This document shows positions 1 to 64,000 of a DNA stretch of 64,000 nt, in pieces. Each line of letters begins with the position of its first letter. Within the stretch, counting starts at the first letter, position 1. The notes under the pieces were generated by a model. The model saw only the letters and a program-made list of their open reading frames with translations, made no database searches and was not told the DNA's origin. Both the position numbers and the translations under genes were made by a program. The stretch is from Zopfochytrium polystomum (taxonomy: Eukaryota > Chytridiomycota > Chytridiomycetes > Chytridiales > Chytridiaceae): the NCBI GenBank assembly GCA_025765615.1, contig JAIVFJ010000291.1:1-64000 (forward strand). Reading direction: 5' to 3'.

Positions 1-145
1 TCGTCGAGGCGTACGCGGCAGAGGCGACAGGGGAGGGCCGAGCGGAAGGGAGAGGAGAAGAAGAAGGTGGACGTGGTGGCGGCGGCGGAGACGAAGCGGG
101 CGGCTCCCGCCGCCGAGGTCAAGGAATAGCGCTGGCGAGCTGGTT

Positions 146-188
<43 letters not shown>

Positions 189-1175
189 TGGTGTTGTTTC
201 AGGGACGGCGCTTGTTTGATCTCGATCGGCAAAATAGAGTCATCGTGCTCCCCGCTAATTCTCGTCTCAAACAAAAATTTATTTTGGACGACCGCGCACC
301 TCCTGGACGACCGCTTTGGTCAGTTTGGCGGGCAGGTTGCTCCCGAAGCCTTGGTGGATTTCCTCAGCGAGATTGAACAGGCCTTTGACGCCGTGATGAA
401 GGAACCCGCGTTCTGGGAAGAATTTCGCTCGTACTACCTGTTTACGGGTCGCCCGTCCCTGCTGCACCTCGCAGGAGCGGTTGACTGAGCATGCTGGTAC
501 GTCTAAGCGTCGCGTTGTAGCTACCCTCATAACAAAAAACCTGATCCACGCAAATTCGCAGCACACCAGGTGGCAGGTGGCTGCACGGACCTGGATCAAG
601 AGCAAGGACTTGAACCACACGGGCTCGCACAAGATCAACAACGCGCTGAGCCAGGTCCTCCTTGCCAACGGCAAGAAACGCATCATCGCCGAGACGGGCG
701 CCAGGCAGCACGGCGTCGCGACGGCGACGGCGTGCGCCAAGTTTGGGCTCGACTGTGCGATCTACATGAGTGCGGAGGAGGTGCGGCGGCGGGCGCTGAA
801 CGTGGTCCATATCAAGCTGCTCGGGGTCAAGGTTGTCCCAGTGTGCGAGCAGGTCCAAGACGCTCAAGGACGCGATCAACGAGGGCGATGCGCGACTGGG
901 TGACGTGGCGAACGTGAACACGACGCACTACCTGATCCGGTCTGCAATCGGGCGGCACCCGTTCCCGACGATCGCGAGCGAGTTCCAGTCGGTGATTGGG
1001 CGAGCGAGACGCGAGACGCAGGCGGCGATACTGCGGCCCCACGGCGGAGGGCGGCGCGGGGAAGCTGCAGACGCGGTGGTGGCGTGCGTGGGGGGCGGGT
1101 CGAATGCGATCGGCATGTTCCACCAGTTTGTCGGCGGCGTCGAGGCCGGGGGTGGTGTTGCTTGCCGTTTCATGT
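1..1175 (+). pseudogene. TRP5: Tryptophan synthase (TRP5-type alpha-beta fusion), truncated and frameshifted relic
   Basis: The beta-subunit core is unmistakable: RFGQFGGQ start near 317, the PLP-lysine motif [11 protein letters not shown] near 615, [22 protein letters not shown] near 680-750, TLKDAIN near 860 and the phosphate loop [12 protein letters not shown] near 1085-1125. In fungi this domain follows an alpha domain; bases 3-35 (VEAYAAEATG) look like the end of that domain. A probable intron (GTACGT...CAG) spans about 498-569. The frame is broken by an extra base near 476 ([11 protein letters not shown]) and by compensating shifts near 838 and 875-905. Sequence identity stops after VGGVEAGGG near 1155, where a T-rich tract begins, so about 150 C-terminal residues of the beta domain are missing. 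Tryptophan synthesis from this copy is very unlikely; a functional copy should be elsewhere. Family identity is sure; whether every shift is genuine is less so. Confidence 0.82.
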
Positions 1176-1384
1176 TTGTCGTGTGTGTGTTTTTTCTTTT
1201 TTCTTTTTCTTTTTTTTTTTTTGTTTCTCTTTTAAAAAAAGCAAATCTTCCATTGCGACCGATCTCTGACGGGCTCCCTCACCCTCGCCCTCGCCCTCGC
1301 CGCGCGCCTGGTGGCTCGAGCTCGTGCTGCTGTTAGGGTTACCATTGGTATCAGTGGGTGGTGGAGGTGCAGCTTTCGGCGGGC

Positions 1385-1900
1385 CTGCCGGGAAGCCTGA
1401 TTGGGTGCAGATGGAGCGAGTTCGCGCGGCCATTTTGATCGTGTCTTGGAACGTCGGGCGGATCGACTCGGCGGGTGCGCTCGTACTCTACCAGGGCCAG
1501 GCGCTCCTGCAAAAGAGCGATGGTATGCTGTCAATTGTCGCGCTCTTCTTCGCTGATATTGTTCCGGATTTCGAGCTCCGCGATCTGGGCCGTCAGAGTT
1601 TTATCGAAATGTCCTTCTGCCGAAACGGAGCTTCCAGCTCAGTGATAGTCACCGCTTGAGTCCTTCCGATCAACGTGGCGTACAGGAGCCTGTTACAGAG
1701 CGACAGCGCTTTGAGGGATGCACCCACACTTCCCAACATAGCGTTTGGTGGGATTCGTTCTTGAGGGAGAAAGAAAATGTCAAGACCTTGCAAAATACAC
1801 CACGACCCCAGGCCTTAAGCTTCCAATCCGGCTCTTTGTTACCTCTCGCGCCGAATGCGGCGATGGCGTCTACGGATGAGTCGAAGCTCGCTGGCAAATG
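1385..1900 (-). pseudogene. Possible decayed coiled-coil gene fragment
   Basis: On the minus strand a heptad-like, charged peptide is readable in two frames: AVTITELEAPFRQKDISIK ending in a stop near 1595, and in the next frame TAQIAELEIRNNISEEERD, then a TGA, then HTIALLQERLALVEYERTRR down to about 1440. The composition is that of a coiled coil. A further open stretch lies at 1670-1897. The frame change and stop suggest a broken gene, though missed introns could explain part of it. I do not recognise a family. Confidence 0.28.
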
Positions 1901-2526
1901 CTTTCATTCCCCTTCCGCAAGCCAGCGGAAATGAAGCCCGCTGCCTCAGTTTGACGTCGTTGAGGTAGACGTCATCCATACCGTCAAGGACGGTGGCGGT
2001 TGGGAATCCAGCGTCCGGAAAAAAAAAACCATGCTGTCAGTCTCGTGCACGCCACCAACGGCCGCAGCGGCTGCAGGACGCGAGGGCGACCTCGCCGACG
2101 GCGAGCTTTTGGAGCGTCAGGTGGTCCTATGAGCAGTTGCGCGGGGGAGGACGCGAAGGGCACAGTGCGGTTTGTGAGTCCACTACTTTTCTTCGTCTCC
2201 GCCGCGATTGCGATTAGATGGCGCCAAGTGGCCGTCTGACCTTTTCATTTGGACACAAAAGTGCGGCTGCGCCGGGGGCCGTTTGGATCTCTTTCGGTTT
2301 GAAGAAGCGAATCGACGGCCGCCCGTCCACGGCGTTGGACCTTGTAGTTTTCGGGGACCGCGCGCCCTGCCAGAATGTTAAAGTTCAGTGTCGTCGTCGT
2401 TTGGTGAGCGCGAGGGGAGGACGACAGGAGAGCGGCGAATGGTGAAAGGAAAGACCGAAAAGGAAAAAAAAAATAAAAGAAAAAGAAAAGAAGAAGAAGA
2501 AGAAGAAAAGGACAAAGACAACTCAG
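1901..2526. other. Intergenic, no supported gene
   Basis: Only short overlapping frames are present. An AAG/AAAAG-rich purine tract lies at 2455-2515. I see no conserved peptide. Confidence 0.5.
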
Positions 2527-3510
2527 CCCGCCACCGAACGATCCACCGAACGAAGCCAACGATCGATCGACAAGTGGCCCAAACGTATCCCGTAAGATCC
2601 GCAGGGGGTGATCCACAAGTCCTACCCTGCACAATTCGCCCCCGTCCTCCCCCGTGATCCGTACCCCTCCCGCTGCATCCGCCGGTCATAAAATGGCGGC
2701 AGATCGTCGCACGTTCGACAAGCGATGCGCTCCTGCTGTGGCAAAACGCGCGTGGCGGATGAGCATCTCCCCACTTCCCATCTCAACGCTTCCAATCCCC
2801 ACGCAACAGTTGGATCTTTGCATCCTTCATCTGATCATGCTATCTGCCTTGTCCAGATTCTCGAGAGTACGACCATCTGGTGACCTTGCGCCCCTCTGGT
2901 AAGATCACGTATCCACACAACAACCAGACTTGTCACCACACTGCACCACACCCACTTGTTGCATCATTGCGACGCCCAATCTCATTCCCCTCCCTGCGTG
3001 CTTCATCCGAACGATCCATCGAACGAACGGACTGAACGATCCATTGAATGAACGGACAAACTAACAATAGATCAATCAAAAGACAGAACGGACAAGGTTC
3101 GATACATATCCTGTACAACCGCACCGACCCACAAGTCGTACCCAACATGATGCACTCCTACTCCACCATCATGCATACCCCTCCCGTTCCGTCAGTCGAT
3201 CTGGCAGCAGATTGAACTGGTCGTGCGAAAAGAGATGCACTTCCCCCCCCCCTTACAATCTTCCTCTCCTGTTTCCTCACTCCCCGCTTCCAATCCCCCG
3301 GCAGTAGTTGGATTTTGCATCCTTCGTCTGAACATTGTCTCTGCATCATCCAGATTCTCCCAAGTACAACGATCCAGTAACATTGCACCCTGGTAAGATG
3401 GCATATCCACACAACAACCACCAGACTTGTCACGACAATACCTGCACTCCACTCGTTTGATGAATCGTTCCAATGCCCAACCACAACTCCATTCCCCACC
3501 CCACATACTT
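2527..3510. repeat. Diverged tandem duplication upstream of TIR-NLR gene A
   Basis: Two consecutive non-coding segments of about 480-500 bp (about 2527-3006 and 3007-3510) share the same order of landmarks. These are: CGAACGATCCA(C/T)CGAACGAA, a CACAAGTC(C/G)TACCC block, CTTCCAATCCCC followed by AGTTGGAT and TTTGCATCCTTC, CCAGATTCTC, CATATCCACACAACAACCA with CCAGACTTGTCAC, and a GCCCAA-ATT/ACTCCATTCCCC block. Identity is interrupted by small indels. No open frame is shared by both copies, so this is a regulatory or inert duplication. Confidence 0.75.
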
Positions 3511-3704
3511 CATGCCACAAAGTTGAGAACATTTCAGCAAACGCAGTCGTTGGAAGCAACCTGATTGAATCCTCAAAGACGAAAACTTTGAATTTCTGCT
3601 GGTAAGAATCATTTTGCCTGTTCATTTTTCCTCTGCAAGTCTTCTGCTGACAGGTTGATGGCTGGTGGCTTTCAGTTTTCCTAATATTTGTTTCCAAACA
3701 AGCC

Positions 3705-6700
3705 ATGTCCACAAACAGTTCTGGCTTTGTGCTCCTCAATGCCCAAAAGCACTTGGTGAAAGTCCAGTACCTTGACGATCCAGCTGTTCAGGTCCTTGAG
3801 CTTGATCATCCCACTTTGCAGAATTTGACCGAGAAGGTAGTGCGCCCACTCACGCAACATTCATTCTGACATCCATATCCACAGATCTACAAGAATGCAG
3901 ATGCTTTTCTCGGCCAAGACATTGAAGTTTATTTCAAGTCTGGCCCTGACCTGGAATGTGTCAGCCAAGCTCCCACTTATGTCCAGAACTTGATTGAGGG
4001 ATCATCTTTTCCCAACCTGCCCCGTTTTCAGATTCACCTCAGGAAGGGCAAAGGTGCTGCAGTTGCCAAGGCTCTTCCAAGTGTTCCACCCATTGCCTCT
4101 GCTTTGTCCAAAGTCTATGACTGCTTCCTTTCGTACCAGTAAGTGGCTTCACAGTGGTGTCACTGCATCTCCACAATTGACTTGGACATTTTCAGGTGGG
4201 ACAGCAAAGATACTGTGAAGAAGATTTTTGAAGACCTGAAAATGAAGCATGGATTAGATGTGTGGTTTGATGAGAACAATATGAGTGGGTCCATCAACCA
4301 GGCCATGGCTGAAGGGATTGATTCAAGCAAAGTGTTTGTCCCTGTGCTCACTCTTGCCTACCAGGTGAGCAGTCTGTTTGGATTTGTATTTCACTTCAAC
4401 TCTTACTCACTCTGGGACCAGAAATCTGACAACTGCCTGGTGGAGATAAGATATGCCAAGGATCGCAAGAAACCAAATGTCCCTGTGCGCCTGTTGCAGC
4501 AGGGAGAGGATGCTCAGGGAGAAGTCTTTGCAATCACTGCAGCGTGAGTTGCTTTTGCAATTTGGAATCCAAGAGGACTCTGCTGACATTTTCTCAGTTT
4601 GCTGTATGCTGATTTTGCTGGCAAAGTTCCTGGATCCCCTGGATGGGATGCTCAGATGGCCTTCCTTGTGAAAGAGATCAAGCTGCGTCAGAGTCAGAAG
4701 CCTGTCCCTGTGGCAGCTGTTGTTCAGACACCTGTTGATGAAGTGGAACTTTGGCTGAAGCCAGTAGATATTGCTGTTGATGCTGAGAGACACAAGAGTG
4801 CCTATGTGGATGGAACCAGGAAGTTTTATCTGGATAATGTGCACTCTTGGCTCCAGTCTGCCAATGTGGGCAATGTGCTGTGGCTGAATGGTGGAGCTGG
4901 CCTTGGAAAGTCTGTGATTGCGTGGCTTGTCAGCCAGCATCTGCCTGCCAAGTATGTGTTGGGGTCGATATTCTACTGCAGGCATGATGATGTGCAGAAG
5001 AGCAGCCCCCAGCAAGTTGTTGCCACCACCATCTGGAATCTTTGCAGTGTGCTTCCTTCCTTCAGGAAGTTTTGTGATGCTGCTTGTGCTGAAGATGCCA
5101 AGAATGGAGATTCCAGTATTCTCAAGGACCCTGAGGTTGCCTTCAAGCAGATTGTTGTTGAAGGATTGAAGCAATTGGATTCCAGCGACAAGCTGAAGAA
5201 TGTTCTGCTGGTTGTTGATGCGTTGGATGAATGTGGAGCTCCTGACAGCAATGAAAGGAAGAAACTCCTGGATCTCCTTGTGCAGGCCAAAAGGGAACTG
5301 CCTCCCTTTGTCAGAATATTCACCACTGGAAGGCCTGAGCAAGATGTTTTCCTCACCATGATGAAGATGGACTCAATGGTCCTTGTCCCAAGTGATGAAG
5401 CCAACAAGAATGACATGAACCTGTTTGTTGAAGCCACTCTGTCCAAGTCATTTCCTGGTGGTGTGCTGAGTCCAGATGATGTGAAGAGAGTGTCTGCTGA
5501 GATCTATGAGAGGTCTTCTGGCATTTTCCAGTTTGCTCGCATTGCCTGCGATGAGCTGGCCCAAGTTCCAGCAGACAAAGTTGTCAGCACCGCCAAGGGG
5601 TTTGGTGCTGGTATTGATGGAGTGTATGAGCAGTTTTTCAGATCCAGCAAGGTCAACACCAACAACTTTCGACTTGTGATGAAGGTTGTTCTTGCTGCAA
5701 AGGAACCCATACCCCAAGATGTCATTGCTGAGCTCCTGGGTGTTGCACCTCATGTAGTTGGCCAAGTCCTTGTTGAGGCAAGTGTTAATTCTAATTCAGT
5801 TTGATTTTATAACCAATATTAACAATATTCCAGATTCATCGTATTCTAGATGTCAGTGACCATGGCAAGGCCAAAGTGATGCACAAGAGTCTCTCAGATC
5901 ACCTTATTTCAAGCACAAGATGTTCAGACCGCCAGTTCTTCATTGATATTTTGGAAGCAAGAAATGAAATTGCTCAGTCCTGTTTGAGGATTATTCTGCA
6001 GCACTATCAATCTGTTGAAAACAAGTATGAAGTCCTGAATGGGACTGCTGGGTTCATCCCTGAGAATGCCACAGCCCAGTATGCCTTCAAGTTTTGGTTT
6101 GACCATCTGGATGCAGCTGGGCGTGATGTGGTTGCCAGTTGGGCTGAGTGGAAGGAGTTTGCTGATGTGGACAAGTTTGGGCCAGCAGCACTTTGTATGG
6201 GAATCATGTGGAAGTCGGAATGGCTTGTTCAAAGTGTTTTTGCTGCAGGACATGGCAAGATACTTGTCACAAGGGCCAAGCAACAAAGAGTCTTTTCCTC
6301 AAACCTGCTGTATGAGGCTGCAAGGAGAGGATTGACGTCAGCATGCAGATCTTTGATTGAGGAAGGAGGTGAAAATGTGGACTCCAGAGGCAATAGTTGG
6401 GGTGACAAGATGCAACATGGTGAAATGAACAGGACCCCTTTAATGGTTGCAGCAATGAACGGACATTCGCAAACCGTCCGTGCCCTTTTGGAGATGGGGG
6501 CTGACCACAACCTTGTGGATTCATCTGGAATGACAGCCTCCAAATATGGCTTCACATATACGATTGGAAAATGGGTGAACGAATTGCAAAAATCTGTAAG
6601 TTGTACACCTGGCTGATTGAATTCTCACAAAAAAAAAAAAGACAAACACAGATCCCAAATGGCATTTTTTTGAAAGCATTCATGATGACCAGCAGCTTCA

Positions 6701-8567
6701 TGAATGGTTTCTTGCAAATAGCAGCAGCCTTGGTGAAGTTGACTCGACTGGAAGGACACCCCTCCACATTGCATCTTGGAACGGCCAATTGGAAGTTGTG
6801 AAGTGGTTGGTGCAGCAGGGTGCCACTGTGGATGCTGAGGAAGAGGACAAGTTGACACCACTCCACCTTGCATCTAATCACGGCCATTTGGAAGTTGTGA
6901 AGTGGTTGGTGCAGCAGGGTGCCACTGTGGATGCTGAGAACAAGGACAAGTGGACACCACTCCACCTTGCATCTCAGAACGGCCATTTGGAAGTTGTGAA
7001 GTGGTTGGTGCAGCAGGGTGCCACTGTGGATGCTGAGGAAGAGGACAAGGCAACACCACTCTACATTGCATCCCTGAGCGGCCATTTGGAAGTTGTGAAG
7101 TGGTTGGTGCAACAGGGTGCCACTGTGGATGCTGAGGAAGAGGACAAGGCAACACCACTCTACATTGCATCTCAGAACGGCCATTTGGAAGTTGTGAAGT
7201 GGTTGGTGCAGCAGGGTGCAACTGTGGATGCTGAGACCAACAACAAGGCAACACCACTCCACATTGCATCTAATCACGGCCATTTGGAAGTTGTGAAGTG
7301 GTTGGTGCAGCAGGGTGCCACTGTGGATGCTGAGAATAAGGACAAGTGGACACCACTCCACATTGCATCTTATAGCGGCCACTTGGAAGTTGTGAAGTGG
7401 TTGGTGCAGCAGGGTGCCACTGTGGATGCTGAGAACAAGGACAAGTGGACACCACTCCACTTTGCATCTTATAGCGACCACTTGGAAGTTGTGAAGTGGT
7501 TGGTGCAGCAGGGTGCCACTGTGGATGCTGAGAACAGCAACAAGTCAACACCACTCCACTTTGCATCTCAGAACGACCATTTGGAAGTTGTGAAGTGGTT
7601 GGTGCAGCAGGGTGCCACTGTGGATGCTGAGGAAGAGGACAAGTGGACACCACTCCACTTTGCATCTCAGAACGGCCACTTGGAAGTTGTGAAGTGGTTG
7701 GTGCAGCAGGGTGCCACTGTGGATGCTGAGAACAGCAACAAGTCAACACCACTCCACTTTGCATCTCAGAACGACCATTTGGAAGTTGTGAAGTGGTTGG
7801 TGCAGCAGGGTGCCACTGTGGATGCTGAGGAAGAGGACAAGTGGACACCACTCCACCTTGCATCTGGGAACAGCCATTTGGAAGTTGTGAAGTGGTTGGT
7901 GCAGCAGGGTGCCACTGTGGATGCTGAGAACAAGGACAAGTGGACACCACTCCACCTTGCATCCCTGAGCGGCCATTTGGAAGTTGTGAAGTGGTTGGTG
8001 CAGCATGGTGCCACTGTGGATGCTGAGAACAGCAACAAGTCAACACCACTCCACCTTGCATCTCAGAACGACCATTTGGAAGTTGTGAAGTGGTTGGTGC
8101 AGCAGGGTGCCACTGTGGATGCTGAGAACAAGGACAAGTGGACACCACTCCACTTTGCATCTTATAGCGACCACTTGGAAGTTGTGAAGTGGTTGGTGCA
8201 GCAAGGTGCCACTGTGGATGCTGAGAACAAGGACAAGTGGACACCACTCCACATTGCATCTTATAGCGGCCATTTGGACGTTGTGAAGCTGTTGCTCTCT
8301 AAGAACGCAGATGCTTCTGCTGTTAACTCAGATGGTGAAAGACCTTTGGATGTTGCCAAAAGATGTGGGCATGCTGACATTGCTGAATTTCTTGGGGACC
8401 AATTTTCCCTGATGTCTTCTATTATTGTGCAGGATGCAGCGTTGAGTCCCATGGATGTGTTGTCTTCTACTGCAAATTCTGGTGGTGTTTCGTTGAATCG
8501 GCTGCATGGAAATCCAGGCAGTCGTCGTCGTGGACTTTTTGGGTTTTTTAGGAGGTCGCCGAAGTGA
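3705..8567 (+). CDS. NLR-like STAND receptor: N-domain - TIR - NACHT - ankyrin array (gene A)
   Basis: Seven exons: 3705-3836, 3885-4138, 4196-4364, 4422-4543, 4598-5777, 5834-6595, 6642-8567, giving 1514 aa with every junction in phase. Residues 1-107 form a small ubiquitin-like/PB1-like domain. A TIR domain starts at YDCFLSYQW (about 122) and contains SDNCLVE, whose Glu193 sits where TIR NADases carry the catalytic Glu. The NACHT has Walker A GGAGLGKS (324-331) and Walker B VLLVVDALDE (about 428-437), followed by the winged-helix region with HKSLSDHL. About 16 ankyrin repeats run from residue 907 to about 1455, then a basic tail ending RRRGLFGFFRRSPK. By family knowledge it is a ligand-triggered oligomerising signal receptor: ankyrins sense, NACHT switches, TIR signals, probably in the cytosol. 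Intron 5 uses a GC donor (GAG|GCAAGT). The 46-nt intron 6 ends in a poly-A tract before AG and is the least certain junction; the homologous locus at 49 kb supports the downstream frame. It is convergent with gene B. Confidence 0.9.
6741..8390 (+). repeat. Ankyrin-coding tandem array, 99-bp units
   Basis: Fifteen 33-codon units with the invariant core HLEVVKWLVQQGATVDAE (minor changes in units 1 and 13), then one divergent unit and a half-unit cap (KRCGHADIAEFL). Units are almost identical at DNA level, including silent sites. Differences sit in a few slots: ENKDK/EEEDK/ENSNK/ETNNK, then W/L/A/S before TPL, H/Y, L/I/F, and NH/QN/LS/YS/GN followed by G/D/S. These are the beta-turn and first-helix surface positions of ankyrin repeats. 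The multiple-of-three period also creates long meaningless antisense frames. Confidence 0.95.
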
Positions 8568-9960
8568 TCCTTTTCTTTAACTTGCTGTTTGTTTGCGATG
8601 GTTGTCTTCAAATGGATCGTTTTCTGTTGGCTTGTGAAAAATTTTGTGGTGCAATTTTGTAGTACTTCGAACTTTCTATTTTTTGAGGGTCTTTGAGTAC
8701 TGTTGGGAATTGAATTTTCTTTTTTTTTGCCTGTCCTTATATGTGGGTTTGTGTGTTTGTGCTTCTGGTTGGAGTGCTGGAATCTGGGAAAACCAGAATC
8801 TTGATCTGTCCATCAACTGCAGTGTATGACTGTTTGCGTCTTTCGTCAACCTCACACAGTGATGCACAATACTCGTTTTTTTTCTCTTCATGTCTTAACG
8901 TCGTTTTCCTTTGTGCAATTGCTCTGCCACCATCGTCTCTGGGTCTCATTTCGTGGGCCTGATTCCTTTCCCAACGAATTTTTTACTCCCCAACAAAGGG
9001 AAAAAATGCTTGCTTTGGCCGCTGCAGCACCACATATATGTAGTTGTGTTCTTGTTTGTAGGCCCAGAAACAAAACTTTCTTAAGGTGGGGGGTTCGGTC
9101 CAATGCTGCAAGAGCAAAAACAACATTGCTGCAGTGTTGTGCCAGACCGTGCAGCAGGGGGTGATTTGGGCTGCAGCATGCAAGTGTGCTGGGGTGGGGG
9201 GCACCAATAATCCGCAAAAGTTACTTGCGGCAGACAGGCATGAAAAAATGAAAACGAGTGTTGGCCTTTTGGTGCTGAGGCTAGCTTTATGCAGAGTTGA
9301 ATAGTGAAAGAAGAGGGGGAAAAAAAGAGAAAGTATGGTACACTATCTTTCCACCCAAAAATCTGCGCACCAATTGGTCAAGGATGGGTGACGGTATGTA
9401 TTGCAAGGTCAGCAGGGAGGAGGGGCACATCCATTGGTTGAAAGCAGGGATTCGTGAAGGGAGCTGGATTGAAAGTGGAGTGGCGGGAGGTGAGGAGTGC
9501 GAAAGGTGTGGGTGTGAGACTGTGCTCTCTAAATCCTCACCCTGGGCTATGGGTGGCAAATAGAGCAATGATCTAAATACCAATCCTGAAAAGCGAAAAA
9601 GGGCAAAAAGGAGATGTCTAGGGGTCACTAGACAGGACAATGTATTTGGAGTCTTAAGAAGCCCAAGAAACACAAAGAAACTCTCTTACTACACACAAAG
9701 AGAAGACTCTCATACTCAGACCAAAGGCAACTGTGAAAAAAGGTGGCACACTAGCAAAGAATGTGCAGGGTTCTCTGGTCCATGACACAGAGTGGGCCCA
9801 ATGGGAGGCAAAAGCCAAAGCCAAAGGGGACTGGGAAATCCGGTAACAATGCTGGAGGCGCAAGATGCAGCAAGCTCCAGGGAGCGGCACTAAGTGCAGC
9901 ACTCCAATCCAACTGAAGAAGACAAGAGAGTGGGGAGGAAAGTGGCCAGACCCCAGTCTG
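8568..9960. other. Intergenic / 3' region of gene A
   Basis: T-rich stretch after the gene A stop, with no coding family visible on either strand. It probably holds the 3' UTR of gene A. The sequence becomes purine-rich towards 9960, where a dispersed repeat begins. Confidence 0.5.
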
Positions 9961-10345
9961 TTGGAGCCACCACCATGAGCAAGGCTCCCTCTCAGTCAAA
10001 GACAAGCCCTAAGTTGGAGGGGGTTGGACACAGAGGGCAAACACAAGGAACAGTTAGTGTGCAGAGGTGTCTGTTGAATTAAATCAGAACTGTTTTCCAC
10101 TTAACAGAACCAGACACAACTTGTCTCACTCCAAGGAGAAGTTCCAACTCAATCCAAGGAGGGGGCACACAGGGGTGGGAGACAGTGGGACTCTTCTTAC
10201 TTCATCCTACTAGGACACAGACATCTGCTTCACCAAGCCAGAGGAATTCCCTATCTTAGAAGCAAGGAAGGTTAACACCCACTCCCTCACCCAAATGTGG
10301 CACCATGACATCACAGGCATTAATCTGAGAGAAAGAGGGTCTGAA
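9961..10345. repeat. Dispersed repeat, copy 1 (modules X and Y)
   Basis: Module X (about 9970-10165) is about 90% identical in direct orientation to 27380-27570; shared landmarks are GACAAGCCCTAAGTTGGAG, GTGCAGAGGTGTCTGTTGAA and CCAGACACAACTTGTCTCAC. Module Y (about 10205-10342) matches 27570-27710 in the opposite orientation (CTGGGTTCAGACCCTCTT ... ACCTTCCTTGCT on the minus strand here). The two modules therefore have different relative orientation in the two copies. No coding capacity; a non-autonomous transposable element family is the likely class. Confidence 0.75.
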
Positions 10346-10586
10346 CCCAGTGAAGACCAGGCCCACCAGAGGCCACAGGAGCCAACAACCAGGGAGGAGG
10401 GGGCATACCTGAGAGACCATTCCTGCAGCAGTACCTGACCAGACAACTCATTCATATCACCTTGAGAGAAATGGATTTGACTAGATGTACTGACAGGAAC
10501 CTAGAGGCATCACAGATTTACCCTCCATCCTTCCATCACCAAGTGGCTCCTACCCAGTCCAACCTAAGCAGCCTGCAGAAATAGTG

Positions 10587-10672
10587 AGGTGCACTGGGAC
10601 TTGAACCCAGCACACTGCCATGATGGCCAAGAGGACTTCAACCTCCTGTCACACACCAGAGGACTGCCACCC
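10587..10672 (-). other. tRNA-like cloverleaf in the 3' end of gene B
   Basis: Read on the minus strand: 5' acceptor GGGTGGCA; a D-arm with CCT...AGG and GG in the loop; an anticodon arm with stem GGAGG/CCTCT and 7-nt loop TTGAAGT (anticodon GAA); a long variable arm GCCA-TCA-TGGC; a perfect T-arm CTGGG-TTCAAGT-CCCAG; and 3' acceptor TGCACCT. The 5' acceptor has one extra G. A GAA (Phe) anticodon does not fit a long (Ser/Leu-type) variable arm, so this is probably a tRNA-derived relic or SINE head rather than a working tRNA. It begins about 7 nt after the stop of gene B, on the same strand. Confidence 0.45.
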
Positions 10673-10678
10673 CCAGCT

Positions 10679-13600
10679 CTACATCAAAACTCTTTTCATG
10701 TCTGTCATCAACGTTCCCAAGGTTTTCTTTCCAGAATCGTTCAAGAAAGTCTGTAGCTTCGTCATGGCAGGAATCACCAGACTGAGTGAGTCCAATAAGC
10801 TGCAGGCCTCAAGGAAATGATGTCCGTGATTTTCAAGAAAATTTTGCATCTCCACCAAGAGGCTGTTTGAGGTTGTCTGATACTCTGCTGAAAATGTCTT
10901 TGGGGAGAGTTTCCTTGAGTCATGAAAGCAGTGCTCCCAAAAATGCTTCACTGCATATCTGACATGGACAGGGAGCCCTTTTGCAACTTTTTCATTGAAA
11001 TCAGGGACCTCAGTGTGAAACTTGTCAAATGGTAGATCACACATGTTGAACTTTAGATTCTTGTTCAGTGCACTGATGCAGAGTCTTGCAAGTTGTTCAT
11101 GACCATCATTCAACTCAATCCTGACAGACAGCCCACATCGGGATGGGTCAGTCAGGTAATCCTTTACAGACTTGTGGAAAATCCTGATCTTCTTTGAGGA
11201 AGCATCAAGCACAAGGATGGGATCAATCATGCGGATGCATCTCTTCACATTTCCAGGGCTCGTCCCATCCAGCAGCGACACCATGGCTGCTGCAGTCAGT
11301 GGTTCATATGCAAGGACAATGATGGACAGCACAGTGTGAAGCAAGGGCTCCAATTGGCTCAAAATGGCCAAGTCCAAAATGCCAGCAAAAATCCTGTCAT
11401 ACATCTTATCAATGCGGCCATTCATCTTGTCTCCCTCTGGCAGAGCATTGATTTCATCAAGGGTAATGACCTCAGCATTGGAATCCCTCAGGTAGGTGCA
11501 AGCAGTCACAAGCCAGACAAAAATCCCAGATGACTTTGACACAAGAAGCTTGGATCCATCGTCCACCACAGATTGCTCAGCGTTCAACGTTATCAGAAAA
11601 TTCTGTGTGTACTCAATCTGATCCTTGATGTTGTCTTCAGCAGTTGGCTCAATTTCAGTGACAGGAATCATCTCAAAGGCCTTTGAAATGTCTACTTCAG
11701 GGCGTCCAGTTACCAGCAACTTCACATTTGAAGGAAGCAGCCTGTTCAGCTCCTGAAACAATGACAGAATATCACTCCTTTTGCCAACAGCACCACACTC
11801 GTCCAGGGCATCCACAACCAGCACAACTGGCACATCTAGCTGCTTGGCATCAACAACGCTCTGCAGCGGCTGAACAAGCAGCACCTTCATCATCTCAAAC
11901 ACAGGTCTGGACAAAATATCTGGATTGTCTTGCTTGATGTGAAGAAGAATTTCTCCATACCGAAAGCTGAACTTTGCAAGACTGAATACCAGGGTCAGAA
12001 CCAGGTTGCAAGCGCTGTTGCGACGTTCATCGTCATGCTTGCAAAAGAACATGCCACCAAGCATGCCAAAAGCCTCCAGCTCTCTGGAGACCATGGCAGC
12101 CATCACAGACTTGCCCACTCCAGCCACACCCTTCAACCACATCACCCTGTTGGTGCTGGCTGCTGAGGGTTTGTCTGGTGACAGAAACTGAAACACTCTA
12201 TTGAGGAGCCACTGTCTGGAGCCAGAAAGCACATTCTTCAGAAGGGCCTGCCTTTCATCATCCATGATGTCAGACAGGGGAGTCAGCCACATTTCCAATT
12301 CATTCAATCTGGGTCTGGAGAGTGAAATATCTGAAAATGCATTGGTAGTCTTCTTCTCAGCCTTCCTTCGACTGTACACGTTCCTTGCAGCAGTGACAAC
12401 TCTGTTGTACATCCAAAGTTGTGTGAGAAAGGTTCAAGAAACACAACAAAAACAAAAAAATGCAATTGCATTACTTGAGAACATCGCTGTCAGAATGGGC
12501 AAAGGGCCCATTCAGCTCCAGGACCATCTTGACAGTTTGAGATACAGTGTGGCGGCGAGGGCTCAAAGGATGAGCATGAAGTGAGTCAGGAAACTTGGAG
12601 TGATCAAATGTGCTGAACTTTTTCTCCAACAACTCCTTCCTCCCATCTTCGAGAGTGGCAGCCACCTGCCCCGAAAGAAGAACAGGCAGGATGTCGACTC
12701 CTCTCTCTTCCTTCATCTGAAGTGCAAGTTCCCACTAATGATCACATTTAGCAACCAGAAAATCAGATCAACAGGCTCACCTCCAACAAGCAATTGTCCA
12801 GCTTTTTGTCAGCCTCAAGCATCCGCTTCATGCTCAAATCAGAACACAGCAGAATAATAACTGAAGAGTGATACAAGCCTGACATGAAGTTGACATCCCA
12901 CTTCTGGCCAAAAGCTTGGCACTTTGCATCCCAAAAAGTCTGGAGACCGCTCCTTTTGGTCTCTTTGTTGAAATCATTCAGTGGCACTGTTCTTCCCAAA
13001 GCTTTCTCCATTTCATGGAAAAGGTCCTTCGCAAACACCGTTTCTGATGCCTGGCGGTGGCTGTTGGAGGGTCAGATATGATTGTCGGAACAAACATGCA
13101 GCCCAGACCTAATAATGAAAGGATGCTTTTGAACACTGGGCTCACACTCCCAATCTCTTGGAATCAACCCCATCCTCTTATCTGATGGAGAATTGGAAAC
13201 AACACAGGTTAGTCTCTGATGATCATTCCTAAACTTCACGACCCACCCTTGTCAGGCACCAGGCTCTCATCAAAGTTATCACCATTACCTGCAGGAGAAG
13301 TGGTTGTGCCAGCTCCAGATGCAGTGGGAGCAGTGTGGGTTGCTCCAGGAGAGTGAGCAGCTGGAACAGTGCTATTCCCACCACCAGCAGCAGCAGCAGT
13401 GGTTGTGCTTGCTGCAGGTGATGCAGTTGGAACAGTTTGGGTTGCTCCAGAAGGGTTCAAAACTGGCTCAGCAAGCACCTTAAAAATTTTAAGAAAGAAA
13501 TGAAAAAGCAGATGAGAAGTAAACTTACTTTCCACTTGAAGTTCTGAGAAAGAAGGCTTGCCAGGTCGTCTTTCACATCAAGGATCATTTTACCACCAGT

Positions 13601-13762
13601 TGCAGAGTCCACGTACACCAATTCAATAGGACCAGTAATATTCCAGCGTGAAGCCACAAGCTGGTGCAGATCGTCAAAGCCAGTGCTGGCAGGAACTTCA
13701 ATCTTCCTTCCAGTATTGCCAAGCTCAAAAACCACAGTCCAGGAATTCACGTGGCTCGCCAT
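10679..13762 (-). CDS. NLR-like STAND receptor: N-domain - TIR - NACHT, no repeats (gene B)
   Basis: Six exons on the minus strand: 13762-13529, 13478-13247, 13181-13109, 13060-12781, 12716-12475, 12401-10679; all phases agree, 927 aa. Residues 1-78 form a PB1/ubiquitin-like domain, followed by an Ala/Thr/Pro/Gly linker with repeated PGATxTxPTAS-like units. The TIR domain starts at HPFIISHRQASE (about 175), runs through WDVNFMSGLYHSSVIILL, and carries DNCLLE (Glu273 at the NADase position) and VDILPVLLSG. The NACHT has Walker A GVAGVGKS (445-452) and Walker B VVLVVDALDE (546-555), then IRIFHKSVKDYL as in fungal NLRs. It ends without ankyrin, TPR or WD repeats. It may act as a signalling partner of gene A, or it may have lost its repeats; both are inference. 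The 48-nt third intron is chosen because it joins the TIR strand in frame. Confidence 0.88.
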
Positions 13763-15190
13763 AATTCTTCAAAAGCACAATCAATCACAGATACGGTGAA
13801 ATGGAAATCACAGTTAGATTGGGAGGCAATAAGAGAAGAGAGAGATTTGGAAAACAGGGCATTGGGAGGGTGAGATTGTTTCAAGGAGAGTGTTTGCGTT
13901 AGCTTTAGCACCGGAACAGCTACTATTCAGAAGTTTCTTTGAAGCATGTTGAAATTGAATAAAGTTAGCAGCATGGACACTCTTGACAGAGTCTCCTTCC
14001 TGAAGCGGATGTAGCGCATTGCTGACGATCCTGACACAAACACTATTCATAATGTCAGAGGGGAACTAGCAAAGGCAACACTGCCCCAAAGGAGGGCTTG
14101 CAGTGACGGCGTGTCCGTTGCACCTCTTGTGGTTTGCTGCTTCATTAACGCCATGGTCCAGATCTGGTGTGAAGCACAAACGAAATGTGCTTGCTTAGGG
14201 AGGGGGGGGAAGGTGGCTGTCTCGTCACTAGCCCTGTATCGCTATCGCCATAGACGGTCTCGTGACACAAATGTCGCGATAATTGTCGGTATTGACCTAT
14301 CAATTTGAAACCTTACATGGGAGCCTGTCCCACAACATCGACGTCGTGAATGTCGTTCTGAGTGAAGTGGAGTGCGTGGTCAGCAGCATTTCCGATCATT
14401 ACGAACGGCAGGAGAAAGAACAGGTCCATAAACAACAGAGCACGTACAATGAAGCTGGCCGGCCAGCCGCCCCGAGGAGAAGGGGTTTGCAGCCGACAAT
14501 CCATGTCTTGGCCAGCCCGCTGGCATCGCGATTGGAAGCCCGTGCGGCGCATCGACTGCCTTACGCCGCCCGCCGTCGCCACATCGCTGAGGATCGAGAG
14601 AATCGATGATGGATCCATCCGCAGCCTTGGCGGAGCGGATCCGAGGAAAGCGCCTGCTTTGGGGGGGCGGAGGAGGAAGGCGATCGGGCGTGGGTCGATC
14701 GGCGCTCACCTCTTTGGTTCGTCCTCCGTCGTTTTCGTTTTTGCTTTGGGGTTTTTTATTTTTCACAGTCTGCCTGTCTCTCTGCCTCTCTGCGTATCTG
14801 TCCCTCTGGTTGCCTGTCTGTCTATCCCGTCCATCAATCTATCTCCCCGCCTCCTCCTTGCGATATTGGTTGCAACAAACATTATTGCATGACGGAGTAG
14901 TCTGACGGGTACCGGACACCGGATACCACCATGGCCACCCCTACGTATCCCTGGAGGACGGGGACAAACGAAAACAGGGGGCAGAGGGGGAAATAAAAAA
15001 AAAATAAAAAAGGGATTTAGAAACACAAGGGTCATACGCGGTAAGCATGGGTAACACAAGAGAGAGAAAGAGAGAGAAAGCTAGAGTCAGATAAACAGAC
15101 AGAACTAGCCACTGCGTCACGCCACGTACGACGACATCGTCCCCTGCGACTCGGTGTGCACCGTCCCGCGGTTATTATCGTACCGTCCAT
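13763..15190. other. Mostly non-coding; one weak small ORF
   Basis: A minus-strand frame of 101 codons (14313-14618) contains one hydrophobic segment (ALLFMDLFFLLPFVMIGNAA). It has no recognisable family and an unremarkable start, so I do not call it. C/T-rich microsatellite-like sequence lies at 14760-14850. Confidence 0.4.
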
Positions 15191-15199
15191 TGTGGCCCC

Positions 15200-16028
15200 C
15201 CACCTTCGCGCACGACGCTGCTCGTCCACCGCCCGACCGTGCCCCCCCCCGAATACTCTGTCGCGCTGCCCGCCGCCGCGACCACCTAGTCTCCCCAACT
15301 CCCCGCCCCTCCAGCATCGGAAGAAGAAAACGCCCCGACCGGCCCCAAACACGACATTGGGAACGCGCTCGCCTCTTGTGGTCGTGTTATCGTCAAACTG
15401 AGCGCGCACTTGCACAACGTCGCCAGGGTACAGGTGGACCTCGTCCGACATGGTCGGGATGTCGTGAACAAGACCGGACTTGGCGTCCGTCGCGCCCTTG
15501 CCCGCAAACACGCCCGCAGCCGCCGCCGACGCCATTTGCTGCTGCTGCTGCTGCCGGCGGCAGCCTCCTCGCACCACCACCGCCGCCGCCACCAAGAAGA
15601 CGTGGCGGCGGCCGCCACCGCCGACGCCGCCGACGGGAACGGGTTCCTCAACACCGGGCCCGCCAAATCCGCCGACGCGCTACCGGCGACGCGGAACCCC
15701 TGCTGTTGCTGCTGCTGCATCGACTGCATCAGCATCTGCTGCAGTTGCGTCTGCTTGAGGTACCCCGCGGCCGCGGCGTTGAACGCCTTTTGCTCCTGCT
15801 GCTGGCGGCGCGCGGCCGCCGCAGCGCTCGAGCGCCGGCGGAGGCAAATGACCAGGACAAAGATCAGCAGCAGCAAAATGACGGCGGCCGCGACCACGAC
15901 GCCGAGAAACACGGGGAGAGAGAGGCGCAGCTTTTTACTCATGTTATTGTCATTGCCGCCTCCGCCGTCCGGGGCCGGCCGTTCGTCGCCGCGCCCGTTC
16001 CGTTGTGGTGGTGGTGGTGGTCGCTGTG
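15200..16028 (-). CDS. Single-pass membrane protein with C-terminal SH3-like domain (model incomplete)
   Basis: The minus strand encodes MSKKLRLSLPVFLG, then a strong transmembrane helix (VVVAAAVILLLLIFVLVIC) followed by basic RRR, i.e. cytoplasmic C-terminus. An Ala/Gln-rich stretch (LKQTQLQQMLMQSMQQQ) follows. In another frame come HDIPTMSDEVHLYPGDVVQV and FDD, the N-terminal half of an SH3 domain (ALYDY-like, DE-L, GD, V). An intron or frameshift between about 15640 and 15535 is needed to join the two; GTGGCG...CAGCAG is one in-phase choice. Upstream, Thr-rich sequence near 16010-16080 and a hydrophobic AAIVAGAVVLA stretch near 16230 could be the ectodomain and signal peptide. The layout matches fungal membrane sensors and adaptors. 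Exact ends are not fixed. Confidence 0.6.
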
Positions 16029-16779
16029 CCGCCACCTGTTCCTGTCGTCACGGTGGTGGTCGTGGTGGTGCCGGATGGTGGTGCCGGACGTCAAGCCCGC
16101 TTCGATTCAGATCCTCCATCGACCCGGGGTCCGCGACGTTCAACCTCGCTAAAAAAAGTTGTCGACTGCACCACAATATCGTTCCTCCTCGCTTTGGCCG
16201 CGAATGGCGTCTTTGTCATCGCCGCCCGGTGACGCCAGCACCACCGCGCCTGCGACGATTGCCGCCGTCGCCGTCGGCAACCGGAACCTCCGCCAAGTAA
16301 AACGAGCTTGCCGCAAATATCGCCGCCGCTGCACGTCTGGACCCGCCCGCGGCGCGCTGAAGCTGGTCCTGCTGACGAAAAGCGGCGGCGACGACGGCGC
16401 GATTTCGTCGACGACCCTGATGAATTAAGAAAACTCAGTGACTTGATCATCCAGATCGTTTTGCCTCGCAAAAAGATGTGCGCCAGAATCGTCACTAATC
16501 AATCATAAGTATCCAAGTCTGAGTCTTTAGGGTGAAGGACTGCCAAGCGACGTCCAGGCCCAGGAAAGAAGTCCTCCCAACAAGATTCCTCATCGTCTTC
16601 CTGCTCTCAGCCCACCAGCTGTGCTGCTGGCCCAGTTGAGGGGGATACCCTTGGGGTGTGGCAGAGGATTTTTGAGTGACTGCCAGGGACAGACAATGTA
16701 CATCTGTCTCTGTACCTATGGGAGGTGGAGCAGTTGTCTACAAAGGAGGTGGGGAGGCGGGAAGTGTCTGTCCTGTTCC

Positions 16780-18890
16780 CAGCTCGAGTCAGGGGAATGT
16801 TGCCTGTCCGGAAGGGTGTTCGAAAGGTTGGAGCAGGGTTGGAAGCCAAGTAGTGAGGTCAGTCGCTGGTGCTGAGATGCCGAGAGTGGTTTTGTGAGAA
16901 TGTCTGCGATCCGGTTGCTGGTCAGTATGTAGCGTACAGTGATCTCTCCAGTGGCTATGCCTTTTCAGAGGAAATGAGCATGTATGTCGATGTGTTTTGT
17001 GCGAGCATGTGTGAGAGGGTTGAGCAGTAGTGCGATTGTAGATTGATTGTCCTCGAGGATTGGTAGTGGCCGCTGTGCGGGGAGTTGCAACTCTGATAAT
17101 ACGGCTAAGAGCCATTGTGCTTCTTGGAAGGCTTCAGAAAGTGAGTAGTATTCTGCCTCTGTGGAGGATAGCAATACTCGATGTTGTTTGCGTGAGACCC
17201 AAGAGACAGCAGCGCCCATGAGGAAGAAGACATATATCCAGTGCGCGATGTGCGGTCTCCAGGTTCGCCCCCATAGGATGCATCAGCGTATGCAGCTGGT
17301 TCAAGGGTGTTGTTTGTGAAGAGCCGTAGCAGCTTGTGGCTTTGCCTGTAGAATAATCTGTTGTCCCAGGTGCCTCAGAGGTAACAAAGCAGGTGGTGGA
17401 GTGCATTGCAATGGCACTGGTGTGGCTTCAGTTGGAACTGGGAGAGTACATTTGTTGCAAATGCGATATCTGATTGAGTTTGTGTTGTGAGGTATTGAAT
17501 TTTCATGAGTGTGGATCAATACCAGCTTGAGTTGCTGTCGCTGAGTTCAATTGACGTTTTGTCATGCATAAAGGTGATAGTCGTTGGAGTTGATGCAATG
17601 TCGAGGTCGTCCCACATTTTCTCTTCAGTGAGAATTTTTCTGCAACACCATCACCCTCCTTGGCATAAGGGACAGAAGGCTGAAAGACAATGGGAGGTTG
17701 ATGGTTGATACAGTAGGCCTCAAATTGCTGAGTGTTAAGACTGAGGTTGTCTGCCTGTACAAATAGTGTTCGACGAGTGGGGAAGAGTTGCTCTTCAAAA
17801 TCAACGCAATCAATGTGTTAACAAAGAAGTAGAAGCGAGCGGGACCGTTTATTTGAGAAGAAGAAGAAACAGAGGGCCCTCCTGTAGCAGGTTGAGGGTG
17901 AAATCCAGAGAAAGGAACAAGACTTGCTTGCGGTACAGCCACAGTTGCTGAGGCTGAAGCATGGTTTGGTTGAGCTGGTGTGAAGTGCTGCGCTTGGAGC
18001 ATGGCTTAGATGGCATTGGCTCGGTGCATGTGCAGGCAGTGCTCAGACTTGTGCGTGTGTGCGTTGGTGGCCAAGCTTGGAATCTCTGCACAGAACTCGC
18101 ACCCAGTGCCTTCAACTCTTCCAAGACCTCGATGGATTGAGGTAGCCTTTGGCTCCAGCCTATGGGTGACTCCTGGCTTGCGGTGGTCACAACAGTCTCT
18201 TTCCATGTGGTGAACGTATGCCTTGTGGTAACCACACCACTAGTGTGGCCTATCCCCACAACGAGGGGAGCAAGAGCAGTTGTGGTTGTCGTGGATTTTG
18301 CGACCCCGCTGTCATCGTTCCTGTAGTTGCTTCCTTGGCGATTGTTTCGTTCTGCTTGCTCAAGGTCATTGCAACCTCCTTGGATGTGGTCACTTCCGTC
18401 ATGGTTGTCACAGTGGTTGTTGCCCAGCTGACGCCAGTTGCAGTTGTTGCAGCGGTTCCTACAGTCTTCCTCTTCATCTGCCTCAAGGGCAGTCAAGACA
18501 GCAGTAAGCTCATCCATGATATTCTGTAGATTGTTGAAGCGGGGGTCATTGTTTTGAAGTGCTTCCACAAATGGTCCAAAATGACTATGAGCTGAGCCGT
18601 GTGCAAGGTCTGTGTGCAGTTTGCTCTGCAGTTTGCGTACAAACTCACCAAGTTGGTTTTGGCCATGACCTTGGATGAACAGTCGCTGAAGTGGCTCAAT
18701 CTCACGCACATAAGAATTCAGGTCTTGGTGACGCAAGGGGCTTTGAGTGTCTGTGCGTAGCTGCAGCCCTGACCATCTGTTTTCAAAATCATCAATCGAG
18801 CTGGATGGGCAGGCATTGTTGAATGTTTGGCGAATGGCAGCCACACAGTCTTGATAGAGGTGAATGTTGCAGCAGAGCTCAAACAAAGTG
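16780..18890 (-). mobile_element. Degenerate, internally deleted Ty1/Copia retrotransposon
   Basis: On the minus strand a Gag frame starts at 18886 and contains the UBN2/Copia-type core (LRHQDLNSYVREIEPLQRLF). A Cys/His-rich remnant follows in another frame near 18100 (CEFC...HTHKSEHC). After about 700 bp of broken sequence the order jumps to the end of Pol: RNase H (SRKQHRVLLSSTEAEYYSLS near 17190, ILEDNQSTIALL, KHIDIHAHFL, NRIADILTKPLS near 16880). Integrase and reverse transcriptase are missing. Several frameshifts are present, and I could not find LTRs. This is not the same family as the intact element at 53-59 kb. Confidence 0.82.
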
Positions 18891-19025
18891 CGAGGTCTCT
18901 GGAAGCCTGATCATCAAAGCTGACCGAGCTGTTTCTTTCTACTCAAAACCAGTACCAAACCACCCTCTGGGATCACTTCCACAACCAATTTTTTATTCAA
19001 GCGCACCCGCCCTTCCCCCAACACC

Positions 19026-22005
19026 TCACCGCACCTCAATGCCCAAAATTTTGACGTCCTCGACCGGCCTCTCCTGCTTGTCGACGCGCACCTTTTCGAT
19101 GCGCGTCACGACGTCCATGCCGGCCGTGACGCGGCCAAAGATGGTGTGTTTGTTGTCCAGCCAGGGCTAGATTGTGTTAGAGGATGGTTAGTTCACATAC
19201 CATTATTAGGATAGGAGGACGATGGGAGGTGGCGTGCGGTTGCACACACTCAACTGTGGGGACAGTGGTGATAAAGAACTGGCTTGCGTTTGTGTTTGGG
19301 CCGCAGTTTGCCATTGAGACGGTGAAGGGCCGGTCGTGCTTCAGTGCCCTAGAATGCAGATACATCGGAAAAAAGGGAAAAAAAAAGGCGGAGAACGTTA
19401 GACAGGCCACAAGGTCAACCAGAAACCGCATAAAAAGGAACAAGTTACAATCGCAACGATCCACTCCACTCACCTCACAAACTCATCCTCAAAATCGTTC
19501 CCCCAAAGGCTCTCCCCACCCGTCCCATCGCCCAACGGATCCCCCGTCTGCAGCATAAACCCCGAAATGACCCTATGAAAAATGACATTATCGTAATACC
19601 CCTTCCTCGCGAGCCCGACAAAATTCTCGACGGCTTTCGGCGCGTGCTCGGGGAACAGCCGGATGTGGACGTCGCCCATGGAGGTGTGGAGGACGGCTTG
19701 GGAGCCGAGGGAGGCTTTGAGAGTTGTGGAGGAGATGGCGGCGACGGTTTGCTCTTCGCGGGAGGGCTTTTCGTTGAAGACGTCACGGGAGGCGGTGCTG
19801 GAGGCGCCGGCGGCCGGGTCGCTGGTGATATTGTGAAGGTTGGAAGGAAGATTGCGTAATTGATTCAGAAAACAGCAAAAGGAATACTAAACAAATCGGG
19901 GGGAAAAAACCAAAAAATTAAAAAAACCGATCACACTCACGAGTCTGGTTCTCGGCGCGAAAACATGTAAAATCTATTCCGCTTGAAAGCAGTAGCAAAG
20001 ATGGTGGGATCGCTTGCCTCGCTCTCACGGATGACACTATTGTCAGACGACGCCATTGCCTAATTTCGTTTTAGATGCCAAGGGAGGAGGCAAAGAAAGG
20101 AAAAACCACCGCACCAGTGTAACCAAATTCTTCTTCTTCGGCGCGCCCTGGTACAACGCAATGTTCATGAAGCGCTGGTTCTCCATCTTGCCAACGAGCT
20201 GCGCGACTCGGTTGGTCTCAATGTTAAGGATCTTGATGCCGAGCAGCGTCGCGTAGATGATAAAGTGGCCTGTTTCGTCAAACACTGTTTTTCATCGGTG
20301 TGAGTAAATATGTGGACAGGATAAATCTCAACCATTGCGCGAAACACTCACCGACATTCGCGGTGCTCCCCTGCCCGCCGCCCTTCAGCCGTTCAATATC
20401 CCTCTCAACAGCGAGTCGCCTTCCAAACTCCATGTCGTCGAGGGTGTGGACGGCGGTGCCGGCCTGCTGCATCTCGGACACGACGGTCAGCGACTCATCG
20501 TACTTGCGCAGCAGCTTGCCCGAGCGGAAGCCAAAGACGCGGACGTGGCGGTCGGCAAAGCCGAAGGTGGCGAATTTGGTGAAATCCGGGGAGAAGGTGA
20601 GGGTGGTGGGGACCGTTTTGCACTGCACGCCCCGAGGAAGGTTGTTTGAAACAAATACGAGGTTGAGTTTTTATCACCTATCCGCAAGTTGATAATATGA
20701 CCACACGCACACACCTTTTTAAACTCGTACAAATCAGTGTCCGCTTTGAACTCCCACGCGACGTGCGGCTGTTTCGGCGTGGGGAAGCCCGCGTCGGGGT
20801 CCGGGCACCAATACTCAACCATGCCGCCAGCGTCGACGCTGACGACGGTGTGGGCGACGGGGTTGTATTGCATGATGTGGACGGGGGCGGTGTGGACGGA
20901 CGCCGCGGTGGCGAGGGGCGGGTCGTTTTTGCGCGGGGCGGGGACGGTTGTGCGGAGGACGGGTGGCACGGTGGAGTCGTCGTCGTCGGCGGTGGGGTTG
21001 GCGCTGCCGGCGTCGGCGTTTGTGTCGCGGCCGTCAAAGAGGTGGATGTTGGGGGACTCGAGGTCGGAGCTTTGGTGGGGATAAAGGATGAGAATTAAAA
21101 GTGAATGGCGTGCAACGAAAACTCACCAAGCAAGAAGCACCTTTGGGTCGCCCTTCTTGAAGCACCAGCAGAGCGCATTTGGCAAGAACGAAATCTTTAT
21201 AATATTAATCATATCTTTTGCAAGCGCCTCGCACGTTAGCGAAAAACTCCCCTTCCAACAGAAAAAAAAAAAAAAAAAAATTCCACACACACATACCAAA
21301 ATTCACCACATCAAAGATCTTGACCGCCTTATCCGCGCCGGCCGTCGCAAACAGCGCGCCATCACAGGACGCGGCGACCGCGACGACCGGTCCCAAATGG
21401 GCCCGATAGTGCTTGACAAACTCGACGCCGACCCTGTCGGTCTTTTTCCAAAACTTGACGTGGCCGTCGACGGAGGCGGTGAGGACAAAGTCGGAGGGGT
21501 GCGGGGTGACGGCGACAAAGGCGACGACGTCGCGGTGCATGAGGGAGCGCTCGTACATGTCCGCGTTCGGGAGGCGCGCGAGGAAGAGGCGCTCGTGGTG
21601 GAGGACTGGTGGGTTGTGGTTTTATTTGTGCGGGGAGTTAGTGTCCGGAATGAGGAATGAGAATAATAAAGAGGACGGCGCACCTCGCGCGCGCTTCCGC
21701 TTGCGCCCCGCCTGCGCGTCGATCTCGGTCGCCGACGCGGGCATTGGTCCGACGTCGTCGTCGTCGTCGCTGTCGCCGTCATTGTCGTCGCCGGCACCGC
21801 CGGCATCGCCACCGCCGCCGCCAACCCGCACTCGCACATCCCCATCGCCATCGCCATCGCCGCCATTGCTGTCTTCATCCACGGTGCGCGCCTCGCCCGC
21901 AGCATCCGCGCGTCGATCGCCGGCATCGACGGCATTACCACCGTCGTCGTGGCCGTGGTCGTGGTCGTCCTCGTCGTCCGGTCTCGGTCTCTTGCTGATG
22001 GCCAT
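19026..22005 (-). CDS. PPWD1: PPWD1: WD40 repeat cyclophilin (peptidyl-prolyl isomerase)
   Basis: Ten exons: 22005-21684, 21605-21297, 21214-21127, 21069-20715, 20622-20352, 20284-20115, 20059-19941, 19821-19474, 19348-19255, 19166-19026; all in phase, 738 aa. The acidic, basic-patch N-terminus ([14 protein letters not shown] ... GRKRKRARG) suits nuclear targeting. WD40 blades follow with family signatures [47 protein letters not shown] and [13 protein letters not shown], then [15 protein letters not shown] cyclophilin domain makes up about the last 190 residues ([65 protein letters not shown]). The family is a spliceosome-associated isomerase acting on X-Pro bonds in late splicing complexes. 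FHR and QTGD match active isomerases. The gene appears intact and is divergent with the neighbouring NAA50-like gene. Confidence 0.95.
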
Positions 22006-22102
22006 GTCTGTGGTCTGAGCGATCAACGTCCACCTTGTCACGAATCCCACACAAAAGAGAAAAAAAAAAAAAAAATAACGAGAAACTCCCACATAGATCA
22101 GG
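22006..22102. promoter_or_regulatory. 97-bp divergent intergenic region between PPWD1 and the NAA50-like gene
   Basis: The start codons at 22005 (-) and 22103 (+) lie only 97 bp apart. The gap contains a 17-nt A-rich tract (about 22059-22075) and no other obvious motif. Both 5' UTRs and promoters must share it, so coordinated transcription is likely. Confidence 0.55.
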
Positions 22103-22810
22103 ATGGCCCCACTTACCACGACGCGCGCCGCCCGCCACCACCGCACGCAGCTCGACGACATCACCCCCAACAACAAGGCCGTCCCCGCCCTCATCCTCTC
22201 CTCCTCCTCCTCCCCGTCCTCCACGCCCTCCCCGCACCTCACCCCCTCCATCGCCGCCGCCGCCGCCTCCTCCTTCGCCACTCAATCCACCACCTCGTCC
22301 TCTTCGTCCGCCCCGACCCCCGCCGACCTCTGCAAGGTCGCTTACTTTAACGATCTGCCCGTCGGCGCTGTCGTGTGCCGCAAGGTGGTCGCGGAGCCGG
22401 CGGCGTCGAAGCCCGCGAAGAAAGGTGCTGCGGCGGCTGCGACTGCTGATGCGGGGTCCGCGACGGTGTGGGTGGAAGGAGTCGGGGTGTTGGAAAAGTA
22501 CAGGCGGCTGGGGATCGGTGAGCGCTGCTTTTTTGTTTAATTTTTTTTTTTTTTTTCGGTGTATGTGCCCTGTTAACCCACCCCTCCCGTCACGCCAGCC
22601 ACCCAGCTCCTCGAACACGTGGTATCCGTCTGCACCGCCGAGGTGGGCGGCAAGCGCCCCGCAGTCAAGGCGATCCTCGCGGAGCTGCCGGCGGGTGACG
22701 ACGCCGTGGTGTCGTTGTTCCGCGACAAGCTCGGCTTCGTGGCGTCGACGGTTGCTGCGGCGGGGTCGTCGGGGAGGGAGGGCTTTGTCGTGTACGAGAA
22801 GGCGCTGTGA
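22103..22810 (+). CDS. NAA50: N-alpha-acetyltransferase NAA50-like (GNAT)
   Basis: Two exons, 22103-22517 and 22599-22810, joined in phase 1 (208 aa). Matches to NAA50 in order: LDDITPNN near residue 17, CKVAYFNDLPVGAVVCR, VWVEGVGVLEKYRRLGIG (acetyl-CoA R/Q-x-x-G-x-G loop), then TQLLEHVVSVC and a C-terminal FRDKLGFV strand. NAA50 acetylates protein N-termini as part of or beside the NatA/NatE complex on ribosomes. This copy has a Ser/Ala-rich insert (about residues 30-75) and a Lys/Ala-rich insert before the VWVEG strand, longer than usual. The product is cytosolic. The start is chosen as the first ATG after the shared promoter. Confidence 0.83.
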
Positions 22811-23302
22811 AGAAGGGTGGTAAGAAGAAGGGTACGGTGTGAAAGTGGGAAAAGGCAAAGTGGCTTGTTTTTGAAATATGAACAAGGTACGGAGCAAGAG
22901 TTTTATTTCTTTTATTCCGACTCTTTTCGCCACTGGTGTTTATATCGCTTTTTAAAGGGGGAGCGCGTGGTGCCCATCCCCGTGTATCTTCATATCAGAG
23001 CAGTCCATCCCAAAGAAAACAGAAACTCGACTATAGACGCGAGGGGATGGAAGGGGGGGGTGGGGGTTCTTTCGCATACACACATACATCGCCGAAACAG
23101 GAGAAAGAGGAAAAAGGAATAGAAAAGGGAGACGCATTCGCCTCTTCCTCGCGCTCGATATGTTTAGCCCGCGGGGGGGGGGGGGGGGGGGGGGGGGGAG
23201 AGGACGGGAAAAGAGAAGTAAAAGTCGGTGGCGGCCAAAGGTACCAAGGGGAACAGTGTTTACCACAAAAAGAAGAATAAACGAAGAAAAGCAACCTCCA
23301 CT
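22811..23302. other. Intergenic with 26-nt poly-G tract
   Basis: 3' regions of the NAA50-like gene and the convergent secreted-protein gene. It contains an uninterrupted run of 26 G at 23173-23198. No coding frame is supported. Confidence 0.6.
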
Positions 23303-24535
23303 TCACACCGTCACAACGATCAGCGACACTGTCGGCGCGACGGTAATCGTCACAGTCGTGATCGTCGGCGCCCCCGTCGTCGTCGCGGTCGCGCCCGCGC
23401 CCGCCGCACCACCCGCAGCACCGCCCGCACCCGCGTTCGCCCCCGCGTTGTTTCCGCCGGCGTTCCCAACAGCCCCGGCGCCGCCGCCTGTTCCCGTTCC
23501 AGCTCCTGCTCCGGTGCCGGTCGGCGTGGCGGTCGGCGCGGGCACCGTGACGGTCGTAAACACGGTCGTGAAGACGGTCGTCGTCGTCGTTGAGCCAACG
23601 CCGCCCAAATTGTTCCCCGCAGCCGTCGTCGTCGTCGTCGTAGGCGGCTGCGTCGGTTGCACGGTGACCGTCGACGTGACAAAGACGGTCGTAAACACGG
23701 TCGACGGGCCGCCCGCGGGGTTCCCAGTCGTAGTCTGCTGCTGCTGGGCGGTGGCGGCGGTGGTAGTGGTCGCCGGCTGCGGGTTCGGCGCCGCGTTGCC
23801 TCCTCCACCGTTCGCGGCGACGAACGCCGCGGGCAGCTTGTTCACCAGCGTCGGCACGCCCGACACGGCCGGCACCGGCGGCCCGCCGTCCGCGCCGTTC
23901 GGCAGCCCCTGCCCATTGATAAAACTCGTCGTCGCAAACGCCGCCGACACCGCGGGCAGCGCGGCTCCCTGGGTACAGCTATCGAACTGTATAATGCCCC
24001 CCGGGTGCGGGCAGTCGTCGCACAGCGTGAACCTCCACACATTGTTCTGCACCACCTCGCTCTTGCCCACGTTAAACGTGCTCGGCGCGGCCAAGGGGCC
24101 CTTTGCCGGGTTCCCGTTGACGAAGAAGGACATGTCGATGGTGGGGAGGCCGGTTTCGCCCATGGGCTGGTAGTCGTGGATGCCGTTGACGTTGGTGGAG
24201 ACCTGGAGGTTGACGGTGGCGGTGAGCTTGCCGTTGTCGCAGCGGAGCTGGTTGATGCCTTGCCCGCCGTTTTGGCCGGGGTCCGCGGCGAGGGTGATTG
24301 TGATGGTGCCTGCCGTTTGGCGGCGGGCGAGGACCCGGAGGGGGTGGTGAGGGTCGACGGGGGCGACGGCGTTGATTAGGTTGTTGGCGGTGCTGCCGGG
24401 GGTGGTGCGGAGGGCCGTGGCCCCCGAGGTTGCGGTGAAAGCGGCGGCGGCGAGGGCTAGCAGCGTGGCGGTGGCCGAGGTGAGGAGGCTGCGGCGAGGG
24501 GTGCCGCGCGAGGACGGCTTGGTGGTGGTTGTCAT
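23303..24535 (-). CDS. Secreted Thr/Val/Gly-rich cell-surface protein
   Basis: Single open frame of 410 aa. The N-terminus (basic RRSLLTSATA, hydrophobic LLALAAAAF) is a probable signal peptide. Residues about 70-240 look like a folded ectodomain with four Cys (LRCDNG, TLCDDCPHPGG, FDSCTQG). The rest is low complexity: Thr/Gln runs, blocks such as STVFTTVFVTSTVTVQP and TTTVFTTVFTTVTVP, and a Gly/Ala/Asn-rich region. It ends hydrophobic (TVAPTVSLIVVTV), suggestive of a GPI signal or tail anchor. The TVxTT blocks are typical of O-glycosylated fungal wall proteins and adhesins. Role at the cell wall is inferred from composition; I recognise no enzyme domain. Confidence 0.75.
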   Translation of the reverse strand: MTTTTKPSSRGTPRRSLLTSATATLLALAAAAFTATSGATALRTTPGSTANNLINAVAPVDPHHPLRVLARRQTAGTITITLAADPGQNGGQGINQLRCDNGKLTATVNLQVSTNVNGIHDYQPMGETGLPTIDMSFFVNGNPAKGPLAAPSTFNVGKSEVVQNNVWRFTLCDDCPHPGGIIQFDSCTQGAALPAVSAAFATTSFINGQGLPNGADGGPPVPAVSGVPTLVNKLPAAFVAANGGGGNAAPNPQPATTTTAATAQQQQTTTGNPAGGPSTVFTTVFVTSTVTVQPTQPPTTTTTTAAGNNLGGVGSTTTTTVFTTVFTTVTVPAPTATPTGTGAGAGTGTGGGAGAVGNAGGNNAGANAGAGGAAGGAAGAGATATTTGAPTITTVTITVAPTVSLIVVTV

Positions 24536-24935
24536 CGTGTCTATCGTTTCAGTAGTCCGTGCGTTGCTGAGGTATGCCCGTTATCCTATTCAGTCGAAAT
24601 CAATTGATTGACGACGTTATAGATTCGATAGGTTGATGACAGATGCGATGTATAGATTGATTTTGACGGTGGGTAGTAAGTTGTAGGCGGGGGGGCAGGT
24701 GCCTGCGAAGTGTAGTAGTTGGAGGAGTCGAGTGAGTCCCTTTTTGACGAAGACGAAACGAAACGAGGCGAACGACGCAAGGAACGAACGAACGAACGAA
24801 CGAACCAACGAACAAATGACGAAGAAGCAAGGGGAGCAAAAAGAGAGTGGAGGCAAAACGAAAGCGACCGCCGCATGAATCGATGCTCTCTGCCTGTCTG
24901 TCTTTCTCTGTCTCTATGGCTCTCTTTGTATGTAT

Positions 24936-25015
<80 letters not shown>

Positions 25016-25687
25016 CTGGGCAATCAATCAATGACGCCAAAAATGGAAGAAATCGAAGAAAGAAAAGCGAGCATGGATGGGCCGCTACGGCCTGCCGCTT
25101 TTGTCTCCGATCTGTCCTATCTGTTTCCTTCTTCTCTTTACGTGCATTTGCATTGTTACATCTCGCTCTCCGTCTGTCTGTCTCCGTGGTCGCTTCCGAC
25201 CTGCGCGGTCGCTTCCGACGCTTGCTTGCGTGGTGGACTCCAAAGAGCCTCAAATCACGTGACAATACCCTCTTTTCCCAGGCAGGGAGGGGCGGCCGGC
25301 AATTTATGTGAGCAAGGCAAACAGACAGGCGAAACAATGAACGGCTCGGGCCGAACTTACGCGTTCCTTTCCGAATAAAAGTTTGCAGAGCTTTTTTTTT
25401 TTTTTTTTTAGCAGGCGACTAGTCCCCTCCATTCCACTCCCCAACCCATTGCCTTTCAAGCCCTTGGGTGCAGGCCAGGTGCAGGCCTGAAGACGAGTAT
25501 TAAGTTGCTGCCATGGATTGGCGCCAGCAATGGGAAACAATAAAAGTACGACGGCAATTGATTGGATTGATCTGGGTGAGTTTTTTTTAAAAAAAAATTT
25601 TTTTCTACTTACCACCCTTTTGTTCGACCGGCAGAGGGGATACGCACCGCGTATAAGTCAACAATCCAACAATCCGGCGCCCGCACC

Positions 25688-25722
<35 letters not shown>

Positions 25723-25902
25723 CCCTTGAAAGGCGCCGTTACAGCATCGTCCCGCTTTTCTCCCCACCTTCTTCCGGCTTCCCTGAGGCGTGAAACTCGC
25801 GCTCCTGCCATTGAAAGTCCATCTACACGAATACGTCGTTTTTTTCCCGTTTTTCCCCATTTGATCAGCATTTAACTGTTTGCACCAAGCGCAAAAAACC
25901 TA
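24536..25902. other. Intergenic: long CT microsatellite and homopolymers
   Basis: Contains GAAC/AACG tandem motifs near 24783-24812, about 36 CT units at 24939-25011, poly-T at 25392-25409, paired T/A runs near 25580-25600 and poly-A at 25690-25720. The CT repeat yields spurious Arg-Glu or Leu-Ser frames. I see no gene. Confidence 0.65.
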
Positions 25903-26930
25903 TTCATCAAGGCCCGCATCCCGTCCGATAGCATGAAAAGACGCCCATGAGCCGCCCCGTCCTTCGACCGACCGCCAGGGCGTACACGTGGCGTGGGAAG
26001 TCATCCAGCACCCCGCGTCAAACTGCTCCGAAACGCCGTACAACATCACCGTCTTCCCGCCGTCGCCGGCCTCCGACTCGAGAAACCGCGCGCAGTGCCT
26101 CGACATCGTTTCCACCGCCCACGAGCCGTCAAACGGTTTCGCCTCCGCGCGGTCGCTCGCCGGCGCCCTATCATCCTCCATCCGGCGGACGGCTTCCACC
26201 GTGCGGCCGCTCCAATCAAAGTAAGAGTCCGCCGAGGCGTCCGCGCAGAACGAACAACGCCCGCCGCCGGGGCACAGGTCGGCCGGGACGTAGCATTCAG
26301 CAGGGTCAGCCGACGACCGCGAGAAAGCCGCCTCGTAACGGACAAAGAACCGTTTCTTGCTGCGCGGCCGCCGCCGCCGCCGTTCGTCGTCGAGCGGTTC
26401 CACCCTAAAGGGGTACTGCCCGTCGTACGCGCCGCCCGTGGCGAGGGTCAAACACCTCGCGGTCCACCAACACGGCGGCAGCGTCCCGCCGCGTCCGCTC
26501 GAGGACTTGCCCGCATTGGTTCGAAAACATGAGCGGCATGGCCGCGCTCGAGTGGTACCCGCCGACGCCGTCGTCCAGCAGGCTGCGGCCCATCTTTGCG
26601 CGGCACCACGCCACGATCGTCGCGTCGACGAGCAGCGCGAACCAGCCGCCGGGCGGCGCGCAGTCGCCGTCGTGCCGCAGCGGGCTGACGGCGTCGTCAG
26701 CGGCTGGTGCGACGCGGCCGCAGCGCCAGTGTCGGACTTTGGGGTCGCGGAACATGGTGCGGAGCATGGGCCCGAGGTGTTCGCCGTGCAGCTCGGCGAT
26801 GGCGGCGGGATCGACCAGGCTGTGCCAGGCGGCGATAGGCTCTGCGCCGTCGGCGAGATCAGACAAGTACTCTCGGCGGCGGCGGCGTGGGGTCGGCGGC
26901 GGGCTGCTGTCAACAGTGAATTGTTAAGAC
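25903..26930 (-). CDS. Unrecognised protein, frame interrupted (possible pseudogene)
   Basis: From about 26900 one frame reads as credible protein (EYLSDLADGAEPIAAWHSL, LRTMFRDPKVRHWRCG, GGWFALLVDATIVAWCRAK). Near 26440 the credible reading moves to another frame (DGQYPFRVEPLDDE, FFVRYEAAF, CYVPADLCPGGGRCSFC, GRTVEAVRRMEDD, GSWAVETMSRHCARF). At the 3' end a third frame (PRHVYALAVGRRTGRLMGVF) looks better than the open one. Very short introns (GAG|GTGTTT...GGGCAG, 42 nt) could explain the first switch; otherwise these are frameshifts. A Cys cluster near PGGGRCSFC may bind metal. I do not recognise the family. Confidence 0.45.
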
Positions 26931-27369
26931 TACATCCAGGTATCATCTCAGCAAACCCACCCCATGCACTACAGACTTACAGGGTTGTCAGGCATCTCCA
27001 CCACACATAAAGCCACAATGATCAAAGGAGAAGGGGAAAACACAGAAACAAGAAATTACAGAAGTAAGTCAGGTCAGAGTAAGAGAGGGGAACAGCTGTG
27101 AATAAAGTCAGAGGATAGGGATAAATCAGATTAGGCTACTGACCATGGCAAGATTGTGAAAGGCAATAGTGGGCTCAGTGAACGTCAGGGGGCTCAGCAG
27201 GACATGGGTGACAAGTGGCTCTTGCTTGTTGGTGTGAGGGGAGTTCCATTGTGTAGTGAAGCCAGATAATGCCTGCAACAAGTTTTGTCCCATCCCTCAA
27301 GTGAATTATTGTTTCCAATACAATCATCACTCCTCTCAGTTCCTTGTCTGCCTTGTCCTGTCCTGCCCT
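26931..27369. other. Intergenic, no supported gene
   Basis: Low-coding sequence between the unknown gene and the dispersed repeat; only short frames without conserved motifs. Confidence 0.45.
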
Positions 27370-27745
27370 GTTACTGACACCATGGAGCAAAGCTCCCTCT
27401 CTGTCAAAGACAAGCCCTAAGTTGGAGGGGGTTGGACACACGGCAAACACAAGGAACAGTTAGCGTGCAGAGGTGTCTGTTGAATTAAACCAGAACTGTT
27501 TTCCACTTAACAGAACCAGACACAACTTGTCTCACTCCCAGGAGAAGTTCCAACTCAATTCAAGAAGGGGCTACACCTGGGTTCAGACCCTCTTCCTTTC
27601 ATGCTAATACCTGTAGGTTGTCTTTGGTGTCTTCCTTGTGTGTGAGAGTGGGTATTGACCTTCCTTGCTCTAAGACAGGTTATTCTCTCTGGCCTGGTGA
27701 GGCAGAAGACAGACCTCTGCCTCACCAGGCCAGAGAGAATAACCA
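27370..27745. repeat. Dispersed repeat, copy 2, ending in a perfect fold-back
   Basis: 27380-27570 matches 9970-10165 directly (module X). 27570-27710 matches the reverse complement of about 10205-10342 (module Y). The right end carries a perfect inverted repeat with arms 27678-27706 and 27716-27744 (29 bp) and a 9-nt loop AGACAGACC. In copy 1 only one arm-like sequence is present, so the second arm is an inverted duplication of the module Y end. Confidence 0.8.
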
Positions 27746-28464
27746 GTGTGTGTGTAAGAGGTAAGTCTGGGTGCAGGTGTCAAATGGAATCAACAAAGCC
27801 TTTCGGGGGAGAGGGTAGGAAGGAACCTGTGGCAGGAAAGAGGTGTGGAGGCTCTGGCGGAGTGGTCAAGGGGGCCAGTGATGGCATTCCAGTCACCAAA
27901 CCATTAGGCTTCGTGGGGTGAGGTGGAGTCACATGAGGAACGAGAGTTGTACTATTTTTGCAAGTCAGGGAGTTTCTCATATTGGGCTCAGCAGGCCAGT
28001 AAATATTTTGCAGGAGGATGGAACGTTGAGCAAAAGATAAGGTGAGGGCAATGGCCGTTCCAAAGTAGGAGACATCAGTGATGTATGGTGCCAGGGAAGA
28101 TGAGATAATGAAACCAATACCAGCATGACAGGAGAGGATTAGAAAAATCACGCTGAGAGCAAAAATGGTGGGGAGGGCGGTCTGACAGTAACAAACCTAA
28201 CATCAACCGGAAAAACGGCTCAGAACCCGCCGCTTCTCAAAGGCCTCACCGTCGCTCCGGCGTCACTAAAAAGACCAAACAGCGCTGCGAACTTCCCCCC
28301 CCCCCCCCCCCCCCCCCCCTTCCGAACGCCAAGCTCCAGAACGATGACAGGGATAGCGGAGTAAAAAAAAATATGCCAACTTGGGGTGCCCTCAGGACGC
28401 TAGGATGTCATGGATTACGATGGGTATCGCACGGTAGAAAGAACTAACTAGAAAACAAAGTTTT
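27746..28464. other. Intergenic with 25-nt poly-C tract
   Basis: No convincing gene. A minus-strand frame of 123 codons (27780-28151) has one hydrophobic segment but no family. A run of 25 C occupies 28295-28319. Confidence 0.5.
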
Positions 28465-29396
28465 TCACACGCCAGAATCTGTCTCCGTAGTATTTGTTGC
28501 CGGCGATCTTTTTTTCTCAGAAGAAGCTTGGCGGATCCGTATCAGCACCTCTGCTATCGCTGGCTCGTCGGCGAGGGGCAGAAAGGAGCTTCTGAGGATT
28601 TCCATGGAGGACACAATCCTGTCCTTCTCAAGACCTGTTTTCTGAGCAAAGTTTGAAAGGGCACATGTTGAGCAGTTTGTTTGCCTTACAAAAGACCGCA
28701 GAAACGAAGAATAAAGTGGGGGGGGGGCGAAGCAATTCACTAACCAATTGCTCCCTCTCGTTCCCAAGCCCGACCTTGCACATTTGGTTTCGCAAGGACT
28801 GTTCCAAGGCGCCCGTCACGTACGGAAACTCGAATCGCAACTGCGGGACCGGGCAAAGGATTACCAAAGACAAAGAAGCAGCTAAAAGCCGGTAACAGAG
28901 AGAGCATACCTGGTCAAAGTCGAAAGCAGAACACCCTATTTGGGGGGAAGCAGGGGTGCCTTGATGAGTTGAGCTGCTCGTGGATTTCCACGCCAGCAGG
29001 AAGAAAAACTCTCACCGATCAGGTTACTGACAACGCTGTCATATGCAATGCAGTTGACCGACTCCGCGCCTCGTGCTAGAACCATCTACCCCGTGGGAGC
29101 AAGTAATCTTCAGCCTGGCATCTCCGCCCCTCAAAAACCACTCACAGGCAACATATACGACCCGTCCAATTTACTCGGCCTCTTGCATTCATCGCAAAAG
29201 AAGCGCGCCCCGCACACCGACACCGACGGATCCAGATGAGCCTTGGCTTTGCAGTGTTTGCAAAAGCGGCTGCTATTTGTTTTTTTTTTTTTTTTTGTTT
29301 TTTTTTTTTAAGAGCAGTCAGGTGGGGAAGGTGCATCTTGAGGAGAACGAACACGATGTTTTTACAATCGAGGGATGCGACGATGTAGACGCTCAT
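28465..29396 (-). CDS. Zinc-ribbon OB-fold protein, RPA1 C-terminal/noxin-like
   Basis: Six small exons: 29396-29353, 29272-29146, 29085-29016, 28935-28910, 28840-28745, 28641-28465; all in phase, 179 aa. Residues about 12-55 form a Cys4 zinc ribbon (FCKHC ... FFCDEC) inserted in an OB-type strand pattern. It continues with GSYMLP, then SVNCIAYDSVVSNLIGCSAFDFD, the F/Y-D-x-x-x-LIGCSA segment shared by RPA1 C-domains and DDIAS/noxin-type single-strand DNA-binding proteins. A helical C-terminal part (EKDRIVSSMEILRSSFL) and a Ser/Thr tail follow. A role in DNA repair or meiosis is inferred from the fold only. The frame is open upstream to 29537, so an earlier start is possible; exon 1's donor (GT|GTTCGT) is the weakest junction. 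Confidence 0.62.
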
Positions 29397-30016
29397 GGCC
29401 CCCACAGAGTTTTTTTCCTGTGAAAAAAGATTGGAACAGGCCTGAAAAAGCAAGAGGCGGTTGGCCAAAGTGGGCGGAAAACGCGTCGCGCGGAGGTTGT
29501 GCAGGTGGGAAAGACAAGGGTGCGTGCGGGTATTCATTTGGTGCCGGTCTCTCTTTTCACCAGCGAGGCGATCCGCGATCGCGTTTTTCCGTGGCTGCGC
29601 CGTGCAGAGGCAAAGAGATCCGATCGTCGGCAGACGGACGAAGATCTTCGTTGCGCTGGCAAGCGCCGCTTGAATCGGGACGGTGTTTTGAGATCGATGG
29701 GCTGGAAATTGGATGGGAGGAAGGGTTTGCCGTGGCTAGTTTTGTGGATCGTGTCGATTGGGTTGGTTGTGCGAAAGTTCGGACTCTTTATTTTTTTTTT
29801 TTTCCCCCCTCGCCAATCCGGATAGGAGACGAGAAAACACAAGGTGGGCAACAACGACTTGACTCTAACCTACTGCAAAAAATGTATATATTCATCCGCA
29901 CTCCTATAACAATTCTCATCTTTTCCCCCGACCCTCATCCATTTCCCTAATCCTCTCCCCCGCCCTCCCACCTCCGTCCACCTCCCCTCGACCCTCACCC
30001 TTCCCTCAACACACAC
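29397..30016. other. Intergenic
   Basis: Contains a T tract near 29791-29803 and C/T-rich sequence from 29915 to 30010, the 3' flank of the methyltransferase gene. No coding evidence. Confidence 0.5.
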
Positions 30017-30451
30017 TCACTTCACCACCCTCCCACACGCAAAAAACCAAATCGCATGCGCCCTCGCGGCGCTCAGCTCCTCCCTCACCACCTCCAACAG
30101 CACCCGAAACCCGAAGGGCGGCGCGTCCGACTTCTTCCGCTTCTTCTTGTTCTCCTCCTTCTTCACCACCTCGCCGCCGCCCGCCACCTCCCCCACCTCG
30201 TCGTCGCTCTCGCCGTCGTCTTCGCCCTCGTCGGCGACCGGGATCGCGTCCGCGTCCGGGTCGGTGAGGTCGGCGATGGACGCGCGGGGGAAGAGGTGTG
30301 TGAGGCGCTGCCAGGAGGCGGCGAGTGACGCGACGAAGGCGGGCCACTCGAAGTCGCGCGGGGAGGGGGCGGGGGAGGGGGAAGGGTTTGGTGGGCGCCA
30401 GCCGATCTGAGTAGTTTAAAGAGAGGGGAGGTTAGGTGTGTTGCAAGGGGT

Positions 30452-30485
<34 letters not shown>

Positions 30486-31490
30486 GGTGTGTGTGTGGGT
30501 TTTTTACTTTACCGGCACGGCGCGGCTTCCCTCGACAATGTCGACGAGGCCGAGGTCCATGAGGTACGCGTCGAGGTTGACGGCGGTGTCCGGGTCCATG
30601 CCGGCGGCGACGTAGCCGCGTTCGACTTACATTTTTTTTTTTTTTTTTTTCTTTGCGTGTTAATTTCTTTTGCGTGTAGGTCCACTAGCGAAACCAAGGT
30701 AACTCACGAGTGCGGTACACTTCCAAACCGACAGGGCCGGTTCCACGGAACCTATGGTTTTTGTGTTTTTCGTTTCGGTCAGACACACACACGCTCGTTC
30801 GGTCATTTCCAACCCCGAAACACAAACCTCCAATGCGGCTCGACCAGCTGGACGAACCCGCCGTCCTTTGCGACGCGCTTCAGCTCCTCGAGGACGGCGG
30901 GCCTCGCGTCTTTTGTGATTTTCAGCGAGACGCCGCGGACGTAGACGAGGTCGAAGGTGTTGTCGTCGACTTTTTGAGTTGTTGTATTTTGTTGTTAATT
31001 TTAATGAAAAGAGGCTGGTGTCAGCTTTCGGGCGGGTGCAAGCGCGGTCGAGGGGCGCAAGTACTCAACAGGGCAGCCTGGCTCTGAGGTCGGCTTTCGC
31101 TTTGCGGACGTTGGCGGGGAGCGGCGGGGTGTCGGGGCTGTCGACGGAGGGGTCCTTGTTATCACAGAAGCAAAACAAAAAAAGGAACAGGCGTCAAAGT
31201 CGTGCCGCGTTTTTTCTTTCTGTTTTGGGTTACACTCTCACCATGGCGACGATCTGGATGCCTGGGTACTCGCGGGCCATGCAGCGTGCCCATCGGCCTT
31301 GGTGTGACGATGCGTCGAGGACGACGATAGGTGAAGGGGGCTTCGTTTTCGACGAGGGCGTCGCCGTCGCCGGAGCAGTGGAAATGGTGGCGGAAGCGGA
31401 AGCGGCGGCAAAGTAGCCGTCCAGCGGGGTGTGGTGGAGGCGGCCGTCGATGCGGTAGCGGAAGTCGTCTTCGTCATAGCCGTTATCGTT
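30017..31490 (-). CDS. SAM-dependent methyltransferase (fungal class I type), 5' end unresolved
   Basis: Minus-strand exons from the 3' end: 30406-30017, 30625-30513, 30751-30708, 30969-30828, 31154-31070, and an upstream exon ending at 31242; all downstream phases agree. Order: FRYRIDGRLHHTPLDGYF; IVVLDASSHQGRWA (motif I position, usually VLDVGCGTG-W); MAREYPGIQIVAMD (post-I acidic end); LPFDDNTFDLVYVRGVS (motif II); LEELKRVAKDGGFVQLVE (motif III); then a C-terminal half with an acidic, Lys-rich insert. This is the pattern of fungal class I methyltransferases. Motif I is unusual: SSHQ replaces the Gly-rich loop, so SAM binding may be altered. The first exon includes a Thr/Asn-coding microsatellite and has no ATG in frame, so the gene probably starts further upstream, perhaps in the ORF at 31767-32633. 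Confidence 0.72.
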
Positions 31491-31533
31491 ATCGTTGCTG
31501 TTGTTGTTGTTGTTGCTGTCCTCGTGGCTCTTC

Positions 31534-31564
<31 letters not shown>

Positions 31565-31766
31565 GTGTGTTTGTGTGTTTGTGTGTTTGTGCGGGGAGTT
31601 TGTGAGGGTTATTACTGGGGTTAGTTTTGGGTTCATTAGCATTGGTGGGCAGGAGGAGACACAGGCACGTGGAACTAAAACGAAATCATAAAAAAGACAA
31701 AGTTTCCCAAATTTGGAAAGTGTGAAAGACACAAAAATCGATAAACAAGAAGAAAAACAAGGTTTG

Positions 31767-32633
31767 TCATGTCACCAGCTGTTGCGTTTGACCGCCTTTG
31801 CTTATCGCAGCTTGTTTGTCTCTTGCTCCGAGCAAACGCTGCTGCGCCCGCGCATTCACGGGCGGCAGCAGCAAACCCGCCGCTGCCGCCTTGTGGACTT
31901 CGCGCACGCCGGCCTCGCCGCCGCCGACGCCAAACACGACGCCGCGCCCAGCGTCCGCCACATCGCGGCCGTCGTCGACGGAGGCGAGAATGTCCTTCTT
32001 GGCGGCGCGCCATCTCGCCTGTTGCTGTTGCAGTGCGGACTGCATGGCGGCGGCGGCGGCGACTGGGGCGAAGGAGGCTGGGAGGGACGAGGGCGAGGCG
32101 GCGGGGGAGGAGGACGGGGACGAGTTAGGGGTGGACGTTGCCGACGCCGGGAAGGAGGAGGAGCGGTGGTGGCTGTGTTGGTGGTTATGCTGCTGGTATC
32201 GGTGGTGGTGGCGGTGGTTGTTGTGGTTGAGGATCGCTTGCGGGAGGATCCTTGCCGTCGTCGTCGTCGAAGTTGTTGTAGGAGGCACGTCGGTGGTTGT
32301 AGCGGTGGACGTTTTGGGCAAAAGTGAAGGAAGGGGGGGAACGGGGGGAGCCGGTGCGGCGGCGGCGATGGCGGCGGCGACGGCGCCGAACGAGGCTTTG
32401 CGCGGCGGGATCGCCGGGCTGTGGTACTTGCGCCTCGCGGAAGAGGTTGGCGGTGGTGTCGATGACGTCGGAGTTTTTGCTCTTGGTGTTGCTGTTAGTG
32501 TTGTTGCTGATGAATGTTCATGAGGTGCGGTCGCGCCTCCGGCGATCTCTGCCGTTGCGACGCGGTGTGCCGGCGACGGCGGCGTCGGGGTTGAGGACGG
32601 CGTGGTCATTGTCATCGCCGCGGTGGTCCTCAA
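31767..32633 (-). CDS. Low-complexity Ser/Thr/Pro-rich ORF, possible N-terminus of the methyltransferase
   Basis: An open frame of 288 codons starting MRTTAAMTMTTPSSTPTPPSP and containing Pro/Ala, His/Asn (NHNNHRHHHR) and Ser runs, then ARWRAAKKDILASVDD. Composition fits the disordered N-terminal region that precedes the catalytic domain in many fungal methyltransferases. It lies directly upstream on the same strand of an exon that lacks its own start. No splice path was proven. Confidence 0.35.
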   Translation of the reverse strand: MRTTAAMTMTTPSSTPTPPSPAHRVATAEIAGGATAPHEHSSATTLTATPRAKTPTSSTPPPTSSARRKYHSPAIPPRKASFGAVAAAIAAAAPAPPVPPLPSLLPKTSTATTTDVPPTTTSTTTTARILPQAILNHNNHRHHHRYQQHNHQHSHHRSSSFPASATSTPNSSPSSSPAASPSSLPASFAPVAAAAAMQSALQQQQARWRAAKKDILASVDDGRDVADAGRGVVFGVGGGEAGVREVHKAAAAGLLLPPVNARAQQRLLGARDKQAAISKGGQTQQLVT

Positions 32634-32809
32634 TTCGGAGTGGCGGATTGTTTGCTTGCTGTTTGTTGTTTGAACAGCGCGATGGAGAGAGAGAGAGAGG
32701 GACAGAGAGAGGGACAGGGACAGGGACAGAGACAGAGAGAATCGCCAAGACAGTTATCATTGAAGCGCAGACGGCCAGGAAAACCGACAGGAAAAACAAA
32801 CAAGCAAGC

Positions 32810-32858
<49 letters not shown>

Positions 32859-34033
32859 GCAGGGGGGTGCTTGCATGAAGGCTTCACGGATGCAGGCGGA
32901 GTTGACTTTCCAAATTATCAATCAGAAGCTCCTCTTCGGCCCGCTCCACACGGCGCCAAACAATGCCATCTGGTCTCGGTACGCTGTGAATTAAGACGGT
33001 CAGGCGTTAGTCAGGTGACAAGGCCTACCGCGTATTTGCATCGAGCCACGACCGAATTGCTTTTCCACGCTCGCTCGGCCCCCGAAAACGAAAACGCTCG
33101 CTTCGTCCTCCACTCCGTTCGCGTTGAGCATGATGATAAAAAGCGTCTGGAATGGATTGTTCGTTTCCTCTTCCTATTCAAAAATTAGTAATGTTTGATG
33201 GTGCGGGTGTTGACTGAGTAGAGGCGGGATTCGAAAGCTTGCTGAAAGCGAACAATCGAAAGCATCAGAGCAACGCCTTTTTTGCGAAGTTCTCCAAAAG
33301 TATACGCACACGCATTCCTCCTCCTCCTTCCTCTTCTCGCCTCATAAATGCGCATCTCTCGGAAGCGGCGATGTAGAGCCGCCCGAACCCGCAGAGATCG
33401 GGGGGCGGAACTTGCAGTCACAGAAGGCGGACACTAGTTTCGCTGTCGCCCACCCTGTGATTCGTCTACTTCGCGGTGGCCGCTGCTGTGTACCCATCAG
33501 TGTGACATTCTCTCCCTTATGCTGGGTGACAGCAGAGTTGCCAAAAGACGCTAGTTTGTTCTCTTGCCCAACAACGTGCAAGACCGAGAAGCTGGGTGAT
33601 GCTAGGTACGCCAGCCGCTTTTAAGCTGTGTGTGTGTGTGTGCGTGTGTGTGTGTGTATGTGTGGTTGAGTGAGAGTGTGAGTGAGTATACGGCCCGCGG
33701 CCCGACTCAATCGCCGCCGGGGTGCGAGGGAGAGTTCCTGCAGTTGTTTGCAACAGCTGGGTGCTATCGGAGTTTCTGTGGTGTTAACCAAACCACCTGC
33801 TGCTCCACAGAAAATGTTTTTTGAACCACCGAACGTGAACGTGGGTTGGTTGCCCAAAAAACTTTGCCCGAAAGTTCAGAAAAAGGCAACCTTGTCCGAA
33901 AGTCCGAAAGCAAGGCTGGCTTTTGTTTGCTCAGCAAGCGGTCAGCGAACCCCCTTCGCGCACCCTTCTCAGCGACTCGCCGCCCCATTCAAGACCGCCA
34001 GACAACTGCACCGAATCAGCCAGCGAACATAAT
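32634..34033. other. Intergenic with microsatellites
   Basis: Includes GA and GGGACA repeats at 32686-32740, about 13 units of GACA at 32808-32860, and GT repeats at 33628-33661. No gene is supported. The GNAT promoter lies at the right end. Confidence 0.55.
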
Positions 34034-34522
34034 ATGCCCGATCTGACCTTCATCCACTGCGACCCCGACGATCCACGCGCGCAAGCCCTGCTATCCCAAC
34101 TCGGCGAAACGCTCGCGCGCATCACCGGCAGCAGCGGCACCGCGTCGTTCGACAACGCAGACGTGCGGGTACCGCGCGCGCGTTTCGTCGTCGCTGTCGA
34201 TCGCGAATCGTGCCCGGTCGGGTGCGGCGCGCTCCGTCCGCTCTCGGAGGACGTGGCCGAAGTCAAGCGGATGTTTGCGGTTCCCGGCAGCGCGGCGGGA
34301 GTCGGCGCGGCGGTGCTGGCGCACTTGGAGGCCGAGGCGCGGGAGATCGGCTACCGCGCGATCTGGCTGGAGACGCGGGCGATCAATTCGAGGGCGGTGG
34401 GGTTTTACCTGCGGAATGGGTACGTGCGGATCGAGAACTATGGGAAGTACGCAGGACGGCCCGAGGCGGTGTGTTTCGGGAAGTCTATTCTGCCGCCAGC
34501 ATCAACGGCGGGATCCGAGTAA
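34034..34522 (+). CDS. GNAT-family N-acetyltransferase, bacterial type
   Basis: Intronless, 162 aa. It has the full order of small-molecule GNATs: CGALRPL strand, EVKRMFAVP (beta4), the acetyl-CoA loop AAGVGAAVLAHLEAEAREIGY (the usual R/Q-x-x-G-x-G is relaxed to AAGVGA), the IWLETRAINSRAVGFYLRNGY block (beta5-alpha4), and IENYGKYAGRPEAVCFGK at the end. This subtype is common in bacteria. Absence of introns in a genome where nearly every gene has several, and higher GC than its flanks, are consistent with horizontal acquisition. Substrate unknown; cytosolic. Confidence 0.83.
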   Translation: MPDLTFIHCDPDDPRAQALLSQLGETLARITGSSGTASFDNADVRVPRARFVVAVDRESCPVGCGALRPLSEDVAEVKRMFAVPGSAAGVGAAVLAHLEAEAREIGYRAIWLETRAINSRAVGFYLRNGYVRIENYGKYAGRPEAVCFGKSILPPASTAGSE

Positions 34523-37079
34523 TACGAAGTGTGTTTCGGGGAAATCTTTCCATTGAAGCAGACAGCCTGAAATCGAATATCCCCGTTGCAACACAAGCGC
34601 CCCGCGGACCTCCGGCAACCCTGCTTCCACTTAGCTCAACGATCTTGCCATCTATCTCCATGGCAGTTTTTTTTTTTTTTTACAAGTGGACACAGTCCGG
34701 ACAGCACAATTGAACAACACTGCACATCCTTCGACTTCAAACTCCAACTGTAACGAGTCGGACCCGGCTGGCTGCAGTTGCGAGACGGGAGATCTGAGAC
34801 AACACAGGCTGTTCCGTTCACACGGCGCTGCTTGTGAGCTCAAGGCTGTTTGGACTCGCACCAAGGATGAGGGGGGAAACCTGTTCGTCTGTGGAGCGAG
34901 GAAGAACAACGGCTCCGCGGATCGTTCATTGCGCCCCAGCATCCTGCCTGGGCTGTCAATTTCCCATGTCCAGCAACTGGAACCCAGCTTGCTGCAGCTG
35001 CGAGACGGGAGACCTGAGACAAGACGGGCTGTTCACATATCAAAGGGTTGTCCTGACACGCCCTTCCCTGCGCACGTGTCAGTGTCCAGGTGCAGTTTCT
35101 GCTGGAAGGAGACGGGTGTTGTTCATGTTGGTGGTGGGGAAGATGATTGGCTGACTGAACGTTTCTACTGCTGAAAGGGCTTCTCGTCGGCGACAAAGTG
35201 CAAAATCGTGCCAGAAGTACTTCTGTGCGCAGAACGGCTTGTGGGCTCTACACAGCTTGGTACCAACTGGATTCACGGTTTATTTCCTCGCTGCTCCTTC
35301 CCCCAGTTCTTTTTTTTTTTCTCCTACTTCACTCAACACGAATGTAAAGTGGCAAGGAGATGGATGGGGACCAATTTAGCAACGTTAAAAAGTTACTTAT
35401 CACCTTTGCCTTGCAGTTGAACATGAATGTAAGATTGCAAACACGGACGCTCAACTCCTTCCGTCGGACCACATCATAGCATCGTCCAACGCCCAAACGC
35501 GCGAACGCTCGAACGCCCGAACGCCCGAAAACCCGAACGCCTGATCGCTCCGCCTCAAGAGTTGAGATGGGTGATTTTCTCCCAGTAAGTCTTAACAATA
35601 GCCAGATTACCCTCGTTTGTTGCAACCAGTTCTTTTGACCTTGAAACCGTTCCTTTTCGTCCCCCCCATTCGAGGTGCGTGTGTGTGTGTTTGTGAGGGA
35701 AAGAAAGAGTTCCCCCCCCCCCCCCCCCAATGGTTTGTCCCCCACTTGCGTCGTGGGCAGAGCAGTCTCTCGCTCTCTCTTTGTGTTCGTCGTATGTTCT
35801 GCTTTTGCGTTCTGCCTGCCCCCCCCCCCCCCCCCCCCGGTGTTCGCAAAAGTGTTCCCAGCCCCCCTAAACAAACGTGAAAAAAAAAGAGGGAGCAAAA
35901 CAGACTTCCATCTCAGAAAAGATTTACGGTCTCCCTGACCCCCTTGTTCTGCCGAGTTAATGGATGGAAGATGTTTCTTCTTTTCACGACGGTCATTGGA
36001 TATACAGATTGGGCCCCACAATGGTTCGTCGGCCCGCGCCACTACAATATCCCACTGTCGCCAGATTCTCTTTCTCTTCCCCCCCCCCCCCCCCCCCCCC
36101 CCCGAAGGTTATGCTTAACGTCAGAAACGAAACTTGCCCTTTGACACTGCCTTGTTTTTACGTAGGGGTCAACCGTCTCGAAACCGGGTTACCTGATTTT
36201 GTTCCACCTGCGACCGCCGCACAAAAGTCGTTGAATATCCTTCCCGTCCAAACCGACCCGAAAATTTCACACACTTCACTGGGTACCTTCCTTGCAGAGG
36301 ACTGGAAGTGGGGTTTGAAGGTTGTCTGGACCATGTCGGTGGGAAAATGGACTCTCAAAAGGATGTGGCATAATAAATCGCCAAAAAAAAAAAAAAAAAA
36401 AAAGGCCGACGAACTTTTGAGGGGAATGTCGATTCAGCTTCACACGTGGGAGCCGGACGGGTCCGTGCTTTTATTCTCGGGCCCTCTTTGCGTCGACCCC
36501 CCCTCCACCCACAACACTGGGAGGGAGGACAGTCGATGGGCGGAAATGGAAAAAGCGGCAGAAGAAAACGAAAAAAACAACAACCCAAGAATCGGAAACT
36601 CTTCTTGACGGAGGTGGGTGGGGAAGGGGGGTGGAGTAGTGTTTTGGCCAAAGCACCAAAAAAAAAAGGGGAAGGGCGGGACGTCGTCCTTTTGAGATTG
36701 CCAAAGTAACAGGGAGCGCAGAGAGGGTGGACAGGGGGCTCCCAACTCCTCCCCTGAACTACCCGACCCACCCCCCCCCCCTCGGGACCGCTCGACAACC
36801 AAATCTCAAAATACGACAATAATAGAAGTCCGCGGTGAGAAAAACAAACGGAAAGGGTGGGGGAGACGGAGAACGACCGATAAAGCAACTGTTCGCACGA
36901 ATAAACGCGGGGGGGGGGGGCAAATAAGAGTCAGGAAACGAAGAAAAAAAAGAAGTCCGTGGAGGGAAGAAAAAACAACGAGCCGCAACTCAAAAGGAAC
37001 AAAAAAAAAAAAACACCAAACAACAGCAAGCGTCCAGAAGACAAAACCCACTTCGCGCTGACGAAAAAAAAAAGAAAAA
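34523..37079. other. 2.5-kb intergenic region with a short repeat pair and poly-C tracts
   Basis: A roughly 45-bp motif occurs twice in direct orientation (about 34776-34822 and 34991-35037), sharing GCTGCAG-TGCGAGACGGGAGA and CTGAGACAA. Long C runs lie at about 35712-35728, 35819-35838 and 36079-36103. Poly-A runs lie near 36383-36402 and 37001-37013. No coding family was recognised. Confidence 0.6.
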
Positions 37080-40000
37080 TCAAGCGCACTCCGTGTACAA
37101 CGTGTCAATCGTCAAATCCAGACTATGACAGCTCAAAAACTCGTCCTCGACGCACGCGATGGTCTGTATGAGTCCGACCTGGAGGTCAAACTGCGGGACG
37201 GCGTCGTGCCAGGGGACCACGTTCATCGTAAACTGCTGGAGGTCCGAGAGGGACAGGCCGTAGCGGAGGGTCGAGTAGCCGAGGCCGGGAGCCGAGAAGG
37301 AGGTCGCAGGGATGGACTTGTGCGCCGCGACGATGTTGGCGATCGCGCCGCCGAGAGAGTGGCCGGTCATCAGGACAGTGCGGTTGGCGTCGAGGAGGCG
37401 GGTGACGTGCGCTTCGACTTCGTTCCAGTAGACGAGCGTGCTGTCGACGGGGCCAAAGGCCATGATGACGGACGCGAGGCGGTCAACGGACTCGGCAGGC
37501 CACGCGTTGACCTAGGATGGGTAACGGGGTTCGTATCAGTGAACCGGAGCTGCAAGCCTTTAAAACCTAAAAAAAACAAAACCCCTCTGAATCTGAATGA
37601 TACTTTACCAAAGTACCGAAGTACGTGCTCATTTGCAAAAGCGCCGACGTACTCCACAGGTACAAGTCTTGGAAGACGTCGTTCAGGTCGCTGGTGCCAC
37701 GCACGGCAACGACGCTAATGTCCTTTGCCGGAGTATCGCGCATCCCTTTGTTTGTCGCGTTGAACCGGTATTCGACCCACTGGACGCTGTCCTTTCGCCC
37801 AAGCGTGCTGTTGTAAACGTTCCAGTGCGCCAGGCTGCTGCGGTTATACACGTGGATCTGGTGGTCCGCGTTCTCGGGGCTGGCTTCGTACGCGCCGCGA
37901 GCAAAGGCGGACACGTCGAGGACGTTGAGCGGCGACGGCGCGTTCTGGCCGGTGAAGAGGTCCGAGGCGAGGACTTGGACGTTGCAGATGGACGGCTTGG
38001 GCTTGCGGTAGCCGGCGAGCGAGGCAAAGACCGAGTCGCTGTCTTGGACGGGGTTGCGCAGACGGTCCTTCCAGGCCAGGCGGCGTTGAGGGTTGTAGTT
38101 TGCCGGCACGCCGATTGCGGGCATCCTCGGCAAGCCGAACCCTACAGAGGTTGGCTGACTCCATTGCGTGGCGCTCAAGAGGGTCGTGTCGTTGCTGGAA
38201 GGAGCTGCGGGAATCGTGCTGTGCAGGATGCCAATGAACAGAGACATGTTCACGGCCAGAACCCACAGCACCACCACAACAATGAGCGTCAGCTTTGCGT
38301 TGGTCATTGCCCGCTTCTCGAGCCTCGCCTCGCGACCAAACTTGAGGTTTTTAAAGTTCTTCTGGTAGTTGGTCCAACGGCAGCGAGGGTGACGGAACGA
38401 CAGGAGCAGCACCGAGAGAAGTACGGCGACGGAGGAAGAAAAGCCAGGGTACCTCAAACGAGCATAAAGAGCGGACAGGACAATACCGGCCATGAGCCCG
38501 ACAATGAGGACCACGCGGGCCTTGGCATGACCGATACTGTGCAGGAATTCGTTCTCCCTCGTGCGGTGGCGAACGAGGGGTAGAATAAGAGCCAGATCGT
38601 GAGCAATGACGAAAAACAGGAAGAAGCCAATCCGGTGGACTCCGATTTCCAAAGGGCTAGCCGCGCGCTCAATGGAGCGGGTGTCGCGACGGCGCCATTC
38701 CAAGTCGTAGTACATGAGCGATCCGAATCCAATGATCCACATGGCGCAACGGACACCAAAGACGAACCATGCCGGCCACGGAAGAGCGCCGTTGTACAGT
38801 GCAAAGTCCTGTTCGTCGTCGTCGAGCCCGCCAGCGCTTTCAACCTGGAAAAAGGTTTTCGACTCAAATCGGAAGACGTACTTCTTGACCGGCTTCAGTG
38901 TGCACAACCAAAGTAGCCCCAGAGAAATGGCCGCAACCCAAATGACAGAGTGGTCGTCGCTGTAAGTCTGGAAAAGGACGCCGAAAATCAGGATGGCCGT
39001 GGCGCCTTTGATACCGCGAGAGACGGTGGTCTCCAACAGATCTGTGCCAGTGTCGAAGCCGGCAGACGCGTAGTAGGTCGCGCGAAGCTGGGCATCAGTG
39101 ACCTCCTTGCTGTCGTCCCACAGCTCGTCAATGACGCGTAGGGATCTTCGAACACGTGCAAGAATGTTGATCGTGAAAATGAAGATGGCGGACGACAGAA
39201 CGCCGCCAATTGCCAAGATCGAAATCACTCTCCAGAACGGGAAAACGACACAGATCAACAGGAGCGGAACGCCGACCACAATGAGTAGGAACGCAAAGTA
39301 GATCCAGTAGCCCCAAATATCCACTTTCTCCTCAATGCGCTCAATCTCGTCCTCGGTGAGTCCACTCCGGGGGTCACGAGTAGTGTCATGGTGGACAGGC
39401 TCAGCAACAGCGGGCTGTCCAGTCACCGTGGGTTCTGCCGCCGGCGCAATGGCCTCGGAGATTTCGGTGTGCGCCTCCTCAACGGCATCCGCAATGGCGC
39501 TCGCAATCAGGTTTCTTCTTTCCTCTTCCATCTGCTCGTTGGACATGCCCGGGAACCCGTACTTTGAGAGTTGGAGAGACTTTGCGAGTTCTTCAAGCCG
39601 AACGACAAGCACAAACAGGGCGTTGTCGACGAGGTTGACCGGGAAAATATTGGAATGGGCCTCTTTTCCGTAGTGCGCATTCCAAAAGTAGCGCATCAGA
39701 CGAGCGCCCGTCCGCAGAAGCGACATTGAAAACATGTAGACCAGCTCGACGTCTTTAACAGATGCAAAAGTGAGTCAGTATTCGGTAGTTGCAACACCTC
39801 TAGCGAGCATAACAGGCAACTCACGGAAAGCAAGACCGAGCAAGAGGGGCCAGATAAAGAGTGCCTCGGACGCATGGAATGCCGCGTACGCAATGTTGAT
39901 AGTCGCAGCAACGAGGACAGTAACAATAAGAACCATCCCGATGAAGATCCAGAGGCATGCCATAGCAGAAAGGCACTAATGTATGCGCAGAAGGATTTGG

Positions 40001-40748
40001 ATTGAGCAGGAGGATCTGACCGAAAGGGCCGTAAATTCACACTCACTGAAGCAAGAACATTGTACGGATGCAGTTGGTCCAGCTGGTTTGGACCGATGCG
40101 GCGACCGTCCTCAGGAACAACAGATTCGGCACCCGGAAGTTCGCCCGCCGAAAGGTGAGGCACGCTTTGAGTGGAAGGCGTTCTCTTGGACGAAAAGCGG
40201 CGGAAGAGTTCCCAGGGAGAGGAGCTGGGAGTGTCGGTGGTGCTCCCTTGGGTCGAGCTGCTCGCCGAAGAAGAAGGAAAGTACGACGAGGCATTGAAGT
40301 AGGAGGACCACGGAGCCGCTGCCACCGGGGTCGTGCCGTTGGGGGGAGGGTTGGGCGTGTAGGACGAGCCACCCGCGGCTGCTGCTGCTGCGGGTGCGGC
40401 GGGGCCCGTATGGTCGCCCCAAGCGTTGTGGAAGATGTCGGCCTGGGACGGGCGGTGGGTCTTTGGACCAGAGCCGCCGACCTCGAGCAGGGTGGAGGGG
40501 CCGGCGGCGCCTGGGACGGCGCCGGGCAGGACGGGTGGGGTGTACGCCGTCGGCGGGACGGGCGGGACGGGCGAGGAGATGCGCCTGGTGATGGTGGTGG
40601 TGAAGCGCTTGCGGCCGTCGGGGCCGACCGTCGCAGTGGTGGTTGTGGTGGTGGCGGGGTTGCCGGGGGAGGCGGCGACGGCGGCGACGTAAGCGCCTCC
40701 GGCTGGGTGCGGCGGCGGCGACTGTTGCTGCTGCTGCTGGTACGCCAT
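37080..40748 (-). CDS. Multipass membrane class 3 (alpha/beta-hydrolase) lipase
   Basis: Four exons: 40748-40047, 39975-39825, 39752-37609, 37511-37080; in phase, 1142 aa. Residues 1-235 are disordered and Gln/Pro/Ala/Ser-rich (MAYQQQQQQSPPP). Many transmembrane helices follow (e.g. WIFIGMVLIVTVLVAATINIA, IYFAFLLIVVGVPLLLICVV, and several between 38250 and 38960). The C-terminal catalytic domain has ISVVAVRGTSDLNDVFQDL, the nucleophile elbow TGHSLGGAI (Ser about 1051), PGLGYSTLRYGLS, VVPWHDAVPQFD (Asp) and CHSLDLTIDTLY (His). The product should hydrolyse acylglycerols or phospholipids at a membrane, with the active domain after the last helix. Exon 2 encodes most of the first transmembrane helix. 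The start is the ATG before the Gln run; the frame is open further upstream. Confidence 0.9.
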
Positions 40749-40862
40749 CGTTGCTGTTTGGGGTCGAGGTTTCCTGTCTCCTTCACTTGGACTGGGTGGA
40801 ACCAGTAGGACAGGCACTCCTCTGTCGCTCAGTCTGCTCTTCTTCGACCCTCTGTCTCCATC

Positions 40863-40904
<42 letters not shown>

Positions 40905-41384
40905 TCTCTCTGTCTTCTCCTTCTCAAGGTTTTTTCTGTCTCTCTCGCTCGTTCTCTCGCTCTCCCACTTTTCTGTCTCCACCCACACACCCCTGTCCCA
41001 CCGCGACTGAACGAAAGCGAAAGGACGGCCACGAGTAGAAGTATGCTGCATATGCAACGCGTCGCAACAACAAAACGCTGCTTGCTACATGAGCCCAGCG
41101 CGATAGAAGGTGGTAGGGAGGAAGGGAGGGAGGGAGGGTGGGAGGGAGGGAGGGAGGGAGGGTGGGAGGCAGGACGTTGGGTGCCAGCAAGGTAGTTTCT
41201 TTGCGACCAACACCCCCTGCCTTCTTTTCCTTCATTTCATTTCGAATTCATTTGCTACAAAAATGGGAAAATGGATTGTTCGGCCGGAAGAGGCGCACAC
41301 GCTATGACGTCGTTGCTTTGTTCCCGCCGCGCATACCGGACGATTTGTTGCTGTCAGATTTTTGATGCAAAGCACTTGCGTGTA

Positions 41385-41418
<34 letters not shown>

Positions 41419-42409
41419 CATTCACATCAACAGAGTATTTATAATGAAACACTTCTCAGCCCAATCGCTTTTCTATTCCTTGCTCCTGTTCTAGGGGATG
41501 TCCGTCGACTTATACGCTCAATCACACCCACCTCCGGTTGAAGAAGACTTTCTCACTGGGTCCCCATTAATTTTATTCTAAGGGAGACTGGCGGTCTTGC
41601 GAGGAAGCGCACAGATCCAACGAAAAGGCCAATTGGTCTAGTTTATTATATCCTTTTGGAAGCACAAAAACACGATGATACCTGGAGAAAAGACGTTTTG
41701 ACGGGAGAACTTTGGGGATCCATTTGGAAAGACCGCGGTAAGCAAAATGCACTCCTTTCGTGATAATTTGGACGAACCAATCCCGTTGGGCAAAGAAAGA
41801 ACACAACCCCAATTCGAGAATTAAGAAGACTAACACCGTCGCAGTTTTCTCCGTGCATATTTGGACAAGTGCGCTGCGACCACCACCACCGCCACCACTA
41901 CTGAACACCAACATTACCGCCACCACCACCCACGTGGAGAGACGAGGTTTCAACACACCATATGACCTTTGCAACTTGGTCAGGAGTGGGAAGTTTGTGT
42001 TACTCGATGCTGGCGAAAACACGACTTCTCCTCCTCCTGCCACATGAGTTGGTGTTGGCAGCGGCAGTGTCGAAAAACGTGCCTGTCTGCTAAAAAGACT
42101 CTCTGTCTGTCCCTGTCCATCAATATCTCTCTTGTTCTATTTGCCAACAACCGTACCGTTGAAAGTTTCGGGCGTTGCCTTTTTGGCTGTTTTATTTATT
42201 TTAGATGGATTTACCGATCTACACCAGAGACCACTGGTTTCTGCTACTCTTTCGCCAGCAGCGATAAGTACGCCAAGAGCGAAAAGAGCAGAGACATAAG
42301 AAGGCGAAACACGTCGCCTGACCAAAGAAACGCAATTCCAAAAAAGAAAAAAAAAGAAAAAAAAAAAAAAAAAAAAAAAGGAAAAGAAAACCAAACAGCC
42401 GACAACATC
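40749..42409. other. Intergenic: CT repeat, G-quadruplex-type GGGA array, GT repeat
   Basis: CT repeat at 40865-40902. GGGA/GGGT array at about 41124-41170, with more than ten G-triplets one base apart. GT repeat at about 41387-41418. A/AG-rich tract at 42340-42390 just before the DPH6 start. No gene supported. Confidence 0.6.
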
Positions 42410-45400
42410 ATGCGCGTCGTCGCCCTTGTCAGGTAAGCCCATGCTCGTCCTCGTCGGCTTCTCTCCACTCACTGCACTGCTCTACTGCACTACTCCCTCC
42501 CAATTGACCACCCCAACCAATCTATCCACGGCGCGTCGCGCGCTCGCACAGCGGCGGCAAGGACAGCTGCTTCAACATGATGCACTGCGTCGCAAACGGC
42601 CACTCGATCGTCGCCCTCGCCAACCTGCACCCGCCGCCACCGACTGCGCCCTCAATCAGCACCACCACCTCCACCGCCGCCGCCACAGAAAGCACCGGCG
42701 ACGAGATGGACAGCTACATGTACCAGACCGTCGCCCACGACGCCGTCGGCCTGCTGGCGGACTGCATGGGCGTGCGCATGTTCCGCCGACAGATTCTCGG
42801 CCGCTCTGTTTCCACAGGATCAGACTACACGCCCGTCGACGGCGACGAGGTCGAGGACTTGTTTCGACTGCTTGGGGACGTCAAGGTGAGGGTTTGAGGA
42901 GTTGGGTCCAACGCGTTTTCAAAATAATGAAGGACTATAGGCCGCCATTCCGGATGTCGACGCAGTGTCGGTCGGCGCGATCCTGTCGAATTATCAGCGT
43001 GTTCGCGTCGAGGGCGTGTAAGTTGTCTGCGCGGCGGATACGCGCGCGCACGCGTGCGTGTGTGTGTGTGCGTGAGTTGGACAGTGCGTGAGAGTGGTTG
43101 AGTAGAGTGCGTGAGCAAAAGGATTCGTCCAGCGAGTGCGTGTGCACGCGTGCACGCGTGTGCGCGTTCGTGCAAAGGAGCGTAGCACGAGCCTGTGCGT
43201 CGCGTGCTTCTGGCGCGAACGCACGTGCATTCGCGCGTACGGTGCATGCGAGCCTTCGGTGCTTTTTTTTTCGCGTGAGACACCGTGCATGCGTGTGTTC
43301 GTCGGAGCGATCATGCGTTGGTCGCTTTGTGTGTGCAATGTCCCTTAACATTCAAAAACTTCACACCCCGCCGTGCGCGTCTCTCCCATATTCACAACCA
43401 ACCTCCAACCTTCAGATGCGCTCGGCTGGGTCTGACCTGCCTCGCGTTCCTCTGGCGGCAGGAGCAGGCCGACTTGATGTCCCGGATGATCGAATCGGGC
43501 CTGCACGCCGTCATCGTAAAGGTCGCAGCGCTAGGTTCGTCTCATTTCTTGCCATCATCGCTTCCAGCCGCAGCTCATTTGCACCCACCTGATCATCACT
43601 CACAGGACTCGCGCCAAAGCATTTGGGGCAGAGTCTGTCGGCAATGCACGGGACACTGCTGGACATTGTACGTGTCAATAAATGTGGTTTTCACTGTCGG
43701 ATGTCGGATGATAGGCTGCTGTGGGAGAGGCCGGACCGAAGTGGAGATTCCTTATTTCCCACGATGTTCCTCCTTGCAGTTCCTGAGCGCTCACCATTCG
43801 CTGTGAATCGCCCACTCTTTTCCCACCCTCGACCAGAACAGTAAATACGGATGTCACATTTGCGGCGAAGGCGGAGAGTACGAGACCTTGACGCTGGACT
43901 GTCCACTCTTTCGGAAACGGCTCGTAATGTGCTGTCAACAATCTTCAAGCAGAACTCCCCTCGAATTTTTCTCACTCGATGTGGTGTGATACCCCACCAA
44001 ACCTTCTAGCGACAAAACGGAAACCGTCATCCACTCCGACGACGGTTTTATGAAGGTGGCGTACCTTCGCATCGTGGGTTGCCACGTGGAGGACAAGCCC
44101 GGCGAGGAAATCGGCCTTTCCGACGACTGCCGGGCGGCGCTTCTATCTGCTTCTCCCGTTGCGCGCATCCACGAGTTCATCCCACGCCCGGCCGACCCAG
44201 GTCTAAACGCGCCAGACGCACTGCCGCTCACTTTGCGGAACTCGGTGGCGGTCGCGCACCAACCGCCGCCGTCCAACACTGCTCGGTTTGGTCCGTTCCT
44301 CGCGCTCTCTGGGGTGAGGTCGGCCAACGGCGAAGACAGCGTCGCAGAACAGGGCAAGTCGGTCATGGAGCAGATCCAAAGTAAGTAAACGCGTGAAACG
44401 CACGGAAGAAAAGATTTTTTCAGACCTTGAACTTCAAAATAGTTTGTTCACACTTCTTTTTGACTGACCACGTTTACCCTCCGACAAAAATAATTACCCG
44501 TCAGGCACCCTCGAAAGCAAGAATTACACTTGGTCCAACGTCATCCTGATGCAAGTCTACGTCGCAAACATGGCAGACTTTGCGAGCATGAACTCCGTCT
44601 ACGCAACGTTTTTCGGAATCAACCCGCCACCGAGGTTCCAAAGTAGCCTGCGCCTTTTTTGTTCTGGAAGAAAGCAACTGACAAATGCCTTTTTGTTGGT
44701 GTCTTTTGTCTGTTGTTTAGAGTAACCGTCGAGCTGCCGCTCGATCCTGGAATTCTCATCCAGGTGGACTGCTTGGCGTTCCAGCATGACCGGGCACAGC
44801 CAGAAACGATGCACGTGCAGGGGATTTCGTATTGGGCGTAAGTTCCTCTGACGATTTAAAAGAGGGACTACTGCTGAACTCCGCTTCTATTTTGTACCGA
44901 ATTAGACCGGCAAACATTGGGTTCGTTGAAGATTGGTCCCACTGTTTTTGGACCACCTGTTCCAACCTAAAACGTCCTTTTTCAAATTGAAGACCATACA
45001 GCCAGACTGTAAAGGTTCGCGTACCCATCGCTGCTTTTCCCCCCCCCTTTTCGATGGGCACACTGGAATCGCCATTTTGAACAAATAAATAACTTTTCCC
45101 CCACACACCCAAAAAACAGGTCCTCGACCATCTTTACGTTGCCGGCCAAATCGGCCTCGTCCCCAACACAATGTCCCTCCCCGCCCCCGCCCCCGACCCC
45201 GCCGCTTCAATCGACCACCACCAACACGAAACACACGACAACGATAACGCCCGCGCCGCCCGCTCACGCCAGTTCCACAGCGAGTGCGGCATGTCGCTAC
45301 ACAGCCTCGCGGCCGTGGCCGCCGCGCAGGGGTGCGCCGTCGGCGAGGGAGACGCCGTCGGCGCGGTATGCTTTGTCGCGGACGGACGGTTCTGCGCGGC

Positions 45401-46496
45401 GGCGAGGGCTGCGTGGGGGGCTGTCCGCGGGGTGAGTTTTTTTGGGGGGTGTGCGCCTGGGGAGGAGTTGTTGGGTGTAGGGGTTACTTCTTATTCTCCT
45501 TTTTCTTTTGCTTTTAATCTGAACGCGTCCTCCGTGGTTCTTATTATGTTATGCACTTTTTGTTTGGAATCGCGCAGGACGCGCCGCTCCTTGTCGCGGT
45601 GGTCCCCGGGCTGCCAAAGGGCGCGCTCGTCGAGTGGCAGGCGGTGTTTCGGGACAAGGCGCGTGCCGCTGTCGACGATGACGACGACGCTGCTGATAAT
45701 GGGCAAAGCGGTGGGGATGTTGTTGTGGGAGGTAAGCTGGTGGAGGTGGGGGTCGTGTGAAAGGCGGCAGAGAAAGAGGGTTGCGCGGTCGGATATTGGG
45801 GAGGGCGGGAGTCTGACCTTGAAACTGTTTTGAATGCGTTTATTTTCACTCGCACAACGCACTAACAATGGGCGAACTATGGACTTTACAGTGGATTCAC
45901 CGACGCGTGGTTACGGAGCGGACAAGGGCAGCATGCGGGCTGTGATCGCGATGGTATCCTTGGATGGTGAGTTTGTTTGGGTTTCCGCCTTTTTTGTTTC
46001 CCCCCTTTTTTTTTCTTCTTTCTTTTTTTCCCCTTTAACCTCACCCAATCCCGTTTCGCCGCCTCCCCAAAAATAACCCGCCTTCCCCGCGTGATTCCAA
46101 CCCCCAAGCCTTCTCCACGCCGTCGAGCGCCGCCGCCGCCCTCGTCGCCACCGTGCAAGCGATCGACGCGAAACTGAACGCGCTCCAGCGAGCCAGCGGG
46201 AAGAAGTCGCTGTTCCTGTGGCGGGTGTTTTACGTCGCTGGTGCGGTCGGGTGGGAGGACGCGCAAAGAGGTAAGCGATATGGGGACGAAAAAAAGTTTC
46301 TTTAGAGTTACCTCCTTTTTATGTAACTCCAACATTCTTTCTTTTCAATAATTGTCGTCCTGCGCCCACCGCAGCCATCGACTCTGCTTTTCAAACAGCG
46401 GGCAACCGTCCGAGCGTCGCGTACGTCCCCGTGACGGCGCTGGAGGGCGGCGCCGTGTATGCGGTTGTCGCGCACGGCGTTGGGAATGTATCTTGA
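42410..46496 (+). CDS. DPH6: Diphthine--ammonia ligase with two RidA-like domains
   Basis: Sixteen exons: 42410-42432, 42552-42885, 42941-43017, 43416-43534, 43606-43667, 43837-43928, 44010-44380, 44505-44634, 44721-44837, 44906-44920, 44993-45014, 45120-45431, 45578-45731, 45892-45966, 46109-46270, 46375-46496; all phases agree, 728 aa. The N-terminal ATP pyrophosphatase has the PP-loop SGGKDS (residues 8-13), CSRLGL-like CARLGLTCLAFLWRQEQ, VIVKVAALGLAPKHLG, CGEGGEYETLTLDCPLF and HSDDGFMKVAYLRI. Two RidA/YjgF-like domains follow (VYVANMADFASMNSVYATFFG-NPPPRVTVELPL; YWAPANIGPYSQTVKVLDHLYVAGQIG ... VVPGLPKGALVEWQ). The enzyme amidates diphthine on translation elongation factor 2 in the cytosol using ATP and ammonium. 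Two microexons of 15 and 22 nt are required to keep the conserved ANIGPYSQ segment. Confidence 0.93.
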
Positions 46497-46562
46497 AAAA
46501 CAAGGTTAATGGACTTTGTCGCCGGGGGAAGGAGTACCGAGTATGGCACGCGACGAGCCATG

Positions 46563-46595
<33 letters not shown>

Positions 46596-47163
46596 CCCAC
46601 CCCGATTGACCACAAGCAGCTTAGTTCCTGCCATTGAAACTAACGGATTTTCGGGAAAGCGGAAGCGGCGAAAGATGGACTTAAGGTCGTTGGGGAAGGA
46701 CGCTGCGGATGTTTCAATTCATAACCGAAAATATCGGTAGCGACACAAAACCGTGCGGTGCTGGTACGGGGCGTCTATCACGATGTTGTTTCGTTTTGGT
46801 TCCTTAATTCAAGATATTACGCCCGGAGCAAATATAGTTTAGATTGGAACGGGTTGATTTGAAGTCGAGAAATTCAAAAATGATACTGCAAGTGGAGAAA
46901 TCGAAAATCGATGCTTCGAGGTCTGACCGTCTTGAAAAATTATGTCGGGTACTAACAATATTGGGTACTGGTTAGTCTCCAACATGATTTACATTTTGGA
47001 GGAAACAGAAAGTCACAGCCAAAATGCGAGAATAGCATGAAACAAATAGAACACTTCCGGTATGACACGCCAATCATCGACCAAAGAAACGCCGGATTCC
47101 AAACTGAAAGAAGAGGAGCACCGATCGAAAACTCAAGAATCGATGACAAATTTGGCAACATGA
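46497..47163. other. Intergenic
   Basis: 3' flank of DPH6, with a 33-nt poly-T at about 46563-46595, then AT-richer sequence up to the ankyrin pseudogene. No gene seen. Confidence 0.5.
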
Positions 47164-49220
47164 TCAAGCAATCAGTTTTGCAGCTTCTGAATGACCATCC
47201 TGTGTAGCCAATTGGTACGGTGTTGTCTTATCCTCATCGTCAGCACCAGCAAAAGCTCCCATTCCCAACAGGCACTTGACCACTTCAAAATGGCCAAATT
47301 GGGCTGCAGTGTGGAGTGGAGTAAACCTGCGAATGTTAACATTGGCCCCTTCCTCCAGCAACAACTTGACCACTTCAGAATGACCATAACGAGACGCAAT
47401 GTGGAGAGGTGTACTGCTTGTCAATCTTCTCTGCATCCACAGTGGCGCCCTGTTGGAGCAGCAACTTGTCCATCTCCAGATCACCATAACCAGATGCGAT
47501 GTGGAGCGGAGTTTCCATATCCTTGTTTTCAGCATTCACAGAGGCACCCTGGTCAACCAACGACTTGACCACTTCTGTGTGTCCATTCAAAGATGCAAAG
47601 TGGAGCGATGTCCACTTATCCTTGTCTTCAGCATTCGCAGTGGCACCATGCTCTAACAAAGACTTAATCACTTCCAATTGGCCGCATTGAGATGCATCGT
47701 GGAGTGGTGTTATCCAAATGACCAGTCTCAGACGCAACGTGAAGAGGTGTGACCTTGCTCACATCTTTGACATTAACAGAGATGCCCTGCTCCATGATGC
47801 AAAGTGCAGTGATGTCCAATTTGTAAACAGTCTACTCGGAGTGAGTGAGTGGAAGGAGTGAATGAAGTGGAGATGTGTGTTTGTGGGTGGTCCTTCTCCC
47901 CAACTTGGAGAGAAAAGAGAAAAAACTCTGTTATGAATTATTGATACATGATGATGATATACATGCTGTAATAGTTGCTAGGCAAGCATGACTGGCACAG
48001 GGTAAAAACCTCTCCTATATTATCTGCTTGAGCAGAGGAGGAGGAAAACTGTTGACACTGAGTTTCCATTCCACTTAATACTCAGAGTATTTGTCATCAG
48101 TGCAAGCCAGCGCCTAGATCTGCATTGGCAGTGGCTTGCTCTCCCATGGGCATTGTGAGAACGATAACCTACAGTCACCATAGGTTCGGGTCCGTCTTGT
48201 GCCTCTTGCTGCTAACCAGTCAGTTCCGCCTAACACAATTGGTCTTTGTTTCAGCTTTCTGGGAGGCTCAACAATTTAACAACCACTGGACAACCTCCAG
48301 ATAGCCACCTTGAGCTGCAGAGTGGAGTGGAGTCTGCTTCTCCCCATCCTCAGCATTCACAGTGGCACCCTGATCAATCAAGCTTTTGACCACAATTAAA
48401 TGGCCGTTTCGCCGTGCGAAGTGGAGTAGCGTCCACTGTTTATTGTCGCTGGCATTCGCAGTGGCACCCTTCGCAAGCAACCATTTGACTACTTCCAAAT
48501 GGCCATTCAGAGATGCAAGGTGGAGTGGTGTCACCTTATCCTCGTCCTCAGCATTCACATTAGCACCGTCTTCCAACAACCGGTGGACCACTTCCAAATG
48601 GCCTTTCAAAGATGCAAGATGGAGTGGCGTCCGCTCGCTTGTCTCCACATTGACAGAAGTACCCTGCTCCAACAAGCAGGAGACAACTTCCAAATGGCCA
48701 TTCCAAGATGCAAAGTGGAGTGGTGTCAACTTTTTCTTCTCTGGCGCATTCACAGTCGCGTCTTGCTTCAAACAGCTACTTCACCACTTCAGAATGGCCA
48801 TCAGAAGAGGCAAAGTGGAGTGGTGTCCGCTTGTCCCAGTTTTCAGCGTTCACAACGGCACCCCGCTCCAACAACCACTTCACCACTTCCAAGTGACCAT
48901 TGGGCGATGCAATGTGAAGTGGTGTCCTTCCAGAAGTATCCACAGCATCAACAGACATGCTGTTGGTTATGAACCATTCTCTGAGCCGACTTGTTTCATG
49001 CGATTGTGTGAAAAAGTTCCATTCAGAAGCTTTGAACGTCAACTGAGTCTGTCAGAATCATGAATTCAAGCAGAAGAAAAGTTTTTCCAATCCTGGATTG
49101 TCATAGAGCAACTGTAAGCTCCAGCCTCATATCCATCGATTCTAATCGATCAAACTGTGGTCTGCTCCCATTTCAAAGAGGATGTTCACAGGTTTCACAT
49201 GTTCTCCCAATGAAGCAACC
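47164..49220 (-). pseudogene. Decayed NLR-type ankyrin gene related to gene A
   Basis: Minus strand. About 49215-49090 reads RTLLMVASLGEHVKPVNILF-EMGADHSLID, then a stop and shift, matching gene A's TPLMVAAMNGHS...LLEMGADHNLVD. After a likely intron (acceptor TCTGACAG near 49055) comes SEWNFFTQSHETSRLREWF and DTSGRTPLHIAS, aligned to gene A's KWHFFESIHDDQQLHEWF and DSTGRTPLHIAS. At least eleven ankyrin units follow in four reading frames: breaks near 48775 (TAG plus one extra base), 48280-47838 (insertion), 47740 and 47440. The array ends KTTPYQLATQDGHSEAAKLIA at 47164. Units here are well diverged, unlike those of gene A. The NACHT and TIR parts were not found upstream. Confidence 0.85.
47838..48281. 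mobile_element. Probable inserted element inside the ankyrin pseudogene
   Basis: Ankyrin coding stops at EVVQWLL (48282) and resumes at KWTSLHFAS (about 47835), with about 440 bp of unrelated sequence between. A pol III B-box-like GGTTCGGGTCC occurs at 48184-48194. CAATTT is present at both edges and may be a short target duplication. No open frame and no clear terminal repeats, so class is unknown; a SINE is possible. Confidence 0.4.
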
Positions 49221-50044
49221 ATCAAAAGCGTCCTGTAAAGCTTATCCCGAGCCTTTCGAAAGCGGCTCTAAGCTTGCCAGAGCCAACACGAATCAGGCTG
49301 TCAATCTGGATCTCGGCTTCAGTGAACTTTGAAACGGCGCCAAAGAAACCATCGTACGGCAGAGGAATTGGGTTGATATGAACTCGAGCTCAACTCTAAG
49401 ATCAGCGAGACCATAGTGCCAACGATGATTCCATTCCCACTGCCACCAAATATTTGTTCAAGTTGGAATGGCCAAAGTCTCATTGGAGTAAAGTCTTTGA
49501 AAACTAACCCAAGCCTCGACTCTCCTCGACGTTTTCAAGTGAACAAGGATCTTGTCAAGTGCAATAGCAATGCACATCAAGCGGATTGGAGGTTGGTATG
49601 CACCCCAGTCGTGGACTGAGTTCTTCGACAAGATACTGGTCGGCTGCGCGGAGCGGCACCAAATTCACATTCTCTTAATGGCCTGTAATATCCGCTTCCG
49701 AGTGTAGTTTTCGAATCCACTCTATTCTCACGGCTAAAGCAAGCGGGCGAACGAGAGTGATGACAATCAAAATTCAGGTAGACTTCACGGCCCGCGCTCT
49801 AACTTTAAGTATGTCAAGCGGCTGCTGCTCTGGTCGAGGTTCGTCCTCCAAGTGAACCCTTACGCAAAGATTCCAGAGCGTACGGCTTTGTATTCTGTTG
49901 GGGGCCAAGCTGAAGCAAATCCCGAGATAATGTTATCGATCAAGAAGACTGCCGGAGAGGACGTGATCCAGTATGAAGACAAAGATTTTTTTTTTTTTTT
50001 TCTCTTTCGCCCAAATTGGCCAAAGAAAGAACGACAAAAAAACA
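49221..50044. other. Intergenic
   Basis: Probably includes unrecognisable upstream remains of the NLR pseudogene on the minus strand. The promoter of the + strand gene at 50045 lies at the right, with a T tract at 49986-50000. Confidence 0.45.
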
Positions 50045-52189
50045 ATGCAGCCGATGTCGGCGACTCCTGCGACGCAGCAACAGCAGCACCAGCAGCAGCA
50101 TCTGCTCGCCGCGGCCGGCGGCCCCGACGGCGGCACCACCAGCGGCCTCTCGTCGTGGTTCAAGTCGCGGCTGTTCTCGTTCTGGTCGGCGTCCAACTCA
50201 TCCATCGCATCCACCGCTTCCTCGTCGTCGTCGTCGTCGCCGTCGTCGTTGGCGTCGGTCCCGCCGAGCCCGGCTCCGTCGTCGGCATCCACGCCGACGC
50301 TGCAGCCGCTCGCACTCCCGTCCTCCTCTTCCTCAGTTTCTCTATCTGTCCGATCAGGTCTGCTGTTCGATCGCCTACGCATGTTCGTTTTCTAATCGCC
50401 CTGCTGAATACGTATTGTCATCAGATGGGAAGGCGGCGTCGAAGCCCGACAAAGAGAAAGGGTCAAAGACAGTGATGAGACGGAAAATGGCCAAGCAGGC
50501 TCAGACCCATGCCCCTCCACCGGCACCGTCTCCAAACCCGACTGCCCCAACCGCTCCTTCCCCAACTCCCCCGCAAGAGCGTCGCCGACCGCCTTCACCA
50601 CTTCGCCATGTTCCAGTTGCGAACCCATCCGCTTCAGGAAGTTCTCTTGCAAACAGATCCGGGTCTCCTTTCCGTTCACTGGAACGCTCCACAAGTCGCA
50701 CCAATTCACCATTCGTCTCTAGATCTGCATCACCCGCTATCTCTTTCAGCTCGACCTCGGCAGCTCGCCACCTTGCCCGGCTAAGCGATGCACAGGTTGC
50801 TGAACTCGCCGCCCAAGTCACTGTGGAAATGACTCGTCGCCGAACTCCCACCGGCGCTCTCGTTGCTTACTACGAGCGGCACGGAATCGTTCGTGGGCAA
50901 CCCGCCCCGGTTGCGGCTTCGAGGCTTTCTGCGCTGAACCAGGAAAAATTTCAGCTGCTTGCGTCCGATCTGGATGCTGAAGCGATCAACCGCGATATCC
51001 CTGGGATCGACATCACTGGCATGCGGCTGAAGTCTCTCAACAGACAGCTCACATCTCCGTATTCACGGTTTGGACCGAACAATCCGGCGGCTGCAGAGGC
51101 TGCTGCCGCAGCGGCCTCCAACCAGGATAGCTCGCCGAATGCCCTCTCCTCTTCTCCCCCGAATGCCACTGCTGTGGCCGATCGCAGCTCAGCAACCTCA
51201 CCGATCCCGGCAGGCCACGGATCACCACTTCTTCGAACCAGCTCTGTTGCGTCGTTTCATTCGATCAAAACGCTTCCCCGCCACATGAGCTCAACAAACG
51301 AAATGACGCCAGAGGAAGAGCGAGCAAGTTTCAAAGCCCGCATCAATGCGCTTTCAGATGTTCAGTTTGCTTTGCTTTCTGGAGATGTTCGCGCAGAAAT
51401 TGAACGTCGAAAAACGGAACCTCATGTCCAAACAGCCGTGGTTGGGACTGACAAAAGCGACGTTGGCTACGTGCCTGCTGGCTTAGCCACCCACGGATCA
51501 CCCGACGTGGAAGTGCTTCCACCCACACCAATATCACCTACAACTCCAACGTCTCCCATCGCCGCACCGTCGGCCGAACGCCAGACAGACTCGCCTGAGG
51601 AACCATCACTTCACTACATCAGCAGTAACGGCACAGCAAGCCACCAGCAGAATCCCCATGGAGCAGCCGCCGCGTTGGCCCGTGAGCGCGACGAGCTCAT
51701 TCATGCGCTTCAGGGGCCAGATCTAACGATACTGCTCGAAGACATTGAAGCCGAGGCATTAGTCCGCGCACAGATACAAAAGGAACGTGCTGAGTTGGAA
51801 AAGCAGCAGCAGCAGCAGCAGCAGCAGTCCACCAGCGCAAGCGGAGGGAAACCGGCAAAGAAGGAAAGCGCGAACGTTCAGGCCTGGAGATCACGTATTG
51901 CAAAGCTGACGGACGACCAACTTGCAGAAGTCACTGCAGATGTCTTTGATGAAATTACGAGGCGGAAAGAGAAGATTGGTAATATTTTTGGTCTTAAAAC
52001 TGCTGGACCAGCGTGAGGCTAACGTCCGTCTCTTTGCTAATCACAGAATCATTCCTTCCTCCACGGGACGATCTCTCACCGAAGCGAAATGAGGCTCGAA
52101 AGGAACTTGCGAAGCTGCCGTCGCGCGAGCTGAAAACCCTGTGGACCATCATTCACGAGCAGATGAAGCGGAGGAACATGATGCCTTAG
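50045..52189 (+). CDS. SHD/Spa2-GIT-like repeat protein, low-complexity N-terminus
   Basis: Three exons, 50045-50357, 50425-51978, 52047-52189, in phase (669 aa). The N-terminus is Gln/Ser-rich, followed by Pro/Ser-rich disorder. Repeated helical motifs of the form L-S/T-x-x-Q-x-x-x-L-x-x-D/Q-V-x-x-E-x-x-R-R occur: LSDAQVAELAAQVTVEMTRR, LSALNQEKFQLLASDLDAEA, ALSDVQFALLSGDVRAEIERR, KLTDDQLAEVTADVFDEITRR and a last LPSRELKTLWTIIHEQMKRR. This resembles the Spa2 homology domain of Spa2 and GIT polarity scaffolds (LS..QF.EL..DVydEl.RR), but here the units are spread over the protein. A scaffold at growth or cortex sites is an inference. A poly-Gln tract precedes the last repeats. The second intron has an unusually weak donor context. 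Confidence 0.6.
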
Positions 52190-52978
52190 ATGACCTCGCC
52201 GCTGTCGACCTAATGTCTCCCTTTGAGGACTAGAAGCCAAGTGTCCAAGACTGCGCGTTCCATCATAAGGATTTTGCATTGAATCTGAGGTACTCCTCTT
52301 TGCCAACTCACATTGGCCGCTCCTCTTTCCGTTTCCTGTTATCGTAACATCACCTTGTGGAAGTTCCACTATATTATGCTTTCCAAAGTGAAGCGGTTTT
52401 GCATTGTTCGGCAACTTTAGACGTGTTCACATCCTTTAAAGCCTTCCCAACTGTCTTGTCATTCATGTGGCAGTGACTCAGCGGGTGGGATCGAGCGTAG
52501 TGGTGTTTGTGAGTAGTTAATCGTGTTGGAGACGTGCGCCGGGTGTCGGCGCACCTGCTTCGGGTTGTCCTTCCTCTTACTCATGAGAAGCTCTTGCGCT
52601 TCCCCTTCCTCTTTCCTTTCAATCTTACCAATCGTTTTTGTGGTTCCTTATCTTTTTCTTTTTTTTTTTCGTTTTGGGCCGACCTTTTTTCCCGTTTTCT
52701 GAGAATGAAGATTCGGTGAAAGGTTTAACGCGTCCATTTTTGTCCATTTTTGTTGGCTGTCCTGTGACCACGCAGGCGTTTGTGGGATTCTTCAGCGAGG
52801 CCGGTAGTGCTCTTTGAGGTCGCAGTGTTTCTGCCTCATTATGTCTCTCCGTTTTCCTGTTGGATCTAAACGGTTTTCTGTGGATGACAAGCTCTTGAGT
52901 CTGGATCACACGGCTGCGCGCTATCCAAAAAAAAAAAGCAAAAAACCAAAAAAGATGCTGAAGTTTGCAGAATTCAAA
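52190..52978. other. Intergenic left flank of the Copia insertion
   Basis: 3' UTR of the SHD-like gene and uncharacterised sequence up to the target-site duplication. No gene supported. Confidence 0.5.
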
Positions 52979-52983
52979 GGTTG

Positions 52984-53109
52984 TGTTGGAATATGCCCCC
53001 GCGAAGAAGAAATAAAAAAAAAAAAAGAAGTTGATCACACTTTCTCGCCCTCCCGTCCTCTCACGACCACGATCACCATCACTCGTCTCATCGACATCGA
53101 ATTTCAACA
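52984..53109 (+). repeat. 5' LTR (126 bp)
   Basis: TG...CA ends, with a poly-A tract of 13 inside. It lacks a 16-bp segment present in the 3' LTR, lost between two TCACAC motifs. Very short for a Copia LTR. Confidence 0.93.
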
Positions 53110-53417
53110 CCTTACCAGGGAGAGCTTTCCAGAGCGAGAAGAGACCAACTGAGCGATCGACCTAGCGAATTTGGATCGAAACGACCCGACAATCACCCCC
53201 AAGGAGCAAGTCGAACCGGCCACCCGTTGATCGCCACCACCGCTTCAACAAAGTGATCGATCGCCTTCACCAGTCAGCTATACAGCCACTGTTTTACACC
53301 CATCGATCACGAGACAAGTGACGACCTACAAGTCAAAAACCCAATCGCTTAGTATCTCAATTCCATTTCAACCCCATCTGTTGGAAACCCCTTAACAAAC
53401 CTTTTCCCTGACACAAT

Positions 53418-54758
53418 ATGAGCGTCAAACTAGTCCACCAGGCCCTCAATAACCCCATCTACTTTGACACATGGTACGAAGACGTACTTGGCTATCTCGC
53501 TGGCAAGGATGCACTTGCTACTATTAGCCTTCGAGCAGCACGACGTGCCGGCGCCGCCGTCGGCACAGCCGCCAGAGCTGGAACTGATGCTGACGCTGCT
53601 GCTGCTACTGGAGCTGCTACTGGAGCTGCTGCTGGAGCCGGCCCTGCTGGTGCCGGTGCAGGATTCGTCAACTGGACTGCTGCAGCACCCCCTGACGTGG
53701 AGCGATCAGATGTCATGCGTATCCTCCCAGTACATGTACCCAATCATCCACAGTATGTCGGCTACTGGACCTTCAGTGACGACGGAACTGCCTTTCCTGG
53801 AACCTATGCGCAAAACAAGCTGGCTATGATGCACATTCGGAATCATGTTGGCGAAAACCTCAAGCAAAAGATTAGCGGCATCTACTTTGTCTTTGAGGCC
53901 CTTGCCGAACTCAAGCGCAAAGTTGGCCGCGTCGACCCTGCACAGGTTATGAACCTTATTGATGAGTTCAAGAAACTCCGCATTGGAGAGAAAGAAAGAA
54001 TCGTGGACTTCCAGCAGAAATTTGAGACGCACTATGCATCCCTACAGCGTGCACGGGAACTCACTCCAATCGACATGCGCGACCAGATTGACATAACCCT
54101 AAGTTTTCGTTCTGCTGTCCATGTACTAAACCAAAGTTTCAAGAACAACAAATACTGGTTTCCCCAAGTCAACCACTATATGAGCAAGATTGATGACGGC
54201 ACCATCACAGACATCACTGGTCTGTTCGATTACCTGAAGATTATGGAGGCTCGCAACCGCAATCCCTGAAGACTTTGTGGAGCCACCTGCCGACCCAGTG
54301 AACGAGGCAGCCCTACTCAGCGGTCCCCAAGGCCGACGGAAGTGATGGCCACTCCCGACGTGCAGACAGGTCAGAGCGGCGTCATCCTCGCTTTGACTCT
54401 CGTGAGAAGCAACGCAGCAACCGTCGGGAGAGGCCTCATAAGGAACGACCTGACCGAGGTGGTCGCCAGAACCGGGAGCAGTCTGAGCGTCGCCGCAGCC
54501 AGAGAGAGAGGGAACAGCAACAACAACCCACCTGCAGCATCGGCAACTGTTGACCAACAGCAACGAGATGCTTCAGTAGTTGACAGTGTTGTCGTCTGTC
54601 ACCAGTGTGGCCTCAAGAACCACTATGCCAGAGACTGCCTTGCAAAGAAAGCAGATGCTCCAGTTGCCCTTGTTGCAGCCCTGGACGCCTCACAGTCTCT
54701 CAGCGAGTATGAGACTGAGTCTGACTACAGTGATTCAGGGGAGTCAAATTTTCAGTAG
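53418..54758 (+). pseudogene. Copia gag (capsid and zinc knuckle), frame broken three times
   Basis: The frame opens MSVKLVHQALNNPIYFDTW, with an Ala/Gly-rich insert at residues 40-90, then the UBN2-like capsid core (FEALAELKRKVGRVDPAQVM, LRIGEKERIVDFQQKFETHY). It meets a stop at 54267-54269. The protein clearly continues one base later (EDFVEPPADPVNEAALLSGP), shifts again near 54340 into an Arg-rich RNA-binding stretch (HSRRADRSERRHPRFDSREK), and a third time near 54520. It then returns to the first frame for the knuckle CHQCGLKNHYARDCL (CX2CX4HX4C) and ends with TAG at 54756-54758. Each break is one extra base, so three add up to a codon. Confidence 0.85.
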
Positions 54759-54779
54759 GCCTGAGGCCTCCACCTCGGG
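54746..54779 (+). promoter_or_regulatory. -1 programmed ribosomal frameshift signal, gag to pol
   Basis: Slippery heptamer A-AAT-TTT (54746-54752) lies in the gag frame, two codons before the gag stop (54756-54758). After a 7-nt spacer (CAGTAGG), a stem CCTGAGG/CCTCGGG (54760-54766 with 54773-54779, one G-U pair) closes a 6-nt loop. Slipping back one base enters exactly the frame of protease and integrase, which is open from about 54744. The arrangement matches the established X-XXY-YYZ plus stem-loop rule. Confidence 0.72.
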
Positions 54780-57700
54780 CGCACCAAAAGAGAACCTCTA
54801 ACTTCCGCTCTGCACCTCATGTTCCAAAATCTGTTGCCCTCCTCTCATCGCACTCAGCTGTCTTCAGAGAATCCCCAATTGTTGTTGACACTGGCTGCCC
54901 AAGGACCATCCTCAAAGACCTCCACCTGTTCACCTCATACGAAGAGAAAGACTCTACTGTCGGCACCATAGATGAGGAGTCCCCACCACTCAAGACGAAG
55001 GGATCTGGCTCAGCGAGGATTCCCCTACCAAACGGTGTCGAAATTGTCATCAAGAAAGCATTCTACGCGCCAACTGCATTATACAGTCTCATTGCCACCA
55101 ATGACATTGAGAGAGACGGGAAGTTCTTTGTCTCTATGGATGTGGATAAACCTGGCACCATATTCAACAGAAGCGATAGAACCCCTGTTGGTCGTTGCAC
55201 CAAACGTCTTGGGCTCCACTTCCTCATCACCAAGAATTCGAGACTACACCGCCTCAGCCATGCCTCTGCTGCCATTATCGCCCTTGCCCACCGCGAACAC
55301 TACCCAAGCCCAGACGGACCACCACCTGTTGTGAGCAAGGCCGAAAGTCTCCGGATTGCTGAGGTTGAAAGACTTCATCGCGCCCTGGGACATGTCGGCT
55401 TCCAGCGCCTTGGCTACATGCTCCACCACCGGACGACAGCAGACCTACCACCCATCGATGCTTCATATCCCACAAAGTGCCAAACTTGCGTCGCTGCCAA
55501 GATGCGCCAAAAGTCATTCCCAGAGCGTGATGAGGAACAACTCCCATTTGCCCACACCCTCAACGTTGATGTCAACTCTATCCCCATTACCTCCTTTGAT
55601 GGCTACAACTATGCAATCACTGTCGTTTGCGAGAGCAGTCGTTTCTCTTGGGATATTCCTATTGCTCGCAAGAGCGATGCATTACCGTTTCTAATTCGCC
55701 TGATTCTCTTTCTTGAGAAAACGGAGGGACGCAAAGTACAGGTCATCCGATTGGATCGTGGCAAGGAGAGCTTCAATCGGACCTTCAAGTCCTTCTGCGA
55801 CTCCCATGGAATTCAGCTCAAGGCGTCTCCTTCACGCACAGCCCAGATGAACTCTGTCGCAGAACGCCACATCCAAACTGTCACAGACATGACCCGGTCA
55901 CTTCTACTTGGCGCACCTAACGTTCCACTCACATTTTGGAGTTACGCTTACCGTCAAGCTTCGCAAATCAAGAACTGTCTACCAAACATCCAGCGTGGCA
56001 TCCACTCTCCGTTTGAAAGCCGCCACCACATCCCACCAATGGTTGGCCACTTTCGCACCTTTGGCTCCAAGTGTTTCTACCGCGTTAGCCCCAAGCTTCG
56101 TAAGAAACTCGATCCCAAAGGCCGTCTTGCCGTTTACCTTGGCAGTCCCTCGCGCTCCATTGCTGTCCTGTGGGAGCTCCAAGAGCAGCGGATCATCTAC
56201 CAGCGCTATCGTGACATTGAGTTCTTTGAAGATGAATTCCCCCAGTTCTTGGGAGTTCACGCTGTGAGGGGGGGATTTGGGGACATCAGCGTTAATCTCC
56301 CTTCACTTTCAGACTTGGATGACCCTGCATATGAGAAAGCAGTTCAATCAATAGTAGATGCAGAACAGCACCTTCACCAGCTACTTCAGCAGAAAACCCA
56401 GCAGAAACAGCAGCGCCAAGGTAAGGGGGAGCACAGCAGCACACCAGCACCAGGACCAAAGAAGCGAGGTCGCCCACGCAAGCCATCATCACCAGTGAGG
56501 CTACCATCAGTGAGCATCTCAGCAGAGCCTCCACCACCAACAGCTGTGCCTGCACCAGATGTCGAGCAGGAGCCACCCCCCAAACGGAAGCGCAGCACAA
56601 CAAAGAAACCAGCAGCAGTTGCTGGGCAGGAGCCACCCCCTAAGAGGAAGCCAGGCCGACCGAGGAAACACCCAATCCCACCTGACCCGGTGAGTCACTC
56701 CAAACTTCACTAAACTAATTCTTTCCTTTCTACACCATTCCCTTTTCAAATTTCCTCTTTACAACCAAAAACAGTTCAAAACCATTAACGTCACCTCACG
56801 TCGCCCCACACTATCGCGCACAGGAAGCCTCAGCACCAGCCACTGCTGATGCCCCGGAGACCTTTCCGCCCAGCGACGCAAGGAGCGGTGGGCCCAGCGA
56901 CCTGGAGAATTTGCCCAGGTCCAGCGCAGAGGCTCATCAGCAGGCGGGTCGGGATGGTGAGGGCCCCGCTTGGGGGGGCCCTGCGTCGCCGGACGTCTCG
57001 AGTTCTCTATCCGCAAGGGGTATTGACAGGCCCAGTGGTGAAGTGGACCCCGCCGCATCAGGCGAAGTGCTACCTGCTGACAGCGCTCCTGTTGTGCAAG
57101 ATGTGCTGTTTGCGTGTGAGCCTGACGAGGACTTAGACGATAACGATATCCAGTCAGTCTACGAGTCTGACGCTGACGATGAAGACAGACTCCTTTACGC
57201 CTTCAACGTCAACTCCAACTCAATCAAAGTATCCCCAGACACATACAAGGATCCACTGACGCACGAGGAGGCCATGGCATCGCCTCATGCAGAGCAGTGG
57301 AAGGAGGCCGAAGAGTATGAGCTGGATATGCTTCGCAAGATGGGAGTCTTCGTGGAGTCAGCAGCTCCGCCTGACACCAACATTGTCAGCTGCAAGTGGG
57401 TCTACAAGCTCAAGTTCAAATCGGACAGCACCATTGAGCGGTTCCGTGCTCGACTTGTTGCTCGTGGATTCACCCAGCAGCCTGGCGTCGACTTCACCCT
57501 CACCTACTCGCCAGTTATTAGAGGCAACACACTTCGTTGGATGATTGCCCTCAGCACCCTGTACGGCTGGGACATGGAGATGATCGACATCTCCTCAGCC
57601 TACCTATACGGGACCCTAGACATACCAATCTACATGGCACCACCACCTGGCGTATAGATCTCCCCTGGACTAGTGTGGCTACTGCTGAAGGGTCTCTACG

Positions 57701-58971
57701 GGCTGAAGCAATCAGGACGGACTTGGTATCGGCGTCTAGCCCTCCACCTTCGGTCAAAAGGCTTTGCTCAGAGCCGGGCAGACCCCTGCCTCTTCTGGCG
57801 CCAGACCAAGTGCGGGCTCTGCTTCATTCTGGCGTACGTCGACGACCTTCCACTCTTTGGCCACACTGCTGCCATCAAGGAGGCTGTTGCGGACCTCAAG
57901 ACGGAGTTCAAGCTTCGAGAGCTGGGAAAGCTCAGCTACATTCTCTCAATGGAAGTCATTCGTGGTTCAAACTTCACAATTCTCCATCAGACTAACTTCC
58001 TCCGGAACTTCCTCTCGCGTTTTGAGGCTAAGCACGGACCTGTAACGCCTCGCAATGCACCACTCAAGGTAACAGCCAAGCTCACCCCTCGCGACTGGCA
58101 CTCCACCGACCCAAGTGAGGAGAGCGTCGACAGCACTGAGTACCTCCATGTGATTGGCAGCCTCAACTACGCTGCAACGTCAACAAGACCAGACCTGGCA
58201 CTCAGTGTCAGCTTGCTTGGTTCCTTTGCTCAAGACCCGTGCATCCGGCACTGACACGAGCTACTCGACGTTGTGGGGTATGTCAAGGCCACCTCCACAG
58301 TTGGACTTCGCTACAGCTCAGACAGGAACAACCAAGTTGTTGGCTATGCTGATGCATCGTACAACTCCCGCCACGACTCTCGCTCACAGATAGCATACCT
58401 GGTGCTATTAGCAGGGGGAGCCATAGCATGGAAATCAACAAGATCAGCAACTGTCCCAACCTCATCCACAGCAGCAGAGTACATTGCACTCAGTGAGCTT
58501 GGTCGGGAACTTGAAGCTATCAACAACCTCCACCTATCAATCCAGCATCCCCTCAAGCTACCGATCATTGCATACGAGGACAACACACCATCGATCCACA
58601 TGACAGTTAACGACCTTCACACCGATCGCTCCAAGCACATCCGCCTTCGGTACCACCACATTCGGTCACTTGTTGAGGAGGGACTTGTGCAAGTTGAGTA
58701 TGTCTACTCGATGGACCAGCTTGCAGACCTCCTCACCAAGCCACATGGACGTGACATGGTCTATGAGGGGCGGACTCTACTTGGACTGGTTGACTCAACT
58801 GAGAAACCAAGACGATACATGCAACGTCACAAGAAAATCCTAGAGACTAGATCAAAACGACGTGAGGAACATACTCGACAGAAGAGTATCAAGAAGAAGG
58901 AACGGAAGAACTTGGACCACGCTGTGGCGTGGAAGGCGCGGCTGGCTCGCCAAGGGAAATCAGCAGGATAG
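54746..58971 (+). pseudogene. Copia pol: protease - integrase - reverse transcriptase - RNase H, with two in-frame stops
   Basis: Protease VVDTGCPRTIL (about 54875). Gag-pre-integrase zinc finger H-RALGH...CQTC (about 55380-55490). Integrase core with NVDVNS, IRLDRGKES and NSVAERH (D,D,E). A Pro/Lys-rich tail with AT-hook-like KKRGRPRKPS. The frame closes at 56713. Reverse transcriptase continues in another frame (WKEAEEYELDMLRKMG, VSCKWVYKLKFKSD, ARLVARGFTQQPGVDF, YVDDLPLFGH at about 57837). The two frames are joined in phase if 56690-56823 (CCG|GTGAGT...GCACAG|GAA) is treated as an intron. RNase H has VGYADASYNSRHDSRSQ, STAAEYIALSE and MDQLADLLTKP. TAG at 57655-57657 and TGA at 58252-58254 (where other Copia elements have Trp) interrupt an otherwise open frame. 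Confidence 0.88.
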
Positions 58972-59244
58972 GCCCAACAGGGAGGGGGAGGGCACTGGAC
59001 AAACTTTCTTTACCTTTTGCCTTATTTGGCTCTTCATGTATTTTCTATTCCTACCCTTTTAAAGTTCACTCCTCAGCAGTATTTTCCCAGATATTTTCAC
59101 TTCCTTTCCCTGCCACAGTTTTCCCAGATCGGCCAATTGATTTGGGTTTTTCATCCGAGCAGGGGCTTCAAGCACTCTTCCCCAGTTTCTTACCTCTGGA
59201 GGGTTTTGTTTGAAGTCTAGGAAGGGTGCGTGTGCAAGGGGGAG

Positions 59245-59385
59245 TGTTGGAATATGCCCCCGCGAAGAAGAAATAAAAAAAAAAAAGAAGTTGATCACAC
59301 ATCTGACTTGTCACACTTTCTCGCCCTCCCGTCCTCTCACGACCACGATCACCATCACTCGTCTCATCGACATCGAATTTCAACA
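59245..59385 (+). repeat. 3' LTR (141 bp)
   Basis: Same ends as the 5' LTR; 12 A in the homopolymer and an additional 16 bp (ATCTGACTTGTCACAC). Followed by target duplication GGTTG. Confidence 0.93.
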
Positions 59386-59390
59386 GGTTG

Positions 59391-60087
59391 TTTGGTTTCG
59401 CAGCTGGTGTTTTTTTTTTTCTCTTTTTTTTGCTCCAGAAATTCAACGAAATGCTGGGTGAATGCGCGGATGGAAACAACTTGTTGGTAGACATACCCGC
59501 TATCCGTGCACTGGAATGTCTCTCATGACGACGCCGTTGGACTCCTTCGCTAACAGGGCGCACCAACCAACGTTCCTAAGCCTTGCTGGCTCTTCCCAAC
59601 ACTCCTGGATTTTTTTTAATATGCTTCCACAAATGAGTGAAAATTAAACGATGGTTTCTAATGCTGTTTGCTTGGAGCTCAAATACACGAAGGTAACTCT
59701 CCCGCAGTCTTAGATAGGTCTGCCCCCCACCCTGCAATAGGCTCTGGCAGCAGAAACTGAGTGCTACTCCCCGAGCCAGTCCAACTAGCTCCTCGAACAA
59801 TCGCTTACTCTTCGTGGCTATCAACTTGTTCCAGGCCGAGCTGCCTATGCAGGCGACCGTTGGCGCCGTTTTTCTTTGCGGCGAACGGCACCGCAGTGGC
59901 AGCTTCCATCGTCGCAGAAAAAGCCGAGATCAACACGGAGCTTAAGAATGCGATCATCCCCCATCACATCTACTTCAGATGATTGTCTTCTGGATTCTTA
60001 TTCTGTGAGACTCGGAGCCGCAAAAACGCCGGTCAAGCCGGAAGGCCGCCCCCGAGCACATTTTCCTGCATTCCACGGCGCGCGTTT
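59391..60087. other. Intergenic right flank of the Copia insertion
   Basis: Continues the pre-insertion locus (TTTGGTTTCGCAGC). Only short frames; no family recognised. Confidence 0.45.
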
Positions 60088-60601
60088 TTAATAATCCTTC
60101 AAAAGCCGTCGCACGTCATCCTTCTTCAGCCTAATGTTTTCTTCTCCCTGCTCCACTAGCTTCATGGTAGGAATCAAAAAAGTGAAAGCAGAAAGGCTGC
60201 AGAAAGGCTGATTATAAAAGAGCCGCTACCGAGTCCAAACCAATTCTTCTCCTCCTGTTGGTCGGCGTGGTGATGGCACATGACTGTGCGATGCTTTCGT
60301 TACGCCGACGGGCTGGTTTGCTTGCTTCGCGCTTGGCGGTTTCTTTTCCTTGCTTTTGTAATTTTTGGTTGATGGACAACCATTTTCGACATGCGGCGCG
60401 CACTTTTTTTTTGGAAAGCTTGGTCAAGTCCTCCGAGTGCTGGGCGAGCTTGGCCTCGCGCTCCCCCACGGACGAAGAAAGGGTTGAGGTTGCAGGCCAG
60501 TGCGCGCTCAAAACGGAAAGGAACAAGCCGCCGTTCGGTAAAACCCGACCCGGTTGACCACCTTGCTCTGGAGGTCCGTGCCAAACTGTGACGGAGCCCA
60601 T
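60088..60601 (-). CDS. Small basic protein of unknown function, two exons
   Basis: Exon 1 60601-60230 and exon 2 60159-60088, joined in phase 0 (GACTCG|GTAGCG ... ATGAAG|CTA), 147 aa. Starts MGSVTVWHGPPEQGG. The middle is helical and very basic (SEDLTKLSKKKVRAACRKWL, QKQGKETAKREASKPARRR, NRRRRIGLDS), suggesting a nucleic-acid or nucleolar protein. It ends LVEQGEENIRLKKDDVRRLLKDY. No family recognised. The frame is open 53 codons further upstream, so the start is a guess; without the intron it would end at 60212. Confidence 0.45.
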
Positions 60602-61002
60602 GCTAGAGCGCAGCGTATCAACTGCCAAAGGAGAGGCAGTCAACGTCTTCGGCGCCTTGCCCGCACGGTTTCGAAAATAGAAAATGTTGGTTGTAGAGTA
60701 GAGCTTGCGTGTTCCACAATGTTGTGGGGGTCGTTTAATTACAGGAAAGGAACTGGACATGGGATATACCAGAAATACGAGACGAGCGAAAAGGTTTGGG
60801 GGGAAATGTCGCGCTGAAGAAGGGGGAGTGCGGGGGGTGGGTGGTTGACGATATTATGGCGACTGGACGGGCGTGGCGGAGGGGGTGTGCGCGGCACGGA
60901 GAAACTTGTAGGACTTTGGGTACCTGTTGTTTGGTTTTCGGTGATGTCGAAGGCGTGACACGAAGTATAACATCAATGTCAAGGTTCCTGGTTGACAGGT
61001 CT

Positions 61003-61915
61003 TTACCTCCGAGCGTTTTCTGGGTGTTCAAGCCGCTCGCCCGGGTCGAGGAACTGGTTCAGCGACTCGAGAGTCGTTCGGATGTCCAAGAGGTACGTCT
61101 TTGTGGACTCGGCGTGTTTCCGGATCACCGCCACTGTGGTTTTGGGTTATTTACGGTAAACACTCGGCCGATACATTCAACCGCACACTCCTACTTTTCG
61201 ACAGCACATCAACGTTCTGCCGGGACTGCTGCACGTGGGTGGACACGGTGCCGACGAGCTTTGCAGTGTATTCGTCGAGGGCGTTGATGCGCTCGCCGAG
61301 GAGCTTCTGGTCTTCTGCGACGGTCTGGGCGCACGTGTTTGTGTGGAATCGGATGCGGTTCATCAGGGCGTCGAGGGGTTGGCCAGACGCGTCGACTTGA
61401 TTGAGAAGGAAGGAAGGAAGGAAGTAAGGAATTGATGGAACGTCAGAGGTGAGTTAGGGCACAGCAAGCGAACGAAAGCAGCAAAGTGGCGTTGCCGGAA
61501 CAGAAAGCCAAAATGTAAACGCACAGGGAGTCTCCTTTCGGCGGGTGGGGCCGGAGAAGAACGAGCCCCAGCTGAAACCAGGGGCTTCGAGGGACGTCTT
61601 CAACAGTGGCTCGACCTGCATGCGAGGTCGGATTGGAGGAGTAAGCAAAGGGCGTGCGAAGACGATCGGGATCCAGCCAATCTAATCAAGAGCCCACGCG
61701 CGCACACACACACACACACATCCGCGCACCTTGGGCACGGCGTTGAGCTTTGCCTCGATGCGATCGGCCTCTGGATCGTCCCCGACGATGGCGGCGCCAA
61801 TGCTGCCCGATGAGGAGGCCGAGTATTGTTGGTGGTGCGAAGAGGCGGCGGTCGGCTTTCGCTTGACGACCTCGATGATGCCTGTCGATGCCGACGACGC
61901 GGATGAGGACGACAT
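61003..61915 (-). CDS. BORCS5: BORC complex subunit 5 (BORCS5/myrlysin)-like
   Basis: Four exons: 61915-61730, 61615-61525, 61395-61195, 61133-61003; in phase, 202 aa (216 if the in-frame ATG at 61957 is used). The N-terminus is Ser-rich and disordered. DDPEADRIEAKLNAVPKVEPLLK aligns with BORCS5's D-x-x-I-x-L-x-x-IP-x-x-x-PLL segment. A long coiled coil follows (MNRIRFHTNTCAQTVAEDQK, LLGERINALDEYTAKLVGTV, ESTKTYLLDIRTTLESLNQF) and ends LDPGERLEHPE, as LPEGERLEPF in animal BORCS5. In animals BORC sits on lysosomes and recruits Arl8 and kinesin for lysosome movement. The alignment is by eye but runs the full length. Confidence 0.72.
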
Positions 61916-62602
61916 CCTCGGGAATTTTTTGTCTGCAGCGTTTCTGTTGTTGAACATTTGTCGTTTTCGTTCTGTGGGCAGCGAGCGCGCAGAAACAGTA
62001 GATGGCTTCAGTACTGAGTTTCTAATATGTAAGGGAGTCCGTCCGTTAGTTGTGGGAAGGAGGGGGGGAAAGGGGTTGGGGAAGAGGGGAGGGGGGTTTG
62101 TTTGGCGCTACTCGCAGCGCGCACAGGCGGGGGAGGGGAAAGGACCAAAACCGCGCGCGCACGTGCCTGTCTTGTTTTCTGTAGAATGGCTATCTGTCTG
62201 TCTGTCTGTCTCTCTGTCTGTCTATGGGTAAGGCAGAGAGAGAGAGAGAGATGTGTGTGTGCATGTGTGTTTGAGACTGCGAGAAGCCCAAAGGAAGAAC
62301 CCCGCCTTCAGCGATCGATCGACCCCCGCGACCCTGTGACTGTCCAGCCTGACCACCAGCTCAACTAATACCGCCGCTCGCACGCTGTGCACACTCCACA
62401 CTGCACTGGTGCTAGTGCGCTTGCTCCCCCATACAAGCGCCTCCCCGCCTATCGAATTGCAAGCGCGTCTCACACCTCCACCAGGACACTCGCAGAAAGA
62501 TCGAACCTGCAAGCCGCACAATCCGCGATTCCTGACCGGCGGGCCAGCACGAGAGGCAGGCAGGAGGTTGGAACAACCCGAGTCGAGCGCTGAGATAACG
62601 CA
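61916..62602. other. Intergenic, divergent promoters with TCTG and GA repeats
   Basis: Lies between the minus-strand BORCS5-like gene and the plus-strand DUF4050 gene. TCTG/TC repeats at 62193-62224 and GA repeats near 62235-62250. Confidence 0.55.
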
Positions 62603-63430
62603 ATGCGCAGGGCGGCCGGTGCGCAGCACCCGCCCGTCTCGTCGCAGTCGCAGCCGTCGGATCCGTCTTCGTTTGCATCCATGATCGCCGCCGTTGGCAA
62701 CCTCTCCACCCGCGACGCCTCCAGCGCCACTGGCTCTTCATCGCCACCGCCACCACAGACATCCTCGCAGCACCATCTCTCGTCCTCCTTCCCTTTGGCG
62801 AGTGGCGCCGCCTCTCGCAACGCATCTTCCAGCCACCACAGTCACAACCTCCCTGCCTTTTACGGCTCCTCGCTCCCCAACAACTTTGCGGCCGCCGTCG
62901 CCGCCGTCGGTTCGGTCACCGATGGAGGCGGAACCGACGGCACCCCCGCCCACCTTAACAACAGCTCGTTAGATCCGCTATCGCCACCACCACCACTGTC
63001 TTCGTCGTCATCATCATCATCATCATCATCATCATCAACACAACCACACATCGGGTTCCTCCACTGGGAGTCCCAGCGCACGCGATGGACCCGCGGACAC
63101 GCGGCGTACGACCAGGCGCGCGCGGCGAGCGAGGCGTTCCGGGACCACCCGGCCGTCGCGGACGTCGACGTGGTGCACTACGACGCCGTGTACCAGAGCA
63201 TGACGGGTGGCAGGCGGTTTGCGCGTCCCGTGCCGCTGGACTTTGTTTCGACCGTGCTGGTAATGTCTTTTTGGAAGTTCTTGCGCGCGACCCGCGTTGT
63301 AAGGCGTGTGAAAAATACGCGCGTGTGGTTTTAACCAAACACGCTACACACACACAAAATACTATAGGTACACGGATGGAAGAAGGAAGGATTGTGGCAG
63401 GATTCTCCAGACTCGCAGAACCGGCACTGA
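62603..63430 (+). CDS. DUF4050/Gag1-like fungal protein
   Basis: Two exons, 62603-63259 and 63368-63430, phase 0, 239 aa. The first 150 residues are disordered (Ser/Pro/His/Ala) with a 14-residue Ser run encoded by TCA/TCG repeats. The conserved C-terminal part reads IGFLHWESQRTRWTRG, VVHYDAVYQSMTGGRRFARP, VPLDFVSTVLVHGWKKEGLW. This is the order of the fungal DUF4050 'clamp' family (GF-LW-x-x-R-x-x-W, DY/DA-Y-x-x-L-x-x-x-x-x-FP-P-PL, W-E-EGL). Members include Gag1, reported as a TORC1-linked factor in fission yeast. Function here is not established. The second exon completes the W-x-x-EGLW motif. Confidence 0.75.
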
Positions 63431-63872
63431 AATAATATCGACCTCGACGGAAAAAACCCCATGGAACGGTCAGAGTCGCAGAATCGAGGGCTTTTTAGGG
63501 GGTGAAGAGCCCCACGTGCAAAGTGTGGCATAGCAACAAAATAGTGACGATGAGAATGTTGGTCGCTGTTCTCTGCTCACCTAGGTTTCCTTGCATTGGG
63601 ATTGAGAGTAACGAGCGGGGAGCGCCGTTTCGGTAACAGCCGAGTGCCAGATGTGGCGTCCTTTTGACAGGCACCGCTCGGGAGGGAGGGGACATTCTTT
63701 TTTTTTTTTTTTTTTTTTCTCCTGGGAACCATACACACAGACGTTCGTTTTTTTTTCCCCCCTTCCGTTTTACACTGCCTTTTCTTTCTTTCTCTCGCAG
63801 CTTCAAAACGAATATACAACGTAGCGACGCGAATCAAAAGAAGAAGAAGAAAAATTACCACGTTTTTCAATC
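63431..63872. other. Intergenic
   Basis: 3' flank of the DUF4050 gene and probable promoter of a gene running off the window. A poly-T run lies at 63697-63719. Confidence 0.45.
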
Positions 63873-64000
63873 ATGCACGACACCCTCCACCCGTCCACCA
63901 CGCAGACCATGTCGAACCCGTCGCCGCGGCGGACCCGGCGCCTAGACAACGTAAAACGCGAATCTGGTTTTTCTCGCACTCTTTCACACCCTGCCTCCGT
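63873..64000 (+). CDS. Possible 5' end of a gene truncated by the window edge
   Basis: ATG at 63873 opens MHDTLHPSTTQTMSNPSPRR, with a second ATG at 63909, and stays open to the edge unless spliced at AAC|GTAAAA (about 63951). The preceding A-rich sequence (AAGAAGAAGAAAAATTACCACG) resembles the leaders of other genes here. No family can be judged from this length. Confidence 0.3.
   Translation, partial: MHDTLHPSTTQTMSNPSPRRTRRLDNVKRESGFSRTLSHPAS

Follow-up and report, generated by a model that had tools for sequence, protein, structure and literature searches.

We analysed a 64,000-nucleotide stretch (the window) of the chytrid Zopfochytrium polystomum, in which two convergent genes, A and B, lie tail to tail with 2.1 kb between them. 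Our data make it likely that gene A is a complete chytrid NLR, that gene B arose recently by copying of a WD40-bearing receptor and lacks the sensor, and that the adjacency of the two genes is accidental and not co-evolved. The features of the locus are collected in Table 1. The spliced models of both genes are predictions; in gene A the acceptor at 6642 was selected because it keeps the reading frame.

Table 1. Features of the A-B locus (positions in the window).
Feature	Position	Strand	Details
Gene A	3705-8567	+	PB1-like/TIR/NACHT/ankyrin NLR, 1514 aa; coordinates include the stop codon; predicted spliced model
Gene A exons	3705-3836, 3885-4138, 4196-4364, 4422-4543, 4598-5777, 5834-6595, 6642-8567	+	Frame open throughout
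Gene A intron 5	5778-5833	+	GC donor, GCAAGT...CAG; from sequence and frame
Gene A PB1-like domain	3705-4061	+	Residues ~1-103; PB1 in family alignment, not in A itself
Gene A TIR	4116-4628	+	Residues 122-236; TIR_2 E 1.5e-17, 64.7 bits (cut-off 28)
Gene A NACHT (NPHP3_N)	4836-5333	+	NPHP3_N E 4e-26; also profile match in genome search
Gene A ankyrin array	6753-8336	+	16 repeats of 99 bp, 90% matches
Dispersed repeat	9513-10684		1172 bp; tRNA-Phe(GAA)-like sequence on minus strand
Breakpoint	10684/10685		Repeat copies on one side, B-family similarity on the other
Gene B	10679-13762	-	PB1-like/TIR/NACHT without repeats, 933 aa; predicted spliced model
Gene B exons	13762-13529, 13478-13247, 13181-13109, 13060-12781, 12734-12475, 12401-10679	-	Frame open
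Gene B NACHT	11624-12223	-	NPHP3_N E 3.8e-25, NACHT 28.1 bits; also genome-search match
Gene B TIR	12600-13131	-	Residues ~173-318; TIR_2 29.1 bits, just over cut-off 28
Gene B PB1-like domain	13529-13762	-	Exon 1, residues 1-78; identity to PB1-overlapping stretches of C47 and C143

The original prediction read both genes as TIR followed by NACHT, with ankyrin repeats in A only, and the Pfam profile search and the ankyrin array of A bear this out. Walker A and Walker B motifs were located in the NACHT of A (GGAGLGKS and LLVVDALDE) and in that of B (GVAGVGKS and LVVDALDE), where a winged-helix-like region comes next. Against the Pfam NACHT profile PF05729 itself, A reached 23.3 bits, under the cut-off of 26.7; its NPHP3_N match lies over the cut-off. 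Both proteins have the NACHT with Walker A and B expected of an NLR or STAND protein. The C-terminal repeat sensor of such proteins is present in A, with its 16 ankyrin repeats, and absent from B, whose sequence stops short of the part in which its relatives carry WD40 repeats. The claim of two intact genes stands for their positions, convergent orientation, spacing and open frames, but the natural extent of B is incomplete.

The regions originally proposed as TIR (residues 122-260 of A and 175-350 of B) both scored over the TIR_2 cut-off. The score of B varies with the splice model, being 29.1 bits for the 933 aa model and 16.9 bits, under the cut-off, for a model of 927 aa that misses a splice acceptor. 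The TIR of B is 35.5% identical (E 1e-25) to that of P0001, a paralogue of A. The conserved glutamate is residue 193 of A (4443-4445), in an NCLxE motif, and residue 273 of B (12783-12781). It is invariant across 9 aligned A-type N-termini and aligns with the glutamate of plant TIRs, which we take to be the catalytic residue. In addition, an A-type profile matches the TIRs of Cat1, Roq1, L6, RPS4 and RPP1. The fold was judged on a fragment of the homologue P0001 (86% identity with A across 345 residues), and the core of its TIR model has a pLDDT of ~80. The top Foldseek matches of this fragment were SARM1, AbTir, RPP1 and other TIRs, and all 40 chains at E ≤0.001 came from TIR-bearing entries.

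Both proteins had also been proposed to start with a common PB1/ubiquitin-like domain. We found that this holds only at the level of the family. In an alignment of 11 N-termini, made up of A, the paralogue P0001 and nine further relatives, PB1 matches 3, with a best E of 9.6e-9. The N-terminus of B resembles one stretch on C47 (71% identity) and one on C143 (65%), and both stretches overlap PB1 matches over the cut-off. However, A is not among the three, and the Pfam PB1 profile has no match in A or B themselves. A low-confidence model of the N-domain of a homologue has the order beta-beta-alpha-beta. A single-sequence model of the N-domain of B has the order beta-beta-alpha-beta-beta-alpha; at a pLDDT of 60 it is too weak a model, and no fold match was found with it. 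When the N-termini of A and B were compared directly as profiles, no usable similarity emerged (4% probability), so a single domain common to both is putative.

Gene B is 99.15% identical, without gaps, to C128:25942-29600, and there the frame continues for 1159 aa with WD40 repeats. B is a member of a NACHT-WD40 lineage. The two copies differ at 23 codons (8 synonymous and 15 nonsynonymous) and, together with the open frame of B, these differences give no sign of decay at the sequence level. The last codon and the stop of B are provided by the 1172-bp dispersed repeat, which is present in at least 22 other places at 97-98% identity. Among the matches listed, 22 repeat copies stop at 10684 and 16 B-family matches start at 10685-10687; a further B-family match, on C137, falls in two pieces at 10686. 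The sensor is therefore absent from B because the sequence enters a dispersed repeat, and not as a result of specialisation. No convincing WD40 remnant was found downstream of B (best E 0.12). We rejected a simple insertion of the 1172-bp repeat, as no target-site duplication is visible and no WD40 lies beyond the repeat.

We considered whether the join of A, repeat and B might itself be an artefact of assembly through the 1172-bp repeat, the contig of A and B (C291) and C128 being perhaps haplotypes of one locus. Window positions 37567-39735 are ~100% identical to C128:65763-67934, which gives the two contigs the look of haplotypes left uncollapsed or of a large duplication of recent date. 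The many near-identical copies of the repeat and the lack of visible target-site duplication flanking it also agree with an artefact; the size of the contigs, however, suggests long reads. We regard such a join as possible but on the doubtful side. Alternatively, B may act alone as a truncated TIR-NACHT protein, either as an adaptor or as a dominant-negative partner of its WD40-bearing relatives. Its open frame, its retained TIR and NACHT motifs and its high identity to the C128 copy are consistent with this, and truncated NLRs are known in plants. However, the end of B is fixed by the repeat boundary, and the 15 nonsynonymous changes among 23 differing codons fit relaxed constraint as well, and we consider a role for B on its own unlikely.

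The original prediction likened the locus to a sensor-helper pair, in which A would sense and B, without its own sensor, would execute. The presence of TIR and NACHT in open frame in both genes and of repeats in A only is in keeping with such a pair. However, no B-type gene was found beside the A-type gene within the fetched flank of any of 20 A-type loci of the Z. polystomum genome, the flank covering at least 4 kb downstream in 15 loci and merely 0.3-1.4 kb upstream in all. The sole counter-example to a largely unconserved adjacency is one of these 20 loci, C428, where a B-type PB1-TIR-NACHT gene without repeats lies beyond the fetched flank, directly upstream of the A-type gene and on the same strand. 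This brings the A-type genes with a B-type neighbour to two, but the C428 gene is diverged, being merely 31-36% identical to B. On C128, where the near-identical copy of B retains its WD40 array, there was no A-type match among the best candidates listed. The number of NACHT pairs at short distance does not exceed that expected by chance: among the 150 matches listed, one pair lies <11 kb apart, that of the window, against an expectation of ~1.9. In addition, plant sensor-helper pairs are described in the accessible text of PMC12258605 as head-to-head, often with a common promoter, whereas A and B are tail to tail. Taken with the breakpoint at the repeat, these results leave a functional sensor-helper pair very improbable. 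A recent duplication as the origin of the two genes was also rejected: their NACHT domains are 28% identical, and the tree places them in separate clades, that of A with nine rows and support of 86/96, that of B with eight rows and support of 99/98. The tree program cautions about long branches, among them P0001 and P0016.

Our preferred reading remains that of a complete receptor beside a truncated one. In gene A the ankyrin array would act as sensor, the TIR as effector and the NACHT as the switch through which ATP drives oligomerisation. A ligand, presumably non-self or altered-self, that binds the array would cause A to oligomerise and bring its TIRs together. The clustered TIRs may then cleave NAD+, or produce a signal derived from NAD, leading to defence or cell death. 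The PB1-like domain probably contributes further contacts within the oligomer or brings in a partner. Gene B would have been copied recently from a PB1-TIR-NACHT-WD40 receptor and would lack the sensor because its sequence passes into the repeat, and the adjacency of A and B a by-product of rearrangement at the repeat or of an assembly join there.

Variation among the near-identical ankyrin repeats of A clusters at ligand-facing positions. Nonsynonymous differences occur mainly at repeat positions 1, 6, 9, 10, 11 and 30-32, and for five ligand-facing positions fixed beforehand the sum was reached by 1 in 20,000 random five-position sets. We found a pN/pS of 1.20 at the ligand-facing positions of the array versus 0.68 at the others. 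Across 18 arrays, pN/pS at ligand-facing positions was above that of other sites in 15 but exceeded 1 in only 4, A included. This is only suggestive of positive selection on the array of A; a family-wide case is unsupported.

Among the matches listed in this one chytrid genome, 111 of 150 NACHT loci have a TIR upstream. These TIR-NACHT genes fall in two old lineages. All 20 fetched A-type loci have the N-domain, TIR and NACHT, and 19 of them also the middle part and an ankyrin array. The 111 TIR-linked loci in a single genome suggest that TIR-based NLR immunity was present early in fungi; in Dikarya, HET and other domains may later have taken over most of its place. A broader reading, which we put forward tentatively as a serious possibility short of an even chance, is that a basal fungus has TIR-NLR immunity on the scale of plants. 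Its PB1-TIR-NACHT receptors would number over 100 and belong to two old lineages of chytrids. Their sensors, ankyrin or WD40, would be interchangeable and kept uniform from repeat to repeat while diversifying at ligand-facing positions, and PB1 would serve as a polymerising module for signalling before NAD-cleaving TIRs. The chytrid TIR-NLRs offer a testable system for recognition by a zoosporic fungus, and dropping the sensor-helper claim stops a repeat-driven truncation from passing as an evolved receptor pair.

NACHT proteins of other chytrids (Entophlyctis, Chytriomyces, Siphonaria, Obelidium, Nowakowskiella, Quaeritorhiza and Cladochytrium) likewise combine TIR and NACHT, and in several the N-terminus is PB1-like. 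Identity to A is 30-49% for P0002 to P0013, and P0034 shares 32% identity with B. Many differ in having WD40 instead of ankyrin, and some models begin within the TIR; P0002 carries ankyrin, and P0004 and P0005 have neither ankyrin nor WD40 in their Pfam lists. Chytriomyces P0016 has a TIR at each end, and its precomputed Pfam list has PF07647, presumably SAM.

TIR had been described as rare in fungal NLRs, which agrees with PMC10197012, but the accessible text of PMC9815663 mentions TIR in NLRs of Chytridiomycota. Those proteins are probably of the same kind as A and B, although that text gives no genes, numbers or repeats and the word PB1 is absent from its main text. Beyond PMC9815663, PMC4986451 and PMC12258605 we found no literature on chytrid TIR-NLR repertoires, and no description of PB1-TIR-NACHT proteins or of an equally large repertoire.

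Plant TNLs such as Roq1, RPP1, L6 and RPS4 share with A an N-terminal TIR with the glutamate, a nucleotide-binding switch and a repeat sensor. They differ in that here NACHT (NPHP3_N) stands for NB-ARC, ankyrin or WD40 stands for LRR and a PB1-like domain precedes the TIR; the NB-ARC and LRR of a plant-type TNL are absent from A, which has NPHP3_N/NACHT and ankyrin. The HNWD proteins of Podospora anserina (HET-D and HET-E), as described in the accessible text of PMC12222747, have HET for TIR and WD40 for ankyrin, with no mention of PB1 there. Like A, they have a NACHT and repeats of high internal identity with hypervariable sites, and the HNWD-like pattern of near-identical repeats that vary at few ligand-facing sites is found in A.

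Gene A and gene B were each found to encode a TIR domain followed by a NACHT domain, as the original prediction had proposed. In Pfam searches A matched the TIR_2, NPHP3_N and ankyrin profiles above the cut-off, and B matched NPHP3_N and NACHT above the cut-off. For B the TIR_2 profile scored 29.1 bits (cut-off 28) with the 933-aa model, versus 16.9 bits with a 927-aa model that was discarded when alignment to relatives showed a wrong acceptor and six missing TIR residues. One intron of A, at 5778-5833, is of the GC-AG type. For A and B alike, the top database matches were annotated Zopfochytrium polystomum proteins.

Coordinates of the two receptor genes and of the dispersed repeat
Feature	Position	Strand	Description
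gene A	3705-8567	+	seven exons, 1514 aa
gene B	13762-10679	-	six exons, 933 aa
dispersed repeat	9513-10684		1172 bp; 22 other listed places, 97-98% identity; tRNA-Phe-like sequence inside

A shared PB1/ubiquitin-like N-terminal domain had also been proposed; a PB1 identity is supported in homologues but not in the two proteins themselves, as neither A nor B gave a PB1 match in Pfam. When the N-termini of A, its Zopfochytrium polystomum paralogue P0001 and nine relatives were aligned, 3 of the 11 matched PB1 (best E 9.6e-9), A being outside the three. The N-terminus of B is 71% identical to a stretch on contig C47 and 65% identical to one on C143, both of which overlap PB1 matches above the cut-off. 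Comparison of two genome listings showed that 18 of the 35 listed PB1 matches are followed downstream by a listed same-strand NACHT. Profile comparison of the A and B N-domains was uninformative.

A profile of nine A-type N-termini matched the TIR domains of Cat1, Roq1, L6, RPS4, RPP1 and one bacterial TIR protein. The structure predicted for a fragment of P0001, a protein 86% identical to A over 345 residues, had a TIR core with pLDDT of about 80, and its N-domain was poorly modelled. With this model Foldseek returned 40 chains with E of 0.001 or better, SARM1 first and AbTir and RPP1 included. The glutamate of the NCLxE motif (E193 in A, E273 in B) is identical across the nine aligned A-type sequences and occupies what we take, from the alignment, to be the position of the catalytic glutamate of plant and animal TIRs.

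In the genome (80.16 Mb, 761 contigs) the NPHP3_N profile matched at least 150 places, TIR_2 matched 85 listed places (39 closely upstream of a same-strand NACHT) and B residues 1-360 gave 190 matches, counts that may include some loci twice since the assembly contains stretches present as near-identical pairs. A non-NLR gene at window 37567-39735, for example, is about 100% identical to C128:65763-67934; this may reflect uncollapsed haplotypes or a recent large duplication, and genome counts may be inflated. Among the matches listed, a TIR lay upstream in 111 of 150 NACHT loci (73 by the B-type query, 39 by TIR_2, one by both), and the remaining 39 had none by either search. No listed NACHT lay within 3 kb downstream of 46 of the 85 TIR_2 matches, top-scoring ones included (e.g. 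on C241, C162, C250 and C52), and these are probably separate TIR gene families. TIR domains in Chytridiomycota NLRs are mentioned in PMC9815663, and Dyrka et al. 2014 (PMC4986451) state that NLRs were not found in chytrids. The accessible portions of the open-licence literature yielded no account of PB1-TIR-NACHT proteins and none of a similarly large set of TIR-NLRs in a chytrid.

A tree built from 32 NACHT domains, with long branches flagged, grouped A with an Entophlyctis ankyrin receptor (100/100), and these two were nested in a nine-protein chytrid clade (86/96), most of whose members carry WD40. B belonged to an eight-member clade (99/98) shared with receptors of Zopfochytrium and Cladochytrium, most with WD40. 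Tandem duplication was rejected as the source of A and B, given these separate clades and a NACHT identity of 28%. Judged from sequence, A and B belong to two old lineages. One Chytriomyces hyalinus protein, P0016, has a B-type TIR at each end with NACHT and WD40 between, and its precomputed Pfam list contains PF07647, which we take to be SAM.

The original prediction read the two genes as a sensor-helper pair. Within the flanks fetched for 20 A-type loci (at least 4 kb downstream in 15, 0.3-1.4 kb upstream) no B-type gene was found; downstream is the side on which B is located in the window. A further fetch at one of the 20, on C428, revealed a diverged, repeat-less B-type gene sitting directly upstream of the A-type gene and sharing its strand. 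P0001 maps to this contig, its three longest pieces at 96-99% identity, and at C428:16500-25000 it looks like two genes that the database annotates as one protein: a B-type PB1-TIR-NACHT gene lacking repeats, then the beginning of an A-type gene. The orientation of the C428 pair is not that of the window pair, and identity between the two B-type genes is 31-36%. The window pair is the only NACHT pair less than 11 kb apart among the 150 listed matches, outside which the C428 B-type gene falls, and random placement, ignoring contig ends, would give about 1.9 pairs within 6.9 kb. On C128, the site of a WD40-bearing copy of B, there was no A-type match among the best candidates listed. PMC12258605 describes a head-to-head layout as frequent among plant sensor-helper pairs, and such pairs as rare in Sordariales. 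With adjacency compared within the Zopfochytrium polystomum genome, we judged the pairing of A and B to be accidental.

The closest relatives of B (P0029-P0033) align as far as its last residues, beyond which they carry WD40 repeats. The C128 copy is 99.15% identical over 3659 bases, gapless, from window position 10685 as far as the fetched stretch reaches; its frame of 1159 aa extends through WD40 repeats, and similarity persists at 98% to about window 16812. The breakpoint was mapped by a genome search with window 8600-17600. We found that 16 B-family matches start at 10685-10687, with a two-piece match on C137 additionally at 10686, and that the 22 other places listed match from 9508-9513 up to 10684. 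Since B-family matches start and repeat copies end at 10684/10685, we infer that the end of B is a rearrangement or assembly join at the dispersed repeat, which supplies the final Met and stop. The longest frame in this repeat is 113 aa; no inverted self-match was found within it and no target-site duplication was visible at it.

With A residues 1-798 as query the genome gave 95 matches. The N-domain, TIR and NACHT are present at each of the 20 A-type loci fetched, and an ankyrin array at 19. In the NACHT, 15 of these loci are 88-96% identical to A, three are 81% identical and two 68%. Tryptophan-synthase-like frames, judged by eye, occupy window 1-1154, a stretch found again on C18 and C19 (85-87% identity) alongside parts of the A block, and it may have been copied together with the receptors. 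A degenerate ankyrin array with frame breaks lies on the minus strand at 47167-49051; its beginning resembles the start of A's ankyrin exon, and no NACHT was seen beside it. Frames at 53418-58971 look, by eye, like a Ty1/copia-type retroelement.

Drawing on the families involved, the most likely mechanism is that a ligand on the ankyrin array would release the NACHT, ATP-bound oligomers would bring the TIRs together, and the assembled TIRs would cleave NAD+, with defence or cell death as the outcome; of this scheme, what was observed here is the anatomy together with the pattern of variation. The PB1-like domain may aid oligomer assembly or partner recruitment.

The array of A comprises 16 repeats, each 99 bp long, at 90% matches. 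In repeats 1-15 the nonsynonymous differences lie at positions 1, 6, 9, 10, 11, 30, 31 and 32; positions 5, 12 and 22 show traces, and all others are free of them. Positions 14, 17, 18, 21 and 25, presumably the convex side of the repeat, are invariant. Five test positions (1, 9, 10, 31 and 32) had been fixed beforehand from designed ankyrin proteins, and 1 of 20,000 random five-position sets reached their sum. In the designed repeat we take them to be positions 5, 13, 14, 2 and 3, a mapping with which the randomised contact residues given in PMC3602593 agree. In A, pN/pS was 1.20 at the five positions versus 0.68 at the others. Of 21 loci (A included), 18 have arrays of six repeats or more, and the comparison was extended to these, omitting each array's last repeat. 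Because the ratio at the five positions was higher than elsewhere in 15 of 18 arrays and above 1 in 4, amino-acid diversification at the putative binding face is clear and positive selection there is only suggested. In this the array of A resembles those of the Podospora receptors HET-D and HET-E, which PMC12222747 describes as having homogenised repeats with hypervariable sites.
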